A stretch of 64,000 bases of DNA from Zea mays (lineage: Eukaryota; Streptophyta; Magnoliopsida; Poales; Poaceae). The stretch spans positions 194,301,439 through 194,365,438 of the forward strand of contig NC_050100.1 in NCBI RefSeq assembly GCF_902167145.1. The letters are read 5' to 3'. The notes beneath the pieces were generated by a model that was not told the DNA's origin, searched no databases, and saw only the letters and a list, made by a program, of their open reading frames with translations. Below, one piece after another: positions 1 to 64,000 of this stretch. Made by a program: the position numbers and the translations under genes. How positions within the stretch are numbered: position 1 is the stretch's first letter; every line of letters begins with the position of its first letter.

Positions 1-1404
1 TTATATCTGATTACCCTATTCCGCGGGTGAAGGTGGGCTGCTGAGTCTGTTTGTACTCACCCTTGCTTATTTGTTGTTTTCAGAAAAAGGAGATCGAGTA
101 AGAGTTACGACTGTTCCCAACCTTGCCTGTGGCTGTTGGACCGCTGATTTGCTTCGCTGCGTATATCGGCTGCTTCAGCCCCACTCTGATGATATGTCCC
201 GAGTTGTGGACCAACTCTTAAAGTTGTTCGCCACCTTTATAGGTTTGTCTCGTTTAAGCAGATCTGTAATCATCTGATGTATAAATGTGTTTACTAGCCT
301 CCTGGGACTAGTAATTGTATCACATTTGAGTCCCAGAGGATTGGGACGCTTCATTCATTAACCCTACTCTCATTCCTCATCATCTTGGTGTCCAGGACCC
401 TTGGTTCTGGAATCTTTTCCAGGCTGATTTCTATAATTCAGTCATCTTGTCCAAGAAACACCCAGTCGTTAGGCACCAGTTTGTTGACTGGGAAGGATGT
501 GAGAACATGGGAGATGCTGACATGACGTCAGCTCTCTGTAACTTGGAGAGAAAGGGGTTAAAAAATATTATGACAATGGAATACCCCTGGAACGACGAGG
601 TGGTAGCTCAGTTCTATGCCACCCTCTAGGTCAAGAAAGTAGATGAAGAAGCTGATGGGTATGATTACTCAGTCATGTATTTCTTCATCCAGGGGAACTG
701 GCACAAAGTCAGTTACCGTCATTTTGCCCATATTTTGGGCTTCTCTGATGTTGATATTTAGGGTTTAGGGTTTAGGGTTTAGGGTTTTAGGGTTTAGGGT
801 TTAGGGTTTAGGGTTTAGGGTTTAGGGTTTAGGGTTCATGACATTAGGCTGCCCATGCGGGAAGAGACTGAATTTATTCATGTCTCTATGGATCGGGAGT
901 TCTAGACCACCACAAACATGCATAGGTACTACAAGTACCTTAACTCTTTGTCCAGGATGACCGTTCTCCCGAAGGATGGGAATCAAATGAACGTCCTTGG
1001 GGAGAGTCGGGTCTTTCTTCTCCTCCTTGCTCCCAACAGTCTCGCCCACATCAATGTGTTTGACATGATATGGGAAGAGATCCTTCGTGCTTCCTGGTCT
1101 CCTCTCAAGGGGTGTCTTCATGCACCATTTATCATGAAGATGATCGAAGTGGTCACCCAGACTCACTTCGAAAAACCTATCAAACACTCCCGCTACGTAC
1201 CCTACTGGGTTGATTCCACCAACCCAACTGCTTGTACGAAGCGGGCTCCCTCAGGGTCTAGAGGCCCTGCTTCCTCTGATGAGCCACCTCCTGAGCCTCC
1301 ACATCACCCATCCTCCTCTCGCGCTGCCACTGCCTCACGTCCGATGGACCGCAGCAGGAGAGGAAGTGGTCTGGGCCAGGGACGGGGTAGAGGCCGGGGA
1401 TTTT
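1..1404 (+). pseudogene. Element A internal region, left part: gag-like ORF, broken
   Basis: This is the left part of a degenerate retroelement ORF. The pieces at about 447-756 and 835-1404 read as one protein interrupted by TAG stops (627, about 904) and by a telomeric repeat block. The C-terminal part is rich in Ser, Pro and Arg and ends in a Gly/Arg run (GRGRGRG) at 1370-1400. The ORF is cut at 1404 by insertion of element B. Joining across B's target site continues the same frame at 19432, which shows both halves belong to one gene. The protein resembles gag-like proteins of non-autonomous grass copia-type elements, from memory only. No protease, integrase or RT motifs occur in the visible parts. 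The 5' LTR must lie left of the window. Confidence 0.6.
757..834 (+). repeat. Interstitial telomeric repeat, 11 x TTTAGGG
   Basis: Eleven head-to-tail copies of the plant telomere unit TTTAGGG occupy 78 bp, one copy having an extra T. The block lies inside element A's gag-like ORF, between sequence that otherwise reads as one protein. It adds a multiple of three bases but brings in an in-frame TAG. No flanking duplication is obvious. Confidence 0.95.
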
Positions 1405-2625
1405 TGAAAGGGAAATAGGCTCAAACCTTTTCCTAAATGATTTTGGTGGTTGAATTGCACAACACAAATCATTGAACTAACTAGTTTGCTTTAGATTATA
1501 TGTTATACAGGTGGCAAAGGTTCATCTACAACTATTCTAAATTGACTGTCCGGAATACCATAGATTATTCCGGACAGGAGAAGCTTTTGGAAAAACAGAC
1601 TAAGCGCGGACCGTCCGGGCCCTTGCGGCGGATCGTCCGTGACACTAGGATGACCCTCGGACAGAATCACTGCAAAAACTCAACTCTCCACTGCGGACCA
1701 TCCGAAGGAAAAGCAAGCACCATCTAAGACCACGCACGGACCGTCTGGCCTCAGGCGCGGACCGTCCGGTAGGTGAGGAACCGAAAAACCCGAAGGTGAC
1801 GGGTTCGGTAAAATGAATTATAGCATCCTCGTGGACCGTCCGAGGTGCATGACCGGACCGTCCGCGACTACCTTTATCTGACATCTAATGACGCATTTAA
1901 TGCATTATAGCCGTTACTGCTGACCGTTGCGATTTCAGCCGTTGATGTACAGGGGCGGACCATCCAGACCAGGGGCACGGACCGTCCACGGTCGGCAGAA
2001 TTAGAGCAACGGCTAGGAAGTGGTTGGTGGCTATAAATACAACCCCAACCACCTCCATTCACTTCACCCCAAGCATTCCAATCTTCAACATTCAATACAA
2101 GAGCTAGCAATCCATTCCAAGACACAATCAAAGCCTCCAATCTCTCCAAATTCCACAATTGAGACAAGTGATCATTAGTGATTAGTGACTTGAGAGAGAG
2201 AGTGATCCGTGTGTTATTTGTCGCTCTTGTCGCTTGGTGTTTGCAATCGTGCTTTCTTCTTCCCCATTCTTATTCTCAAGACACTTGTAATCAAAGCAAG
2301 GGACACTAAGTTTGTAGTGGTCCTTGTGGGGTCTAAGTGACCCGTTTGATTAAGGAGAAAGCTCACTCGGTCTAAGTGACTGTTTGAGAGAGGGAAAGGG
2401 TTGAAAGAGACCCAGTCTTTGTGACCACCTCAACGGGGATTAGGTTTGCAAGAACCGAACCTCAGTAAAACAAATCATCGTGTCATCCGTTCTTATTCGC
2501 TTGTGATTTGTTTTCGCCCTCTCTTTCGGACTCGATTATATTTCTAACGCTAACCCCGACTTGTAGTTGTGCTTAAACTTTATAAATTTTAGATTTGCCT
2601 ATTCACCCCCTCTAGGCGACTTTCA
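1405..2625 (+). mobile_element. Element B 5' LTR (Sirevirus/Ji-like copia)
   Basis: The 1221 bp LTR begins TGAAAGGG and ends GACTTTCA. It is flanked on the left by TSD ATTTT (1400-1404), matching ATTTT after the 3' LTR (19427-19431). It carries many copies of a palindromic CGGACCGTCCG-type motif in U3, a TATA box (TATAAATA, 2032-2039) and the CACCCCCTCTAGG stretch near its end. The primer binding site TGGTATCAAAGCC (initiator-Met tRNA type) follows at 2628-2640. The Ji-like label is from memory. Confidence 0.93.
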
Positions 2626-2673
2626 ATTGGTATCAAAGCCCGGTACTTCATTAGAGCCTAACCGCTCGAAGTG

Positions 2674-5243
2674 ATGTTGGGAGATCACGCCAAGAAGGAG
2701 ATGGTGACCGGCGAGAAGCCCGCCACAAGCCACGGGAAGGCTCCATCGGGAGAGTCTGGCAACAAGTTGAAGGGATCCCCTTCACACAACAAGACGCACA
2801 AGAGCGGCGAAAAGAAGAAGAAAATGAAGAAAGTGGTCTACTACGAGACCGACTCTTCATCGCCCTCTACATCGGGATCCGACGCGCCGTCCGTCACTTC
2901 TAAGCGCCATGAGCGCAAGAAGTTTAGTAAGATCCCCTTACGCTATCCTCGTATTTCCAAACGCACTCCTTTACTTTCCGTCCCACTAGACAAACCACCA
3001 GTTTTTGATGGTGAAGATTATAGCATGTGGAGTGATAAAATGAGGCACCATCTAACCTCACTCCACGCTAGCATTTGGGACACTGTTGAATTTGGAGCGT
3101 AGGAACCATCCGTGGGGGATGAAGGCTATGATTCGGACGAGGTTGCCCAAATCCGGCACTTCAACTCCTAAGCCACTACTATACTCCTCGCCTCTCTAAG
3201 TCGAGAGGAGTATAATAAGGTGCAAGGGTTGAAGAGTGCAAAATAGATTTGGGACGTGCTCAAGACCGCGCACGAAGGAGACGAGGTGACCAAGATCACC
3301 ATGCGGGAAATGATCGAGGGGGAGCTCGGTCGCTTCATGCTTCACCAAGGGGAGGACCATGTACAACAGGCTCAAGACCTTGGTGAACCAAGTGCGCAAC
3401 CTCGGGAGCACCAAATGGGATGACCATGAAATGGTCAAGGTTATTCTAAGATCACTTGTATTTCTTAACCCTACACAAGTTCAATTAATTCGTGGTGATC
3501 CTAGATACAAGCTAATGTCTCTCGAGGAGGTTATAGGGAAGTTTGTGAGCTTTGAGTTGATGATCAAAGGCTCCAAACAAATCATCGAGCGAGGCGCCAC
3601 CTCCACACCCGAGGTGCAACCCGTCGCCTTCAAAGCGACGGAGGAGAAGAAGGAAGAGTCTACGTCGAGTAGGCTTCCCATCGACGCCTCCAAGCTCGAT
3701 AATGAGGAGATGGCGCTCATCATCAAGAGCTTCCGTCAAATCCTCAAGCAACGGAAGGGGAAGGACTACAAACCCCGTTCCAAGAAGGTTTGCTACAAAT
3801 ATGGTAAGCCCGGTCACTTTATTGCTAAATGTCCATTATCTAGTGATAGTGATAGGGGCGACGACAAAAAGGGAAAGAGAAGAGAAAAGAAGAGATACTA
3901 CAAGAAGAAGGGTGGCGATGCCCATGTATGCCGAAAGTGGGACTCCGACGAGAGCTCCACCGACTCCTCCTTCGACGAGGACGCCGCCAACATCGCTGTC
4001 AACAAGGGTCTTCTCTTCCCCAACGTCGGCCACAAGTGCCTCATGGCAAAGGATGGCAAAAAGAAGGTAAAATCTAGAGCCTCCACTAAATATGCAACAT
4101 CTAGTGATGAGGAGAACTCTAGTGATGATGAGGATAATTTGCTTGCCCTTTTTGCCAACCTCAACATGCAACAAAAAGAAAAATTAAATGAATTGATAGG
4201 TGCTATTCATGAGAAGGATGAACTCTTGGATAGCCAACAGGACTTCCTTATTAAGGAAAATAAGAAGCATGTTAAGGTTAAAAATGCTTATGCTCAGGAA
4301 GTTGAAAAATGTGAAAATTTGACTAGTGAGCTTAGCACTTGCCATGACACTATCTCTAACCTTAGAAGTGAAAATGCCAAATTAATTGCTAAGGTTGAGA
4401 AATCAAATGTTTGTGATGATTCTCTTGTCAAACTTAAAAATGATAATGATAGTTTGATTGTTAAAATTGACAAGTTAAATGAATCACTTGCTAGCCTTAG
4501 AAATGAGAATGAAAAATTAATTGCAAAGGCTAAGAATTTAAATGTTTGCAATGATATTGTTTCCAATCTTAGAAATGAAAATTTCATGTTACATGCTAAG
4601 ATTGAAGAATTAAATGTGTGCAAACCCTCTACATCTACTGTTGATCATGTCACCATTTGTACTAGATGTAGAGATATTAATGTTGATGCTATCCATGATC
4701 ACCTAGCTTTAATTAAACAACAAAATGATCACATAGCTCAACTTAGTGCTAAAATCAATGAGCATGACTTAGAAAATGAAAAATTTAAATTTGCTAGAAG
4801 CATGCTCTATAGTGGGAGACGCCCAGGGATTAAGGATGGCATTGGCTTCCAACAGGGAGACAATGTCAAGCTTAATGCCCCTAAGAAACTGTCTAATTTT
4901 GTTAAGGGTAAGGCTCCCATTCTTTAGGATAATGAGGGTTACATTTTATATCTTGCCGGTTATCCTGAACACAAAATTAGGAGAATTCATTCTAGGAAGT
5001 CTCACTCTAGCTCTCATCATGCTTTTATGTATAAGAGTGAGGCATCTAGTTCTAGGCAATCCACTCATGTTAAATTGCATAAAAAGAAATCTCCTATTGC
5101 ATCAAATAAACCTAATATTTCATTTAAGACTTTTGATGCTTCTTATGTGCTCACTAACAAATCATGCAAAGTAGTTGCCAAATATGTTGGGGGCAAACAC
5201 AAGGGGTCAAAGACTTGTGTTTGGGTACCCAAGGTGCTTGTTT
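2674..5243 (+). pseudogene. Element B gag, broken
   Basis: This is the Gag capsid protein of element B, starting at the ATG at 2674. The frame is broken by a TAG at 3100, further stops near 3170 and 3244, and a shift near 3350, after which a long ORF (to 4927) encodes the rest. That part has the capsid-like region, then a zinc knuckle at about 3799-3840 in which the second Cys is Tyr (CYKYGKPGHFIAKC), so metal binding is probably lost. A Lys/Glu-rich stretch and a long coiled-coil tail follow. Another stop lies at 4925. The coding sequence is cut at 5243 by element C and resumes at 14085 to end at a TAA (14127). The frame breaks indicate it is dead. Confidence 0.85.
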
Positions 5244-5248
5244 CTAAT

Positions 5249-6474
5249 TGAAAGGGAAATGTGCCTTTGAGCCATTTCTAAGTATTTTGGTGATTAAGTG
5301 CCAACACAAACAGTTAAGTGATAAACTATGCCAAATGGTGGACAAAGTGCAAATCAATACAAAGGTATGATTCTAGACTTAGTACATTGGTTACTAACAT
5401 ATTAGTCTAAGTGCTAGAATCAGAGAAAATACAATTGGAAAAAGGCTTGGCTCGAGTAGCCAAGTCTCTGCTCAGTCTAGGTGCCACCGGACAGTGTCCG
5501 GTGCGCCAGGCTGGCTCTGGTGAAAAGACCGCTCTCGGGAATTCGTCGGCGGCGTACCGCTAAAATTCACCGGACTGTCCGGCGTGCACCGGACTGTCCG
5601 GTGAGCCAACGGTCGGCCGAGCCAACGGTCGGCCGCGCAATCCGCGCGTGACGCGTGGCCGGGCCAACGGTCTGAAGGGGGCACCGGACTGTCCGGTGTG
5701 CACCGGACAGTGTCCGGTGCGCCAACGGCTCCAAATCGCCAACGGTCGACTGCGCCAAAACAAGAAAGAAATCCGCACCGGACAGTGTCCGGTGGTGCAC
5801 CGGACTGTCCGGTGCGCCAGTCGACACAAGGCAAGAATTTCCTTCCTAGAATGCTCTCAACGGCTCCTAGCTGCCTTGGGGCTATAAAAGGGACCCCTAG
5901 GCGCATGAAGGAGAACACCAAGCACACTTTGAGCATTCTTGATCATTCACACTTCGTTCTTGCGCACTCGTTTGACATTCTTAGTGATTTGAGCTCCGTT
6001 CTAGTGAGAACTTGAGATATTCATTTGAGCTCAAGTCTTGGCCGTGTGTGTGTGCGTATTGCTATGGACTTGTGTGTGTTGCTCATCCCATCCTTACTTC
6101 CGTGCTCATTTGTGATCATCTTTTGTAAGGGCGAGAGACTCCAAGTTGTGGAGATTCCTCGCAAACGGGATATAGTGAAAGGAAGAGAAATACCGTGGTA
6201 TTCAGGTTGGTCTTTGGACCGCTTGAAAGGGGTTAAGTGCAACCCTCGTCCGTTGGGACGCCACAACGTGGAGTAGGCAAGTGTTGGACTTGGCCGAACC
6301 ATGGGATAAACCACTGTGCCTCTCTGTGTTGATCTTTTGTGGTTGTTGTGTTTCGCAAGGACTCCTCTCTAGCCACTTGGCTTTATTGCTCTAACACCTA
6401 ATCAAGTTTTTGGCATTAAGTTTCAAGTTTTTACAGGATCACCTATTCACCCCCCCCCCCTCTAGGTGCTCTCA
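5249..6474 (+). mobile_element. Element C 5' LTR (Sirevirus/Opie-like copia)
   Basis: The 1226 bp LTR begins TGAAAGGGAAATGTG and ends GTGCTCTCA, with TSD CTAAT at 5244-5248. U3 (about 5480-5820) holds many palindromic motifs of the type CACCGGACTGTCCGGTG or CCGGACAGTGTCCGG. The TATA box TATAAAAG is at 5883-5890. The PBS TGGTATCAGAG follows at 6477-6487. It is about 50 bp longer than the 3' LTR, mainly because of palindrome copy number. Confidence 0.94.
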
Positions 6475-6524
6475 ATTGGTATCAGAGTCGTTCTCTTCAA
6501 GAAAGGGACTAATCGCCCGAAGAG

Positions 6525-8906
6525 ATGGATCCTAAGGGAAAGGGGATGGTGGTCAACGACAATGAGAAGGAGTCCATCTTCAACGAGCCAAGGGATGACA
6601 AAGTCAATGATTCCGGCTCAAGTCAAAAGAAGAAAGATGGAAAGAAGAAGAGGCGCATCAGGAAGGTTGTCTACTACGACAGCGACGAATCTTCCTCTTC
6701 TCAAAAGGACGACGAATACGAGGAGAAAAAGGAAACGGTTAACTCGAACTTTTCTTTTGATTACTCTCGCATTCCGCATAATTCAAATACTCATTTGCTT
6801 TCTATTCCACTCGGTAAACCTCCTCACTTTGATGGAGAGGACTACGGATTTTGGAGTCACAAAATGCGTAGTCATTTGTTTTCTCTTCATCCAAGTATAT
6901 GGGAGATAGTAGAAAATGGAATGCAATTTGATAGTTCGGATAATTCTATGTTTATTAATGAACAAATCCCTAAGAATGCACAAGCTACTACTGTCCTTTT
7001 AGCATCTTTGTGCAGGGAAGAATACAATAAGGTGAGCGGCTTGGACAATGCCAAGCAGATCTGGGACACCCTCAAGATCTCACATGAGGGGAACGACGTC
7101 ACCATGCTCACCAAGATGGAATTGGTGGAAGGCGAACTAGGAAGGTTCGCGATGATCAAGGGAGAGGAGCCAACCCAAACGTACAACAGGCTCAAGACCC
7201 TCATCAACAAAATAAGGAGCTATGGAAGCACGCGATGGACGGACCACGACGTCGTCCGACTCATGCTAAGGTCTTTCACCGTCCTTGATCCTCATCTTGT
7301 TAACTCTATTCGTGAGAATCCTAGGTACACCAAGATGACGCCCGAGGAAATACTTGGGAAGTTTGTAAGCGGGCAGATGATGATCAAGGAGGCAAGATAC
7401 GTTGATGATGCGTTGAATGGCCCAATCCACGAGCCTCAAACCATTGCTCTCAAAGCAACGAGGAGCAAGGAGGCGCTACCTAGCAAGGTGGCGCAAGTTG
7501 AGGCGGCTGGGCTTAATGAGGAAGAAATGGTTCTCATCATAAAGCGTTTCAAGACGGCGCTCAAAGGTCGCAAGGAGCATCCCAACAAGAGCAAGACTAA
7601 GGGAAAACGCTCCTGCTTCAAGTGTGGTAAGGTTGGTCACTTTATTGCTAATTGTCCTGACAATGATAGTGACCAGGATCAAGGAAAGAGCGGAAAGTGG
7701 GAAAAGAAGAAGACCTACAAGAAGGCAAAGGGCGAGGCACATCTTGGAAAGGAGTGGGATTCAGATTGCTCCTCGTCCGACTCCGACAACGAAGGACTCG
7801 CCGCCTCAGCTTTCAACAAATCGGCTCTCTTCCCAAACGAGCATCACACATGCCTCATGGCAAAGGAGAAGAAGGTGAGTACTAGAAACTATACTACGTA
7901 TGCTTCTTCATGTGATGATGAATCTAGTGATGATGAAATAGACTATGCATGTTTGTTCAAAGGATTAGATAGAACTAAAATTGATAAAATAAATGAATTG
8001 ATTGATGCTTTGAATGAGAAGAATAGACTTTTAGAAAAGCAAGAAGATCTTTTATATGAAGAGCATGATAAATTTGTAAGTGCACAAAATTCTCTTGCTT
8101 TAGAAGTTAAAAGAAATGAAATGCTTTCAAGTGAATTGTCTACATGCCATGAATCCATTTCTAGCTTAAAGAGTATAAATGATGACTTGAATGCTAAGTT
8201 AGAAATAGCTAATGAATCAAACTCCTATGTAAAAGATGTTGTGATTTGCAATAGGTGTAAAGATTTTAATGTTGATGCTTGTAGTGAACACCTAGTTGCC
8301 ATTTCTAAATTAAATGATGAAGTAACTAGTCTTAATGCCCAACTTAATGCTAGCAAGAATGAATTTGACAAACTAAAATTTGCAAGGGATGCCTACACTA
8401 TTGGTAGACACCCCTCAATTAAGGATGGGCTTGGCTTTAAGAGGGAAGCCAAGAACTTAACAAGTCATAAGGCTTCCATCTCCACCAAGGAGAAAGGGAA
8501 GGCCCCTATGGTTAATAGTGCTCCAAAGAATCATGCATTTATTTATGATAGGAAATTTTCTAGAAATGTCCATCATGATAGAAGTTATAATGCTTATGAT
8601 TCAAATGCAATGTTTGCTTCAAGTTCTTCCTATGTGCATGGTAGAGACATGCCTAGGAAAAATGTCATTCATCACATGCCTAAGAGAAATATTGCACATG
8701 TTCCTAGGAAAATAGTTAATGAACCTTCTACAATTTATCATGCTTGCAATGCTTCCTTTGCAATTTGTAGAAAGGATAAGAAGGTGATTGCTAGCAAATT
8801 AGGGGCAAAATGCAAGGGAGATAAAACTTGCATTTGGGTCCCTAAGACCATTGTTACTAACCTTGTAGGACCCAACAAGAGTTGGGTACCTAAGACCCAA
8901 GCCTAA
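6525..8906 (+). CDS. gag: Element C gag polyprotein
   Basis: The ORF is 793 aa from ATG 6525 to TAA 8904-8906. It encodes the structural Gag protein that forms the virus-like particle and packages element RNA. The N-terminus is basic (KKK runs). A capsid-type region with FDGEDYGFWSHKM near residues 103-115 follows. An intact CCHC zinc knuckle (CFKCGKVGHFIANC) lies near residue 365, and a long Lys/Glu-rich coiled-coil tail covers about residues 480-650. The length is typical of the long Sirevirus gag. The stop is followed in the same frame by protease, with a pyrimidine-rich AG at 8917-8918 that looks like a splice acceptor, so pol could be made by splicing past the stop or by readthrough. Confidence 0.9.
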   Translation: MDPKGKGMVVNDNEKESIFNEPRDDKVNDSGSSQKKKDGKKKRRIRKVVYYDSDESSSSQKDDEYEEKKETVNSNFSFDYSRIPHNSNTHLLSIPLGKPPHFDGEDYGFWSHKMRSHLFSLHPSIWEIVENGMQFDSSDNSMFINEQIPKNAQATTVLLASLCREEYNKVSGLDNAKQIWDTLKISHEGNDVTMLTKMELVEGELGRFAMIKGEEPTQTYNRLKTLINKIRSYGSTRWTDHDVVRLMLRSFTVLDPHLVNSIRENPRYTKMTPEEILGKFVSGQMMIKEARYVDDALNGPIHEPQTIALKATRSKEALPSKVAQVEAAGLNEEEMVLIIKRFKTALKGRKEHPNKSKTKGKRSCFKCGKVGHFIANCPDNDSDQDQGKSGKWEKKKTYKKAKGEAHLGKEWDSDCSSSDSDNEGLAASAFNKSALFPNEHHTCLMAKEKKVSTRNYTTYASSCDDESSDDEIDYACLFKGLDRTKIDKINELIDALNEKNRLLEKQEDLLYEEHDKFVSAQNSLALEVKRNEMLSSELSTCHESISSLKSINDDLNAKLEIANESNSYVKDVVICNRCKDFNVDACSEHLVAISKLNDEVTSLNAQLNASKNEFDKLKFARDAYTIGRHPSIKDGLGFKREAKNLTSHKASISTKEKGKAPMVNSAPKNHAFIYDRKFSRNVHHDRSYNAYDSNAMFASSSSYVHGRDMPRKNVIHHMPKRNIAHVPRKIVNEPSTIYHACNASFAICRKDKKVIASKLGAKCKGDKTCIWVPKTIVTNLVGPNKSWVPKTQA

Positions 8907-11900
8907 ATTGCCTTGCAGGTTTATGCATCCGGGGGCTCAAGCTGGATTATCGACAGCGGATGCACAAACCACATGACGGGGGAGAAGAAGATGTTTTCTT
9001 CCTACGTCAAGAACAAAGACTCCCAAGACTCAATCATATTCGGTGACGGGAATCAAGGCAAGGTTAAAGGGTTAGGAAAGATTGCTATTTCATCCGAGCA
9101 CTCCATTTCTAATGTGTTTTTAGTTGAGTCGCTTGGATATAATTTATTGTCCGTTAGTCAATTATGTAATATGGGATATAATTGCTTATTCACAAATGTA
9201 GATGTGTCTGTCTTTAGAAGGAGTGATGGTTCATTAGCTTTTAAGGGTGTATTAGATGGCAAACTCTATTTAGTTCATTTTTGCAAAAGAGGAGGCCGGT
9301 CTAGATGCATGCTTAATTGCTAAGACTAGCATGGGCTGGTTGTGGCATCGCCGTTTAGCACATGTGGGGATGAAGAACATTTACAAGCTTCTAAAGGGAG
9401 AACATGTGTTAGGTCTAACAAATGTAAGTTTCGAAAAAGATAGACCTTGTGCAGCTTGTCAAGCAGGTAAACAGGTGGGAAGCTCTCATCATATCAATAA
9501 TGTGATGACCACATCAAGACCCCTGGAGCTGCTGCATATGGACCTCTTCGGACCCGTCGCCTACCTTAGCATCGGGGGAAGTAAGTATGGTTTAGTAATC
9601 ATTGATGATTTTTCCTGCTTCACTTGGGTATTCTTTTTGCAGGATAAATCTGAAACCCAAGGGACCCTCAAGCGCTTCCTAAGGAGAGCTCAAAATGAGT
9701 TTGAGCTCAAGGTGAATAAGATAAGGAGCGACAACGGGTCCGAGTTCAAGAACCTTCAAGTGGAGGAGTATCTTGAGGAGGAAGGAATCAAGCATGAGTT
9801 CTCCGCTCCATACACACCACAGCAAAACGGTGTGGTAGAGAGGAAGAACAGGACGCTCATAGACATGGCGAGGACGATGCTTGGAGAGTTCAAGATACCT
9901 GAGCGGTTTTGGTCGGAAGCCGTGAACACGGCTTGCCACGCCATAAACCGGGTCTACCTTCATCGCCTCCTCAAGAAGACTTCATATGAGCTTCTAACCG
10001 ATAACAAACCCAACGTTTCATACTTTCGTGTATTTGGGAGCAAATGTTATATTCTAGTGAAGAAAGGTAGAAATTCTAAATTTGCTCCCAAATCTGTAGA
10101 AGGGTTTTTGTTAGGTTATGACTCAAATACAAAGGCGTATAGGGTCTTCAACAAATCATCGGGTTTGGTTGAAGACTCTAGCGATGTTGTATTTGATGAG
10201 ACTAATGGCTCTCCAAGAGAGCAAGTTGATCCTAATGATGTAGATGAATATGATGTTCCAACGGACGCAATTCGCACCATGGCGATTGGAGATGTGCGAC
10301 CACAGGAACACGAAGAGCAAGATCAACCTTCTTCCTCAACAATGGTGCAACCCCCAACTCAAGATGATGAACAGGTTCATCAAGAAGAGACGTGTAATCA
10401 AGGGGGAGCACAAGATGATCATGTTATGGAGGAAGAAGCACCTCAAGCCCCTCCAACTCAAGTTCGAGCGACGATTCAAAGGAATCATTCCGTCGACCAG
10501 ATATTGGGTGATATTAGCAAGGGAGTAACTACTCGCTCTAGATTAGTTAATTTTTGTGAGCATTACTCTTTTGTCTCTTCTATTGAGCCTTTCAGGGTAG
10601 AAGAGGCCTTGCTAGATCCGGACTGGGTGTTGGCCATGCAGGAAGAGCTCAACAATTGCAAGAGAAATGAAGTTTGGACACTGGTGCCACGTCCCAAGCA
10701 AAACATTGTGGGGACCAAGTGGGTGTTCCGCAACAAACAAGACGAGCACGGAGTGGTGACAAGGAACAAGGCTAGACTTGTGGCAAAAGGTTATGCCCAA
10801 GTCACAGGTTTGGACTTTGAGGAGACTTTTGCTCCTGTGGCTAGGCTAGAGTCAATTCACATATTGTTAGCCTATGCCGCTCACCATTCTTTCAGGTTGT
10901 TCCAAATGGATGTGAAGAGCGCTTTCCTAAACGGGCCAATCAAGGAGGAGGTGTACGTAGAGCAACCCCCTGGCTTTGAGGATGAACGGTACCCCGACCA
11001 CGTGTGTAAGCTCTCTAAGGCGCTCTATGGACTTAAGCAAGCCCCAAGAGCATGGTATGAATGCCTTAGAGACTTTTTAATTGCTAATGCTTTCAAGGTT
11101 GGGAAAGCTGATCCAACTTTATTCACTAAGACTTGTGATGGTGACTTATTTGTGTGCCAAATTTATGTCGATGACATAATATTTGGTTCTACTAACCAAA
11201 AGTCTTGTGAAGAGTTTAGCAGGGTGATGACTCAAAAGTTTGAAATGTCGATGATGGGCGAGTTGAACTACTTCCTTGGGTTCCAAGTGAAGCAACTCAA
11301 GGATGGCACTTTCATCTCCCAAACGAAGTACACACAAGACTTGATCAAGCGGTTTGGGATGAAGGACACCAAGCCCGCAAAGACTCCAATGGGAACTGAC
11401 GGACACGTCGACCTCAACAAAGGAGGTAAGTCCGTTGATCAAAAAGCATACCGGTCTATGATAGGTTCTTTGCTTTACTTATGTGCTAGTAGACCGGATA
11501 TTATGCTTAGTGTATACATGTGTGCTAGATTTCAATCCGATCCAAGGGAGTGTCACTTAGTGGCTGTGAAGCGAATTCTTAGATATTTAGTTGCTACGCC
11601 TTGCTTCGGGATCTGGTATCCAAAGGGGTCTACCTTTGACTTGATTGGATATTCAGACTCCGACTATGCTGGATGTAAGGTTGATAGGAAGAGTACATCG
11701 GGGACGTGCCAATTCTTAGGAAGGTCCTTGGTGTCATGGAGTTCTAAGAAACAAACTTCCGTTGCCCTATCCACCGTTGAGGCCGAGTATGTTGTCGTAG
11801 GACAGTGTTGCGCGCAACTACTTTGGATGAGGCAAACCCTCCGGGACTTTGGCTACAATCTGAGCAAAGTCCCACTCCTATGTGATAATGGGAGTGCTAT

Positions 11901-12117
11901 CCGCATGGCGGATAATCCTGTTGAACACAGCCGCACAAAGCACATAGACATCCGACATCACTTTTTGAGAGACCACCAGCAAAAGGGAGATATCGAAGTG
12001 TTTTATGTTAGCACTAAGAACCAGCTAGCCAATATCTTTACCAAGCCTCTAGATGAGAAAACCTTTTGCAGGCTGCGTAGTGAGCTAAATGTCTTAGATT
12101 CGCGGAACTTGGATTGA
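8907..12117 (+). CDS. pol: Element C pol polyprotein (PR-INT-RT-RNase H), one frameshift
   Basis: This is the copia-type polyprotein in two frames: 8907-9323 (same frame as gag) and 9331-12117, joined across a one-base shift near 9284-9290. The protease has the catalytic DSG (DSGCTNHM, about 8950). Integrase has the HHCC region (HRRLAHVG to CAACQAGK) and the D, D, E catalytic set ([24 protein letters not shown]). Reverse transcriptase has YVDD at about 11166-11177, preceded by the copia hallmark [10 protein letters not shown]. RNase H has the SDSDYAG, VEAEY and LLCDN motifs. The stop is at 12115-12117. The shift lies between protease and integrase and would prevent synthesis of active pol from this copy. 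All catalytic residues I could check are present. Confidence 0.9.
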
Positions 12118-12903
12118 TTTATAGCATACATGTGTTTTATGCCTTGATCATGTTCTTTATGCATTTTGTTGTCTATTTATGGTGCTCAAGTTGTACAAGC
12201 ACTCCCCAGACCTCACAAGTCCATTTGCAAGTGATGCACATATTTAGGGGGAGTTGTGCTACAACTTGATTCTTTGAGACTAATCTTGTGCTTGAGTGTT
12301 CTTAAATTAGTCTCAAAGGTGGATTGAAAGGGAAAGGTGGACTTGGACCATGAAAGACTTCCACTGCACTCCGATAAGAGGGTAACTTACTCCAAGTTCA
12401 TCTCCATGTCTCTTATTGCCTTTTGCTCTTAATTGACAATTTTGGTGAGGCAATGGGGTTTAAGGGCCAAGATTGATCCCGTTTTGGTGCTTGATGCCAA
12501 AGGGGGAGAAGTTAAGGGCCAAAGCAACAAATGGATCAGCTACCACTTGAGAATTTTGAAAATAGTAGAGTTAGGACTTTTGATTTACCAAAAGTCTAAA
12601 TGTCTCTTTTTGTCAAAAGTCGGTCTCTTGTGGGGAGAATGTTTGATTATGGGAAATAGGGGGAGTTTTTGAATCAGTGATCAATTTCTCTTGGAATATC
12701 TTTCTCTATGCCTCAACAAGTGAATTTGACTTAGAGATAGGAAATTGTGTTTGATTTGCAAAAACAAACCTAGTGGTGGCAAAGAATGATCCAAATATGC
12801 CAAATTTGAATCAAAACAAATTATTGTTCTTATTTGCATTGATGTTGCACTTCTATATGTTGCTTTTTGTTGTGTTGGCATAAATCACCAAAAAGGGGGA
12901 GAT
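12118..12903 (+). other. Element C 3' non-coding region with repeated PPT-like motifs
   Basis: There is no gene here. The region between the pol stop and the 3' LTR contains several GGGGGAG motifs (near 12246, 12502, 12658 and the terminal PPT at about 12893). The terminal one directly precedes the 3' LTR and is the likely plus-strand primer site. The others look like extra polypurine tracts. Confidence 0.7.
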
Positions 12904-14079
12904 TGAAAGGGAAATGTGCCTTTGGGCCATTTCTAAGTATTTTGGTGATTAAGTGTCAACACAAATAGTTAAGTGATAAACTATGCCAAATGGTGGACAA
13001 AGTGCAAATCAATACAAAGGTATGATTCTAGACTTAGTACATTGGTTTTTGAGTACTAACATATTTGTCTAAGTGCTAGAATCAGAGAAAATACAATTGG
13101 AAAAAGGCTTGGCTCAAGTAGCCAAGTCTCTGCTCAGTCTGGGTGCACCGGACAGTGTCCGGTGCGCCAGGCTGGCTCTGGTGAAAAGGTCGCTCTCGGG
13201 AATTCGTCGGCGGCGTACAACTAAAATTCACCGGACTGTCCGGTGTGCACCGGACTGTCCGGTGAGCCAACGGTCGGCCGCGCAATCCACGCGTGACGCG
13301 TGGCCGGGCCAACGGTCTGAAGGGGGCACCGGACTGTGTCCGGTGCGCCAACGGCTCCAAATCGCCAACGGTCGGCTGCGCCAAAACAGGAAAGAAATCC
13401 GCACCGGACAGTGTCCGGTGCGCCAGTCGACACAAGGCAAGAATTTCCTTCCTAGAATGCTCTCAACGGCTCCTAGCTGCCTTGGGGCTATAAAAGGGAC
13501 CCCTAGGCGCATGAAGGAGAACACCAAGCACACTTTGAGCATTCTTGATCATTCACACTTCGTTCTTGCGCACTCGTTTGACATTCTTAGTGATTTGAGC
13601 TTCGTTCTAGTGAGAACTTGAGATATTCATTTGAGCTCAAGTCTTGGTCGTGTGTGTGTGCGTATTGCTGTGGACTTGTGTGTGTTGCTCATCCCATCCT
13701 TACTTCCGTGCTCATTTGTGATCATCTTTTGTAAGGGCGAGAGACTCCAAGTTGTGGAGATTCCTCGCAAACGGGATATAGTGAAAGGAAGAGAAATACC
13801 GTGGTATTCAGGTTGGTCTTTGGACCGCTTGAAAGGGGTTAAGTGCAACCCTCGTCCGTTGGGACGCCACAACGTGGAGTAGGCAAGTGTTGGACTTGGC
13901 CGAACCACGGGATAAACCATTGTGCCTCTCTGCGTTGATCTTTTGTGGTTGTTGTGTTTCGCAAGGACTCCTCTCTAGCCACTTGGCTTTATTGCTCTAA
14001 CACCTAATCAAGTTTTTGGCATTAAGTTTCAAGTTTTTACAGGATCACCCATTCACCCCCCCCCCTCTAGGTGCTCTCA
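12904..14079 (+). mobile_element. Element C 3' LTR
   Basis: The 1176 bp LTR pairs with 5249-6474 and ends GTGCTCTCA before TSD CTAAT (14080-14084). The TATA box TATAAAAG is at 13489-13496. It is nearly the same as the 5' LTR apart from fewer CCGGAC/GTCCGG palindrome copies. Confidence 0.94.
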
Positions 14080-14084
14080 CTAAT

Positions 14085-17000
14085 GTCAAAGGACCCAAGA
14101 CCGTTTGGGTACCTAAGAACAAGGCCTAAACTTGTTTTGTAGGTTTATGCATCCGGGGGCTCAAGTTGGATAATTGACAGCGGGTGCACAAACCACATGA
14201 CTGGGGAGAAAAGGATGTTCTCCTCCTATGAGAAAAACCAAGATCTCCAGAGAGCTATCACATTCGGGGATGGAAATCAAGGTTTGGTCAAAGGACTTGG
14301 TAAAATTGCTATATCTCCTGACCATTCTATTTCCAATGTTTTTCTTGTAGATTCTTTAGATTACAATTTGCTTTCTGTTTCTCAATTATGCAAAATGGGT
14401 TACAATTGTCTTTTTACGGATATAGGTGTTACTGTCTTTAGAAGAAGTGATGATTCAGTAGCATTTAAGGGAGTGTTAGAGGGTCAGCTATACTTAGTTG
14501 ATTTTAATAGAGCTGAACTCGACACTTGCTTAATTGCTAAAACTAACATGGGCTGGCTCTGGCATCACCGACTAGCACATGTTGGAATGAAGAATCTTCA
14601 TAAGCTCCTAAAAGGAGAGCACATTTTGGGACTAACCAATGTTCATTTTGAGAAAGACAGGGTTTGTAGCGCATGTCAAGCAGGAAAGCAAGTTGGTGTT
14701 CATCATCCACACAAGAACATCATGACGACTGATAGGCCGCTCGAGCTACTCCACATGGACCTATTCGGCCCGATAGCTTACATAAGCATCGACGGGAGTA
14801 AGTACTGTCTAGTTATTGTGGATGATTATTCTCGCTTCACTTGGGTGTTCTTTTTGCAGGAAAAATCTCAAACCCAAGAGACCTTAAAGGGATTCTTGAG
14901 ACGGGCTCAAAATGAGTTCGGCTTAAGGATCAAAAAGATTAGAAGCGACAACAGGACGGAGTTCAAGAATTCTCAAATTGAAGGCTTTCTTGAGGACGAG
15001 GGCATCAAGCATGAGTTCTCTTCTCCCTACACGCCACAACAAAATGGTGTAGTGGAGAGGAAGAATAGAACTCTACTTGACATAGCGAGGACAATGCCTG
15101 ATGAGTACAAGACTTCAGATCGATTTTGGGCGGAAGCAGTCAACACCGCTTGCTACGCCATCAACCGTCTCTACCTCCACCGAATCCTCAAGAAGACATC
15201 TTATGAACTCCTCACCGGTAAAAACCCAATGTTTAATATTTTAGAGTCTTTGGTAGCAAATGTTTTATTCTTGTTAAAAGAGGTAGAAAATCTAAATTTG
15301 CTCCTAAGGCTGTAGAAGGCTTTTTGCTTGGTTATGATTCAAACACATGGGTATATAGAGTCTTTAACAAGTCCACAGGACTAGTTGAAGTTTCTTGTGA
15401 CATTGTGTTTGATGAGACTAACGGCTCTCAAGTAGAGCAAGTTGACCTTGATGAGCTAGATGATGAAGAGGCTCCGTGCGTCACGCTAAGGAACATGTCC
15501 ATTGGGATGTGTGTCCTAAGGAATCCGAAGAGCCTCTACATGCACAAGATCAACCATCTTCCTCAATGCAAGCATCTCCACCAACTCAAGATGAGGATCA
15601 AGCTCAAGATGATGAAAATGAAGATCAAGAAGATGAGCCACCTCAAGAGGAGGACAATGATCAAGGGGGAGATGCCAATGATCAAGACAAGGAAGATGAT
15701 GAGGGTCCAAGGCCACCTCATCCAAGAGTCCACCAAGCGATTCAAAGAGATCACCCCGTGAACTCTATCCTCAACGATATTCATAAGGGGGTAACCACTC
15801 GATCTCGTGTCACTCATTTTTGTGAACATTACTCTTTTGTGTCTTCTATTGAGCCAAACGGGGTGGAAGACGCATTAAGAGATTCGGATTGGGTGTTGGC
15901 AATCCAAGAGGAGCTCAACAACTTCACGAGGAATGAGGTATGGCATTTAGTTCCACATCCTAACCAAAATGTTGTAGGAACCAAGTGGGTCTTCCGCCAC
16001 AAGCAAGATGAGCATGGTGTGGTGACAAGGAACAAAGCCCGACTTGTGGCCAAGGGATATTCACAAGTCGAAGGTTTGGATTTCGGTGAAACCTATGCAC
16101 CCGTAGTTAGGCTTGAGTCAATTCGTATATTACTTGCCTATGCTACTTACCATGGCTTTAAGCTCTATCAAATGGACGTGAAAAGTACCTTCCTCAATGG
16201 ACCAATCAAGGAGGAGGTCTATGTTGAGCAACCTCCCGGCTTTGAAAATAGTGAGTACCCTAACCATGTTTATAAACTCTCTAAGGCGCTTTATGGGCTC
16301 AAGCAAGCCCCAAGAGCATGGTATGAATGCCTAAGAGATTTTCTTATCGCTAATGGCTTCAAAGTCGGAAAAGCCGATCCTACTCTCTTTACTAAAACAA
16401 TTGCAAATGATTTGTTTGTTTGCCAAATTTATGTTGATGATATCATATTTGGGTCTACTAACAAATCTACTTATGAAGAGTTTAGTAGGATCATGATTCA
16501 AAAATTCGAGATGTCAATGATGGGGGAGTTGAAGTATTTTCTAGGATTTCAAGTGAAGCAACTCCAAGAGGGCACCTTCATCAGCCAAACGAAGTACACT
16601 CAAGACATACTCACCAAGTTTGGGATGAAGGATGCCAAGCCCGTCAAGACACCCATGGGAACCAATGGGCATCTCGACCTCGACACGGGAGGTAAATCCG
16701 TAGATCAAAAGGTATACCGGTCAATGATAGGATCTTTACTCTATTTATGTGCATCTCGACTGGATATTATGCTTTCCATATGCATGTGTGCAAGATTCCA
16801 AGCCGATCCTAAGAAAGTTCACCTTAGGGACGTAAAACGAATCTTGAGATATTTAGTTCATACTCCTAAGTTTGGCCTTTAGTACCCCAAGGGATCTACA
16901 TTTGATTTAATAGGATATTCAGATGCTGATTGGACAGGGTGTAAAATTGATAGGAAGAGCACATCAGGGACTTGTCAGTTCTTGGGAAGATCCCTGGTGT

Positions 17001-17383
17001 CTTGGGCATCAAAGAAACATAATTCCGTAGCTCTTTCTACCGCCGAAGCCGAGTACATTGCCGCAGGCCATTGTTGCGCGCAATTGCTTTGGATGAAGCA
17101 AACCCTTAGGGACTATGGTTACAAATTAACCAAAGTTCCTCTCCTATGTGATAATGAGAGTGCAATTCACATGGCGGATAATCCCGTTGAGCACAGCCTC
17201 ACTAAGCACATAGCCATTCAGTATCACTTTTTGAGGGATCACCAACAAAGGGGGGATATCGAGATTGCTTATGTTAGCACCAAAGAACAATTAGCTGATA
17301 TCTTTACAAAGCCATTAGATGAGAAAACTTTTACCAAACTTAGGCATGAGCTAAACATTCTTGATTCTAGGAATTTTGACTGA
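14085..17383 (+). pseudogene. pol: Element B pol, broken (PR-INT-RT-RNase H)
   Basis: This is copia-type pol of element B, beginning after the gag-end TAA (14127-14129) and a pyrimidine-rich AG (14141-14142), as in element C. It is split into three frames: to about 15235 (protease DSG, integrase HHCC and D, D, E), about 15235-15480 (integrase C-terminus) and about 15480-17383 (RT and RNase H). A further TAG at 16880-16882 replaces the Trp found at this site in element C. RT keeps YVDD (about 16432) and [10 protein letters not shown]. RNase H keeps SDADW and AEAEY. The integrase second Asp context reads SDNR instead of SDNG. At least two indels and one stop make it non-functional. Confidence 0.9.
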
Positions 17384-18194
17384 TACTTTGCACACATAGC
17401 TCATTTATATACCTTTGATCACTTCTCTTTCATGTGATATGACTAATGTGGTTTTCAAGTGTATTTCATGCTAAGTCATAGATTGAAAGGGAAATGGAGT
17501 CTTCGGCAAAAACAAGGCTTCCACTCCACTCCATCGATTTATTCATCCTTCGCCGTCACTCAGCACCGCTCTCCAATTTGGTATAATCTTCACTCATATT
17601 TTGTTTGCCAAAGGGATAGAAAGTAAAAGGGCTTATATTTCACTCACAAGTATCCGTTTTTGGCGATTCATGCCAAAGGGGGAGAAAGTATTAGCCCAAA
17701 GCAAAAGGACCGCACCACCACCAATTTCAAAAATTTAACTTGTATTAAAAGAAGTTTTTCAATTGGTATCTTATTTTTTATATAATTTTAAAATTGGTAT
17801 AACCTCTTTCAAAATTAAATATCTAAAACCCTCTTGAACACTAAGAGGAGAATTTCATTGAGGGGGAGTTTTGTCAAAGGAAAAGCATTTGAAACAGGGG
17901 GGGAGAAAATTTCAAATCTTGAAAATGCTTCTCAAAATCTTATTCATTTACCTTTGACTATTTGCAAAAGACTCTGAAAAGATTTTCCAAAATAATTTGC
18001 AAAAACAAAACTAGTGGTGCAAGCGTGGTCCAAAATATTAAATATGAAGAAAACAATCCATGCATATCTTATGAAAATTAAACCAATTTTAATTCCAAGC
18101 AACCTTTGCACTTACCTTATGCAAACTAGTTCGATTCTGCACTTATATATTTGCTTTGGTTTGTGTTGGCATCAATCACCAAAAAGGGGGAGAT
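17384..18194 (+). other. Element B 3' non-coding region with repeated PPT-like motifs
   Basis: There is no gene. The A/T-rich region holds several GGGGGAG motifs (about 17680, 17864, 17900) and the terminal PPT (AAAAAGGGGGAGAT, about 18181-18194) directly before the 3' LTR. Confidence 0.7.
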
Positions 18195-19426
18195 TGAAAG
18201 GGAAATAGGCTCAAACCTTTTCCTAAATGATTTTGGTGGTTGAATTGCACAACACAAATCATTGAACTAACTAGTTTGCTTTAGATTATATGCTCTACAG
18301 GTGCCAAAGTTCATCTACAACTATTCTAAATCGACTGTCCGGAATACCGTAGATTATTCCAGATAGGAGAAGCTTTTTGGAAAAACAGACTAAGCGCGGA
18401 CCGTCCGGGCCCTTGCGGCGGACCGTCCGCGACACTAGGATGACCCTCGGACAGAATCACTGCAAAAACTCAACTCTCCAATGCGGACCGTCTGAAGGAA
18501 AAGCAAGCACCGTCCGAGACCATGCACGGACCATCCGGCCTCAGGCGCGGACCATCCGGTAGGTGAGGAACTGAAAAACCCGAAGGTGATGGGTTCGGTA
18601 AAATGAATTATAGCATCCTCGCGGACTATCCGGGGTGCACGACGGGACCGTCCGCGACTACCTTTATCTGACATCTGACGACGCATTTAATGCATTATAG
18701 TCATTGATATAGCCGTTACTGCTGACCGTTGTGATTTCAGCCGTTGATGTACAAGGGCGGACCGTCCGGACCAGGGGCACGGACCGTCCGCGGTCAGCAG
18801 AATTGGAGCAACGGCTAGGAAGTGGTTGGTGGCTATAAATACAACCCCAACCACCTCCATTCATTTCACCCCAAGCATTCCAATCTTCAACATTCAATAC
18901 AAGAGCTAGCAATCCATTCCAAGACACAATCAAAGCCTCCAATCTCTCCAAATTCCACAATTGAGACAAGTGATCATTAGTGATTAGTGACTTGAGAGAG
19001 AGAGATCCATGTGTTATTTGTCGCTCTTGTCGCTTGGTGTTTGCAATCGTGCTTTCTTCTTCCCCATTCTTATTCTCAAGACACTTGTAATCAAAGCAAG
19101 AGACACTAAGTTTGTAGTGGTCCTTGTGGGGTCTAACTGACCCGTTTGATTAAGGAGAAAGCTCACTCGGTCTAAGTGACCGTTTGAGAGAGGGAAAGGG
19201 TTGAAAGAGACCCGGTCTTTGTGACCACCTCAACGAGGATTAGGTTTGCAAGAACCAAACCTCGGTAAAACAAATCACCGTGTCATCTATTCTTATTCAC
19301 TTGTGATTTGTTTTCGCCCTCTATTTCAGACTCGATTATATTTCTAACACTAACCCCGGCTTGTAGTTGTGCTTAAACTTTATAAATTTCAGATTTGCCT
19401 ATTCACCCCCCTCTAGGCGACTTTCA
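18195..19426 (+). mobile_element. Element B 3' LTR
   Basis: The 1232 bp LTR pairs with 1405-2625, ends GACTTTCA and is followed by TSD ATTTT (19427-19431). The TATA box TATAAATA is at 18834-18841. Small differences from the 5' LTR, including a short indel near 18701, show some age. Confidence 0.94.
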
Positions 19427-19431
19427 ATTTT

Positions 19432-20027
19432 TCATTCGTCTGGCCAAGGGCCTTCTTGGCGTCTTCGCCATGTGCCGCACCCAGGCGGTCGAGGAGTCTG
19501 TGCGCCGTCGCAGGACTGACCGACTGCATGAGGATTTTCTTCGTTATGCAGCCGAGACAGGTCATCCTCTCCCTCCCAGGTCCCCTCCACCTCCAACCCC
19601 TACCTTCCCCGCAGACCTTAATGAGTGGCACCAACAGGAGTTTGGTGTGCCATTCATTACCCCGGAGGATGAGGTCGAGGACTTTGATGACCCCTTCTAC
19701 ACCTCGGATCCTCCTCATCCTCCTCATCCCTACTCGGGCCAGGGACCCACTCCCGGTGACCCCAGACCGTCCGACTCTGGTCACTATCCTCCTCCTCCCT
19801 ACCCGGGTCCGGGACCCATTCCTGGTGACCCGCGGCCTTCTGGCTCTGGTTACCATCACCACCCTCCTCCTCCACCTCCTCCTCCTCATCGTACATCTTC
19901 TGCATCCGATTTTTCTGCAGTTGATGAGCCTCCTAGGGACTCCTCACTCGAGGAAGACATGATGAGGACCTTCTTTTCCGACTACACATCATATCCTCCA
20001 TCCTATCCTCCTCCTGGAGGATATTGA
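19432..20027 (+). pseudogene. Element A internal region, right part: Pro-rich gag-like C-terminus
   Basis: This is the continuation of the ORF cut at 1404. After removing element B and one copy of ATTTT the frame runs on without a stop to the TGA at 20025-20027. The sequence has an Arg-rich helix-like stretch (VRRRRTDRLHEDFLRY) followed by a long low-complexity region rich in Pro, Tyr, His and Ser, including a duplicated PGPGPIPGDPRPSGSG-like segment. No catalytic domain is visible. A role in particle assembly or RNA binding is only inferred from position. Confidence 0.6.
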
Positions 20028-20571
20028 TTCATGTATCTTCTTCTCCCACTCTCTTCGTTTTTGGTACTTGCTGCCAAAAAGGGGGAGAAAATCCAAATTT
20101 CTATTCAAGTTATTTTGTGGTTCTTTTGGTTCTGTATTTCTCTTTTGTTTATTGTTTTGTTTTGGCCACTGTTGTGGCTTGTACCCTCTTATTATTGTAT
20201 GAAATAAAATTGTTGGCTTATTATTCAATGTAATATGATGGTCTTCTGGCCATCATCATTTGTCCCATCAGTTTGTAAGGATTACTTTGCTATGAAGTAA
20301 AAATGATGTGTGTTTAGAGATAGTCATAAGCATCACAACTCCTTTTATGACACTCTTGCACCCCTCGGATGATTGTATTTAGTATGGACTTGATCACTAT
20401 CTCTAAATGTGTTGCTCACATGACATATTATGTCAACACACTGGATTCACATTCGTGCACACATTTAGGGGGATCCATCTACATACAATCATTCAAAAGA
20501 ATTTTTCTATTTCAAATGTTTATCTTTTTGACCTTAATTGTTTTGGCATCAATCACCAAAAAGGGGGAGAT

Positions 20572-22256
20572 TGTAAGTGCAATCAACCCCAAGTGAGGGT
20601 TTTGGTGATTTAATAACAAAACAAATAAGGGTACTAACAGTTTTTGTTCCTAGTGTATGATTAGAAAGAAACAGGAACTTAAGGAAGCATCGAGGACTTC
20701 ATGCAACAGACGTATAAAATTTTATGTAAATCTTGAGTTGCATGATGTAATTCTTCCTTATTCTTTTTTGCACAGGTAATGGTGTTTACTATAGCTTAAG
20801 TCCCCAAATTCAAAAGATATATTTTGAAAACCAAAAATCACTTTAACATTCTTTGGTTGACCGTGGTTAGGTTTGAGAAACCTAGAGTGCTCCTGCTGAA
20901 AAGCAGCTGAACTTCTTCAACTGCAGTTGAGCTTTCCAGCTGAACTTAACTTCAGCTGAGTTGAGCTTCTTCAGCTGCAGCTGAGCTTTTCAGCTGAGCT
21001 GGACTTCAGCTGAGTTGAGCTTTCTCAACTCCAGCTGAACTTCAACTTCAGTTGTGACCTCTTTGACCATACACCAGCTGAACTTGCCTCCGGGCAGTTG
21101 AGCTGGGGCATTCTCTCCTAAACTCTCTAGTCTAGACTAGCTGAACTGGTCCTGGGGGGCAGTTCAACTGGTCTCTGACCCCTGTGGCTTCTAACCTGCA
21201 GTCTGCCAGTCAGACTGGTAGTCAGGTCACTAGAGTTGTCAGGGGACGGTTCAACCGCCCTAAGGGGCGGTTTAACCGGTCCTGTCATGCCTGACCAGCC
21301 TGCAGGTCAGTCTACCAATCAGACTGGCAGACAGTCTGCTGACCTGCCACGGGGCGGTTCAACTGCCCTAGGGGGCTGTGCAACCGGTTTTCAACGGGGT
21401 TCCTGGTCAAACGGCTAGTTTTTGAGCCTTGGCTATAAATAGAACCCTCCACCCCTTCTTCAATGCCGTTGTACACTTAGACATTTATTGCTCACCTAAC
21501 TTGAGACAAAGCACTCCTCTCTCCTTTCTTTCTCACACTTAAATCTTCCTCAAGATTCAACCTTGTTGGAGGAGCTCTTAGGTGTGAGGTTTGTGCTTGT
21601 GCTCGATTTGGTTTTCCTCTCCCATCTCTTTTAAAATCTTGAGCTTGTGCAAACACCTCTTATACGTTCTTGGTGTTCTTGAAACCCTAGGTTTCAAGAC
21701 CGTTTGAGGTTGCTTGGGAGTCTCCAAATTTGTGGACGACCCCAAGAAGTTTGTATCACCCGCTTTTTGAGCTAAGATAAGAAGAGATTGCCTTGACCTT
21801 TGTGGTCGGCTTTTGGAGGATTAGGGTTGAAAAAGACCCGGCCTTTTGTGGGCTCCTCAACGGGGAGTAGGACACCTTTGTGGTGTGGCCGAACCTCGGG
21901 TTAAATCTTGTGTCTTGTGTTCTTGCTTGTCTTTAACTTAAGATATTTTTACTTGCAAGATTGACATATAGATTTTTCCGTAGAGCAGATCTAGAAGTAA
22001 AATAGCCTTTATATATTCATCTTCTCATTCTAACTTTGTTATACTTCGCTTTTCAAAAGGACTCACGAAATACCTTTTCGAGTAGATTATAGTCTAAAGT
22101 TTATAAAACAGTTGGATTGGTTCAGAGTGGTTCAACTTGCGCACGTAGCTGTTGAACCGGCCTGCACCAGCTGAACTGTGTATTTAACAATCTTTCGAAG
22201 TTTGTTGTGAAAATTTTCAGATTAGCCTATTCACCCCCCCCTCTAGGCTACTTTCA
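20572..22256 (+). mobile_element. Element A 3' LTR (Sirevirus-like)
   Basis: The 1685 bp LTR begins TGTAAGTGCAATC immediately after a PPT (AAAAAGGGGGAGAT, about 20558-20571) and ends CTACTTTCA after CACCCCCCCCTCTAGG. The TATA box TATAAATA is at 21434-21441. U3 (about 20890-21130) is a dense array of CAGCTGA-type palindromic units, followed by GGGGCGGTTCAAC-type repeats (about 21240-21390). The 5 bp after it is AAGAG, whose partner would be left of the window. Ending and PPT match elements B and C. Confidence 0.85.
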
Positions 22257-23690
22257 AAGAGCCATTGGATGTTTTTGAAAAAAGGAAGAATAACTAGAGG
22301 AGGACATGCTGGTGGCTTCACAAATGCCTGATACTCCGCCATTACCTGATTCAAATGACATCTTGTCTCTTGAAGAGCACATAGAGACTTTTTGGGGCAT
22401 CAACTACAACTCGGGCTCAATGCCAAGTTTCTCTGACTATGGGTGCAAATGCTCTGGGATGCCTTGGTTAACTGTTGTCTATTACAACCATGCCTGTGTT
22501 TATGAATTCTATGTACTAATGTATGAACTATTTGTATCAACCTTGAATGACTATATGTATGAATTTGTGGCATGTAAGTGGACTTTGTTTTGTATTTGAA
22601 GTGTATCCTGGGATGTTAGTGGACTATGTTTTGTGGCATGTTAGTGAACAATTCACTTGTTGTTTCACTTGCTGTTTCAGACCAATTCATATGCTGGTTT
22701 TAGATTTTAGACCAATGCACTTGCACCAAAATGTACCTTGGGATTTTAGAACTTGCTTAAGATTTCGGACCAATTCACTTGTTATTTCACATGTTCACAA
22801 ATTTCAGATTTCAGGCCATTTTTCAAAAATTTCACAGATTTCAGACATCTCACTTGCTGTTTCAGAAATATGAATTGGTTTGACACAAGAAAATGAAATA
22901 TGAAATCTAAAAACTAAATCTGGTGACACCTGAAAACTGAATCTGAAAAATGTGAACTTGTGCAGTTCTGGTGAAATCTGAAAATTGAATCTGGTTTCAC
23001 ACAAACTTGTGCAGTTCTGGGTGGAACTATGCATAGTTCCTGACAGCTTGTTTCACAAACCATTTCATAGTTCATAGTGAACTAACCATTGCTAAAGTCT
23101 GAAACCTGAACTGGTTTCACACATCTCACAGTTAACAGTGAACTGGTCTGAAACAAGTCAAATCAGTTCACACTTTTGACACAAACCATTTCACAGATTT
23201 CACAAGTTCACAGATTCAACACAATTTCACATAATCGACACAAGTTCACAGATGGTTCATACAAGTTCACACAAGTTCTCACAAATTAACAAATTTTGGG
23301 CAAATGACGTCTTCTTTCTTGGTGTCAACTTCTTTTTTAGCATACAAACACCTGAAGATGGTAATGTCTTTTTGGCAGAAACCTCGGTTGCTCCCACTAT
23401 GCAAACAACAACATCACATACTTGGACTCCACCTGTAGAAGGATCCACTGCTATTGCTTTCCTCCCTTCAATAGTTGCACAAACTTGGACTCCACCACCC
23501 GTAGAAGGTTCCACTGCGACACTTGACGATGGGTATCCACCGACTGAAAATAGCACCAAACATACATCTAATTCAAAAATTAGTCTTAGATTGTATTTAT
23601 ATTGCAAACAACAAGTAAATGACATACCACAAACAACAAGTAACAAACAACAAGTAAAAATTCACACATGTCGTACGTTGGCTGTGATGC
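22257..23690. other. Unrecognised intergenic stretch with TTCACA-rich low complexity
   Basis: No recognised gene. A 97-codon ORF on plus (22306-22599) starts with an acidic, Pro-rich segment and then loses coding character. From about 22610 to 23290 the sequence is a degenerate array of TTCACA, TTTCAGA and ACAAGTTC words, typical of transposon subterminal DNA. At 23340-23570 a plus frame shows a repeated TWTPPxEGSTA segment. These may be remnants of one transposon that also supplied the MULE relic to the right. Confidence 0.4.
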
Positions 23691-25090
23691 ATTTGTTGAT
23701 GGATCATGTGAAGGCTCGTTTGCTCCGGCACACTTTCGGGTCCTCTGCTTTATTTCTTTTTTTGGTACCATTTAATAGACACTTGTAGCTAGTTTGTCTA
23801 TGTCCAAGTTCACTATATTTTTTTTGCATCTAATAGGTCCTCTTGTAAGGTGCCTTCCCCCTTGTGTGCTACTTGTCTTTGGTTTGATGTCCCCTTAAGA
23901 CAACCTTTCATTCTCAATTTTCTTTGTCCGCCAACACTTCTTTTTGTTAAAGGTCCTTTTACTACAGACTCCAGGTACATGAGGCCACTGTGAACGATCT
24001 CTTATATGATAAATGACCCTAGAATATGCCTCTCTAAACTTATTAACTGAAGAATAGGGGTGCACATGGTTTTCTAGCCTTTCACTTCTAAAACTTGTGA
24101 TAACAACAACTACATGCTCACAAGGCTTTCCCGTATGCTGTCACTCTAGACAAGAACACTCCTTTACAGCTAGGTCGATAATATGTCTTTCCTGTTTGGC
24201 ACTATTATCGAACACCTAAGCATGACCTTAGGTTCAACTGCATTATGGTTGGCAAAATGTCTCTATTTAGGACTAGTTTGATGACCAGAGATCACGATAA
24301 AATCTAGGCCTGGGCATTCGGTTCTTCGGTTCGGTTCGGTTCGGTTCCTCGGTTCTTGTAGAAATTCGGTTCTTCAAAAACTAGAACCGAAATAGCAAGA
24401 TAAAGAAATCAGAACCGACTAGTTCGGTTCTCGGTTCTTCGGTTCGGTTCCTCGGTTCTAACCGAACTGTAACAGCCACTCTTAAATTATGAATAACGAC
24501 AACTTTTGTGAGAAATTTCAGCAACATCTCCCCACAAACAACGACAAGTGCACAATGACTATAATTTCATAGATAATACATGGATGATTAGAGGTTCAAC
24601 ATAAGTCAATAACACAACATCCGAAGTTACAAACACATGTAACAAATTGAATCTAATACTTTTGGGTTTTTCGGTTCTTTCGGTTCTTTCGGTTCTTTGG
24701 AGTGCAGAACCGAAAATATCTCATTTATTTCGGTTCTCAAAAAACCAGAACCGAATTTCATAACGGTTCCTTCGGTTCGGTTAGTTCGGTTCCGGTTCTC
24801 GGTTATTTCGGTTCGGTTCCTCGGTTCCGGTTCTTTTTGCCCAGGCCTAATAAAATCTATGAAGAGAGATCCCCTTACTATTCCCATGAATCCCCTTTAT
24901 TTTTCTGTCCACCAAACCAGCCTTTAGTTTGACACCAATTCTTCTCTTTTTCCAAAAGGACCATAATCATCTCTCTAATCTTATCTGCTAGTTCAACAAC
25001 CGGTAGATCCTTGTGATTTTAACTCAGTTATTAAAACACTCAACTAAATTATTATTGATGTAGTCATAATTAATATCAGGATCGAAAGAA
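23690..25090 (-). pseudogene. MULE (MuDR-like) transposase relic, antisense to the glutaredoxin gene
   Basis: On the minus strand, 25090-24858 encodes a segment like the MURA transposase C-terminal half (YINNNLVECFNN, then KDLPVVELADKIREMI) and 24304-23900 encodes a SWIM-type zinc finger (CSCxExQHTGKPCEHVVVV). Several frameshifts and stops are present. A hAT-type MITE with its own 8 bp TSD interrupts the relic at 24305-24849. Terminal inverted repeats were not located. The relic reaches within about 110 bp of the glutaredoxin ATG. Confidence 0.75.
24305..24849. mobile_element. hAT-type MITE rich in CGGTTC
   Basis: This is a 545 bp non-autonomous element with terminal inverted repeats TAGGCCTGGGCA / TGCCCAGGCCTA and an 8 bp TSD ATAAAATC (24297-24304 and 24850-24857). 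The 8 bp TSD fits the hAT superfamily. The subterminal parts on both sides are tandem CGGTTC/GAACCG words. It has no coding capacity and is inserted in the MULE transposase relic. Confidence 0.9.
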
Positions 25091-25201
25091 CACCTCATCT
25101 ATCTGAACTTGCTATTCAGCCACGCAATCACGTGGGTCAGGAAAAGGACGAGAGCGGAAAGGACCGAACGGCTCGGGTTGATCCATCGGATCCGAAGGGG
25201 C

Positions 25202-28200
25202 ATGGCTCTGGTCAGATTGGCGTTTCCCGTGTTCTTCTTCCTCGCAGCGGCGGAGTTCGCGGCGGGGACGCGGTCGCCGTCGGCTTTCGTACAAAACGCC
25301 ATCTACTCCAACCGCATCACCATCTTCTCCAAGACTTACTGCCCGTAAGTTATCCCTTCCAAACACCAACCGCTTCGGCATACCGCTGCCTCTGCTTGCT
25401 CACTTTCGCCCTCGAAATCTGGCGGAAGGTATGGAATCTTTGGGGTCCGCGGTAGCACGGGTAGCCGATTGTATATAAGCGCTTAGTTTAGATCCCAACA
25501 AGTTTCCAGTCTAGCCGCGGTTTTGCTTGGCGGAGGCTTGGTTTATGTCGTGAATTGGATGGATTTTGCAGATGGTCGGGTGCGAATTAGGGCATTTCCT
25601 GTGCAATTGAGCACCAGGAAGTGGAGAATTGGTTGGGTTCATTTCAGTGGTATTGCGGATGTGGTTGCTGTGGTGCAAATCGAGCTGTTTAGCTGCTAAA
25701 ACTGAAAAAAATGGAAGCTAGGAACTGTTTCATGTTTGATGGAGCATGGATTTGGTTCGGTGAATCTGTAGTAACAGTATAACACCGTGACGTTTGCTTT
25801 GTTCTGCAGAGTATGCTGCTCTAGTTTATGGCATAAGATGCTGGTCTACATTCTATTGCGAGTAAATTAGGCTATAGGTTCAGATCATACTGTTGTTGAT
25901 CAGCACCCCATGTGAACTATACAGTGCAGACTATTGTGCAGAACCTGGTTGTTTGATCATAATTCTACTTCCTCTGGAGATAAAGTGGCTTGCTTTTCTG
26001 TATGTCTAATTTTTTGTTTGACCATTGAAAAGCAAACAACCAACTTATGGATCAAATCAGTATTACTGCAAGAAGTATATTTGACCCTTAACACTATTTA
26101 TAAATTAGATAAAGTTTCACGATTAAAACTGACGGACGGATGTTATTGGCCTAGAAATAGCTCGAAAGCATGTAGGCTTAACAACCTTTGCACTAAATTA
26201 TTGTGATTAACGTTGTACTTTATAGTGATAAAAATTAATTGGAATTATATAGTTCCTTTTGTTTTGTAGAAGCAAACTGAGTTAGGCTATAATAATAGAG
26301 ATTGATGATTAGGTTTATATGGTTTCTTTTGTGAATTTTATTAAGGATCAACTAGTAAGTGTCATGAAGTTGATAGACATAAATAGCGACACGTTTCTTT
26401 TGACGTACTATAAAAAGCGCTGGAATAATCAAGATAGTCAAGAGGGTGAATTTGGTGTATCTAATTTTCTTGGACAAATTGTCACACCCGGTTCCAGGGG
26501 GTAGAACCGAGCGCATACCATATGTGTGCCAGGATCCATCTCCACACATATGTTGACGTCACAAGTGTAATATATCAAAAGACAATGCAATAAAGGCGTA
26601 AAGAGAGTATAAAACTTTATTACATCATCTGAAACATTGTGTCTTAAACAAGTATCACATCAAAGTTAAGCGGAAATAAACAACTGGGCAATCTTCCACA
26701 GGAAGTTGACCGGCGCATCGTTAGACTTAGAATTCCTCGTCGATAAATTCTCCATCAAAGTCTCCAGCATCACCCTCTGATCAAAATATTAGCAAGGGTG
26801 AGCTCACTTATGGTCGGGGCTCAGCAAGTGGGGGAAAAATTAATGCAGGTATAACAAGGTGAGGCTAAGGTTGAGCAGTAAGCATTTTAGTTGGTCAACA
26901 TTTTATTATCAACACCTGTCTTACTAATAAGAGTGAATCCCAAATATCCCATTTAAACAAAGGAATATGAATATATCAAAAACACTTAAGTGAAACCACT
27001 TAAGCAAATTATTGGCAGATCATCAGATCTCAATTTATGTCCATCTTTAAGTTCAATTATCATGTGAGGAGTCCAGGTTGCTCATAACCGGGAGCACGAC
27101 TGATATATCAGTTTTACACTCTGCAGAGGTGGTACAACTTTACCCACAAGCCATGTATCCCATCTAGCCCGGGTTGATCGGACCCTTAGACACTGCCGAG
27201 GTGAATGACTAGGGATCCATTATGAGGTTTTCACAAAATACACTTAATACAAAGCAACCCGCTAAGGTTTCTAAGACGATGGTGGTGGCCCCCTGGGTGA
27301 AGTACCTTAGCCAAGAATACGACCCCATGTTAACGTGGGCTGCCAGCACCTACCGCTCCCCCTCTTGCCCATCTTTTAGGTAAGGTGCTAGGCACTAAGC
27401 ATATAGAGCTAATTACCAAAGCCAGAGCCATGATAGCACTCGTGGTTGCACTGTTATCCTGGGTGGTCACTCCATGTTCCAATTAATTTGTAATAAAGTT
27501 ATCTTAACCATCGGGTTAATGTCATAATTGCCAATTAACATTTTTGGAACATTAAAACCAATTAAAGAGTGACATTAAGAATCATTAAGTTGAGCAGTAG
27601 CATAAATCTTGCACAGCTTAATTATTTTCCCAGGTTAAACAAGGAATACAGGTAGTAAATCTAGGAAATCCTTAATTAGGTAAGCCCATCAAATTATGCA
27701 ATATATCGAAAAGTAAACATTGTTATATGCAATGAGTAGGTACAAACAGAATATGCAGAGGGAGAATCCACTTGCCTTGCTCAAAAGCGTCTTGCGGGTC
27801 GTCCTCGAACGAGTTCGGATTCTCTACCACACAGTCCGCTTCTATTATAGTCGCACATCGCACATACAAAAATAAAGTATACACCCATAAATAAACATGC
27901 ACCATTACATGCACATTAACACGTCGCACTAATCACATTTTAATTACGTACTAATCGCGTAAATACTTATGAATTCAATTATAGCTATTAATGTGAATCC
28001 TAATGGTGAATTTAGGAGTGGGTGCAATAAATATAATTTTAACTAATATTAATTTATTTTAACACCATCAATGAAATTAAAAAAATACTTATTATCTTTT
28101 AATACTAATAAATAAATTAATACCTTTTATTCCTTCTAACTCAAATTAGTTAGTATAGCAAAAATGAATTTAATAATATTAATATTCTAAAAATCTACAT

Positions 28201-31200
28201 AAATTGGTAATTGGACTTTTTATACACAAGTGAGGATATTTTTACATAAACTAATATTTTGTTTAGTCTAGAAATCTAAGTGCTCAATTTGCGAACAAGA
28301 TTATTTAACTAGCAAAATCTATTTACCACACTACTGGTGATCTTTTCTCTTTTTCCTTCTAAAAAGAAAATGCTAATAAAATAAATAGATAAATCATCCA
28401 AAATCCTATATTATTCATATGACCTGAGTTCTATATCATTTTTCTAATCCATCAAAAATGCACCTATAATTCTCCAGATAGTTTCTAGAATTTATCGTGA
28501 CCAAAATTGACTATAAATTCTTATCTAGTATTTTTATCACCAACATGTGACTATTAAATCTACGTCATATTTCTCTAAACCAAAATCAACGCGTCGATTA
28601 ACATGAAATAACACGGTGCACTACTAATCGCATATTTCTAACAAATTCCGTAGCGCACACAAATACATAAATCGGAATCACATGTGTTCATATTACAACA
28701 AACAAACTATACAACACATGAATCGAATCGAAAGCACTTTATAAAAATACATAAAATAAATTTGGGTCGTCATCAACCTCGGGTTCGTGCGTGTGACGGG
28801 GATGAATCGACAAGTTTCGACCGGACGGAGAGCGGGGCTCGACTACGGACAGCGAGTACGTGGCTCCGGTGAACTCCGGCGACGAATGGCACACTCCGGC
28901 GAACTCCACGGGCTCCGGCGACGAGCGGCAAACTCCGGCGACGAACGGCAACGAACGGCAACGGCACTAGCGATGAGCGAGGAGTGCTAGAGGGAGAGGC
29001 AAATTCGAGTAGGCAGGAATGGGGATGCTCTGCTGTTCCCTTTTATAGAGAGAGGGAGGGGAGAAGAATGGTCTGCCAGAGTAACGTGGTCTTTATTAGC
29101 CATCACTACATCAGTTTCTTCAAGGAGCATAATGGAGGAGGAATGGGGGAGGAGAAACGGAGGGATTCAAGCTCCATTAATCACAGAAACGGTCGCACGG
29201 GTCACGGCGGTTGCAGACGCGGTGCTCGGGTCGGTCGGCTTGGGCGCTCGCGCGCGGCTGGACGCGCGCTCGACGCGGCATCGGGCAGCGCAGGGGCCGG
29301 CTCGGCGCGGTGGTGCTCGGCCGCCTGGGCTCGCGCGCAGGCGCGACGGCTGGCGCGGCTCGCACGGCCTGGCCAGGGTGCACGCGCGGCGCGCAGGTCG
29401 GGTTCGCCGTCGTGCGGCTGCTGGCGCTCGCACGCGAGAGAGCAGAGAGAGGAGAGAGTGGGAGAGAGAGAAGTGAGAGAGAGAGAAGTGAGGGAGAGAG
29501 AAGTGAGGGAGAGAGAGGAGTGAGCGGCGGCGGCTGCTGGGAAATTGAGCAGGCGCGCGCGCGGCTGGGAATAGGGTTTGGGGATTGGGCCCCTAGGTGG
29601 GCCGGCTGGGTGGTTTTAGGTTTTTTTTTCTTTTCTTTTTTTAAATTTCGAAATTCATTTTTAAAGAACTCTAAAAATCATAAAAAATTACCAAAAATAT
29701 TTATAAATGGAGTACTTGTTTTTAGACTAATAATTACTATAATACTTAATTATTATTTAATTACTAGTATCTCTTTTAAAATGAATTGATATTAAACATC
29801 CGATAAGAAATCAAACGCATGCAAAGAAAACGATGCAAATAAATAATTTAAACACTAAAAAAATCATTACCCTAATTAATATAAAAACTAAATTCATTAT
29901 TTTAATTGATGGCTTTTATGGTGTTACACAAATTAAAATTTAAACACAAGCTTAACTATCTCCGTTTGTTTAATAATGTGTCTAATAATATGATAAAAAG
30001 TTTATATCCTGATTTTCTATTTTATGCTACGATGGTAATTTTAAAGATGTTAATTTTAAAATTGAATTACTCAAATATAAATGTATAAAATAAGTAAAAG
30101 ATCAATGGACTCCTCGATGTTTTGTATTATAGATGTTGTTAATCTTGGAGATGTTATACGTGCATCTCATATGGCACACCGCAGTACATAGTTGGCTTCG
30201 ATCCTATTTGGCAAGTGATTAGAGATGTCAACGGGTACCCGCGACCCAATACTCAATGAGTATTTACTCTATTAAGGTATGTAGTATATGGTCTAAATGT
30301 TCTATCCATGGATCTCTTGTTCGGCAAAAACCTTTACCCAATTAGTAAACAGGTATAAGAACGTTCTGCCCCCACCCATACTCGTTAACCCGTGGGTATA
30401 AAATATCAGGTATAAACTTAGCCCAAAAGTATGAACTTGGGCTTTAGTCATATATCTCTATTTCCTTTTGGGCGATATATAATAGAAGGCTTAATAACTA
30501 TATGATGATCATGTAATAGAACATGTAATGTGTTATGTGTTACTATCCTAGTGTTGCTAATATATCCAATTATCTATGGTGTTCTTGAATAGATAATTAA
30601 ATGATGCTAGAAATTTTGTAATGTATATACTTGACATTTGTATAATGTAGATGTTTAATCTTTGTGGGTACGGATGATCCGACAGGTAACCTATATCCAC
30701 ATGGGTATGGGTATGAGTGTAAATTCATATCCATCGGTGAATATGAGTGACCCGATGTGACTTTTTTTTATCTTGAATATAGATATGAGATACTAATATC
30801 CAATAGTTATTTATCCATTGCCATCTCATGGATGCCCGCGCGACAAGATAAGAGATCATAGTGCTCATGTACGCCATCAATGCCATTTTTTTTAAATGAA
30901 CAACATTTGAAGCCTTTTCCATGAGAAAGAGAAAGGAGAACTAAAATATTTATAAAAGTTCCTTATAGCAACTTCAATAGGAACCCTAATCACATAAATA
31001 AATTAAAATATACGTAGAACTTTAATAAGAAAAGACAGCTCCAACAGGAGCCTTATTTTAATGAGATTCGTGTAAACTTGAAGGGTAGCATATTTGTATC
31101 TCACATAGCCGCAGGCCCGCAGCCGGTATGGTTCGCGCTCGTCCCAGCCACCTCGGATATTTTCGCTTTCTTCTTCGCCGCCACCGGCTCCCATTCCACC

Positions 31201-34200
31201 GCCAAGGTCAGCTTGGTTTCCATCGCCGCATCGCGTGTGCCAACCCCGCTCCCATCTCGACTGTCACCGTCCGAACTCCGAACTCCGAAGAACTGATCCG
31301 TTCTGCACCCGCCCTCTCTAAAGTTCCTGCACTCGTCCCTCTCCAAAGTTCCTGCAGATTCACTTCTTTCCTGCCAGCCAGAGCCATGGTTCGGGAGGAT
31401 TTGTGGTGTGACAGCGCTACAACAAATCTGTCAACGGGGACTCTCATCCTCTTGCTCATAGAAAGAACTGCAGTGTTACAGGTAGGTAATTACCAGAGTA
31501 CTACTACTAAGTAAATCTGTCAAAGGCAGTCATGGCATCCATATCCTTCGCATTAGTACTGGGAGTGGCACACGCACCGCACACATACTACTACACAATG
31601 ATTTCAAGTCGCCTAGTCGCCTGGTCGAACACTGGGACCGACCAGGCGACTAGTCGCGATTAGGCGACGACTAGGGCGACTAGTCGACCCCTAGTCGGTC
31701 CTAGTCGGTCCCTGGTCGTCCTAGACTATTAGCTATACTTATATAGGTATATATATAAATATACCTCTATACATTATATAAATTAGAACAAACAACTAGG
31801 ATAAACAAAGTAACATATTGCTTCATTGTGATTTGTGACTTACCTGAATGGCATAATCTCCAATTCTTCATCTCTCCATCTGTCCATCAATCTTGCAGCC
31901 CTACCTCTTGAGTCCAGGAGGAGGGGCAGGGACGCAGGGGCAGTGGCGCAGTGCAAGAGAAGGGAGAGGCAGGAGGTGCAAGAGAGGAGAGGAGAGGACA
32001 GAGGAGACGTGCAGAGGCCAGAGAGCCAGTGTTGGCGGCTAGGGTAGAATAGGAGAGGAGAGGAGACTTGCAGTCACTATAGATGGGCTAAAAAAGGCCC
32101 AATAACTGAACCCTAGCCAGGACGACCAGATCACACAAGTCGGACGACTAGTCGCCCTAGTCGACGATTAGTCGGACGACCAGGACGACTAGGTTGTCTA
32201 GTCGAGTCGTCCGCCAAATCGTGCACTAAATACCGACCAGCCCGACTAATCGCGATTAATCGCGATTAGTCGGACGACTTGAAATCACTGCTACTACATC
32301 TACTAGTATGTAGTGGAGTGCTTGAAAGGCATAAGACTGCCCGCAGCAGCTGCCGCGCGCTCGCCCCCTCCCCTTGCATGGCGGCTACAGGAGCACGCGG
32401 CAGGCCGTAGCGCGCCCCCCTACGAGGCTCCCCGTGGCGCGGTTCCTTTCTCTCTCCCACTCAATCCAGGGGTTCACTGTTCATCATCTACGACATTATG
32501 TTGTGGGTCCACAAGTAATTATTAGTAGATAAAAAATTGATAGTAGATATAGAGAATGATATTTTATAGTTGTAGTGGGTTATAGAGGGAGTATTTAGGG
32601 AGAACTACTGCGGGAGATGAAAAAATAGGAGGTGAAATTTTGATGATGTGACGCAAAAAGTGATATAGAAGGAAAAATTTAGAGGAAACCGCTGCGGATA
32701 GCCTAAGCGAATTTTTTTCTTCTTCTTCTTGGGTCTACATCCATTTGCTTGTCCACTAGCCGGCTAGTTTACTCCGCTTTTTGGGTTTTCCACGTCTCTC
32801 TACAATTGTGACTGTTAGACCACCTATAATTGTGACTGTTGACCACCTATAGATGCGGTTCAGCTAGCCCTCCGACCCCCCTCTCGAGAGTTCCGCTCCA
32901 CCGCGGCGAAGGAAGTGGCGGAGAAGGAAGTGCCGCGCGGAGGAGCCCCTGTGGATCGTCTTTGAGGTGTCCGGCACCATCCACCTCCACTCCTACCTCC
33001 GCGTCTCCTCGTACAAGACCATCGACGGGCGCGGCCAGCGCGTGGTGCTCACCGGCAAGGGGCTTCAGCTCAAGTCATGCCACCACGTCATCATCTGCAA
33101 CCTGGTGTTCGAAGGAGGCCGCGGGCACGACGTGGATGGCATCCAGGTCAAGCCCGACTCCACCAACATCTGGATTGACCGCTGCACCCTCGCCGACTAC
33201 AATGACGACCTCAAGGTCTTTTCACTCTTCCTTCCCCTGTAAATCTTATTACTATATTGCAAAAAAACTGCTATCCGATGTGGAAATTTTGTAGTAATCG
33301 ATATATTAGCTTCACGATTGAACCAACCAATTAACAAATTACTGCACGCAGATGCCATTTTATGCGGCACGACAAGACGATGCTCATCGGTGCCGACCCC
33401 ACGCACGTCGGCGACCGATGCATCAGGGTCACCATCCACCATTGCTTCTTCGACGGCACGCGGCAGAGGCACCCCCGCCTCCGCTTCAGAAAGGTTCACC
33501 TCTACAGCGACAAGATTTTGGAACCAACAACCACGGCTTGAATTCCCATTTACACATAATTTTAGCTTTTGTTAACATTTAAATATGGGGGAGCAGGGTG
33601 ACGCACTAGTGTTGTCATATGCATCAACTACCGTTTGACTATAAGCTAAAATCTAAGATAGACACGAGACTTATTCTACCATATTACGGTTATGAAAATG
33701 AGGTGCATAATCAACCGTCCTCCCATACCTCAAAAAAATGAAATCTAAATGACAATCTTGACATACCTTTTTATTTATTAGCTTTTGGAGGATCCTTTGT
33801 CATAACCACCATGCACAGCTAAACCATCAAGCTCTGCAAGCTCAGTTAAAATTCCTGCATTCCTTATGAATGGAGATCCTCATTCTCTGTGAATGTCTAC
33901 AAAGTAGATTGACGTGTCTTGCAGCTTTCTAGTATAAGACATACGAGTAGCATTCACAACTAAAAGCTATTGTAATGCTATGGATGAGAGAAATATCTTT
34001 ACATTGGGAATTGTATGTACTATAAATAAAGATACAAATAGAAAACCATAACAACTTTTCTACTACATTTCAGAGAGGGGGCAGATGAAGAGGAGTGGCA
34101 TACAAATGCGGCTCTACCATGAAACAAATGCTGAATTACCTAGGATGAGATGCATACAAATGCAGTGCTTCCGTGAAACGAATATTCTTACAGAAGCGAG

Positions 34201-37200
34201 CTGCAGCATATCAGAATGATGAAAGTCAGCGATCATCCGGGGGGCGGGGCACCGACTGCCATCCTGCGCAGAGCTGTATTATGTCCTTGAGCGCCGGCGA
34301 CGCTGGCTCCATGGTCCGCTGCTGGTAGTAGTCCTCTGGCCTGAAGACAGACCCAGGGTTATCGATCAGGCAGGGCAGCGCGCCATTGAGGAAGGCGTCC
34401 CCTTCCGAGCTGATCGACCCTGCCACCACGTCCTCTTGGTCGCCGGCCTTCTCCGGCATGTACTTGAATACAGTTGTCTTCTTTGGGGGCCCTCCACCTG
34501 CCTCGTAGATGTTGCACTGGGACACGATCTGGGCCTCTACGCCTGCGCAGACGGCGTAGATGCCCCAGCTGCGCGTGTAGTTGTTGTAGAGGTGAACCTT
34601 TCCGAAGCGGAGGCGGGGGTGCCTCTGCCGCGTGTCGTCGAAGAAGCAATGGTGGATGGTGACCCTGATGCAGCGGTCGCCGACGTGCGTGGGGTCGGCA
34701 CCGATGAGCATCGTCTTGTCGTGCCGCATAAAATGGCATCTGCGTGCAGTAATTTGTTAATTGGTTGGTTCAATCGTGAAGCTAATATATCGATTACTAC
34801 AAAATTTCCGCATCGGATAGCAGTTTTTTTGCAATATAGTAATTAGATTTACAGGGGAAGGAAGAGTGAAAAGACCTTGAGACTGTGATGTCTGTGCTCT
34901 GGCGCGTGATGTCGATGAGGCCGTCATCGTAGTCGGCGAGGGTGCAGCGGTCAATCCAGATGTTGGTGGAGTCGGGCTTGACCTGGATGCCATCCACGTC
35001 GTGCCCGCGGCCTCCTTCGAACACCAGGTTGCAGATGATGACGTGATGGCATGACTTGAGCTGGAGCCCCTTGCCGGTGAGCACCACGCGCTGGCCACGC
35101 CCGTCGATGGTCTTGTACGAGGAGACACGGAGGTAGGAGTGGAGGTGGATGGTGCCGGACACCTCGAAGACGATCCACAGGGGCTCCTCCGCGTGGCACG
35201 CCTCCCTCAGACTCCCGGGCCCGTTGTCTGCGCCACGCCGATTCATTCAGGAATCAAAGGATCGGGAAGCGCTGGGCGCGATCTAACTCCTTGTCGTACG
35301 TAACGTACCTTGGAGCGACGTGACGCGGTGGATGGCTCCGTAGAGGCCCCCGATGGCGTGGCGGCCGAAGCCCTCGGCGCCTCCGACCAGCGCGCGGAGC
35401 TTGTGGTCCACGTCCTGGTACGGCATCTCCCAGCCGCCGTGACGCTCGCCCTGAGGGTGAGGAGGGTGTCGCGGCGGCGATGGCGGACGAGGCGGAGGCG
35501 GAGGCGAAGAATCCATGTAGGGCCCCGAAACTCGTGAACCCATAGAACAGAGACGCGGTACGTCCTAAGCTGCCGGCGGCGGTCGAACGCCTCGCCTGTC
35601 TCCTCCCACGACGCTTCCTACCGGGCTACCCGGCCAGATCTGCCGACACGGCGGCAGCGAGGAAGAGTCCGAGCGGGGACAGGGACAGGAGGATGGCGAT
35701 GTACGTGGGCCAGACGGCAGCGGGGGGCCGCGTACACCTTCCGCACGAAGGCCCAGCGCAGGCGCGGATCCTCCTCCTCCTCCGCCACTTCCTTCGCCGC
35801 GGTGGAGCGGAACTCTCGAGAGGGGGGTCGGAGGGCTAGTTGAACCGCATCTATAGGTGGTCAACAGTCACAATTATAGGTGGTCTAACAGTCACAATTG
35901 TAGAGAGACGTGGAAAACCCAAAAAAGCAAAACTAGCCGGCTAGTGGACAAGCAAATGGATGTAGCCCAAGAAGAAGAAGAAAAAAATTCGCTTAGGCTA
36001 TCCGCAGCGGTTTCCTCTAAATTTTTCCTTCTATATCACTTTTTGCGTCACATCATCAAAATTTCACCTCCTATTTTTTCATCTCCCTAAATACTCCCTC
36101 TATAACCCACTACAACTATAAAATATCATTTTCTATATCTACTATCAATTTTTTATCTACTAATAATTACTTGTGGACCCACAACATAGTGTCGTAGATG
36201 ATGAACAGTGAACCCCTGGATTGAGTGGGAGAGAGAAAGGAACCGCGCCACGGGGAGCCTCGTAGGGGGGCGCGCTACGGCCTGCCGCGTGCTCCTGTAG
36301 CCGCCATGCAAGGGGAGGGGGCGAGCGCGCGGCAGCTGCTGCGGGCAGTCTTATGCCTTTCAAGCACTCCACTACATACTAGTAGATGTAGTAGTATGTG
36401 TGCGGGGCGTGTGCCACTCCCAGTACTGATGCGAAGGATATGGATGCCATGACTGCCTTTGACAGATTTACTTAGTTGTAGTACTCTGGTAATTACCTAC
36501 CTGTAACACTGCAGTTCTTTCTATGAGCAAGAGGATGAGAGTCCCCGTTGACAGATTTGTTGTAGCGCTGTCACACCACAAATCCTCCCGAACCATGGCT
36601 CTGGCTGGCAGGAAAGAAGTGAATCTGCAGGAACTTTGGAGAGGGACGAGTGCAGGAACTTTAGAGAGGGCGGGTGCAGAACGGATCAGTTCTTCGGAGT
36701 TCGGAGTTCGGACGGTGACAGTCGAGATGGGAGCGGGGTTGGCACACGCGATGCGGCGATGGAAACCAAGCTGACCTTGGCGGTGGAATGGGAGCCGGTG
36801 GCGGCGAAGAAGAAAGCGAAAATATCCGAGGTGGCTGGGACGAGCGCGAACCATACCGGCTGCGGGCCTGCGGCTATGTGAGATACAAATATGCTACCCT
36901 TCAAGTTTACACGAATCTCATTAAAATAAGGCTCCTGTTGGAGCTGTCTTTTCTTATTAAAGTTCTACGTATATTTTAATTTATTTATGTGATTAGGGTT
37001 CCTATTGAAGTTGCTATAAGGAACTTTTATAAATATTTTAGTTCTCCTTTCTCTTTCTCATGGAAAAGGCTTCAAATGTTGTTCATTTAAAAAAAATGGC
37101 ATTGATGGCGTACATGAGCACTATGATCTCTTATCTTGTCGCGCGGGCATCCATGAGATGACAATGGATAAATAACTATTGGATATTAGTATCTCATATC

Positions 37201-40200
37201 TATATTCAAGATAAAAAAAGTCACATCGGGTCACTCATATTCACCGATGGATATGAATTTACACTCATACCCATACCCATGTGGATATAGGTTACCTGTC
37301 GGATCATCCGTACCCACAAAGATTAAACATCTACATTATACAAATGTCAAGTATATACATTACAAAATTTCTAGCATCATTTAATTATCTATTCAAGAAC
37401 ACCATAGATAATTGGATATATTAGCAACACTAGGATAGTAACACATTACATGTTCTATTACATGATCATCAAATAGTTATTAAGCCTTCTATGATATATC
37501 GCCCAAAAGGAAATAGAGATATATGACTAAAGCCCAAGTTCATACTTTTGGGCTAAGTTTATACCGGATATTTTATACCCACGGGTTAACGAGTATGAGT
37601 GGGGGCAGAACGTTCTTATACCCGTTTACTAATTGGGTAAAGGTTTTTGCCGAACAAGAGATCCATGGATAGAACATTTAGACCATATACTACATACCTT
37701 AATAGAGTAAATACTCATTGAGTATTGGGTCGCGGGTACCCGTTGACATCTCTAATCACTTGCCAAATAGGATCGAAGCCAACTATGCACTGCGGTGTGC
37801 CATATGAGATGCACGTATAACATCTCCAAGATTAACAACATCTATAATACAAAACATCGAGGAGTCCATTGATCTTTTACTTATTTTATACATTTATATT
37901 TGAGTAATTCAATTTTAAAATTAACATCTTTAAAATTACCATCGTAGCATAAAATAGAAAATCAGGATATAAACTTTTTATCATATTATTAGACACATTA
38001 TTAAACACACGGAGATAGTTAAGCTTGTGTTTAAATTTTAATTTGTCCAAGAAAAATTAGAGACACCAAATTCACCCTCTTGACTATCTTGATTATTCCA
38101 GCGCTTTTTATAGTACGTCAAAAGAAACGTGTCGCTATTTTATGTCTATCAACTTCATGACACTTACTAGTTGATCCTTAATAAAATTCACAAAAGAAAC
38201 CATATAAACCTAATCATCAATCTCTATTATTATAGCCTAACTCAGTTTGCTTCTGCAAAACAAAAGGAACTATATAATTCCAATTAATTTTTATCACTAT
38301 AAAGTACAACGTTAATCACAATAATTTAGTGCAAAGGTTGTTAAGCCTACATGCTTTCGAGCTATTTCTAGGCCAATAACATCCGTCCGTCAGTTCTAAT
38401 CGTGAAACTTTATCTAATTTATAAATAGTGTTAAGGGTCAAATATACTTGTTGCAGTAATACTGATTTGATCCATAAGTTGGTTGTTTGCTTTTCAATGG
38501 TCAAACAAAAAATTAGACATACAGAAAAGCAAACCACTTTATCTCCAGAGGAAGTAGAATTATGATCAAACAACCAGGTTCTGCACAAGTCTGTATCATG
38601 TGGACTGACTACTTTGTTCACAGACTTAACAAGCCCAACTGTCTTGAGCTGGCCAGTAGCCAGTTGGCCTGTTACTTGCAGAGTGGATTTGAACTGATTT
38701 GTTATATGGTTGTACCTAGACACGCACACCTTGGTTACATGTGAAGTTATTTTAGTGTTCTTTGTTTCTGATTTAGTTTTCATGATAGAGGCTATCGATG
38801 AGTTTGAATTTATTAGACTGGTTTCTTCTATTCTGTGGTCAGAAGTACAGTAGGCATCATACACCATGGTCCACAAGATTATATTCATATGCCATTTTCA
38901 TGTTTTTATTGCAGCATACGAAGCCTAGATGTTTGGTGTATCGATTTGTAATATGTATTTATCAGAAAAAGGGTAAATACAGGGAAGGCCTTTTTTGTTT
39001 TTTTGGTAAATATGCTTCCTACAAGGATTGTGTATATTGAGCAGGTATATCTTGTAGTGCCCTTGTCGTTATAATTCTAAGCATTTTTTTGTGAAAAGCC
39101 AACTTAAGGACCTTCTCAAAACTCACCCCTGTTGAATCAGAGAACAGTGAGAATCCCCCTTCAACATGCCCTCACCTTCCCTGCCTACCGTGTTGTCAAT
39201 GGCTATTCAAGGGAAGGGGATCGTTCCTTTTTTTTATCTTGATGCACTTTGTTTGTTTTATTCTTACTTTTAGCTTGTCTCATTCTTCTCTCCAATGTTG
39301 CTACTGTGCCCTTTCTGTTATGGGCACGATGTTGTCTGTTATTTCTTCCACCACCACCAGAACAAAGCCTTTTCGTTCTAAGCAAGTTCGGGTATGCTAT
39401 ATTTGAAACCTAACAAAAACTACAAATCAAGGTTCAGTCACGTGGACAGCTATTTTTCATTTGCTTTTATTCAAGTCTAAGTCTTTGGGTGCATTCCATT
39501 CTTTCAAGTCTGCTTTTACTGCATCTTTCCATGCCAACTTCGACTTCCCCCTGTCTCTCTTCCCATTTACTATAACACCTTAGTATTCCACTACACACTG
39601 GTGCCTCTGGATGTTTCCATTGGATATGTCCAAACTATCTTAATCGATGTTGCATAAACTGTTTTTCAATTGGTGATACCTCTAACCTACACATATTATC
39701 GATTCAGACACGATCACTTCTTGTATGGCCACAAATCCAACGTAACATATGTATTTCTATAGCACTTATCTACTGAACATGACGTCTTTCGTAGACTAAC
39801 ATCCTGCATCATACAACTTAGTAGGTCTAATTAATGTTCTATAAAACTTTCCTTTTAGCTTATGTGGTATCCTCTTGTCATATAGAACGTTAGAGACTTG
39901 ATGCCACTTCATCCCACCATGCTTTGATTATATGGCTAACATCTTCATCAATATCCCATTTTTCTGTAGCATTGATCCTGAATACTGAAAGACATCCTTC
40001 TTAGACACTGCTTGACCTTCCAAACTAACATCTCCTTCCTCGTATCTAGCAGTGCCGAAGTCACATCTCATATATTCGGCGTTAGTTCTACTGAGTCTGA
40101 GTCTAAACCCTTGTGTGTTAGTGCTTCCATTTCTTTGAAATCCAATGTGCTAGCCACCTAAACCAAAAGAACATTATGGTGGTTGTTGCTTCATTAGAGA

Positions 40201-41020
40201 AGCATTTTACTTTCATCAAGCGTTCTCCCTTTTCATTTCCCGTATCATGTCTTGCTTGGATATGGATCTTTGTCTCCATTACTTGGGTTACTGCTGTAGA
40301 CTTAATGCAAAGATACACCGTTTTTCCACGTATTCACGAATATATATTGGTACTGCTATAGAAGCACAGATAATGCTTAAGCTCTAGTAAGGTTATCAGA
40401 TAATGTGGTGGTATACTGGTATTGATGCTAGGTGAAGTCAAGTCCTGATTCTGTACCCAAAGACACTTCTTTTCATGGTCCGATTATTTTTCCAGTATTA
40501 AGTACTTGTAGTGGTTACTTTATTGCTAAATGCTTATTTTGCTCCCTTTCTCACAGCTACTCCATGCGTGCTAAGCACATATTTCGAGACCTTAAGGAAG
40601 ATCCATATGTTGTTGAACTAGATACCCGAGGTAATCATCTTTGATTTACATGCAAATTCAATGCAATCACATACTTTGTTGGTTTTGTCTGCAAGAGTTG
40701 CAAAGCCTAATGTACACGTGTCATGCAGTGGATGGGCGTGACATTCAAAGTGTTCTCCTGGACCTAGTTGGGCGTCGTACTGTGCCACAGGTGTTTGTCA
40801 ATGGACAGCATATTGGTGGCTCAGACGGTTAGCGTTTAAACCTTGAGTGCTCTTAAACCGTCTAGCTGCACTGTTGTTTCAATGTAACTATTTAAGCATA
40901 CTGCTACCTTGGTTGATACCAACAGCCAACATTTTTGTTTGCTCAATAATTGCAGATACAGTAAATGCGCTTTCAAATGGACAGCTCCAGAAACTTCTCG
41001 GGAAGAGTCAGTCACAATGA
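25202..41020 (+). CDS. Glutaredoxin with signal peptide, CPYS active site, 4 exons
   Basis: This is a thiol-disulfide oxidoreductase that uses glutathione to reduce protein disulfides or mixed disulfides. Exons are 25202-25344, 40557-40630, 40729-40827 and 40956-41020. All introns are GT-AG and the joined frame gives 126 aa ending at TGA 41018-41020. Residues 1-22 form a hydrophobic signal peptide, so action in the secretory pathway is likely. The active site CPYS is at residues 47-50, TVP (glutathione-site cis-Pro) at 90-92 and GGSDD at 102-106. It resembles the small signal-peptide class I plant glutaredoxins (GRXC3/C4-like), with Ser in place of the second active-site Cys. Intron 1 splits the active-site Pro codon and is 15,212 nt, holding the pectate lyase inverted repeat, a solo LTR, a MITE and a LINE relic. 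Whether this long intron is spliced efficiently is unknown. Confidence 0.88.
26480..29928 (-). mobile_element. Solo LTR, 3449 bp, Tekay/Prem1-like gypsy
   Basis: A single LTR runs on plus from TGTCACACC to GGTGTTACA with perfect 5 bp TSD CAAAT at 26475-26479 and 29929-29933. No PBS, PPT or coding region accompanies it, so it is a solo LTR left by LTR-LTR recombination. A TATA box on minus (29047-29040, TATAAAAG) suggests the minus strand is the element's sense strand. The 28760-29560 part is very GC-rich, and the left half contains no clear ORF. The length matches the long LTRs of maize Tekay/Prem1, from memory. The corresponding site in the right arm is empty. Confidence 0.92.
30220..30827. 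mobile_element. Possible old hAT-like MITE, copy in left arm
   Basis: Imperfect terminal inverted repeats (TAGAGATGTCAACGGGTA and TATCCATTGCCATCTC) bound a stretch with GGGTA/TACCC words. It occurs in both arms (30220-30827 and 37155-37754), so it was present before the duplication. No clear TSD was found. Confidence 0.4.
31128..31514 (+). other. Unrecognised exon-like ORF upstream of the left pectate lyase copy
   Basis: This is a 128-codon open frame identical to the one on minus at 36854-36468. It lies in the same orientation as, and upstream of, the pectate lyase copies. An internal ATG at 31385 in good context (GCCATGG) opens a 32-codon stretch ending at a GTAGGT donor-like site near 31482. 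It may be a gene fragment or first exon, or a chance frame in a GC-rich segment. No family recognised. Confidence 0.3.
31596..32290. mobile_element. hAT-type MITE in left arm only
   Basis: This is a 695 bp element with TIRs CAATGATTTCAAGTCG / CGACTTGAAATCACTG (one mismatch) and 8 bp TSD CTACTACA at 31588-31595 and 32291-32298. Both ends are rich in GACTAGTCG words. It has no coding capacity. The right arm carries one uninterrupted CTACTACA at the matching place, so the insertion followed the inverted duplication. Confidence 0.92.
32930..33506 (+). pseudogene. Pectate lyase pseudogene, left inverted-repeat copy
   Basis: This is a partial copy of the gene at 34226-35543. Exon 1, intron 1 and the start of exon 2 are missing: a junction near 32923-32930 joins upstream sequence directly to codons for (C)[10 protein letters not shown]. 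Exon 2 then follows, but a 38 bp deletion at about 33211 removes the segment after DDL. Intron 2 and the exon 3 start (about 33351) are present. The copy stops at 33506 in mid exon 3, where the inverted repeat ends. It also has a missense change, DYDDG to DYNDD, in the conserved acidic segment. It cannot encode a lyase but could supply transcript complementary to the intact copy. Confidence 0.92.
33507..34225. other. Inverted-repeat spacer, no gene seen
   Basis: This is A/T-rich sequence between the left arm break and the 3' end of the intact pectate lyase gene. Its right part is probably the 3' untranslated region of that gene. It would form the loop, together with the gene's last about 360 coding bases, of any hairpin transcript. 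No ORF or transposon ends recognised. Confidence 0.5.
34226..35543 (-). CDS. Pectate lyase (polysaccharide lyase family 1), 3 exons
   Basis: The enzyme cleaves de-esterified pectin by calcium-dependent beta-elimination, normally in the cell wall. Exons on minus are 35543-35309, 35227-34876 and 34739-34226 with GT-AG introns, giving 366 aa. The N-terminus is short and Pro-rich with no clear signal peptide. The family core starts at about residue 39 ([13 protein letters not shown]). Calcium-site acidic segments are at about 154-157 (HDVD) and 169-184 (WIDRC to DDGLID). The catalytic-Arg region is at about 233-245 ([13 protein letters not shown]). These features fit the plant pectate lyase subgroup lacking the long N-terminal extension. 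The gene lies wholly inside glutaredoxin intron 1, in antisense, and faces a damaged copy. Expression is uncertain because of the inverted repeat. The start codon is the first ATG of the exon 1 frame. Confidence 0.88.
36468..36854 (-). other. Unrecognised exon-like ORF upstream of the intact pectate lyase
   Basis: This is the mirror copy of 31128-31514, with the same 128-codon reading frame. It lies about 0.9 kb upstream of the pectate lyase ATG on the same strand. It could be an untranslated leader exon, a captured gene fragment or chance. Confidence 0.3.
37155..37754. mobile_element. Possible old hAT-like MITE, copy in right arm
   Basis: Mirror copy of 30220-30827 with the same imperfect terminal repeats (GAGATGACAATGGATA and TACCCGTTGACATCTCTA). 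No TSD recognised. Confidence 0.4.
39440..40130 (-). pseudogene. LINE (L1-type) reverse transcriptase relic
   Basis: The minus-strand translation shows the C-terminal part of a grass non-LTR retrotransposon polyprotein across several frames. Segments in order include [71 protein letters not shown] and LERMECTQ. Stops and frameshifts are frequent, so it is an old 5'-truncated remnant. It lies in glutaredoxin intron 1, between the inverted repeat and exon 2. No poly(A) tail or TSD was resolved. Confidence 0.8.
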
Positions 41021-41555
41021 TGGGTCGCTGGACAAGCTTGCACTGTCAAGAACACGTGAGTATATGTTTGGGAGGGGTGTTCTTTTGTGTTTAGGGCTGA
41101 ACAGAATCTGGTGTTGTGACAACCATCTGTACTGCTGGATTTGTGATCTGCTCAATTGCACCCATCCATGTTTTACCTTGTTCATTATGGAAATTATTAG
41201 TATAGGTAGCTCAATGAACTAGCTGCATAGGCTATCCTCAGAAAAAAAATTCCTAAACTTCTGACGACTTTATTGGTATCGACATCCTCCGTTACAAAGT
41301 CATTTTAGATTTTCTAGGTACATAATTTTTGCTATATATATGGACCTCAGACATAGCACATTTAGGTCCTTTTAACTTGCGTCGCTTGTTTCAGTCCTCT
41401 CTCAATTGTATTTGTATCACGTCACTCTAAAATCATACTACCTCCGTTTTTGAATATTTGTCGTCCGCTAGTTCGTTTTTGAACGAAATCACGATAAATA
41501 AAAAAATATGGAGGGACTAGTTGGGTACTATTCTTATCTCTCTTTCATTCCATAA
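41021..41555 (+). other. Glutaredoxin 3' flank with a Stowaway-like relic
   Basis: This is the 3' untranslated and downstream region of the glutaredoxin gene. At 41438-41517 a short stretch begins CTACCTCCG and ends GGAGGGAC, flanked by TA on both sides. This resembles a shortened Stowaway-type MITE (CTCCCTCCG termini). TSD CATAA of the copia element E ends the region at 41551-41555. Confidence 0.5.
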
Positions 41556-41695
41556 TGTTAGAATCCTGTTTAGGGTTTGGGGTTCTCCCCTGTGTAATTA
41601 CTCTCCCACTCCTGTGTAATGGGCAAGGTCCAGTTAACTCAAGTCTATTAATCCAACACCTAACCCTAAGATAGGGTTAGTGTTTTATTCTAACT
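41556..41695 (+). mobile_element. Element E 5' LTR (short-LTR copia)
   Basis: The 140 bp LTR runs from TGTTAGAATCC to CTAACT, with TSD CATAA at 41551-41555. The PBS TGGTACCAGAGCC starts at the next base (41696). It pairs with 57926-58061 but differs at many positions and by small indels, so the insertion is old. Confidence 0.88.
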
Positions 41696-41919
41696 TGGTA
41701 CCAGAGCCAGTTTACTCTCTTCTTCCCTTCCTCCCACCCCTCCGCCACTGTAGACGCTGCTACAGACGCTATCGGCACTGTTCATCATCGGTCGCACCCT
41801 TCCCTCCTCGTCGGCCTTGTCCTCTAGCCCCAGCCACTGGCTCCCCCCTCCTCTCTACCCTCCCCGCCGACATGTATCCCCTGTCTCCCTAGCTGCCGCG
41901 CTGGGCGGGCATAACCCCC

Positions 41920-44900
41920 ATGGATCCGGGCGCAGTCGCCATCAGCGTCTACGTGACCAGCGTCGCCATCAACGCCCCTCTGGCCGCCGCCGATGAACTC
42001 GTCGTGGGCCTAGCCACCAGCGCTGCAGTTGGGTTGACCCCGCAGCGAGTCTACCGACCGGTAGGCCGTCGCCACCACCTCGCAGGTCGCGCTACTTGGC
42101 TTCCACTCCTCCAACGGTCTCCGCATCACCCCTGGTGTATGCACCGCGCCCCTCCGCACCAGCACGCTCGCCGGGGACGACCCCCCTTCACCCTCGCCCT
42201 GGAGTAGGAGCGCGCCATGGGCGCCACCCTGAGTGCACAGATGGCCACCGCGCAGCGTCTCATCTTCGGTCACCCTCCAGTCGCTTAGGTGGCTCCTCCA
42301 GTCACTCCTGAGGCCCCTAGCCTCTAGACTTGACGCTGACCATATCGCCGCTCTCCACGCTCAGGCCGTCGGGCTGCATAACATCCGGCCCCTTGTGTCC
42401 ATCGTGTTGGACCCGACGTCCTCCCCTACCCTCGTTGGCGGGGCCAGGTCCTCACCCTTCGGCAATACACTCTCGCCAACCACGTTCTCGACGACCTCGT
42501 CTCCCCACCATCTCCATCCTGGTGCCTGATGGTGATGGACAGTGTGGTGCCCTCGTGGCTCCACGACACCATCACCATTGAGCTACAGGGCATCATCCAC
42601 GACCAGGCGGACACGGGCCGACACGCGTGGCTCGCTCCCGAGGAACAGTTCCTCGGGAACCGGGAGCTTGGCCACACCACCTTGACACCTAGTTCTACCA
42701 GTTCTCTCAGGGGGATCTCTCCGTGAGGGAGTACTGACGTCAGATGAAGTGCATGGCGGACTCCCTCCATGACCTCGGCGAGTTGGTCGCCGACCGCACC
42801 TTAGTGTTGAACCATATGTGTGGCCTCAGCCCCCACTACGGCCACCTGAAGGCTCTCATCAAGAGGACCGCGCCCTTTCCCATCTTCCATGCCATGCCGA
42901 ACGAGCTTCTCCTTGAGGAGCTCACCATGGTGACTAAGGCACCCGCTCTGGCCCCGGCCCCGGCCCTTTACAAAACTCCTCCCGGTGGTCAGACGCCCCC
43001 GGGGGGTAGGTCCCTCGTCCTACGTCGATCGGGGCCCCTACTCGACCTCCTCCCGCGGCCTAAACCCTAAACCCTATAGTGTGCCTCCGATGCCACCCTC
43101 TGGCGTGCCACCGGCGTCGCCAGCTCCGCCCCAGCTCCCGACCCCGGGGACCCCACCTCGAGTCCCTGGTCCCCAATGGATGGAGGATGGGACCACGCCT
43201 CCCTCGCCGTCGCTTTCAGCACCATGGCGATGGCCCCACCCTCATCTGACTGGTCATCGACTCCGATGCCTCCTACTACACCACCCCCACTGCATGCTCC
43301 CTATCTCGCTCCCACACCCTCATTCCTCCCATCCCTCCTCGATCGTCGTTGGAAACGGTTCCACTATGCCGGTCACCTTAGTAGGGGCCTCTATTTTTCC
43401 TAGGTCGTTCTATCTCAACGATGTTCTCGTAGCCCCACACATCACCCATAATCTCCTTTTTGTTCCTCGATTCACCACAAACAATTCTTGTTCCATTGAG
43501 TTTGACCCCTCTCCACTTGGCATCGTCATCTTGACCACCTAGGATCCGACGTCATGACCAAGATTACCAGCAGTTTATATCCTTCATGTAGTAGGGGATA
43601 TTTTGAGGGTCTCTATCATGCTTGATAGTTAGCCCGACATACTCGTCTCCCATTTATTACTTCTCGGGCTGAGCAGGCTTTTGACCTGGTTCATTGTGAT
43701 CTCTAGACCTCCCCTGTACTTAGTCTCTCTGGTTATAAATACTATTTGGTGATTTTGGATTATTTTCCCATTTTCTCTGAACTTTTCCTCTTCGGTTGAA
43801 GTTCGACACGTTCACCATCCTCACACACTTCTTCGCCTGGTTTCTACCTAGTTTTGTTGCCCGGTCCATGCCCTGCAGTGTGATAATGGTCGCGAGTTCG
43901 ACAACCACGCCACACATTCTTTCTCTCACTAATGGTGTCCAGTTGCGTCTCTCGTGACCCTACACCTCTACCCAGAACGGCCGGGCCGAACACATGATTC
44001 GCACCACCACTAATATGATCCACTGGCTTCTCTTCCAAGCGTCTCTCCCTGCCAGTTACTGGGTAGAGGCCCTGCACACCGCCACACACATCAACCTTCT
44101 TCCCTCGAAGGCGGTGATCCACCCTACTCCATACTTCGCCCCATACGGCACAACCCCTCTTACGACCACCTTCACGTGTTCGGTTGTGCCTGCTATCCTA
44201 ACACTTCCGCCACCGCTCTTCATAAGCTATATCCTCGCTCCACTCGCTACCTCTTCCTTGGCTACTCTCCTGACCACAAGGGGTATCACTGTCTTGACCT
44301 CGCCTCGCCTCGCACCGCATCATCTCTCGTCTTGTCGTCTTCGACGAAGATATGTTCCCCTTGCTGGCTCCTCCCCACCCACCGATCTCGACTCCCTCCT
44401 TGAGTCTGATCCGGTTACCCCTCCACCCCATGCGTCCTGCCATGCGTCGTTGCCTACACCACGTGTGGCCTCGACCCCTCCGCTCGCGCCACGTGTGGCC
44501 CCGTCGACCTTGCCTGCGACACGCGCGGCCCTGTCGTCCCTATCTGCGCCTCGCGCGGCCTCGTCGACCACGCCTACACCACGCGCAGCCCTATTGACCC
44601 CTCCCGCGCCATGCACGGCCCCGTCAACGAGCGCGGCTCGCTTCGTCGATCCAGCCCTCGTCTACCACTGCCGCGGGCGCGCTACTCCCTCGGCACCCAT
44701 TGACCTAGGCTCGTCGACAAGCGCGGCTCGCTTCGCCGAACCCACCGTCGTCTATCACCACCATGAGCCGACCATGCCCGCGGCCCCCCTGATGTCCCGG
44801 CAACCCATTCCGAGCCGTCTGTGTACCACTCGGTCGCCTTTCACCGCGACCCCAGGCACGTCCACCCGATGGTGACTCGACGTGCCGCCGGCATTCTCCG

Positions 44901-46193
44901 GCCTGTCGACCGGCTAATTCTGGCCGCTGATAGGACTGTCACTCCTCCGGACACCTCCCCGGTCCCCTCCTCCGTTCACACCGCCCTCGTCGACCCACAC
45001 TGGCGTCGCGCTCTAGAGGAGTCCGCAGCCCTGCTGGCCAACCACACCTGGGACCTGGTGCCGTGTCCATCGGGCACCAACGTGGTCATAGACAAGTGGC
45101 TCTTTTGCCACAAGCTGACCTCGGATGGCTCCCTTGACCGCTACAAGGCTCGTTGGGTCCTTTGGGGCTTCACCCAGTGCCCTGTAGTGAACAACGACGA
45201 GACCTTCAGCCCCGTCATCCAGTTCGCCATCGTTCGCGCCGTCCTCTCCCTCGCCCTCTCACGAGATTGGGCGATCCATCAACTCGACATTAAGAATGCC
45301 TTCCTCCACGACACTCTGATGGAGACTGTCTACTGCATCTAGCCCACCGGCTTCGTCGACGTCGCTCATCTGGATCTGGACTGCCGGCTGAACTGCTCCT
45401 TGTATGGCCTCTAGCAGGCGCCACGGGCGTGGTACAGTCGTTTCGCCTCCTACTTGGCCTCCATCGGCTTCATCGAGGCCAAGTCAGACACCTCCCTATT
45501 CATCTACCGGTATGGCAACGACACCGTCTACCTCCTGCTCTACGTCGACGACATTATGCTCACGACAACCACTCCCAAAATCCTACAGCGCACAATCGTC
45601 GCCCTTCAGCGGGAGTTCACGATGTAGGACCTGGGGCCTCTCCAACACCTCTTTGACATCACCGCCGAACTTCGGCCTCAGGGTCTCTTCCTCCACCAGC
45701 GCCAGTACGCCATCGACATCTTGGAGCGGGCTAGCATGCCCGACTGCAAGCCCTGCTCTACACCCGTCGACACTCAGGCGAAGCTCTCTGGGGACGACGG
45801 GCCCCCGATCGCTGAGGCGACGTCCTATCGGAGCCTCATCGGTGCGCTCTAGTACCTCACCTTCTTCAGGCCTGACATCGCCTACACCGTCCAGCAGGTG
45901 TGCCTGCATATGCACACCCCGCGGGAGCCCCACCTCACCGCCCTCAAGCGGATTCTCCGCCACATCCGGTTATGCTGTGTTCCTGGACGCCAACCTCGTC
46001 TCCTGGGTCGCCAAGGGTTAGCCCGTCGTCTTCTGCTCTAGCGCAGAGGCCGAGTACCACGTCGTGGCCAACGACGTGGCAGAGGCCTCCTGGCTGCGCT
46101 AGCTGCTCCACAACTCCCTTCAACGCGCCACACTCGTCTACTGCGACAACGTCAGCACGGTCTACCTCTCCGCCAATCCTATGCAGCGTCAGC
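41920..46193 (+). pseudogene. Element E gag-pol, heavily decayed
   Basis: This is a GC-rich copia polyprotein in many broken frames. The gag part at about 42700-42950 has the UBN2-like segment with MADSLHDLGE and ALIKRTAPFP. An integrase remnant lies around 43990-44340 (WVEALHTATHINLLPSK, RYLFLGYSPDHKGYHC). RT is at about 44990-45960: WRRALEESAALLANHTWDLV, IHQLDIKNAFLH, a QAPRAW preceded by a stop, and YVDDIML at about 45541. The RNase H start (AEAEYHVVANDVAEASWLR) runs to 46193. Premature TAG codons at about 45340, 45413, 45627, 45850, 46018 and 46101 largely sit where this family has Gln. It is certainly inactive. Confidence 0.85.
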
Positions 46194-47535
46194 TGTCGGC
46201 GTTTCGAGACCGGGGGGTCCCTCAGGCCGACGAGTGAGTGCCGCGTGCCCCAGCCCAGATGGGTCGAGCGCGTGGGCGAGCGCGAAGGGGGGAAAAGAGC
46301 GAGGCGGCCGGAGACCGGCGCGAGAGAGGTGGGAATCCCGCGGCCTTCGTGTTCGTCCCGCGCCCAGGTCGGGTGCGCTTGCAGTAGGGGGTTACAAGCG
46401 TCCACGCGGGTGAGGGAAGCGAGCGGCCCCAAGAGAGCGCCTGTCCCGTCCTCGTCCCGCGCGGCCAACCTTCTCTAAGAGGGCCCTGGTCCTTCCTTTT
46501 ATAGACGCAAGGAGAGGATCCAGGTGTACAATGGGGGTGTAGCAGAGTGCTACGTGTCTAGCGAGGGAGAGCTAGTGCCCTGAGTACATGCCAATGTGGC
46601 AGCCGGAGAGATCCTGGAACCCAACTAGTGTGATGTCGTGGCCGTCGGAGGAGTGGCGGAGCCTGGCAGAGGGACAGCTGTCGGAGCGGTTGTGTCCTCG
46701 CTGACGTCCTCCTGCTTCCGTAAGAGAGCTGAGAGCCGCCGTCGTCACAGGCCATGCGGGGCGCCATCATTACCTATCTGGTGGAGACAGCCAGATGGGA
46801 CACCGGTCTTGTTCTCTGCGACCCGAGTCAGCTCGGGGTAGGGTGATGATGGCGCTCCCTGTTGACGTGGCTGGCCTGCGCCCTAGGTTGGGCGACGTGG
46901 AGGCTCCTCCGAAGCCGAGGTCGAGTCTGTCTTCCATGGCCGAGGCCGAGTCCGAGCCCCTGGGTCGGGCGAGGCGGAGGTCGTCGGCAGAGGCCAGAAC
47001 GGTGTCCGAGCCCTGGGGTCGGGCGGAGCGGAGTTCGCCGTCTTCTGGGTCTTAGCCCGAGTCCGAGCCCTGGGTCGGGCGGAGCAGAGTTCGCCGTCTT
47101 CCGGGGCTGAGCCCGAGTCCGAGCCCTGGGTCGAGCGGAGCGGAGTTCGTCGTCTTCCGGGGCTGAGCCCGAGTCCGAGCCCTGGGTCGGGCGGAGCTTC
47201 CTATGGTGCCTTTGGCAGGGCCTTTGCGTTAAATGCTCCTGCAACTTGGTCGGTCGGTGCGGCGATTTAGTCAGGGTTGCTTCTTAGCGAAGGCAGGGCC
47301 TCGGGCGAGCCGAAGGTGTGTCCGCCGTTGGAGGGGGGCCTCGGGCGAGACGGAAATCCTCCGGGGTCGGCTGCCCTTGTCCGAGGCTAGGCTCGGGCGA
47401 GGCGTGATCGAGTCGCTCGAATGGACTGATCCCTGACTTAATCGCACCCATCAGGCCTTTGCAGCTTTATGCTGATGGGGGTTACCAGCTGAGAATTAGG
47501 AGTCTTGAGGGTACCCCTAATTATGGTCCCCGACA
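46194..47535 (-). mobile_element. Element D 3' LTR (Tat/Huck-like gypsy)
   Basis: This is a 1342 bp LTR whose sense strand is minus: TGTCGGGGACC at 47535 to CGCCGACA at 46194. A PPT (GGCTCGGGGGCTAC) adjoins it at about 47536-47549. TATA on minus at 46503-46496. It is the same length as 56391-57732, with about 13 differences counted by eye. GC-rich short tandem repeats lie near 46900-47190. Huck-like identity is from memory. Confidence 0.93.
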
Positions 47536-48270
47536 GTAGCCCCCGAGCCTCGAAGGGAGTGTTAGCACTCGCTTGGAGGCTTTCGTCGCACTTTTTTGCA
47601 AGGGGACCAGCCTTTCTCGGTTGCATTTTGTTCCGGTGGGTGCGCACGAGCGCACCCGCCGGGTGTAGCCCCCGAGGCCTCGGAGGAGTGGTTTCACTCC
47701 TTCGAGGTCTTATTGCCTCGCGTAATGCTTCGGCTGGCCTGGTTGTTCCCTCATGCGAGCTGGCCGTAGCCCGGGTGTACGGTTGGGGCCCAAGTTCTCG
47801 GGCTGGTATGTTGACGCTGTCAACGGTTTGGCCGGAGCCGGGTTTGCGAGAGCAGCCCCCGAGCCTCTGCACAGGGCAAGAGGGCGATCAGGGACAGACT
47901 CGGCTTTTTTACATACGCCCCTGCGTCGCCTTTCCGCAAGGAGGAGGGGGGAGAGCGCCATGTTACCCTCGATGGGTGCCGAACATGGTGTCTCCGGTGA
48001 GCTGCAAGCGGGTAATCCGAGTGGACGTCCGTGCCCCGTTCGTTAGGGGTCGGCTAGGGGCCCAGAGGCACGCCCAAAAGTACCTGCGGGTGATCTGCCG
48101 GACCCGGTCCCCTGGCGACGGGGTCCGAGGGCTCGATGCCTCCCTCCGATGGGATTCCGTTACAAGATTGCTCCCGCTGGTCTCGGAAATGTCCTAGGGT
48201 ACCTCGGGAGCGCAGCCCGAGCCTTGGTTATGTATCGAACGTACCCCTGGTCATCCCTCGCTCGGCGTCT

Positions 48271-48485
48271 GAGGCGGCTGTGAACCCTTCGGGGGCCAGC
48301 CTTCGAACCCCTGATCAGTAATGGGCGCGGAGCCCGAGTAGCCTGAGGCGGCCGTGGAACCCTTCGGGGGGCCGGCCTTCGAACCTCTGACCAGTAGTGG
48401 GTGTAGGGCCCACGCGATCTGAGGCGGCTGTTGAACCCTTCGGGGGCCAGCCTTCGAACCTCTGATCAGTAGGGAGGCTCGGAGC
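48271..48485 (+). repeat. Tandem repeat, about three units of 74-76 bp
   Basis: Three imperfect units start with GAGGCGG at 48271, 48345 and 48421 and contain AACCCTTCGGGGG and CCTTCGAAC. They lie in the non-coding part of element D between the 3' LTR and the antisense gene. A role is unknown. Confidence 0.85.
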
Positions 48486-48821
48486 CTGGTTCCTTCACGG
48501 GGAAGGATCCCTTTTGGGGTATCCCCCTTTCCCGGTCCCTGTCGCAAGAGATAGAGAAAGAGGAAAAAGGGAAAAGGATACGAAACCGAACGACGCGGCG
48601 TACCTTTTTTGGCGCGGTTGTTTCGGTGAAGGCGAAGCGTCGCCCGCTGCTCCTGCCAGAAGCGCCGCCTGTCCAGCCGCGGAGTTAATGCGACGGGGCG
48701 AGTAGTTGGCGGGGCGGCCGTTGCGCGTGTGCGAGCCGTTCGAGGAACGGCCGTTTCGCTTCGCGTTTTTGAATCCCGCGTCCGGTCCGGGCGGAACGTT
48801 GGAGCCGTCCTCGCCTTGGTC

Positions 48822-48829
48822 TTTATATA
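48822..48829 (+). promoter_or_regulatory. TATA box for the antisense gene of element D
   Basis: TTTATATA lies about 140 bp upstream of the antisense ATG (48967) in the plus orientation, opposite to the retroelement's own transcription. The spacing fits a plant promoter with a leader of about 110 bases. Confidence 0.55.
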
Positions 48830-48966
48830 CCCAGGAGAGGGTCCGGTGACGGTTCTTTGCTCCGCTTCCTGCCTGCCTCTTAGGTTTTCGCGACCCGAGA
48901 GATCTAGCCAGAGAAGAGAGAACCACCCTTCCTGCCCTTCGCGCCGCCATCCCTTTTAGCTCGGTG

Positions 48967-51900
48967 ATGGCTGAGCGGGTGACCATCATTCCGCCGCGCG
49001 ATCCATGGCCCCTTTCCACGGTGACGGCGAGCGACCTGGAAGATCTGGTCGGCGAGGGTTTGCTCCGTCCCCTCACCGATAAGCAGCGACCGGAATGGAT
49101 TCCTCCCGCGGGTGGTGCCGCTCCGTCCCCACCGCCGGGGTACATCGTGAGCTTTGTCTCCTTCCACGAGCGGGGATTCGGCGTGCCGGCGGGCCGCTTC
49201 ATGCGGGCGATCCTGTACCACTATGGGGTGGAGTTGCATAACCTCACCCCTAACTCCATCTCGCAGGCCGCCATCTTCGTTGCGGTGTGTGAGGGGTACT
49301 TGGGGATCGCCCCCCATTGGGATTTGTGGACCCATTTCTTTTGCGCGGAGCTTTTCGCCTCGCCGACGGGGGAGAGGAAAGTTCGTGCAGCGGTGCGGGC
49401 CGGCGGCTGTACCCTTCTGCTGAGGCAGTCGCGGGCGTCGCTGTATATTCCTGCCACCCTCGCGTCCTCGAACAAGGGGTGGCAGCGCCGGTGGTTCTAC
49501 CTCCGGAACGACGACGAGTTGCTCCCGCCGTTCTCCCAGCGAGTAGTCACCGCTGCCACCGACGCCTGGCGCCACGGGACCCCGCACGAGAGGCAGAAGA
49601 ACCTCGAGCCACTTCTCCAGGCCCTGGAGGCGTTGCGGGAAGGGGGACTCACCGCTGCGGGAGTGATTGCCGCCATCCACCATCGGAGGGTGCTTCCCTT
49701 GGCGGAGCGGCGGCTATCGCTTTGGGAGATGACCCCGGAGGCCGACTAGGAGGGCTCGCAGATGTCCCCTGATCCTCTTCCCTTTGACGCCCTCAGATGG
49801 CGGGTGTCCACTGCGTTGGGGAAGCCGGACTCCCACGCCTTCTCCCAGCCTTTGATGCGCCCCGACCAGGGGTGCGTGACTCTGGTAAGTGTCCGCTTCT
49901 TCCTTCTTCATACACCCGGTTGCTCCGGGTTCTTACGATTGAGGTTTTTCCCTTCCTCTCCAGGAGGTGGGGTGGCACAAGCCTTCCCTGCCTCGGGTCC
50001 CGCAGGACGCGGTGGCTCGGGCAGCGCGGCGGGTCGCCGCGGAGGAGAGGAAGAAGAAGAAGGACGCGGAGAAGGCCCGGGCCCGCGAGCGAAGGCGGGC
50101 TCGAGACGCCTTGGAAAAGCGCCGTTGCCAGCAGGAGAGGGAGGGACTCCCGAGGGAGCCGTCGCCGGAAACGCCCGACGACGACGATGATGAAGATGAT
50201 GACGAGGAGGACGACGTGGCCGCTCGCCTTGGCCTCAGCCCCGGCTTGGGGTCTGGCTAGGAGCCGTCAAGCCAGCCCCCGAGCGAGCTGACGCCGTCAG
50301 TCCCCGAAGTCGGGGCGTCCGCGTCCCGGCCTGAGGGGCAAGGGCAACCCGAGAGGGCCCCTGACACCTCGGCTGGAGGGGCCGAGGTGACCCCGGAGGA
50401 CCAGGCTAGGGCGTCTGCTCCCCGGGAGCCGCCGCTCGCGCCGGCAGCGCAGAGAGGTGGCCCTCGGGCTATCGTTACAGTGCCTGGGCAATCCGCCCCC
50501 CGGGCGTCCGAAGCGAGGGTGGTGCCGAAGTTGCCAGCGAAGCGGGCCTCGGCGGCGGTTCCGGGGGCCGGGATCCAAGAGACTTCCCCCCAGGCACGGT
50601 GGATCATGGCCCGGAGCGGGTAAGTATCTCGGAGTGTCTTCGTCTTGGCCTTCCATTCATAGGTTCTGGCCGTGATTTTTCTTTTCTCCTCAGCAAGCGA
50701 AGCCATGGCCTGACCGACCTGGCACCCCGGAAGGTACTTAAGACGACGTCGGCTGGTGCGGCCAGCACCGCTTCGGGCCTTGCCGTTCAACCGACCCTCT
50801 CGCACGGCGTTCCACCTCAGGGGGCTCAGACGACGCCGGTCATCGTGGAGCAGGTTCCCGAGGCCGGCTCCTCTGCCGAGGCGGCCATTGTGATAGGAGA
50901 GGCGGCTGACGCCGACGTGGTCCTGAGCCCACCGGTCGTGCCGGCCATGCCGGCGCCTGTCGCTACCGAAGTCGCCGCCGTCCCGGTCGAGGAGCGACCG
51001 GTTGCTGCCGACGCCGAGACGACTGATATGTCGGCGCCCGGTGCCTCGGAAGAGGCGGGCGGGGAGGCACGATTCGTCCTGCCGGGTGGCGGCCTCGTCG
51101 CTGTGAGGCAGAGCCCTGAGGTCCGGCGCCAGTTGCTTCGGTTCCGGACCCGTGAGGCCTCGGACCCCGTCTTCGTTCTCGACGATGAACGGGAGGACCA
51201 GTCCCGGGACGAGCTCCGCGAGCGTGCCGAAGCAACGGTGGGGTCGCTTCGGTCGTTGCTGGAGGTTTTCTGCGGGGACGTTCCCAAAATCCTCCAGGTA
51301 ACGGTTTCGGGCATACCTTTGTTTTTCTTCTGTGACCGAGACGTTCTTCGTGACGCCCCGTTTCCTTCCCTCAGGATCTGTCGGGTCGGAGCGCCGCCAA
51401 GTCGTCGTTCATCCGCCGTGAAGCCGATGTCTGGGGCTCGCTGCGGTCCCTGAGGACCTCGCTTGCCAGGGCCACTGCACGCCTTTCTCAGCAGGGTGCC
51501 GAGGTAGCGGACCTCCAGTTGCTCTGCGCTGACCTGAGAGCCGAGGCGGCAGCAGCGCGCACGGAGGTGGCCGCGGCGCGCGCAGAGGTGCAACAGCAGC
51601 GGTTGGAGCTCGTCCAGGTCGTCGAGGAGCGGGACCGATCTCGAGGCCGGGCTGCCGAGGCCGAAAGCCGGGCCGACGCCCTCGCGGCCGACTTAGCCGC
51701 GGCCCAGGCCGCGACCTCGGAGCAGCGTGCCCGAGCCGGGGGTATGCCTTGACCATCCTTGGTTCTTGTTCTTGTTTGTTTCCTCTGCTTGTGTTTGAGA
51801 TTTTTCTTCTGGTTGTTCGCAGAGCTTGAGTCCGCCCTCGATGAGTCCGCCAAGGCGCTTGCCGAGGCGCTTGCCGGGGCGGCCGAGCAGAGGGAAACCG

Positions 51901-52313
51901 ACCTCACGGCCATGTCCGAAGCCATCTCGGACGTTTATCGGATCCTTGGCTCCGGCGACGTCCCCTCAGGAAGCTCCCCTCAAAGCCGCCTTCAAGCCTT
52001 GGGTGATCACGCGCGCGGCAGGCTCCGCGAGGCGCTACACCACGGCGTCAGGCGGGCCTTCGCCGTGCTTGCTTCCCACTACGTTGTGGACCTGGAGCGG
52101 GTCAGCGAGGGGTATTGTCTTCCTGACGAAGACGAAGCTGCTCTGGCGGAAATCCAGCGGCTCGACGCGGTCGCCGCGGGTCCGAGCGCAGTGCTGGCGA
52201 CCACCTTTGAGGCGGAAATCCTCCCCCCTGCGCCGTCGCTGGAAGCCGAGATGGTCCTCACCGAAGGCGGAGACGGAGCTGGAGGCGCGGCTCCTTCCCA
52301 AGGCGACGCCTAA
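48967..52313 (+). pseudogene. Antisense spliced gene of element D (Tat additional ORF), two stops
   Basis: This is a five-exon gene on the strand opposite to gag. Exons inferred from clean GT-AG borders are 48967-49884, 49964-50619, 50694-51297, 51375-51741 and 51823-52313, ending TAA. All junctions keep frame. Exon 1 encodes a folded-looking domain (about 260 aa, with GFGVPAGRFMRAILYHYGVELHNL) resembling proteins annotated in grasses as putative gypsy-type transposon domain. Exon 2 is very basic, then acidic (runs of D/E). Exons 4-5 are Ala/Glu/Arg-rich coiled coil. In-frame TAGs at 49747-49749 and 50258-50260 interrupt this copy. Function is unknown, and envelope or regulatory roles suggested for such ORFs are unproven. 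A plus-strand TATA box lies upstream. Confidence 0.7.
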
Positions 52314-53082
52314 CACTTGTCGGATCAGTTTCTGTTGGATGTGCGCGCGTCCTCCTGTGGCCGCCGAGGCCTGAACACTTTGCTTTTATTGCATGAAGTC
52401 GTACTCTTCCTTTTATTTTTGCGTATCCGACTTTGTTCGTCAATAACAGGGTGGCTTCTCGAGTAGGGGTCATTTTTCGTGGCGGGTGACGAGTGGAGGT
52501 GTCCTTAACCCGGAGGCATATGAATCCCTCGGCTCAGTCGGCCTAGCCACTGACATGCACCCATGTTTGCTCCTTGGGGCCCTGCTTCTGATATAGCCGG
52601 GAGAACGCAAAAAAGCCCTTTTAATCGAAAATTTTGGATGCGGAGAGGTACACCCAGTCTTGACGCAGAGAGGTTCCCCCTTTTTAGCCCCCGAGGGAGG
52701 GTCGGGTTCTGCTGAGGCGAGGCCGACCCTTCCTCGATGACTGAGACTTGTGCGGGAGCGAGGTGTACGAACAGCTTGAAAACGTCTTAAGGGTAGAAGC
52801 GACGTAGCTGTCGGACGTTCCAAGTGTTGCTGTAGACCCCGCCTTGACCGCCGGCCAGCTTGTGCGTTCCGGGCATCAGAACGTCGGCGATGACAAGTGG
52901 CCTTTCCCGGGGGGGGGCGCAGCCCCCGGGTGTCATCCGCGTAGAGGCTATTTGACGGGTCGGGCTCCTGCCCGAATATCCAGCGAGTGCTCGGCGACAT
53001 CCCTCGGCACGCCGGGCATGTCCGAAGGACTCCACGCGAAAACGTCGGCGTTCGCGCGGAGAAAGTTGACGAGCACTGCTTC
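52314..53082 (-). other. Element D truncated pol remnant and deletion junction
   Basis: On minus, the protease ORF stops at a TAA (about 53083) but the frame continues with an RT-leader segment (EAVLVNFLRANADVFAWSPSDMPG, in part) down to about 52930. It then switches to unrelated sequence. The rest of RT, RNase H and integrase is absent, so an internal deletion made this element non-autonomous. The 52314-52480 part is the 3' flank of the antisense gene. Confidence 0.65.
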
Positions 53083-54177
53083 TTATTTGGGGTCGAGCTT
53101 GGAACCGATCCGGATCTGCTTAGAGGCGTCGCCACTGGGGTCGAGGGGGACGGTCTTAGCCGTCTCCACTGGCTCGAAGTTGCCGGCATGGCGCTTCACG
53201 TCTGGCACCTCTTTGGAGAGGCTCTCCAGGTCGGCGATGAGGGCCTCGGACTCGGCGAGGGCCTCGGCGTACTCCACGCACTCCACGTCGCATTCGAACG
53301 CGTGTTTGTACGTGGGGCCGACAGTGATGACCCCGTTGGGGCCCGACATCTTGAGCTTTAGGTAGGTGTAGTTGGGGACGGCCATGAACTTCGCGTAGCA
53401 TGGCCTCCCCAGCACCGCGTGGTAGGTTCCTCGGAACCCGACCACCTCGAACGTCAGAGTCTCCCTTCGGAAGTTGGAGGGTGTTCCGAAACAGATAGGG
53501 AGGTCGAGTCGTCCGAGGGGCTGGACGCGCTTCCCGGGAATGATCCCGTGGAAGGGCGCAGCGCCTGCTCGGACGGAGGACAGATCGACGCGCAGGAGCC
53601 TGAGGGTCTCGGCGTAGATGATGTTGAGGCTGCTGCCCCCGTCCATAAGGACCTTGGTGAGCCTGACGTCACCGATGACAGGGTCGACGACGAGCGGGTA
53701 TTTCCCCGGGCTCGGCACGTGGTCGGGGTGATCAGCTTGGTCGAAGGTGATGGGCTTGTCGGACCAGTCTAAGTAGGCTGGCGCCGCCACCTTCACCGAG
53801 CAGACCTCCCGGCGCTCTTGCTTGCGATGCCGAGCCGAGGCATTCGCCGCGTGCCCGCCGTAGATCATGAAGCAGTCGCGGACCTCGGGGAACTCTCCTG
53901 CTTGGTGATCTTCCTTCTTGTCGTCGTCGCGGGCCCTGCCACCCTCCGCGGGTGGCCCGGCCCTGTGGAAGTGGCGCCGAAGCATGACGCACTCCTCAAG
54001 GGTGTGCTTGACGGGCCCCTGATGATAGGGGCACGGCTCCTTGAGCATCTTGTCAAAGAGGTTGGCACCTCCGGGGGCTTTCGAGGGTTCTTGTACTCGG
54101 CGGCGGCGACAAGGTCCGCGTCGGCGGCGTCGCGTTTCGCTTGCGACTTCTTCTTGCCTTTCTTCTTGGCGCCGCAC
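53083..54177 (-). pseudogene. Element D gag C-terminus and aspartic protease
   Basis: This minus-strand ORF, one frame away from the main gag ORF, encodes the gag C-terminal Cys/His segment (CPYHQGPVKHTLEEC) and then a retropepsin-type aspartic protease with LMDGGSSLNIIY at about 53600-53650 (active site DGG in place of DSG or DTG) and AVLGRPCY further on. It normally follows gag in one frame. Here a one-base shift near 54070-54080 separates them. It ends at a stop where the family continues into RT. Confidence 0.8.
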
Positions 54178-56294
54178 GGAGTAGACGCCTCGGGAGCATC
54201 TTCCGACGGGCGGCCCTGGGGCTGCTTGTCCTTTCGGAAGATAGCCTCGACCGCCTCCTGGCCAGAGGCGAACTTGGTGGCGATGTCCATCAGCTCGCTC
54301 ACCCTGGTGGGGGTCTTGCGACCCAACTTGCTCACCAGGTCGCGGCAGGTGGTACCGGCAAGGAACGCGCCGATGACATCTGAGTCGGTGATGTTGGGCA
54401 GCTCGGTGCGCTGCTTCGAGAATCGTCGGATGTAGTCCCGAAGAGACTCTCCCGGCTGCTGTCGGCAGCTTCGGAGGTCCCAGGAATTCCCAGGGCGCAC
54501 ATACGTGCCCTGGAAATTTCCGGCGAAGGCTTGGACCAGGTCATCCCAGTTGGAGATCTGCCCCGGGGGCAGGTGCTCCAACCAGGCGCGAGCGGTGTCG
54601 GAGAGGAACAGGGGGAGGTTGCGGATGATGAGGTTGTCGTCGTCTGTTCCACCCAGTTGGCAGGCCAGGCGGTAGTCCGCGAGCCACAATTCCGGCCTCG
54701 TTTCCCCCGAGTACTTTGTGATAGTAGTCGGGGGTCGGAACCGGGTCGGGAACGGTGCCCGCCGGATGGCCCGGCTGAAGACCTGCGGACCGGGTGGTTC
54801 GGGTGAGGGACTCCGATCCTCCCCGCTGTCGTAGCGTCCCCCACGCCTGGGGTGATAGCCTCGGCGCACCCTCTCGTCGAGGTGGGCTCGACGGTCGCGG
54901 TGATGGCGCTCATTGCCGAGGTGGCCCGGGGCCGCAGGCGCGGTGTTGCGCGTGCGCCCGGTGTAGACCGAGGCTTCCCGCATGAATCGGGAGGTCGCGG
55001 CATGAGGTTCCGAGGGATACCCTTGCCTTCGGGAGGCAGTGCTCTCGGCCCGTCGGACCGCGGCGCCTTCCAGGAGATTTTTGAGTTCTTCTTGGATTCG
55101 CCGACCCTCGGTGGTGAATGGCTCCGGCATCGTGCGGAGGAGCATCGCTGCTGCGGCCAGGTTCTGACCGACCCCACCGGATGCAGGTGGTGGCCTGACC
55201 CTGACGACATCGGCGACGCGGTGCTGGAGACCCTGGGGCAGGTGACGTATTTCTCCGGCCGGGGGTTGGCCCGCCCATGCCTGCCCGACGTCCCGGCGGA
55301 TCGGCTCAAGCGCTCCTGCTCCCTCGTCGATCCTGGCCTGCGCCCCGCGGACTTGCTCAAGCATTGGGTCGTAACCCCCCGCCGGAACGGGGACCACAGC
55401 TAGCTCCCGCGGGATGTCAGCGCGAGGCACCGGCCCAGGGGGAGCACCGTCCTCCGGCATGCCGAGATGATTGCCTTCGGAGGAACCCCCTAGATCGACG
55501 TGGAAACATTCGCGGCTTGGGCCACAGTCCTCGTCGTCGAGGATGCGGCTGCCGTCGGAACAGTCGGAGAGGCAGTAGTCACATGCGGTCATGAAGTTCC
55601 GCATGGCACTGGGGTTGCCAAATCCAGAGAAATCCCAACAGATATCGGGGTCGTCATCTTCCTCGGACCCAGAGGGCCCGTAGGTCGAGACGTCCGTCAG
55701 CCGGTCCCAAGGCGACCGCAAGCGAAACCCCAGAGGGTTTGTACTCGCCTTTACAAGGGCGCCCGCCAAAGCGAGATTGCTAGGCGGGTTGAAGCGGAGT
55801 ACAAATGACGTAGGATGGGAATCGGTCGGTACCTTTTGGTCGTCGAGCGGCGATGGAGTCACGTCGAGGACTGACTGCATCGTTGCCTCAGGTACGAGGG
55901 CGACATCCTGCAAGCTTTTCGCAAGCGCGCTGGCGTCGTCTACTTGCTCGGGATTGGCGTGTCGCGGGGAGACGGCGCTCGCCTTCGTCTCAAACGCGAG
56001 GTCGACGCCCAACGCGCCCCCCGTTGGGGTGCTAGGGACGTCGACTCGCTCGACAGCCGACGAGGCGCGACCTCCTGCTTGGCCTTGGTTGCCCCGCCTC
56101 CTCCTCCGTTGGCGGGGGAGAGGACGGGGCGAGCTCGAATGTTGTTCTTCCGCCACGCGGGGAAGACGTCGTCGATTCCGCCGCCGGCGGGCGGGCTGTC
56201 GGCCGCCATTGTCGTTGTCGCGCGGCGGTGGAAGGAGTATCATGTCGTAGCTGCCGTCGAGGGACATGAACTCAAGACTCCCGAAACGGAGCAC
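53865..56294 (-). CDS. gag: Element D gag
   Basis: This is a large gypsy-type Gag on minus, downstream of the 5' LTR and PBS. The N-terminal half is low-complexity (Arg/Pro/Ser). The retrotransposon gag domain lies in the C-terminal part, about residues 530-690: PFPTRFRPPTTITKYSGETRPE, WLADYRLACQLGG, then AWLEHLPPGQI, FQGTYVRPGNSWDL and ESLRDYIRRFS. A basic tail (KKKGKKK) follows. The true frame ends near 54075 at a frameshift. Residues after that are out of frame with the family and are not real Gag. Gag likely supports particle formation if supplied with pol in trans. Confidence 0.8.
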   Translation of the reverse strand: MLRFGSLEFMSLDGSYDMILLPPPRDNDNGGRQPARRRRNRRRLPRVAEEQHSSSPRPLPRQRRRRRGNQGQAGGRASSAVERVDVPSTPTGGALGVDLAFETKASAVSPRHANPEQVDDASALAKSLQDVALVPEATMQSVLDVTPSPLDDQKVPTDSHPTSFVLRFNPPSNLALAGALVKASTNPLGFRLRSPWDRLTDVSTYGPSGSEEDDDPDICWDFSGFGNPSAMRNFMTACDYCLSDCSDGSRILDDEDCGPSRECFHVDLGGSSEGNHLGMPEDGAPPGPVPRADIPRELAVVPVPAGGYDPMLEQVRGAQARIDEGAGALEPIRRDVGQAWAGQPPAGEIRHLPQGLQHRVADVVRVRPPPASGGVGQNLAAAAMLLRTMPEPFTTEGRRIQEELKNLLEGAAVRRAESTASRRQGYPSEPHAATSRFMREASVYTGRTRNTAPAAPGHLGNERHHRDRRAHLDERVRRGYHPRRGGRYDSGEDRSPSPEPPGPQVFSRAIRRAPFPTRFRPPTTITKYSGETRPELWLADYRLACQLGGTDDDNLIIRNLPLFLSDTARAWLEHLPPGQISNWDDLVQAFAGNFQGTYVRPGNSWDLRSCRQQPGESLRDYIRRFSKQRTELPNITDSDVIGAFLAGTTCRDLVSKLGRKTPTRVSELMDIATKFASGQEAVEAIFRKDKQPQGRPSEDAPEASTPCGAKKKGKKKSQAKRDAADADLVAAAEYKNPRKPPEVPTSLTRCSRSRAPIIRGPSSTPLRSASCFGATSTGPGHPRRVAGPATTTRRKITKQESSPRSATAS

Positions 56295-56390
56295 CGTCCC
56301 GGGTTGGAGAGGTTATTGGAGACTGCCCATCTGGAGCTTGACGGGAAGCTGTTCGTCAACACGCAGCAGGCCCCTACCTGGCGCGCCAAC

Positions 56391-57732
56391 TGTCGGCGTT
56401 TCGAGACCGGGGGGTCCCTCAGGCCGACGAGTGAGTGCCGCGTGCCCCAGCCCAGATGGGTCGAGCGCGTGGGCGAGCGCGAAGGGGGGAAAAGAACGAG
56501 GCGGCCGGAGACCGGCGCGAGAGAGGTGGGAATCCCGCGGCCTTCGTGTTCGTCCCGCGCCCAGGTCGGGTGCGCTTGCAGTAGGGGGTTACAAGCGTCC
56601 ACGCGGGTGAGGGAAGCGAGCGGCCCCAAGAGAGCGCCTGTCCCGTCCTCGTCCCGCGCGGCCAACCTTCTCTAAGAGGGCCCTGGTCCTTCCTTTTATA
56701 GACGCAAGGAGAGGATCCAGGTGTACAATGGGGGTGTAGCAGAGTGCTACGTGTCTAGCGAGGGAGAGCTAGTGCCCTGAGTACATGCCAATGTGGCAGC
56801 CGGAGAGATCCTGGAACCCAACTAGTGTGATGTCGTGGCCGTCGGAGGAGTGGCGGAGCCTGGCAGAGGGACAGCTGTCGGAGCGGTTGTGTCCTCGCTG
56901 ACGTCCTCCTGCTTCCGTAAGAGAGCTGAGAGCCGCCATCGTCACAGGCCATGCGGGGCGCCATCATTACCTATCTGGTGGAGACAGCCAGATGGGACAC
57001 CGGTCTTGTTCTCTGCGGCCCGAGTCAGCTCGGGGTAGGGTGATGATGGCGCTCCCTGTTGACGTGGCTGGCCTGCGCCCTAGGTTGGGCGACGTGGAGG
57101 CTCCTCCGAAGCCGAGGTCGAGTCTGTCTTCCATGGCCGAGGCCGAGTCCGAGCCCCTGGGTCGGGCGAGGCGGAGGTCGTCGGCAGAGGCCAGAACGGT
57201 GTCCGAGCCCTGGGGTCGGGCGGAGCGGAGTTCGCCGTCTTCTGGGTCTTAGCCCGAGTCCGAGCCCTGGGTTAGGCGGAGCGGAGTTCGCCGTCTTCCG
57301 GGGCTGAGCCCGAGTCCGAGCCCTGGGTCGGGCGGAGCGGAGTTCGCCGTCTTCCGGGGCTGAGCCCGAGTCCGAGCCCTGGGTCGGGCGGAGCTTCCTA
57401 TGGTGCCTTTGGCAGGGCCTTTGCGTTAAATGCTCCTGCAACTTGGTCGGTCGGTGCGGCGATTTAGTCAGGGTTGCTTCTTAGCGAAGGCAGGGCCTCG
57501 AGCGAGCCGAAGGTGTGTCCGCCGTTGGAGGGGGGCCTCGGGCGAGACGGAAATCCTCCGGGGTCGGCTGCCCTTGTCCGAGGCTAGGCTCGGGCGAGGC
57601 GTGATCGAGTCGCTCGAATGGACTGATCCCTGACTTAATCGCACCCATTAGGCCTTTGTAGCTTTATGCTGATGGGGGTTACCAGCTGAGAATTAAGAGT
57701 CTTGAAGGTACCCCTAATTATGGTCCCCGACA
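56391..57732 (-). mobile_element. Element D 5' LTR
   Basis: This 1342 bp LTR reads on minus from TGTCGGGGACC (57732) to CGCCGACA (56391). The TATA box TATAAAAG is on minus at 56700-56693, giving transcripts towards gag at 56294. About 13 substitutions distinguish it from the 3' LTR. Confidence 0.93.
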
Positions 57733-57925
57733 GTGCACGAAGCACGTGGAGATCGACCTGCACTTCGTCCGCGAACTTGTCGCTGCAGGTGACGTTCAGG
57801 TTCTCAGCGTCCCCATCACGCTGCAGTTCACTGACATCTCCACCAAGGGGTTACCGTCGAGTGTATTACTAGACTTTCAATTCAATTTCAATATCTGTAT
57901 AGGATAGAGTTACGACTACGGGTGG
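57733..57925 (+). pseudogene. Element E RNase H C-terminus after the D insertion
   Basis: The copia RNase H tail resumes with TKHVEIDLHFVRE and LQFTDISTKGLP, completing the region cut at 46193. A short non-coding stretch then leads to the 3' LTR at 57926. The codon at the join is disturbed. Confidence 0.8.
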
Positions 57926-58061
57926 TGTTAGAATCCCGTTTAGGGTTTGGGGTTCTCCCTGTGTAATTACTCTCCCACCCGTGTAATGGGTCAAACCTAG
58001 TTAACTCAAGTCTATTAATACAACATCCAACCATAAGATAGGTTAGGGTTTCATTGCAACT
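57926..58061 (+). mobile_element. Element E 3' LTR
   Basis: The 136 bp LTR begins TGTTAGAATCC, ends GCAACT and is followed by TSD CATAA (58062-58066). It pairs with 41556-41695. Confidence 0.88.
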
Positions 58062-58592
58062 CATAAGTCATAAAAAAACCTAACTATCCACTTTCAGAAT
58101 CTTTGTTGTTTCATACAGTGACACGCCTCCCCAAATGACTTCAGTGTCCGTTATTTCTATATAATAATCTAGAAAAATGAACAAAAAATTTTAGTTTTAT
58201 TGTAGCCTTTTTTTTTGAAAAAAAATGTTACATGTTTCCTTAGTGCCTTCAGAAGGCCTTGTTCAAAGGACAATAACTAAGGAATGGAATAGCCTGAGTG
58301 GGGGGGGGGGGGGGGGGTGTTTAAGGATGATGGTTGTCGGAATGTGGCGATTGTTCAAGAAGAGCACAAACTAGAAAGATAATAATCCATTATTATTAAA
58401 TATCTTTTGGTGCGATAAATAGACAGACACGTATAAAACGAGTAAACGACACTACAGACGTTTTGGTGTACAGAAGGGACAATTACATATTCATCGATCA
58501 GTATGAACGACAATTGACCACTAGCAACTGTGTGTTGGGTGTGGGTGCAAATTCTGTTGGCTCGATTGTTCACGCACTCTCCGCCGTCTGCT
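58062..58592. other. 3' flank of the aldehyde dehydrogenase gene
   Basis: No gene seen. The region contains an 18-base G run at 58300-58317 and A/T-rich sequence. The part next to 58592 is probably the 3' untranslated region of the gene on minus. Confidence 0.5.
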
Positions 58593-62370
<3,778 letters not shown>

Positions 62371-62492
62371 GCCTCTCGAGTCTCGATCGAGCTTGCTGCT
62401 GGTCTCTATCTGCGTATGTACGTGCAGCAGTGTGTTGTGCTGTAACGTTGTAGTCTCGAGCCTGGGCTGTGGTTGCCGCCGGTGCACGCGAA

Positions 62493-62506
62493 CACGTGCT
62501 ATATAG
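62493..62506 (-). promoter_or_regulatory. Probable ALDH core promoter (TATA box next to a G-box)
   Basis: On minus, CTATATAG (62506-62499) lies about 130 bp upstream of the ALDH ATG and is followed at once by CACGTG (62498-62493), a G-box/ABRE core. The spacing fits a TATA box with a leader near 100 bases. The G-box could link the gene to abscisic acid or stress signalling. Confidence 0.5.
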
Positions 62507-64000
62507 TGCTCGGCGTGCCAGTGTGTGTGGCTGGGGACTTGGCAGCCGTACGTGGCTCGTTCATCAATGAATCCAGTTAGCCTGCAGGGGTCCCCCACGG
62601 CCGAGTGGTTCTACGTCACCGGGGCGACATGGGTACAGTTGGTGCTGTTGGGTTTTGTAGAGAGGCGCTGGTGCTGACTGCTGACAGATACAACCAGCGG
62701 CACTAATATAATGCATGGGACAGGTTTAGCAGTTTTAATATAAAAGTTAGTATAGTAGGCGTATATTTGAGCCGACAACGTTACAAAATTTGGACAGGTC
62801 TAGAATTCTAGAAACCGCTTTCTTTTCTTTAGAAGGCTAGAAATGTCGACTTGTTTAGGAGACCAGAAATCTCTCTAGACATTTTTTTTTTCCTGAGATG
62901 ATCTTGACAAACAAACTACAAATAATAAAAATTTTTTTCAGTTCCCGAGGCCTGCCCAGACCCAAATAGGGTTTGTGCAAATGGGACATTTTTATGTCCT
63001 CGGCGGGCTACAGCTTCCCTTCCATTATGGCCCATCATCATTTGGGCGTCTTTGTCGGCCCAATCGCATTTTTTTTGCTGTCGCTTGTCATTTTTTGCCC
63101 ACGTAAATACAAATAGGTACAATAAACAAATAAAATAAATATAAAGAAAAGAGAGTTGAACGGCGAACGCTATCAAATTACTGAAACTAGTGCTCGGAGG
63201 TCGGTTACTACTTGAAGGTTAACGGAAGGGGGAAAAACATTTCTTTTTTAAAAAAACGGAGAACCGGGGTATGGTGACAACATATCAACGTCAACTGTTC
63301 CTGTTCATACACTGATTTAAAATAAAATCACGAGAGTCACGCAGCATTGCCATTGCCCATTTCGACATCCCTGAAACTGTACTATAATTCTTTCTCCGGA
63401 ATAAACAAACAAATAAAATAGAGCAAATAATGTCACACGCCATCCGCGGCCTCGCCAAACTGAACAGGTACGAGTGAGACTAGGCAAAATTGGCCATGTG
63501 CCGTTAACAGAGTCGGAGGCTTCCACGCTAGACCAGCCTGTCAGTGTGACCAGGCAAATCAAGCAGACTAGAAAGCATGAACACAGCAGCACCTAGTATT
63601 GGCGAGAGTTGCTCCCGCGATGAGATCTGATCTCACTCGCATGTGATTGGCGATGGAGCGAAGCGCTAAACGCTCACCAGCTTCCGCCGCCGTGGCCTGT
63701 ACTCCCTCCGGTGCAGTAAAAGAAGTCATCCTGCGCGTGACCGAGCGTGCACAAAAAGAAGTTATAGTGCGCGTGGGTCTGAGATTTGGACGTTGTTGCC
63801 CCTAGTAATTGCACAAAAAAAGAAAGTCATCCTGCGCGTGACCGAGCGTGCACAAAAAGAAGTTATAGTGCGCGTGGGTCTGGGATTTGGACGCTGTTGC
63901 CCCTAGTAATTGCACAAAAAAAGATGCACTTAAGAGGAATCAAACTTGAGACCTCCAGTCTAGAATGCCTTGGAGCTGCTGCAGCAACCAATCAAGCCTG
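62507..64000. other. Upstream flank of the ALDH gene, no gene seen
   Basis: This is A/T-rich intergenic sequence without a convincing coding region. CTCCCTCCG at about 63703 resembles a Stowaway-type MITE end, and it is followed by a tandem duplication at 63724-63925. Confidence 0.45.
63724..63925 (+). repeat. Tandem duplication, two 101 bp units
   Basis: Two near-identical units (63724-63824 and 63825-63925) start AGTCATCCTGCGCGTGACCG and end near TTGCACAAAAAA. Each holds an internal GTGCACAAAAAGAAGTTATAG stretch similar to its own start region. The unit follows a Stowaway-like CTCCCTCCG terminus and may be internal to such an element. Confidence 0.85.

Follow-up and report, generated by a model that had tools for sequence, protein, structure and literature searches.

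Several described plant systems resemble parts of the locus considered here. In maize, Mu killer is an inverted partial gene duplication beside a host gene. The original prediction, which proposed that a hairpin in a glutaredoxin intron is diced to small RNAs, took it as a precedent. A read-through hairpin RNA was indeed proposed for Mu killer, but the individuals with silencing produced a pair of short antisense transcripts, neither of which can fold into a large hairpin. The authors regard antisense read-through from flanking genes as disproved, while allowing that long hairpins may contribute (PMC3440606). The more general precedent, that long inverted gene duplications can give siRNAs, is supported. 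At the soybean I locus an inverted repeat of CHS genes with a spacer feeds trans-acting siRNAs, according to the accessible text of PMC3804491. Long inverted repeats at rice small-RNA QTLs, with kilobase arms and a spacer and differing between lines, are given as probable small-RNA precursors in the excerpt of PMC7649420. An intron may itself be an siRNA source, as in the 'sirtrons' (intron-derived siRNAs) of the available portion of PMC5545994. At the maize locus such a source is putative. The potential maize intronic hairpin is far larger than a sirtron; nested genes in introns and transposed grass genes are further known kinds.

The locus differs from each of these. In contrast to Mu killer, it is a host gene that has been duplicated here, within an intron and with the frame of one copy complete; insertions interrupt the left arm, and the locus is not known to silence anything. 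The soybean siRNAs come from measurements, and the clusters there form perfect inverted repeats of 10.91 kb (PMC3804491); at the maize locus siRNAs are hypothetical. The rice repeats were found via small-RNA abundance, and the excerpt describes no host intron for them (PMC7649420). With nested and transposed genes the locus shares an intron-containing gene on the opposite strand within a host intron, but here the pectate lyase (PL) has an inverted partner. A literature search for the locus or gene gave nothing about it among the matches listed, as judged by titles and abstract starts.

The window, that is, the whole 64,000-nucleotide stretch of Zea mays DNA that was analysed, contains a glutaredoxin (GRX) gene whose frame had been called complete, and this is borne out. 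The four exons encode 126 aa, all three introns are GT-AG, and the translation matches the Pfam family Glutaredoxin with 3.8e-17 in a profile search. The Zea mays entries P0165 and P0166 are identical to the window over all of exons 2–4, which is 62% of the query in the protein search. The foldback lies inside intron 1, and recorded database proteins suggest that the gene is expressed. The coordinates of all features are collected in Table 1.

Table 1. Features of the glutaredoxin locus and of the inverted repeat in its first intron (window coordinates).
Feature	Position	Strand	Description
GRX exon 1	25202..25344	+	ends in ...KTYCP; similar residues in exon 1 of grass GRX proteins, e.g. P0121
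GRX intron 1	25345..40556	+	15.2 kb, GTAAGT...CACAG
GRX exons 2–4	40557-40630, 40729-40827, 40956-41020	+	span 40557..41020
Left arm	25927..33506	+	self-BLAST; holds the truncated PL pseudogene copy
Insertion, 3,449 bp	26480..29928		TG...CA ends; 5-bp duplication CAAAT (26475-26479/29929-29933)
Insertion, 695 bp	31596..32290		terminal inverted repeats CA(A/G)TGATTTCAAGTCG; 8-bp target duplication CTACTACA (31588-31595/32291-32298)
Left PL pseudogene	32930-33506		exon 1 absent, exon 2 missing its 5' end and a further 38 nt, exon 3 missing its 3' part
Spacer	33507..34584		1.08 kb; 3' part of right PL exon 3 (34226-34584) and PL 3' flank
Right arm	34585..38593	-	5' part of PL exon 3, exons 2 and 1, ~3.1 kb upstream of the PL start
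Right PL gene	34226..35516	-	exons 35309-35516, 34876-35227, 34226-34739; full frame, 357 aa, GT-AG introns
Inverted piece 1	25927-26480/38040-38593		98.4% (self-BLAST)
Inverted piece 2	29928-31595/36387-38046		98.9% (self-BLAST)
Inverted piece 3	32291-32928/35775-36394		96.2% (self-BLAST)
Inverted piece 4	32930-33506/34585-35199		91.7% with gaps counted (self-BLAST)
Right-arm segment	35200-35774		0.6 kb, without counterpart in the left arm
P0166 first coding exon	35480..35516	+	antisense to the PL start codon; donor GTAGGG
P0166 second exon	39274..39391	+	preceded by AG, followed by GTATGC; spliced to GRX exon 2
P0165 first coding exon	40373..40386	+	Zea mays monothiol glutaredoxin-S6, 83 aa; donor GTAAGG
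P0164 retained 3' end of intron 1	40432..40556	+	120 aa; later introns spliced out; recorded on 15 short contigs

The right PL copy is of the 'probable pectate lyase 4' type, matching PF00544 with 1.3e-26 in a Pfam search and showing 89% identity over 91% to Panicum virgatum P0001 in a protein search. As a predicted gene it has a complete model wholly within the host intron, and is thus a nested gene. At codons 81 and 222 it carries replacements, while the left copy retains there the residue of P0001 and P0007; with these two changes the right copy may be decaying too.

The arms share about 3.4 kb with 98.9% identity in aligned columns, and self-BLAST yields four colinear inverted pieces between them. 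After trimming, there are 37 substitutions in 3,386 gap-free columns and 11 gap runs, including a 38-nt deletion. The full arm alignment holds 2,555 perfectly paired 21-nt windows, and the longest perfectly paired run is 683 nt, so that the pairing is far beyond chance. Of the traits expected of an hpRNA locus, the long near-identical inverted arms and the spacer are present. No known RNA family matched at its gathering score anywhere in the window, and no tRNA genes were found there. The anatomy given in the original prediction, inverted arms sharing about 3.4 kb around a spacer of about 1.08 kb, with PL in both, inside GRX intron 1, stands in outline. Its 'hairpin of pectate lyase sequence' holds in that PL is in both arms, but only the inner ~0.6 kb of the paired sequence is PL gene, most of each arm being non-PL. 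The arms are real, but the left one is split by transposon-like insertions of 3.4 and 0.7 kb. The larger insertion, in which no internal repeat was found, we take to be solo-LTR-like from its TG...CA ends and 5-bp duplication; the smaller is presumably a hAT-type MITE-like element, the class being assumed from the 8-bp duplication.

The recorded GRX forms were placed on the window by exact string matching. In the GRX protein set, clustered at 90%, four entries among the best 120 of 874 matches (P0164, P0165, P0166, P0195) are 100% identical over exons 2–4, and exon 1 is absent from all four; the 90% clustering may conceal a full-length maize GRX, e.g. in the cluster of P0121. The coding starts, which are not RNA 5' ends, are at 40432 for P0164, 40373 for P0165 and 35480 for P0166, all in intron 1 beyond the left arm, and inside exon 2 for P0195. 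The window reproduces P0165 and P0166 letter for letter, and P0164 save its first residue. The claim that every glutaredoxin pre-mRNA holds the hairpin is weakened by these entries.

In six of the six grasses with both genes listed on chromosome-scale contigs (P. virgatum, U. decumbens, E. coracana, L. rigidum, B. distachyon, T. urartu), PL and GRX are on different contigs, the locations being inferred indirectly from differing contig sizes, with further copies in polyploids unseen and no close maize relative among the six. Hence PL probably entered the GRX intron secondarily. Overall, the explanation that we consider likely is that a transposed PL gene was recently duplicated in inverted orientation within the GRX intron, giving a locus with hairpin potential. 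As to history and promoter use, we infer that the PL gene would have entered GRX intron 1 in the lineage of maize or a very close relative. At a later and recent date, an inverted, tail-to-tail copy would have been made of the 5' two thirds of PL together with some 3 kb of the DNA upstream. The left copy would then have been broken by deletions and by the LTR-like and hAT-like insertions, the right one retaining its frame. At least some reading of GRX exons 2–4 would now proceed from first exons that lie in intron 1, past the left arm, one of which is antisense to the start of PL. An RNA that spans both arms would form a hairpin, though probably as a minor by-product rather than a working GRX-to-PL silencing link. 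If so, this is a clean young case in which gene movement and an intronic inverted duplication can accompany a changed host first exon, and in which hairpin potential arises before any function is shown. Should small RNAs be found, a new hairpin locus could be watched near its start; as it stands, the locus is mainly a caution that hairpin anatomy alone is no proof of silencing.

An alternative centres on the left arm, where the PL upstream DNA points inwards and might drive a plus-strand RNA running antisense over the right PL and spliced into GRX exons 2–4, with an effect in cis (antisense on PL, a new promoter for GRX). P0166 fits this, its first coding exon lying antisense to the start codon of PL, with canonical splice sites leading to GRX exon 2. 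However, a start of its transcript in the left arm is conjectural, P0166 may rest on a gene model, and P0165 and P0164 start elsewhere; we consider this reading unlikely. The stronger version, in which the inverted copy is a second PL promoter and one plus-strand unit, antisense to PL and supplying a GRX first exon, links the expression of GRX to the silencing of PL in cis, whether or not a hairpin forms, is distinctly unlikely.

Silencing in trans, as originally proposed, would require GRX transcription to yield an intronic hairpin diced to small RNAs against PL genes. The perfectly paired 21-mers would permit this, and the soybean and rice repeats speak for it, as does PMC10760457, where miRNA-like structures within maize genes are reported to correlate with both small RNAs and methylation. 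The pairable PL coding sequence, 441 of 1,074 bases, is available for such targeting, but being only 441 nt it weakens the claim of PL paralogue silencing. The absence of exon 1 from the four identical entries and the interruption of the left arm also stand against silencing in trans. Hairpin transgenes were reported as invariably methylated in the repeat, designed mismatches preventing methylation, in the available text of PMC9263138, which concerns transgene work.

Methylation-type decay gives a divided picture. The arm divergence is K2P 0.011, with 0.0086 in the non-PL part and 0.023 in the PL part. Transitions and transversions are 14:10 in the non-PL arms vs 82:8 in three neighbouring LTR pairs (p 4e-4), and CG sites account for 1/14 and 45/82 of the transitions, respectively (p 9e-4). 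LTRs are methylated, and the lack of an LTR-like transition excess in the non-PL arms argues against long-standing methylation there; such little C-to-T decay also counts against silencing in trans. At CG sites alone, no difference is seen between the non-PL arms (1/191) and the youngest LTR pair (4/258; p 0.40), and in raw counts the CHG changes of these arms (4/156) are not far below those of that pair (7/190). On the other side, CG-site transitions are in excess in the PL part (7/92 vs 1/191 in the non-PL arms, p 0.002), and this, together with the higher divergence, would fit methylation of the PL part. The excess also counts in favour of silencing in trans. On balance, silencing of PL genes in trans is very unlikely.

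The arms are outermost in the 12.7-kb block and PL is elsewhere in other grasses, as would be expected if the whole block were one transposon (foldback element, Pack-MULE or Helitron) that brought PL. However, the junctions at 25926/38594, compared by eye, show no target duplication outside the outermost inverted ends, and a GC-rich hairpin before CTAG, the one pattern applied to 25000-41000, occurs at two sites, both inside the 695-bp insert and neither near the block border. This highly improbable reading was set aside. Palindromic joins are a known assembly error, but a mirror copy absent from the plant is next to negligible as an explanation and was likewise set aside, the arms being too different for a copying artefact in their substitutions and gap runs, in 0.6 kb that just one arm has, and in the two insertions with target duplications, likewise confined to one arm.

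The non-PL arm also contains a 128-aa open frame, within 36468-36893 on the minus strand. It has no Pfam match at E up to 0.5. Of two matches in the protein search, one is identical, marked as window-encoded and found on 2 short contigs, and the other shows 71% identity and occurs on 32 contigs, none longer than 4,193 bases.

The window is free of N over its 64,000 bases, and self-comparison pairs its two arms through four colinear pieces. Once the two left-arm insertions are left out, the trimmed arms align over 3,386 gap-free columns. They differ there by 25 transitions and 12 transversions (K2P 0.011), and the alignment contains 11 gap runs; the repeat finder lists a pair of 833 nt whose identity rounds to 100%. 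The original prediction of a long inverted repeat around a spacer is thus borne out, as is its location wholly within intron 1 (25345–40556) of a glutaredoxin gene (GRX) with a complete frame. Pectate lyase (PL) sequence is indeed present in each arm, but the larger share of each arm consists of sequence from upstream of the PL gene. Both insertion sites are empty in the right arm, and the 3,449-bp and 695-bp inserts are either younger than the arm duplication or were left uncopied during it.

Features of the GRX locus and recorded GRX proteins (window positions)
Feature	Position	Strand	Remarks
Left arm	25927–33506
Spacer	33507–34584		between arms
Right arm	34585–38593
3,449-bp insert	26480–29928		left arm; ends TG...CA, duplication CAAAT
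695-bp insert	31596–32290		left arm; inverted ends, duplication CTACTACA
GRX exons	25202–25344, 40557–40630, 40729–40827, 40956–41020	+	126 aa, GT-AG introns
PL gene, right copy	34226–35516	-	three exons, 357 aa
P0164	from 40432		intron 1 end kept; no species name; 15 contigs, each ≤1,303 bases
P0165	begins 40373		'Monothiol glutaredoxin-S6 [Zea mays]'
P0166	35480–35516 joined to 39274–39391, then exon 2		'Grx_C3-glutaredoxin subgroup I [Zea mays]'
P0195	start inside exon 2		76 aa, 'unknown [Zea mays]'

A 128-aa open frame lies where the two arms are best preserved (36468–36893, minus strand; 31089–31514, plus strand). It has no Pfam match but does have a relative, at 71%, on 32 short contigs, and may represent either a 5' exon or repeat sequence.

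The right PL product matches PF00544 (1.3e-26), and its closest match among the best 120 of 865 is 'probable pectate lyase 4' of Panicum virgatum (89% identity over 91%). Of the solved sequences, 23 distinct ones match; judged by their names most are pectate lyases of bacterial type, and VexL and pollen allergen Jun a 1 rank highest. The 3' end of the right copy falls in the spacer, and the paired stretch of the right arm covers 479 of its 1,074 coding bases. In the left copy, exon 1, the first part of exon 2 and a further 38 nt of exon 2 are missing and the sequence breaks off within exon 3, so that only 441 of the 1,074 can pair. The 11 coding differences between the arms comprise six synonymous and five nonsynonymous ones. 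Compared by eye with two database PL proteins, P0001 and P0007, the right copy departs at codons 81 and 222, where the left copy agrees; at codons 170, 172 and 233 it is the left copy that stands apart.

PL and GRX are on differing contigs, told apart by size, in all six grasses having both proteins on chromosome-length contigs (P. virgatum, U. decumbens, E. coracana, L. rigidum, B. distachyon, T. urartu), several of them polyploid, the count covering entries among the best 120 of 865 PL and 120 of 874 GRX matches rather than further copies inside clusters. The E. coracana entries bear the locus tags 3B and 2A; U. decumbens has an additional GRX entry on a 93-kb contig; L. rigidum and T. urartu each have their GRX entry on two contigs, with the longest alone reported. 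In Stipagrostis and Digitaria, left out of the count, the contigs also differ but are shorter. From this separation we infer that PL probably moved into the GRX intron within this plant's lineage.

The GRX product matches PF00462 (3.8e-17), with several full-length grass relatives at 83–90% identity among the best 120 of 874 matches. The same 120 include four entries identical (100%) to exons 2–4 (P0164, P0165, P0166, P0195), and exon 1 at 25202 is absent from all four. Splicing the window sequence reproduces P0165 and P0166 exactly; P0164 departs at its first residue alone, encoded as V and recorded as M. P0166 starts at 35480, antisense to the PL start; the splice donor of this exon (35480–35516) comes straight after the bases complementary to the PL start codon, a few bases thus being shared by both genes on opposite strands. 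These entries do show that exons 2–4 have recorded forms with a coding start beyond the left arm; exon 1 may also be used. The claim that every GRX pre-mRNA contains the hairpin is weakened by them, within the limits that they give coding starts only and that proteins were clustered at 90%, so that a full-length maize protein could be hidden in a cluster, for example P0121 (three members, 90% to the window GRX).

LTRs are generally known to be methylated. Had an active hairpin kept the arms methylated, their differences would be expected to be rich in C-to-T at CG and CHG. Arm sequence outside the PL part has 14 transitions to 10 transversions, compared with 82 to 8 in three window LTR pairs (p 4e-4; singly p 0.006, 0.005 and 0.02). 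Of 191 CG sites there, 1 carries a transition; two LTR pairs have 35 of 118 (p 2e-15) and 6 of 121 (p 0.015), and the youngest pair, with 4 of 258, does not differ (p 0.40). Raw counts of CHG transitions are 4/156 against 9/87, 9/85 and 7/190. We take the missing LTR-like transition excess in this sequence to speak against persistent methylation of the arms. Gene conversion could erase arm differences but should not shift the transition to transversion ratio. The PL part (32930–33506/34585–35199) has a K2P of 0.023 versus 0.0086 outside it, the excess being at CG sites (transitions at 7 of 92, p 0.002 versus the non-PL arms); its ratio of 11 to 2 is not significantly different from theirs (p 0.15).

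Most likely, the locus would be an inverted duplication that is young and mostly neutral, one of its copies decaying, next to a GRX gene that has internal first exons. Any RNA crossing both arms could possibly form a hairpin, and the arm alignment contains 2,555 perfect 21-mers from 35 perfect runs of at least 21 nt, the longest of 683 nt. The proposal that GRX transcription feeds small RNAs against PL genes, with which these matches and the CG excess of the PL part agree, needs a transcript that extends from exon 1 across 15 kb, the 3.4-kb LTR-like insert included; however, recorded GRX coding starts lie beyond the left arm and the non-PL arms show little methylation-type decay, and we consider it improbable. 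In rice genes with heterochromatic introns, an excerpt of PMC7145194 describes transcripts ending early once OsIBM2 is impaired; the likeness to the GRX intron is an analogy only.

The nearest kinds found, as excerpts of the reports describe them, are Mu killer of maize (PMC3440606), the soybean I locus (PMC3804491) and rice long inverted repeats (PMC7649420). The anatomy here matches all three. By anatomy the locus belongs to known kinds, an inverted gene duplication and a nested gene; it is not classed as a silencing locus, a kind defined by its small RNAs.

Elsewhere in the window, a nested Copia pair (1404–19429) has outer LTRs at 1404–2628/18194–19429 (94%), inner ones at 5247–6474/12902–14079 (93%), and gag and RVT_2 domains in frames inside. 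A Copia remnant (41556–58061; RVT_2 at 44767–45339) has apparent short end repeats (41556–41695/57926–58061, 86%) surrounding another element with 1,352-bp LTRs (46186–47537/56383–57734; 15 transitions, 0 transversions). Downstream of GRX lies an aldehyde dehydrogenase-like gene (58300–62610, minus strand), with PF00171 in one of four frames tried (60486–60869) and the remainder identified by visual inspection of open frames. At 63718–63924 two copies of about 107 bp stand in tandem, with 97% identity.
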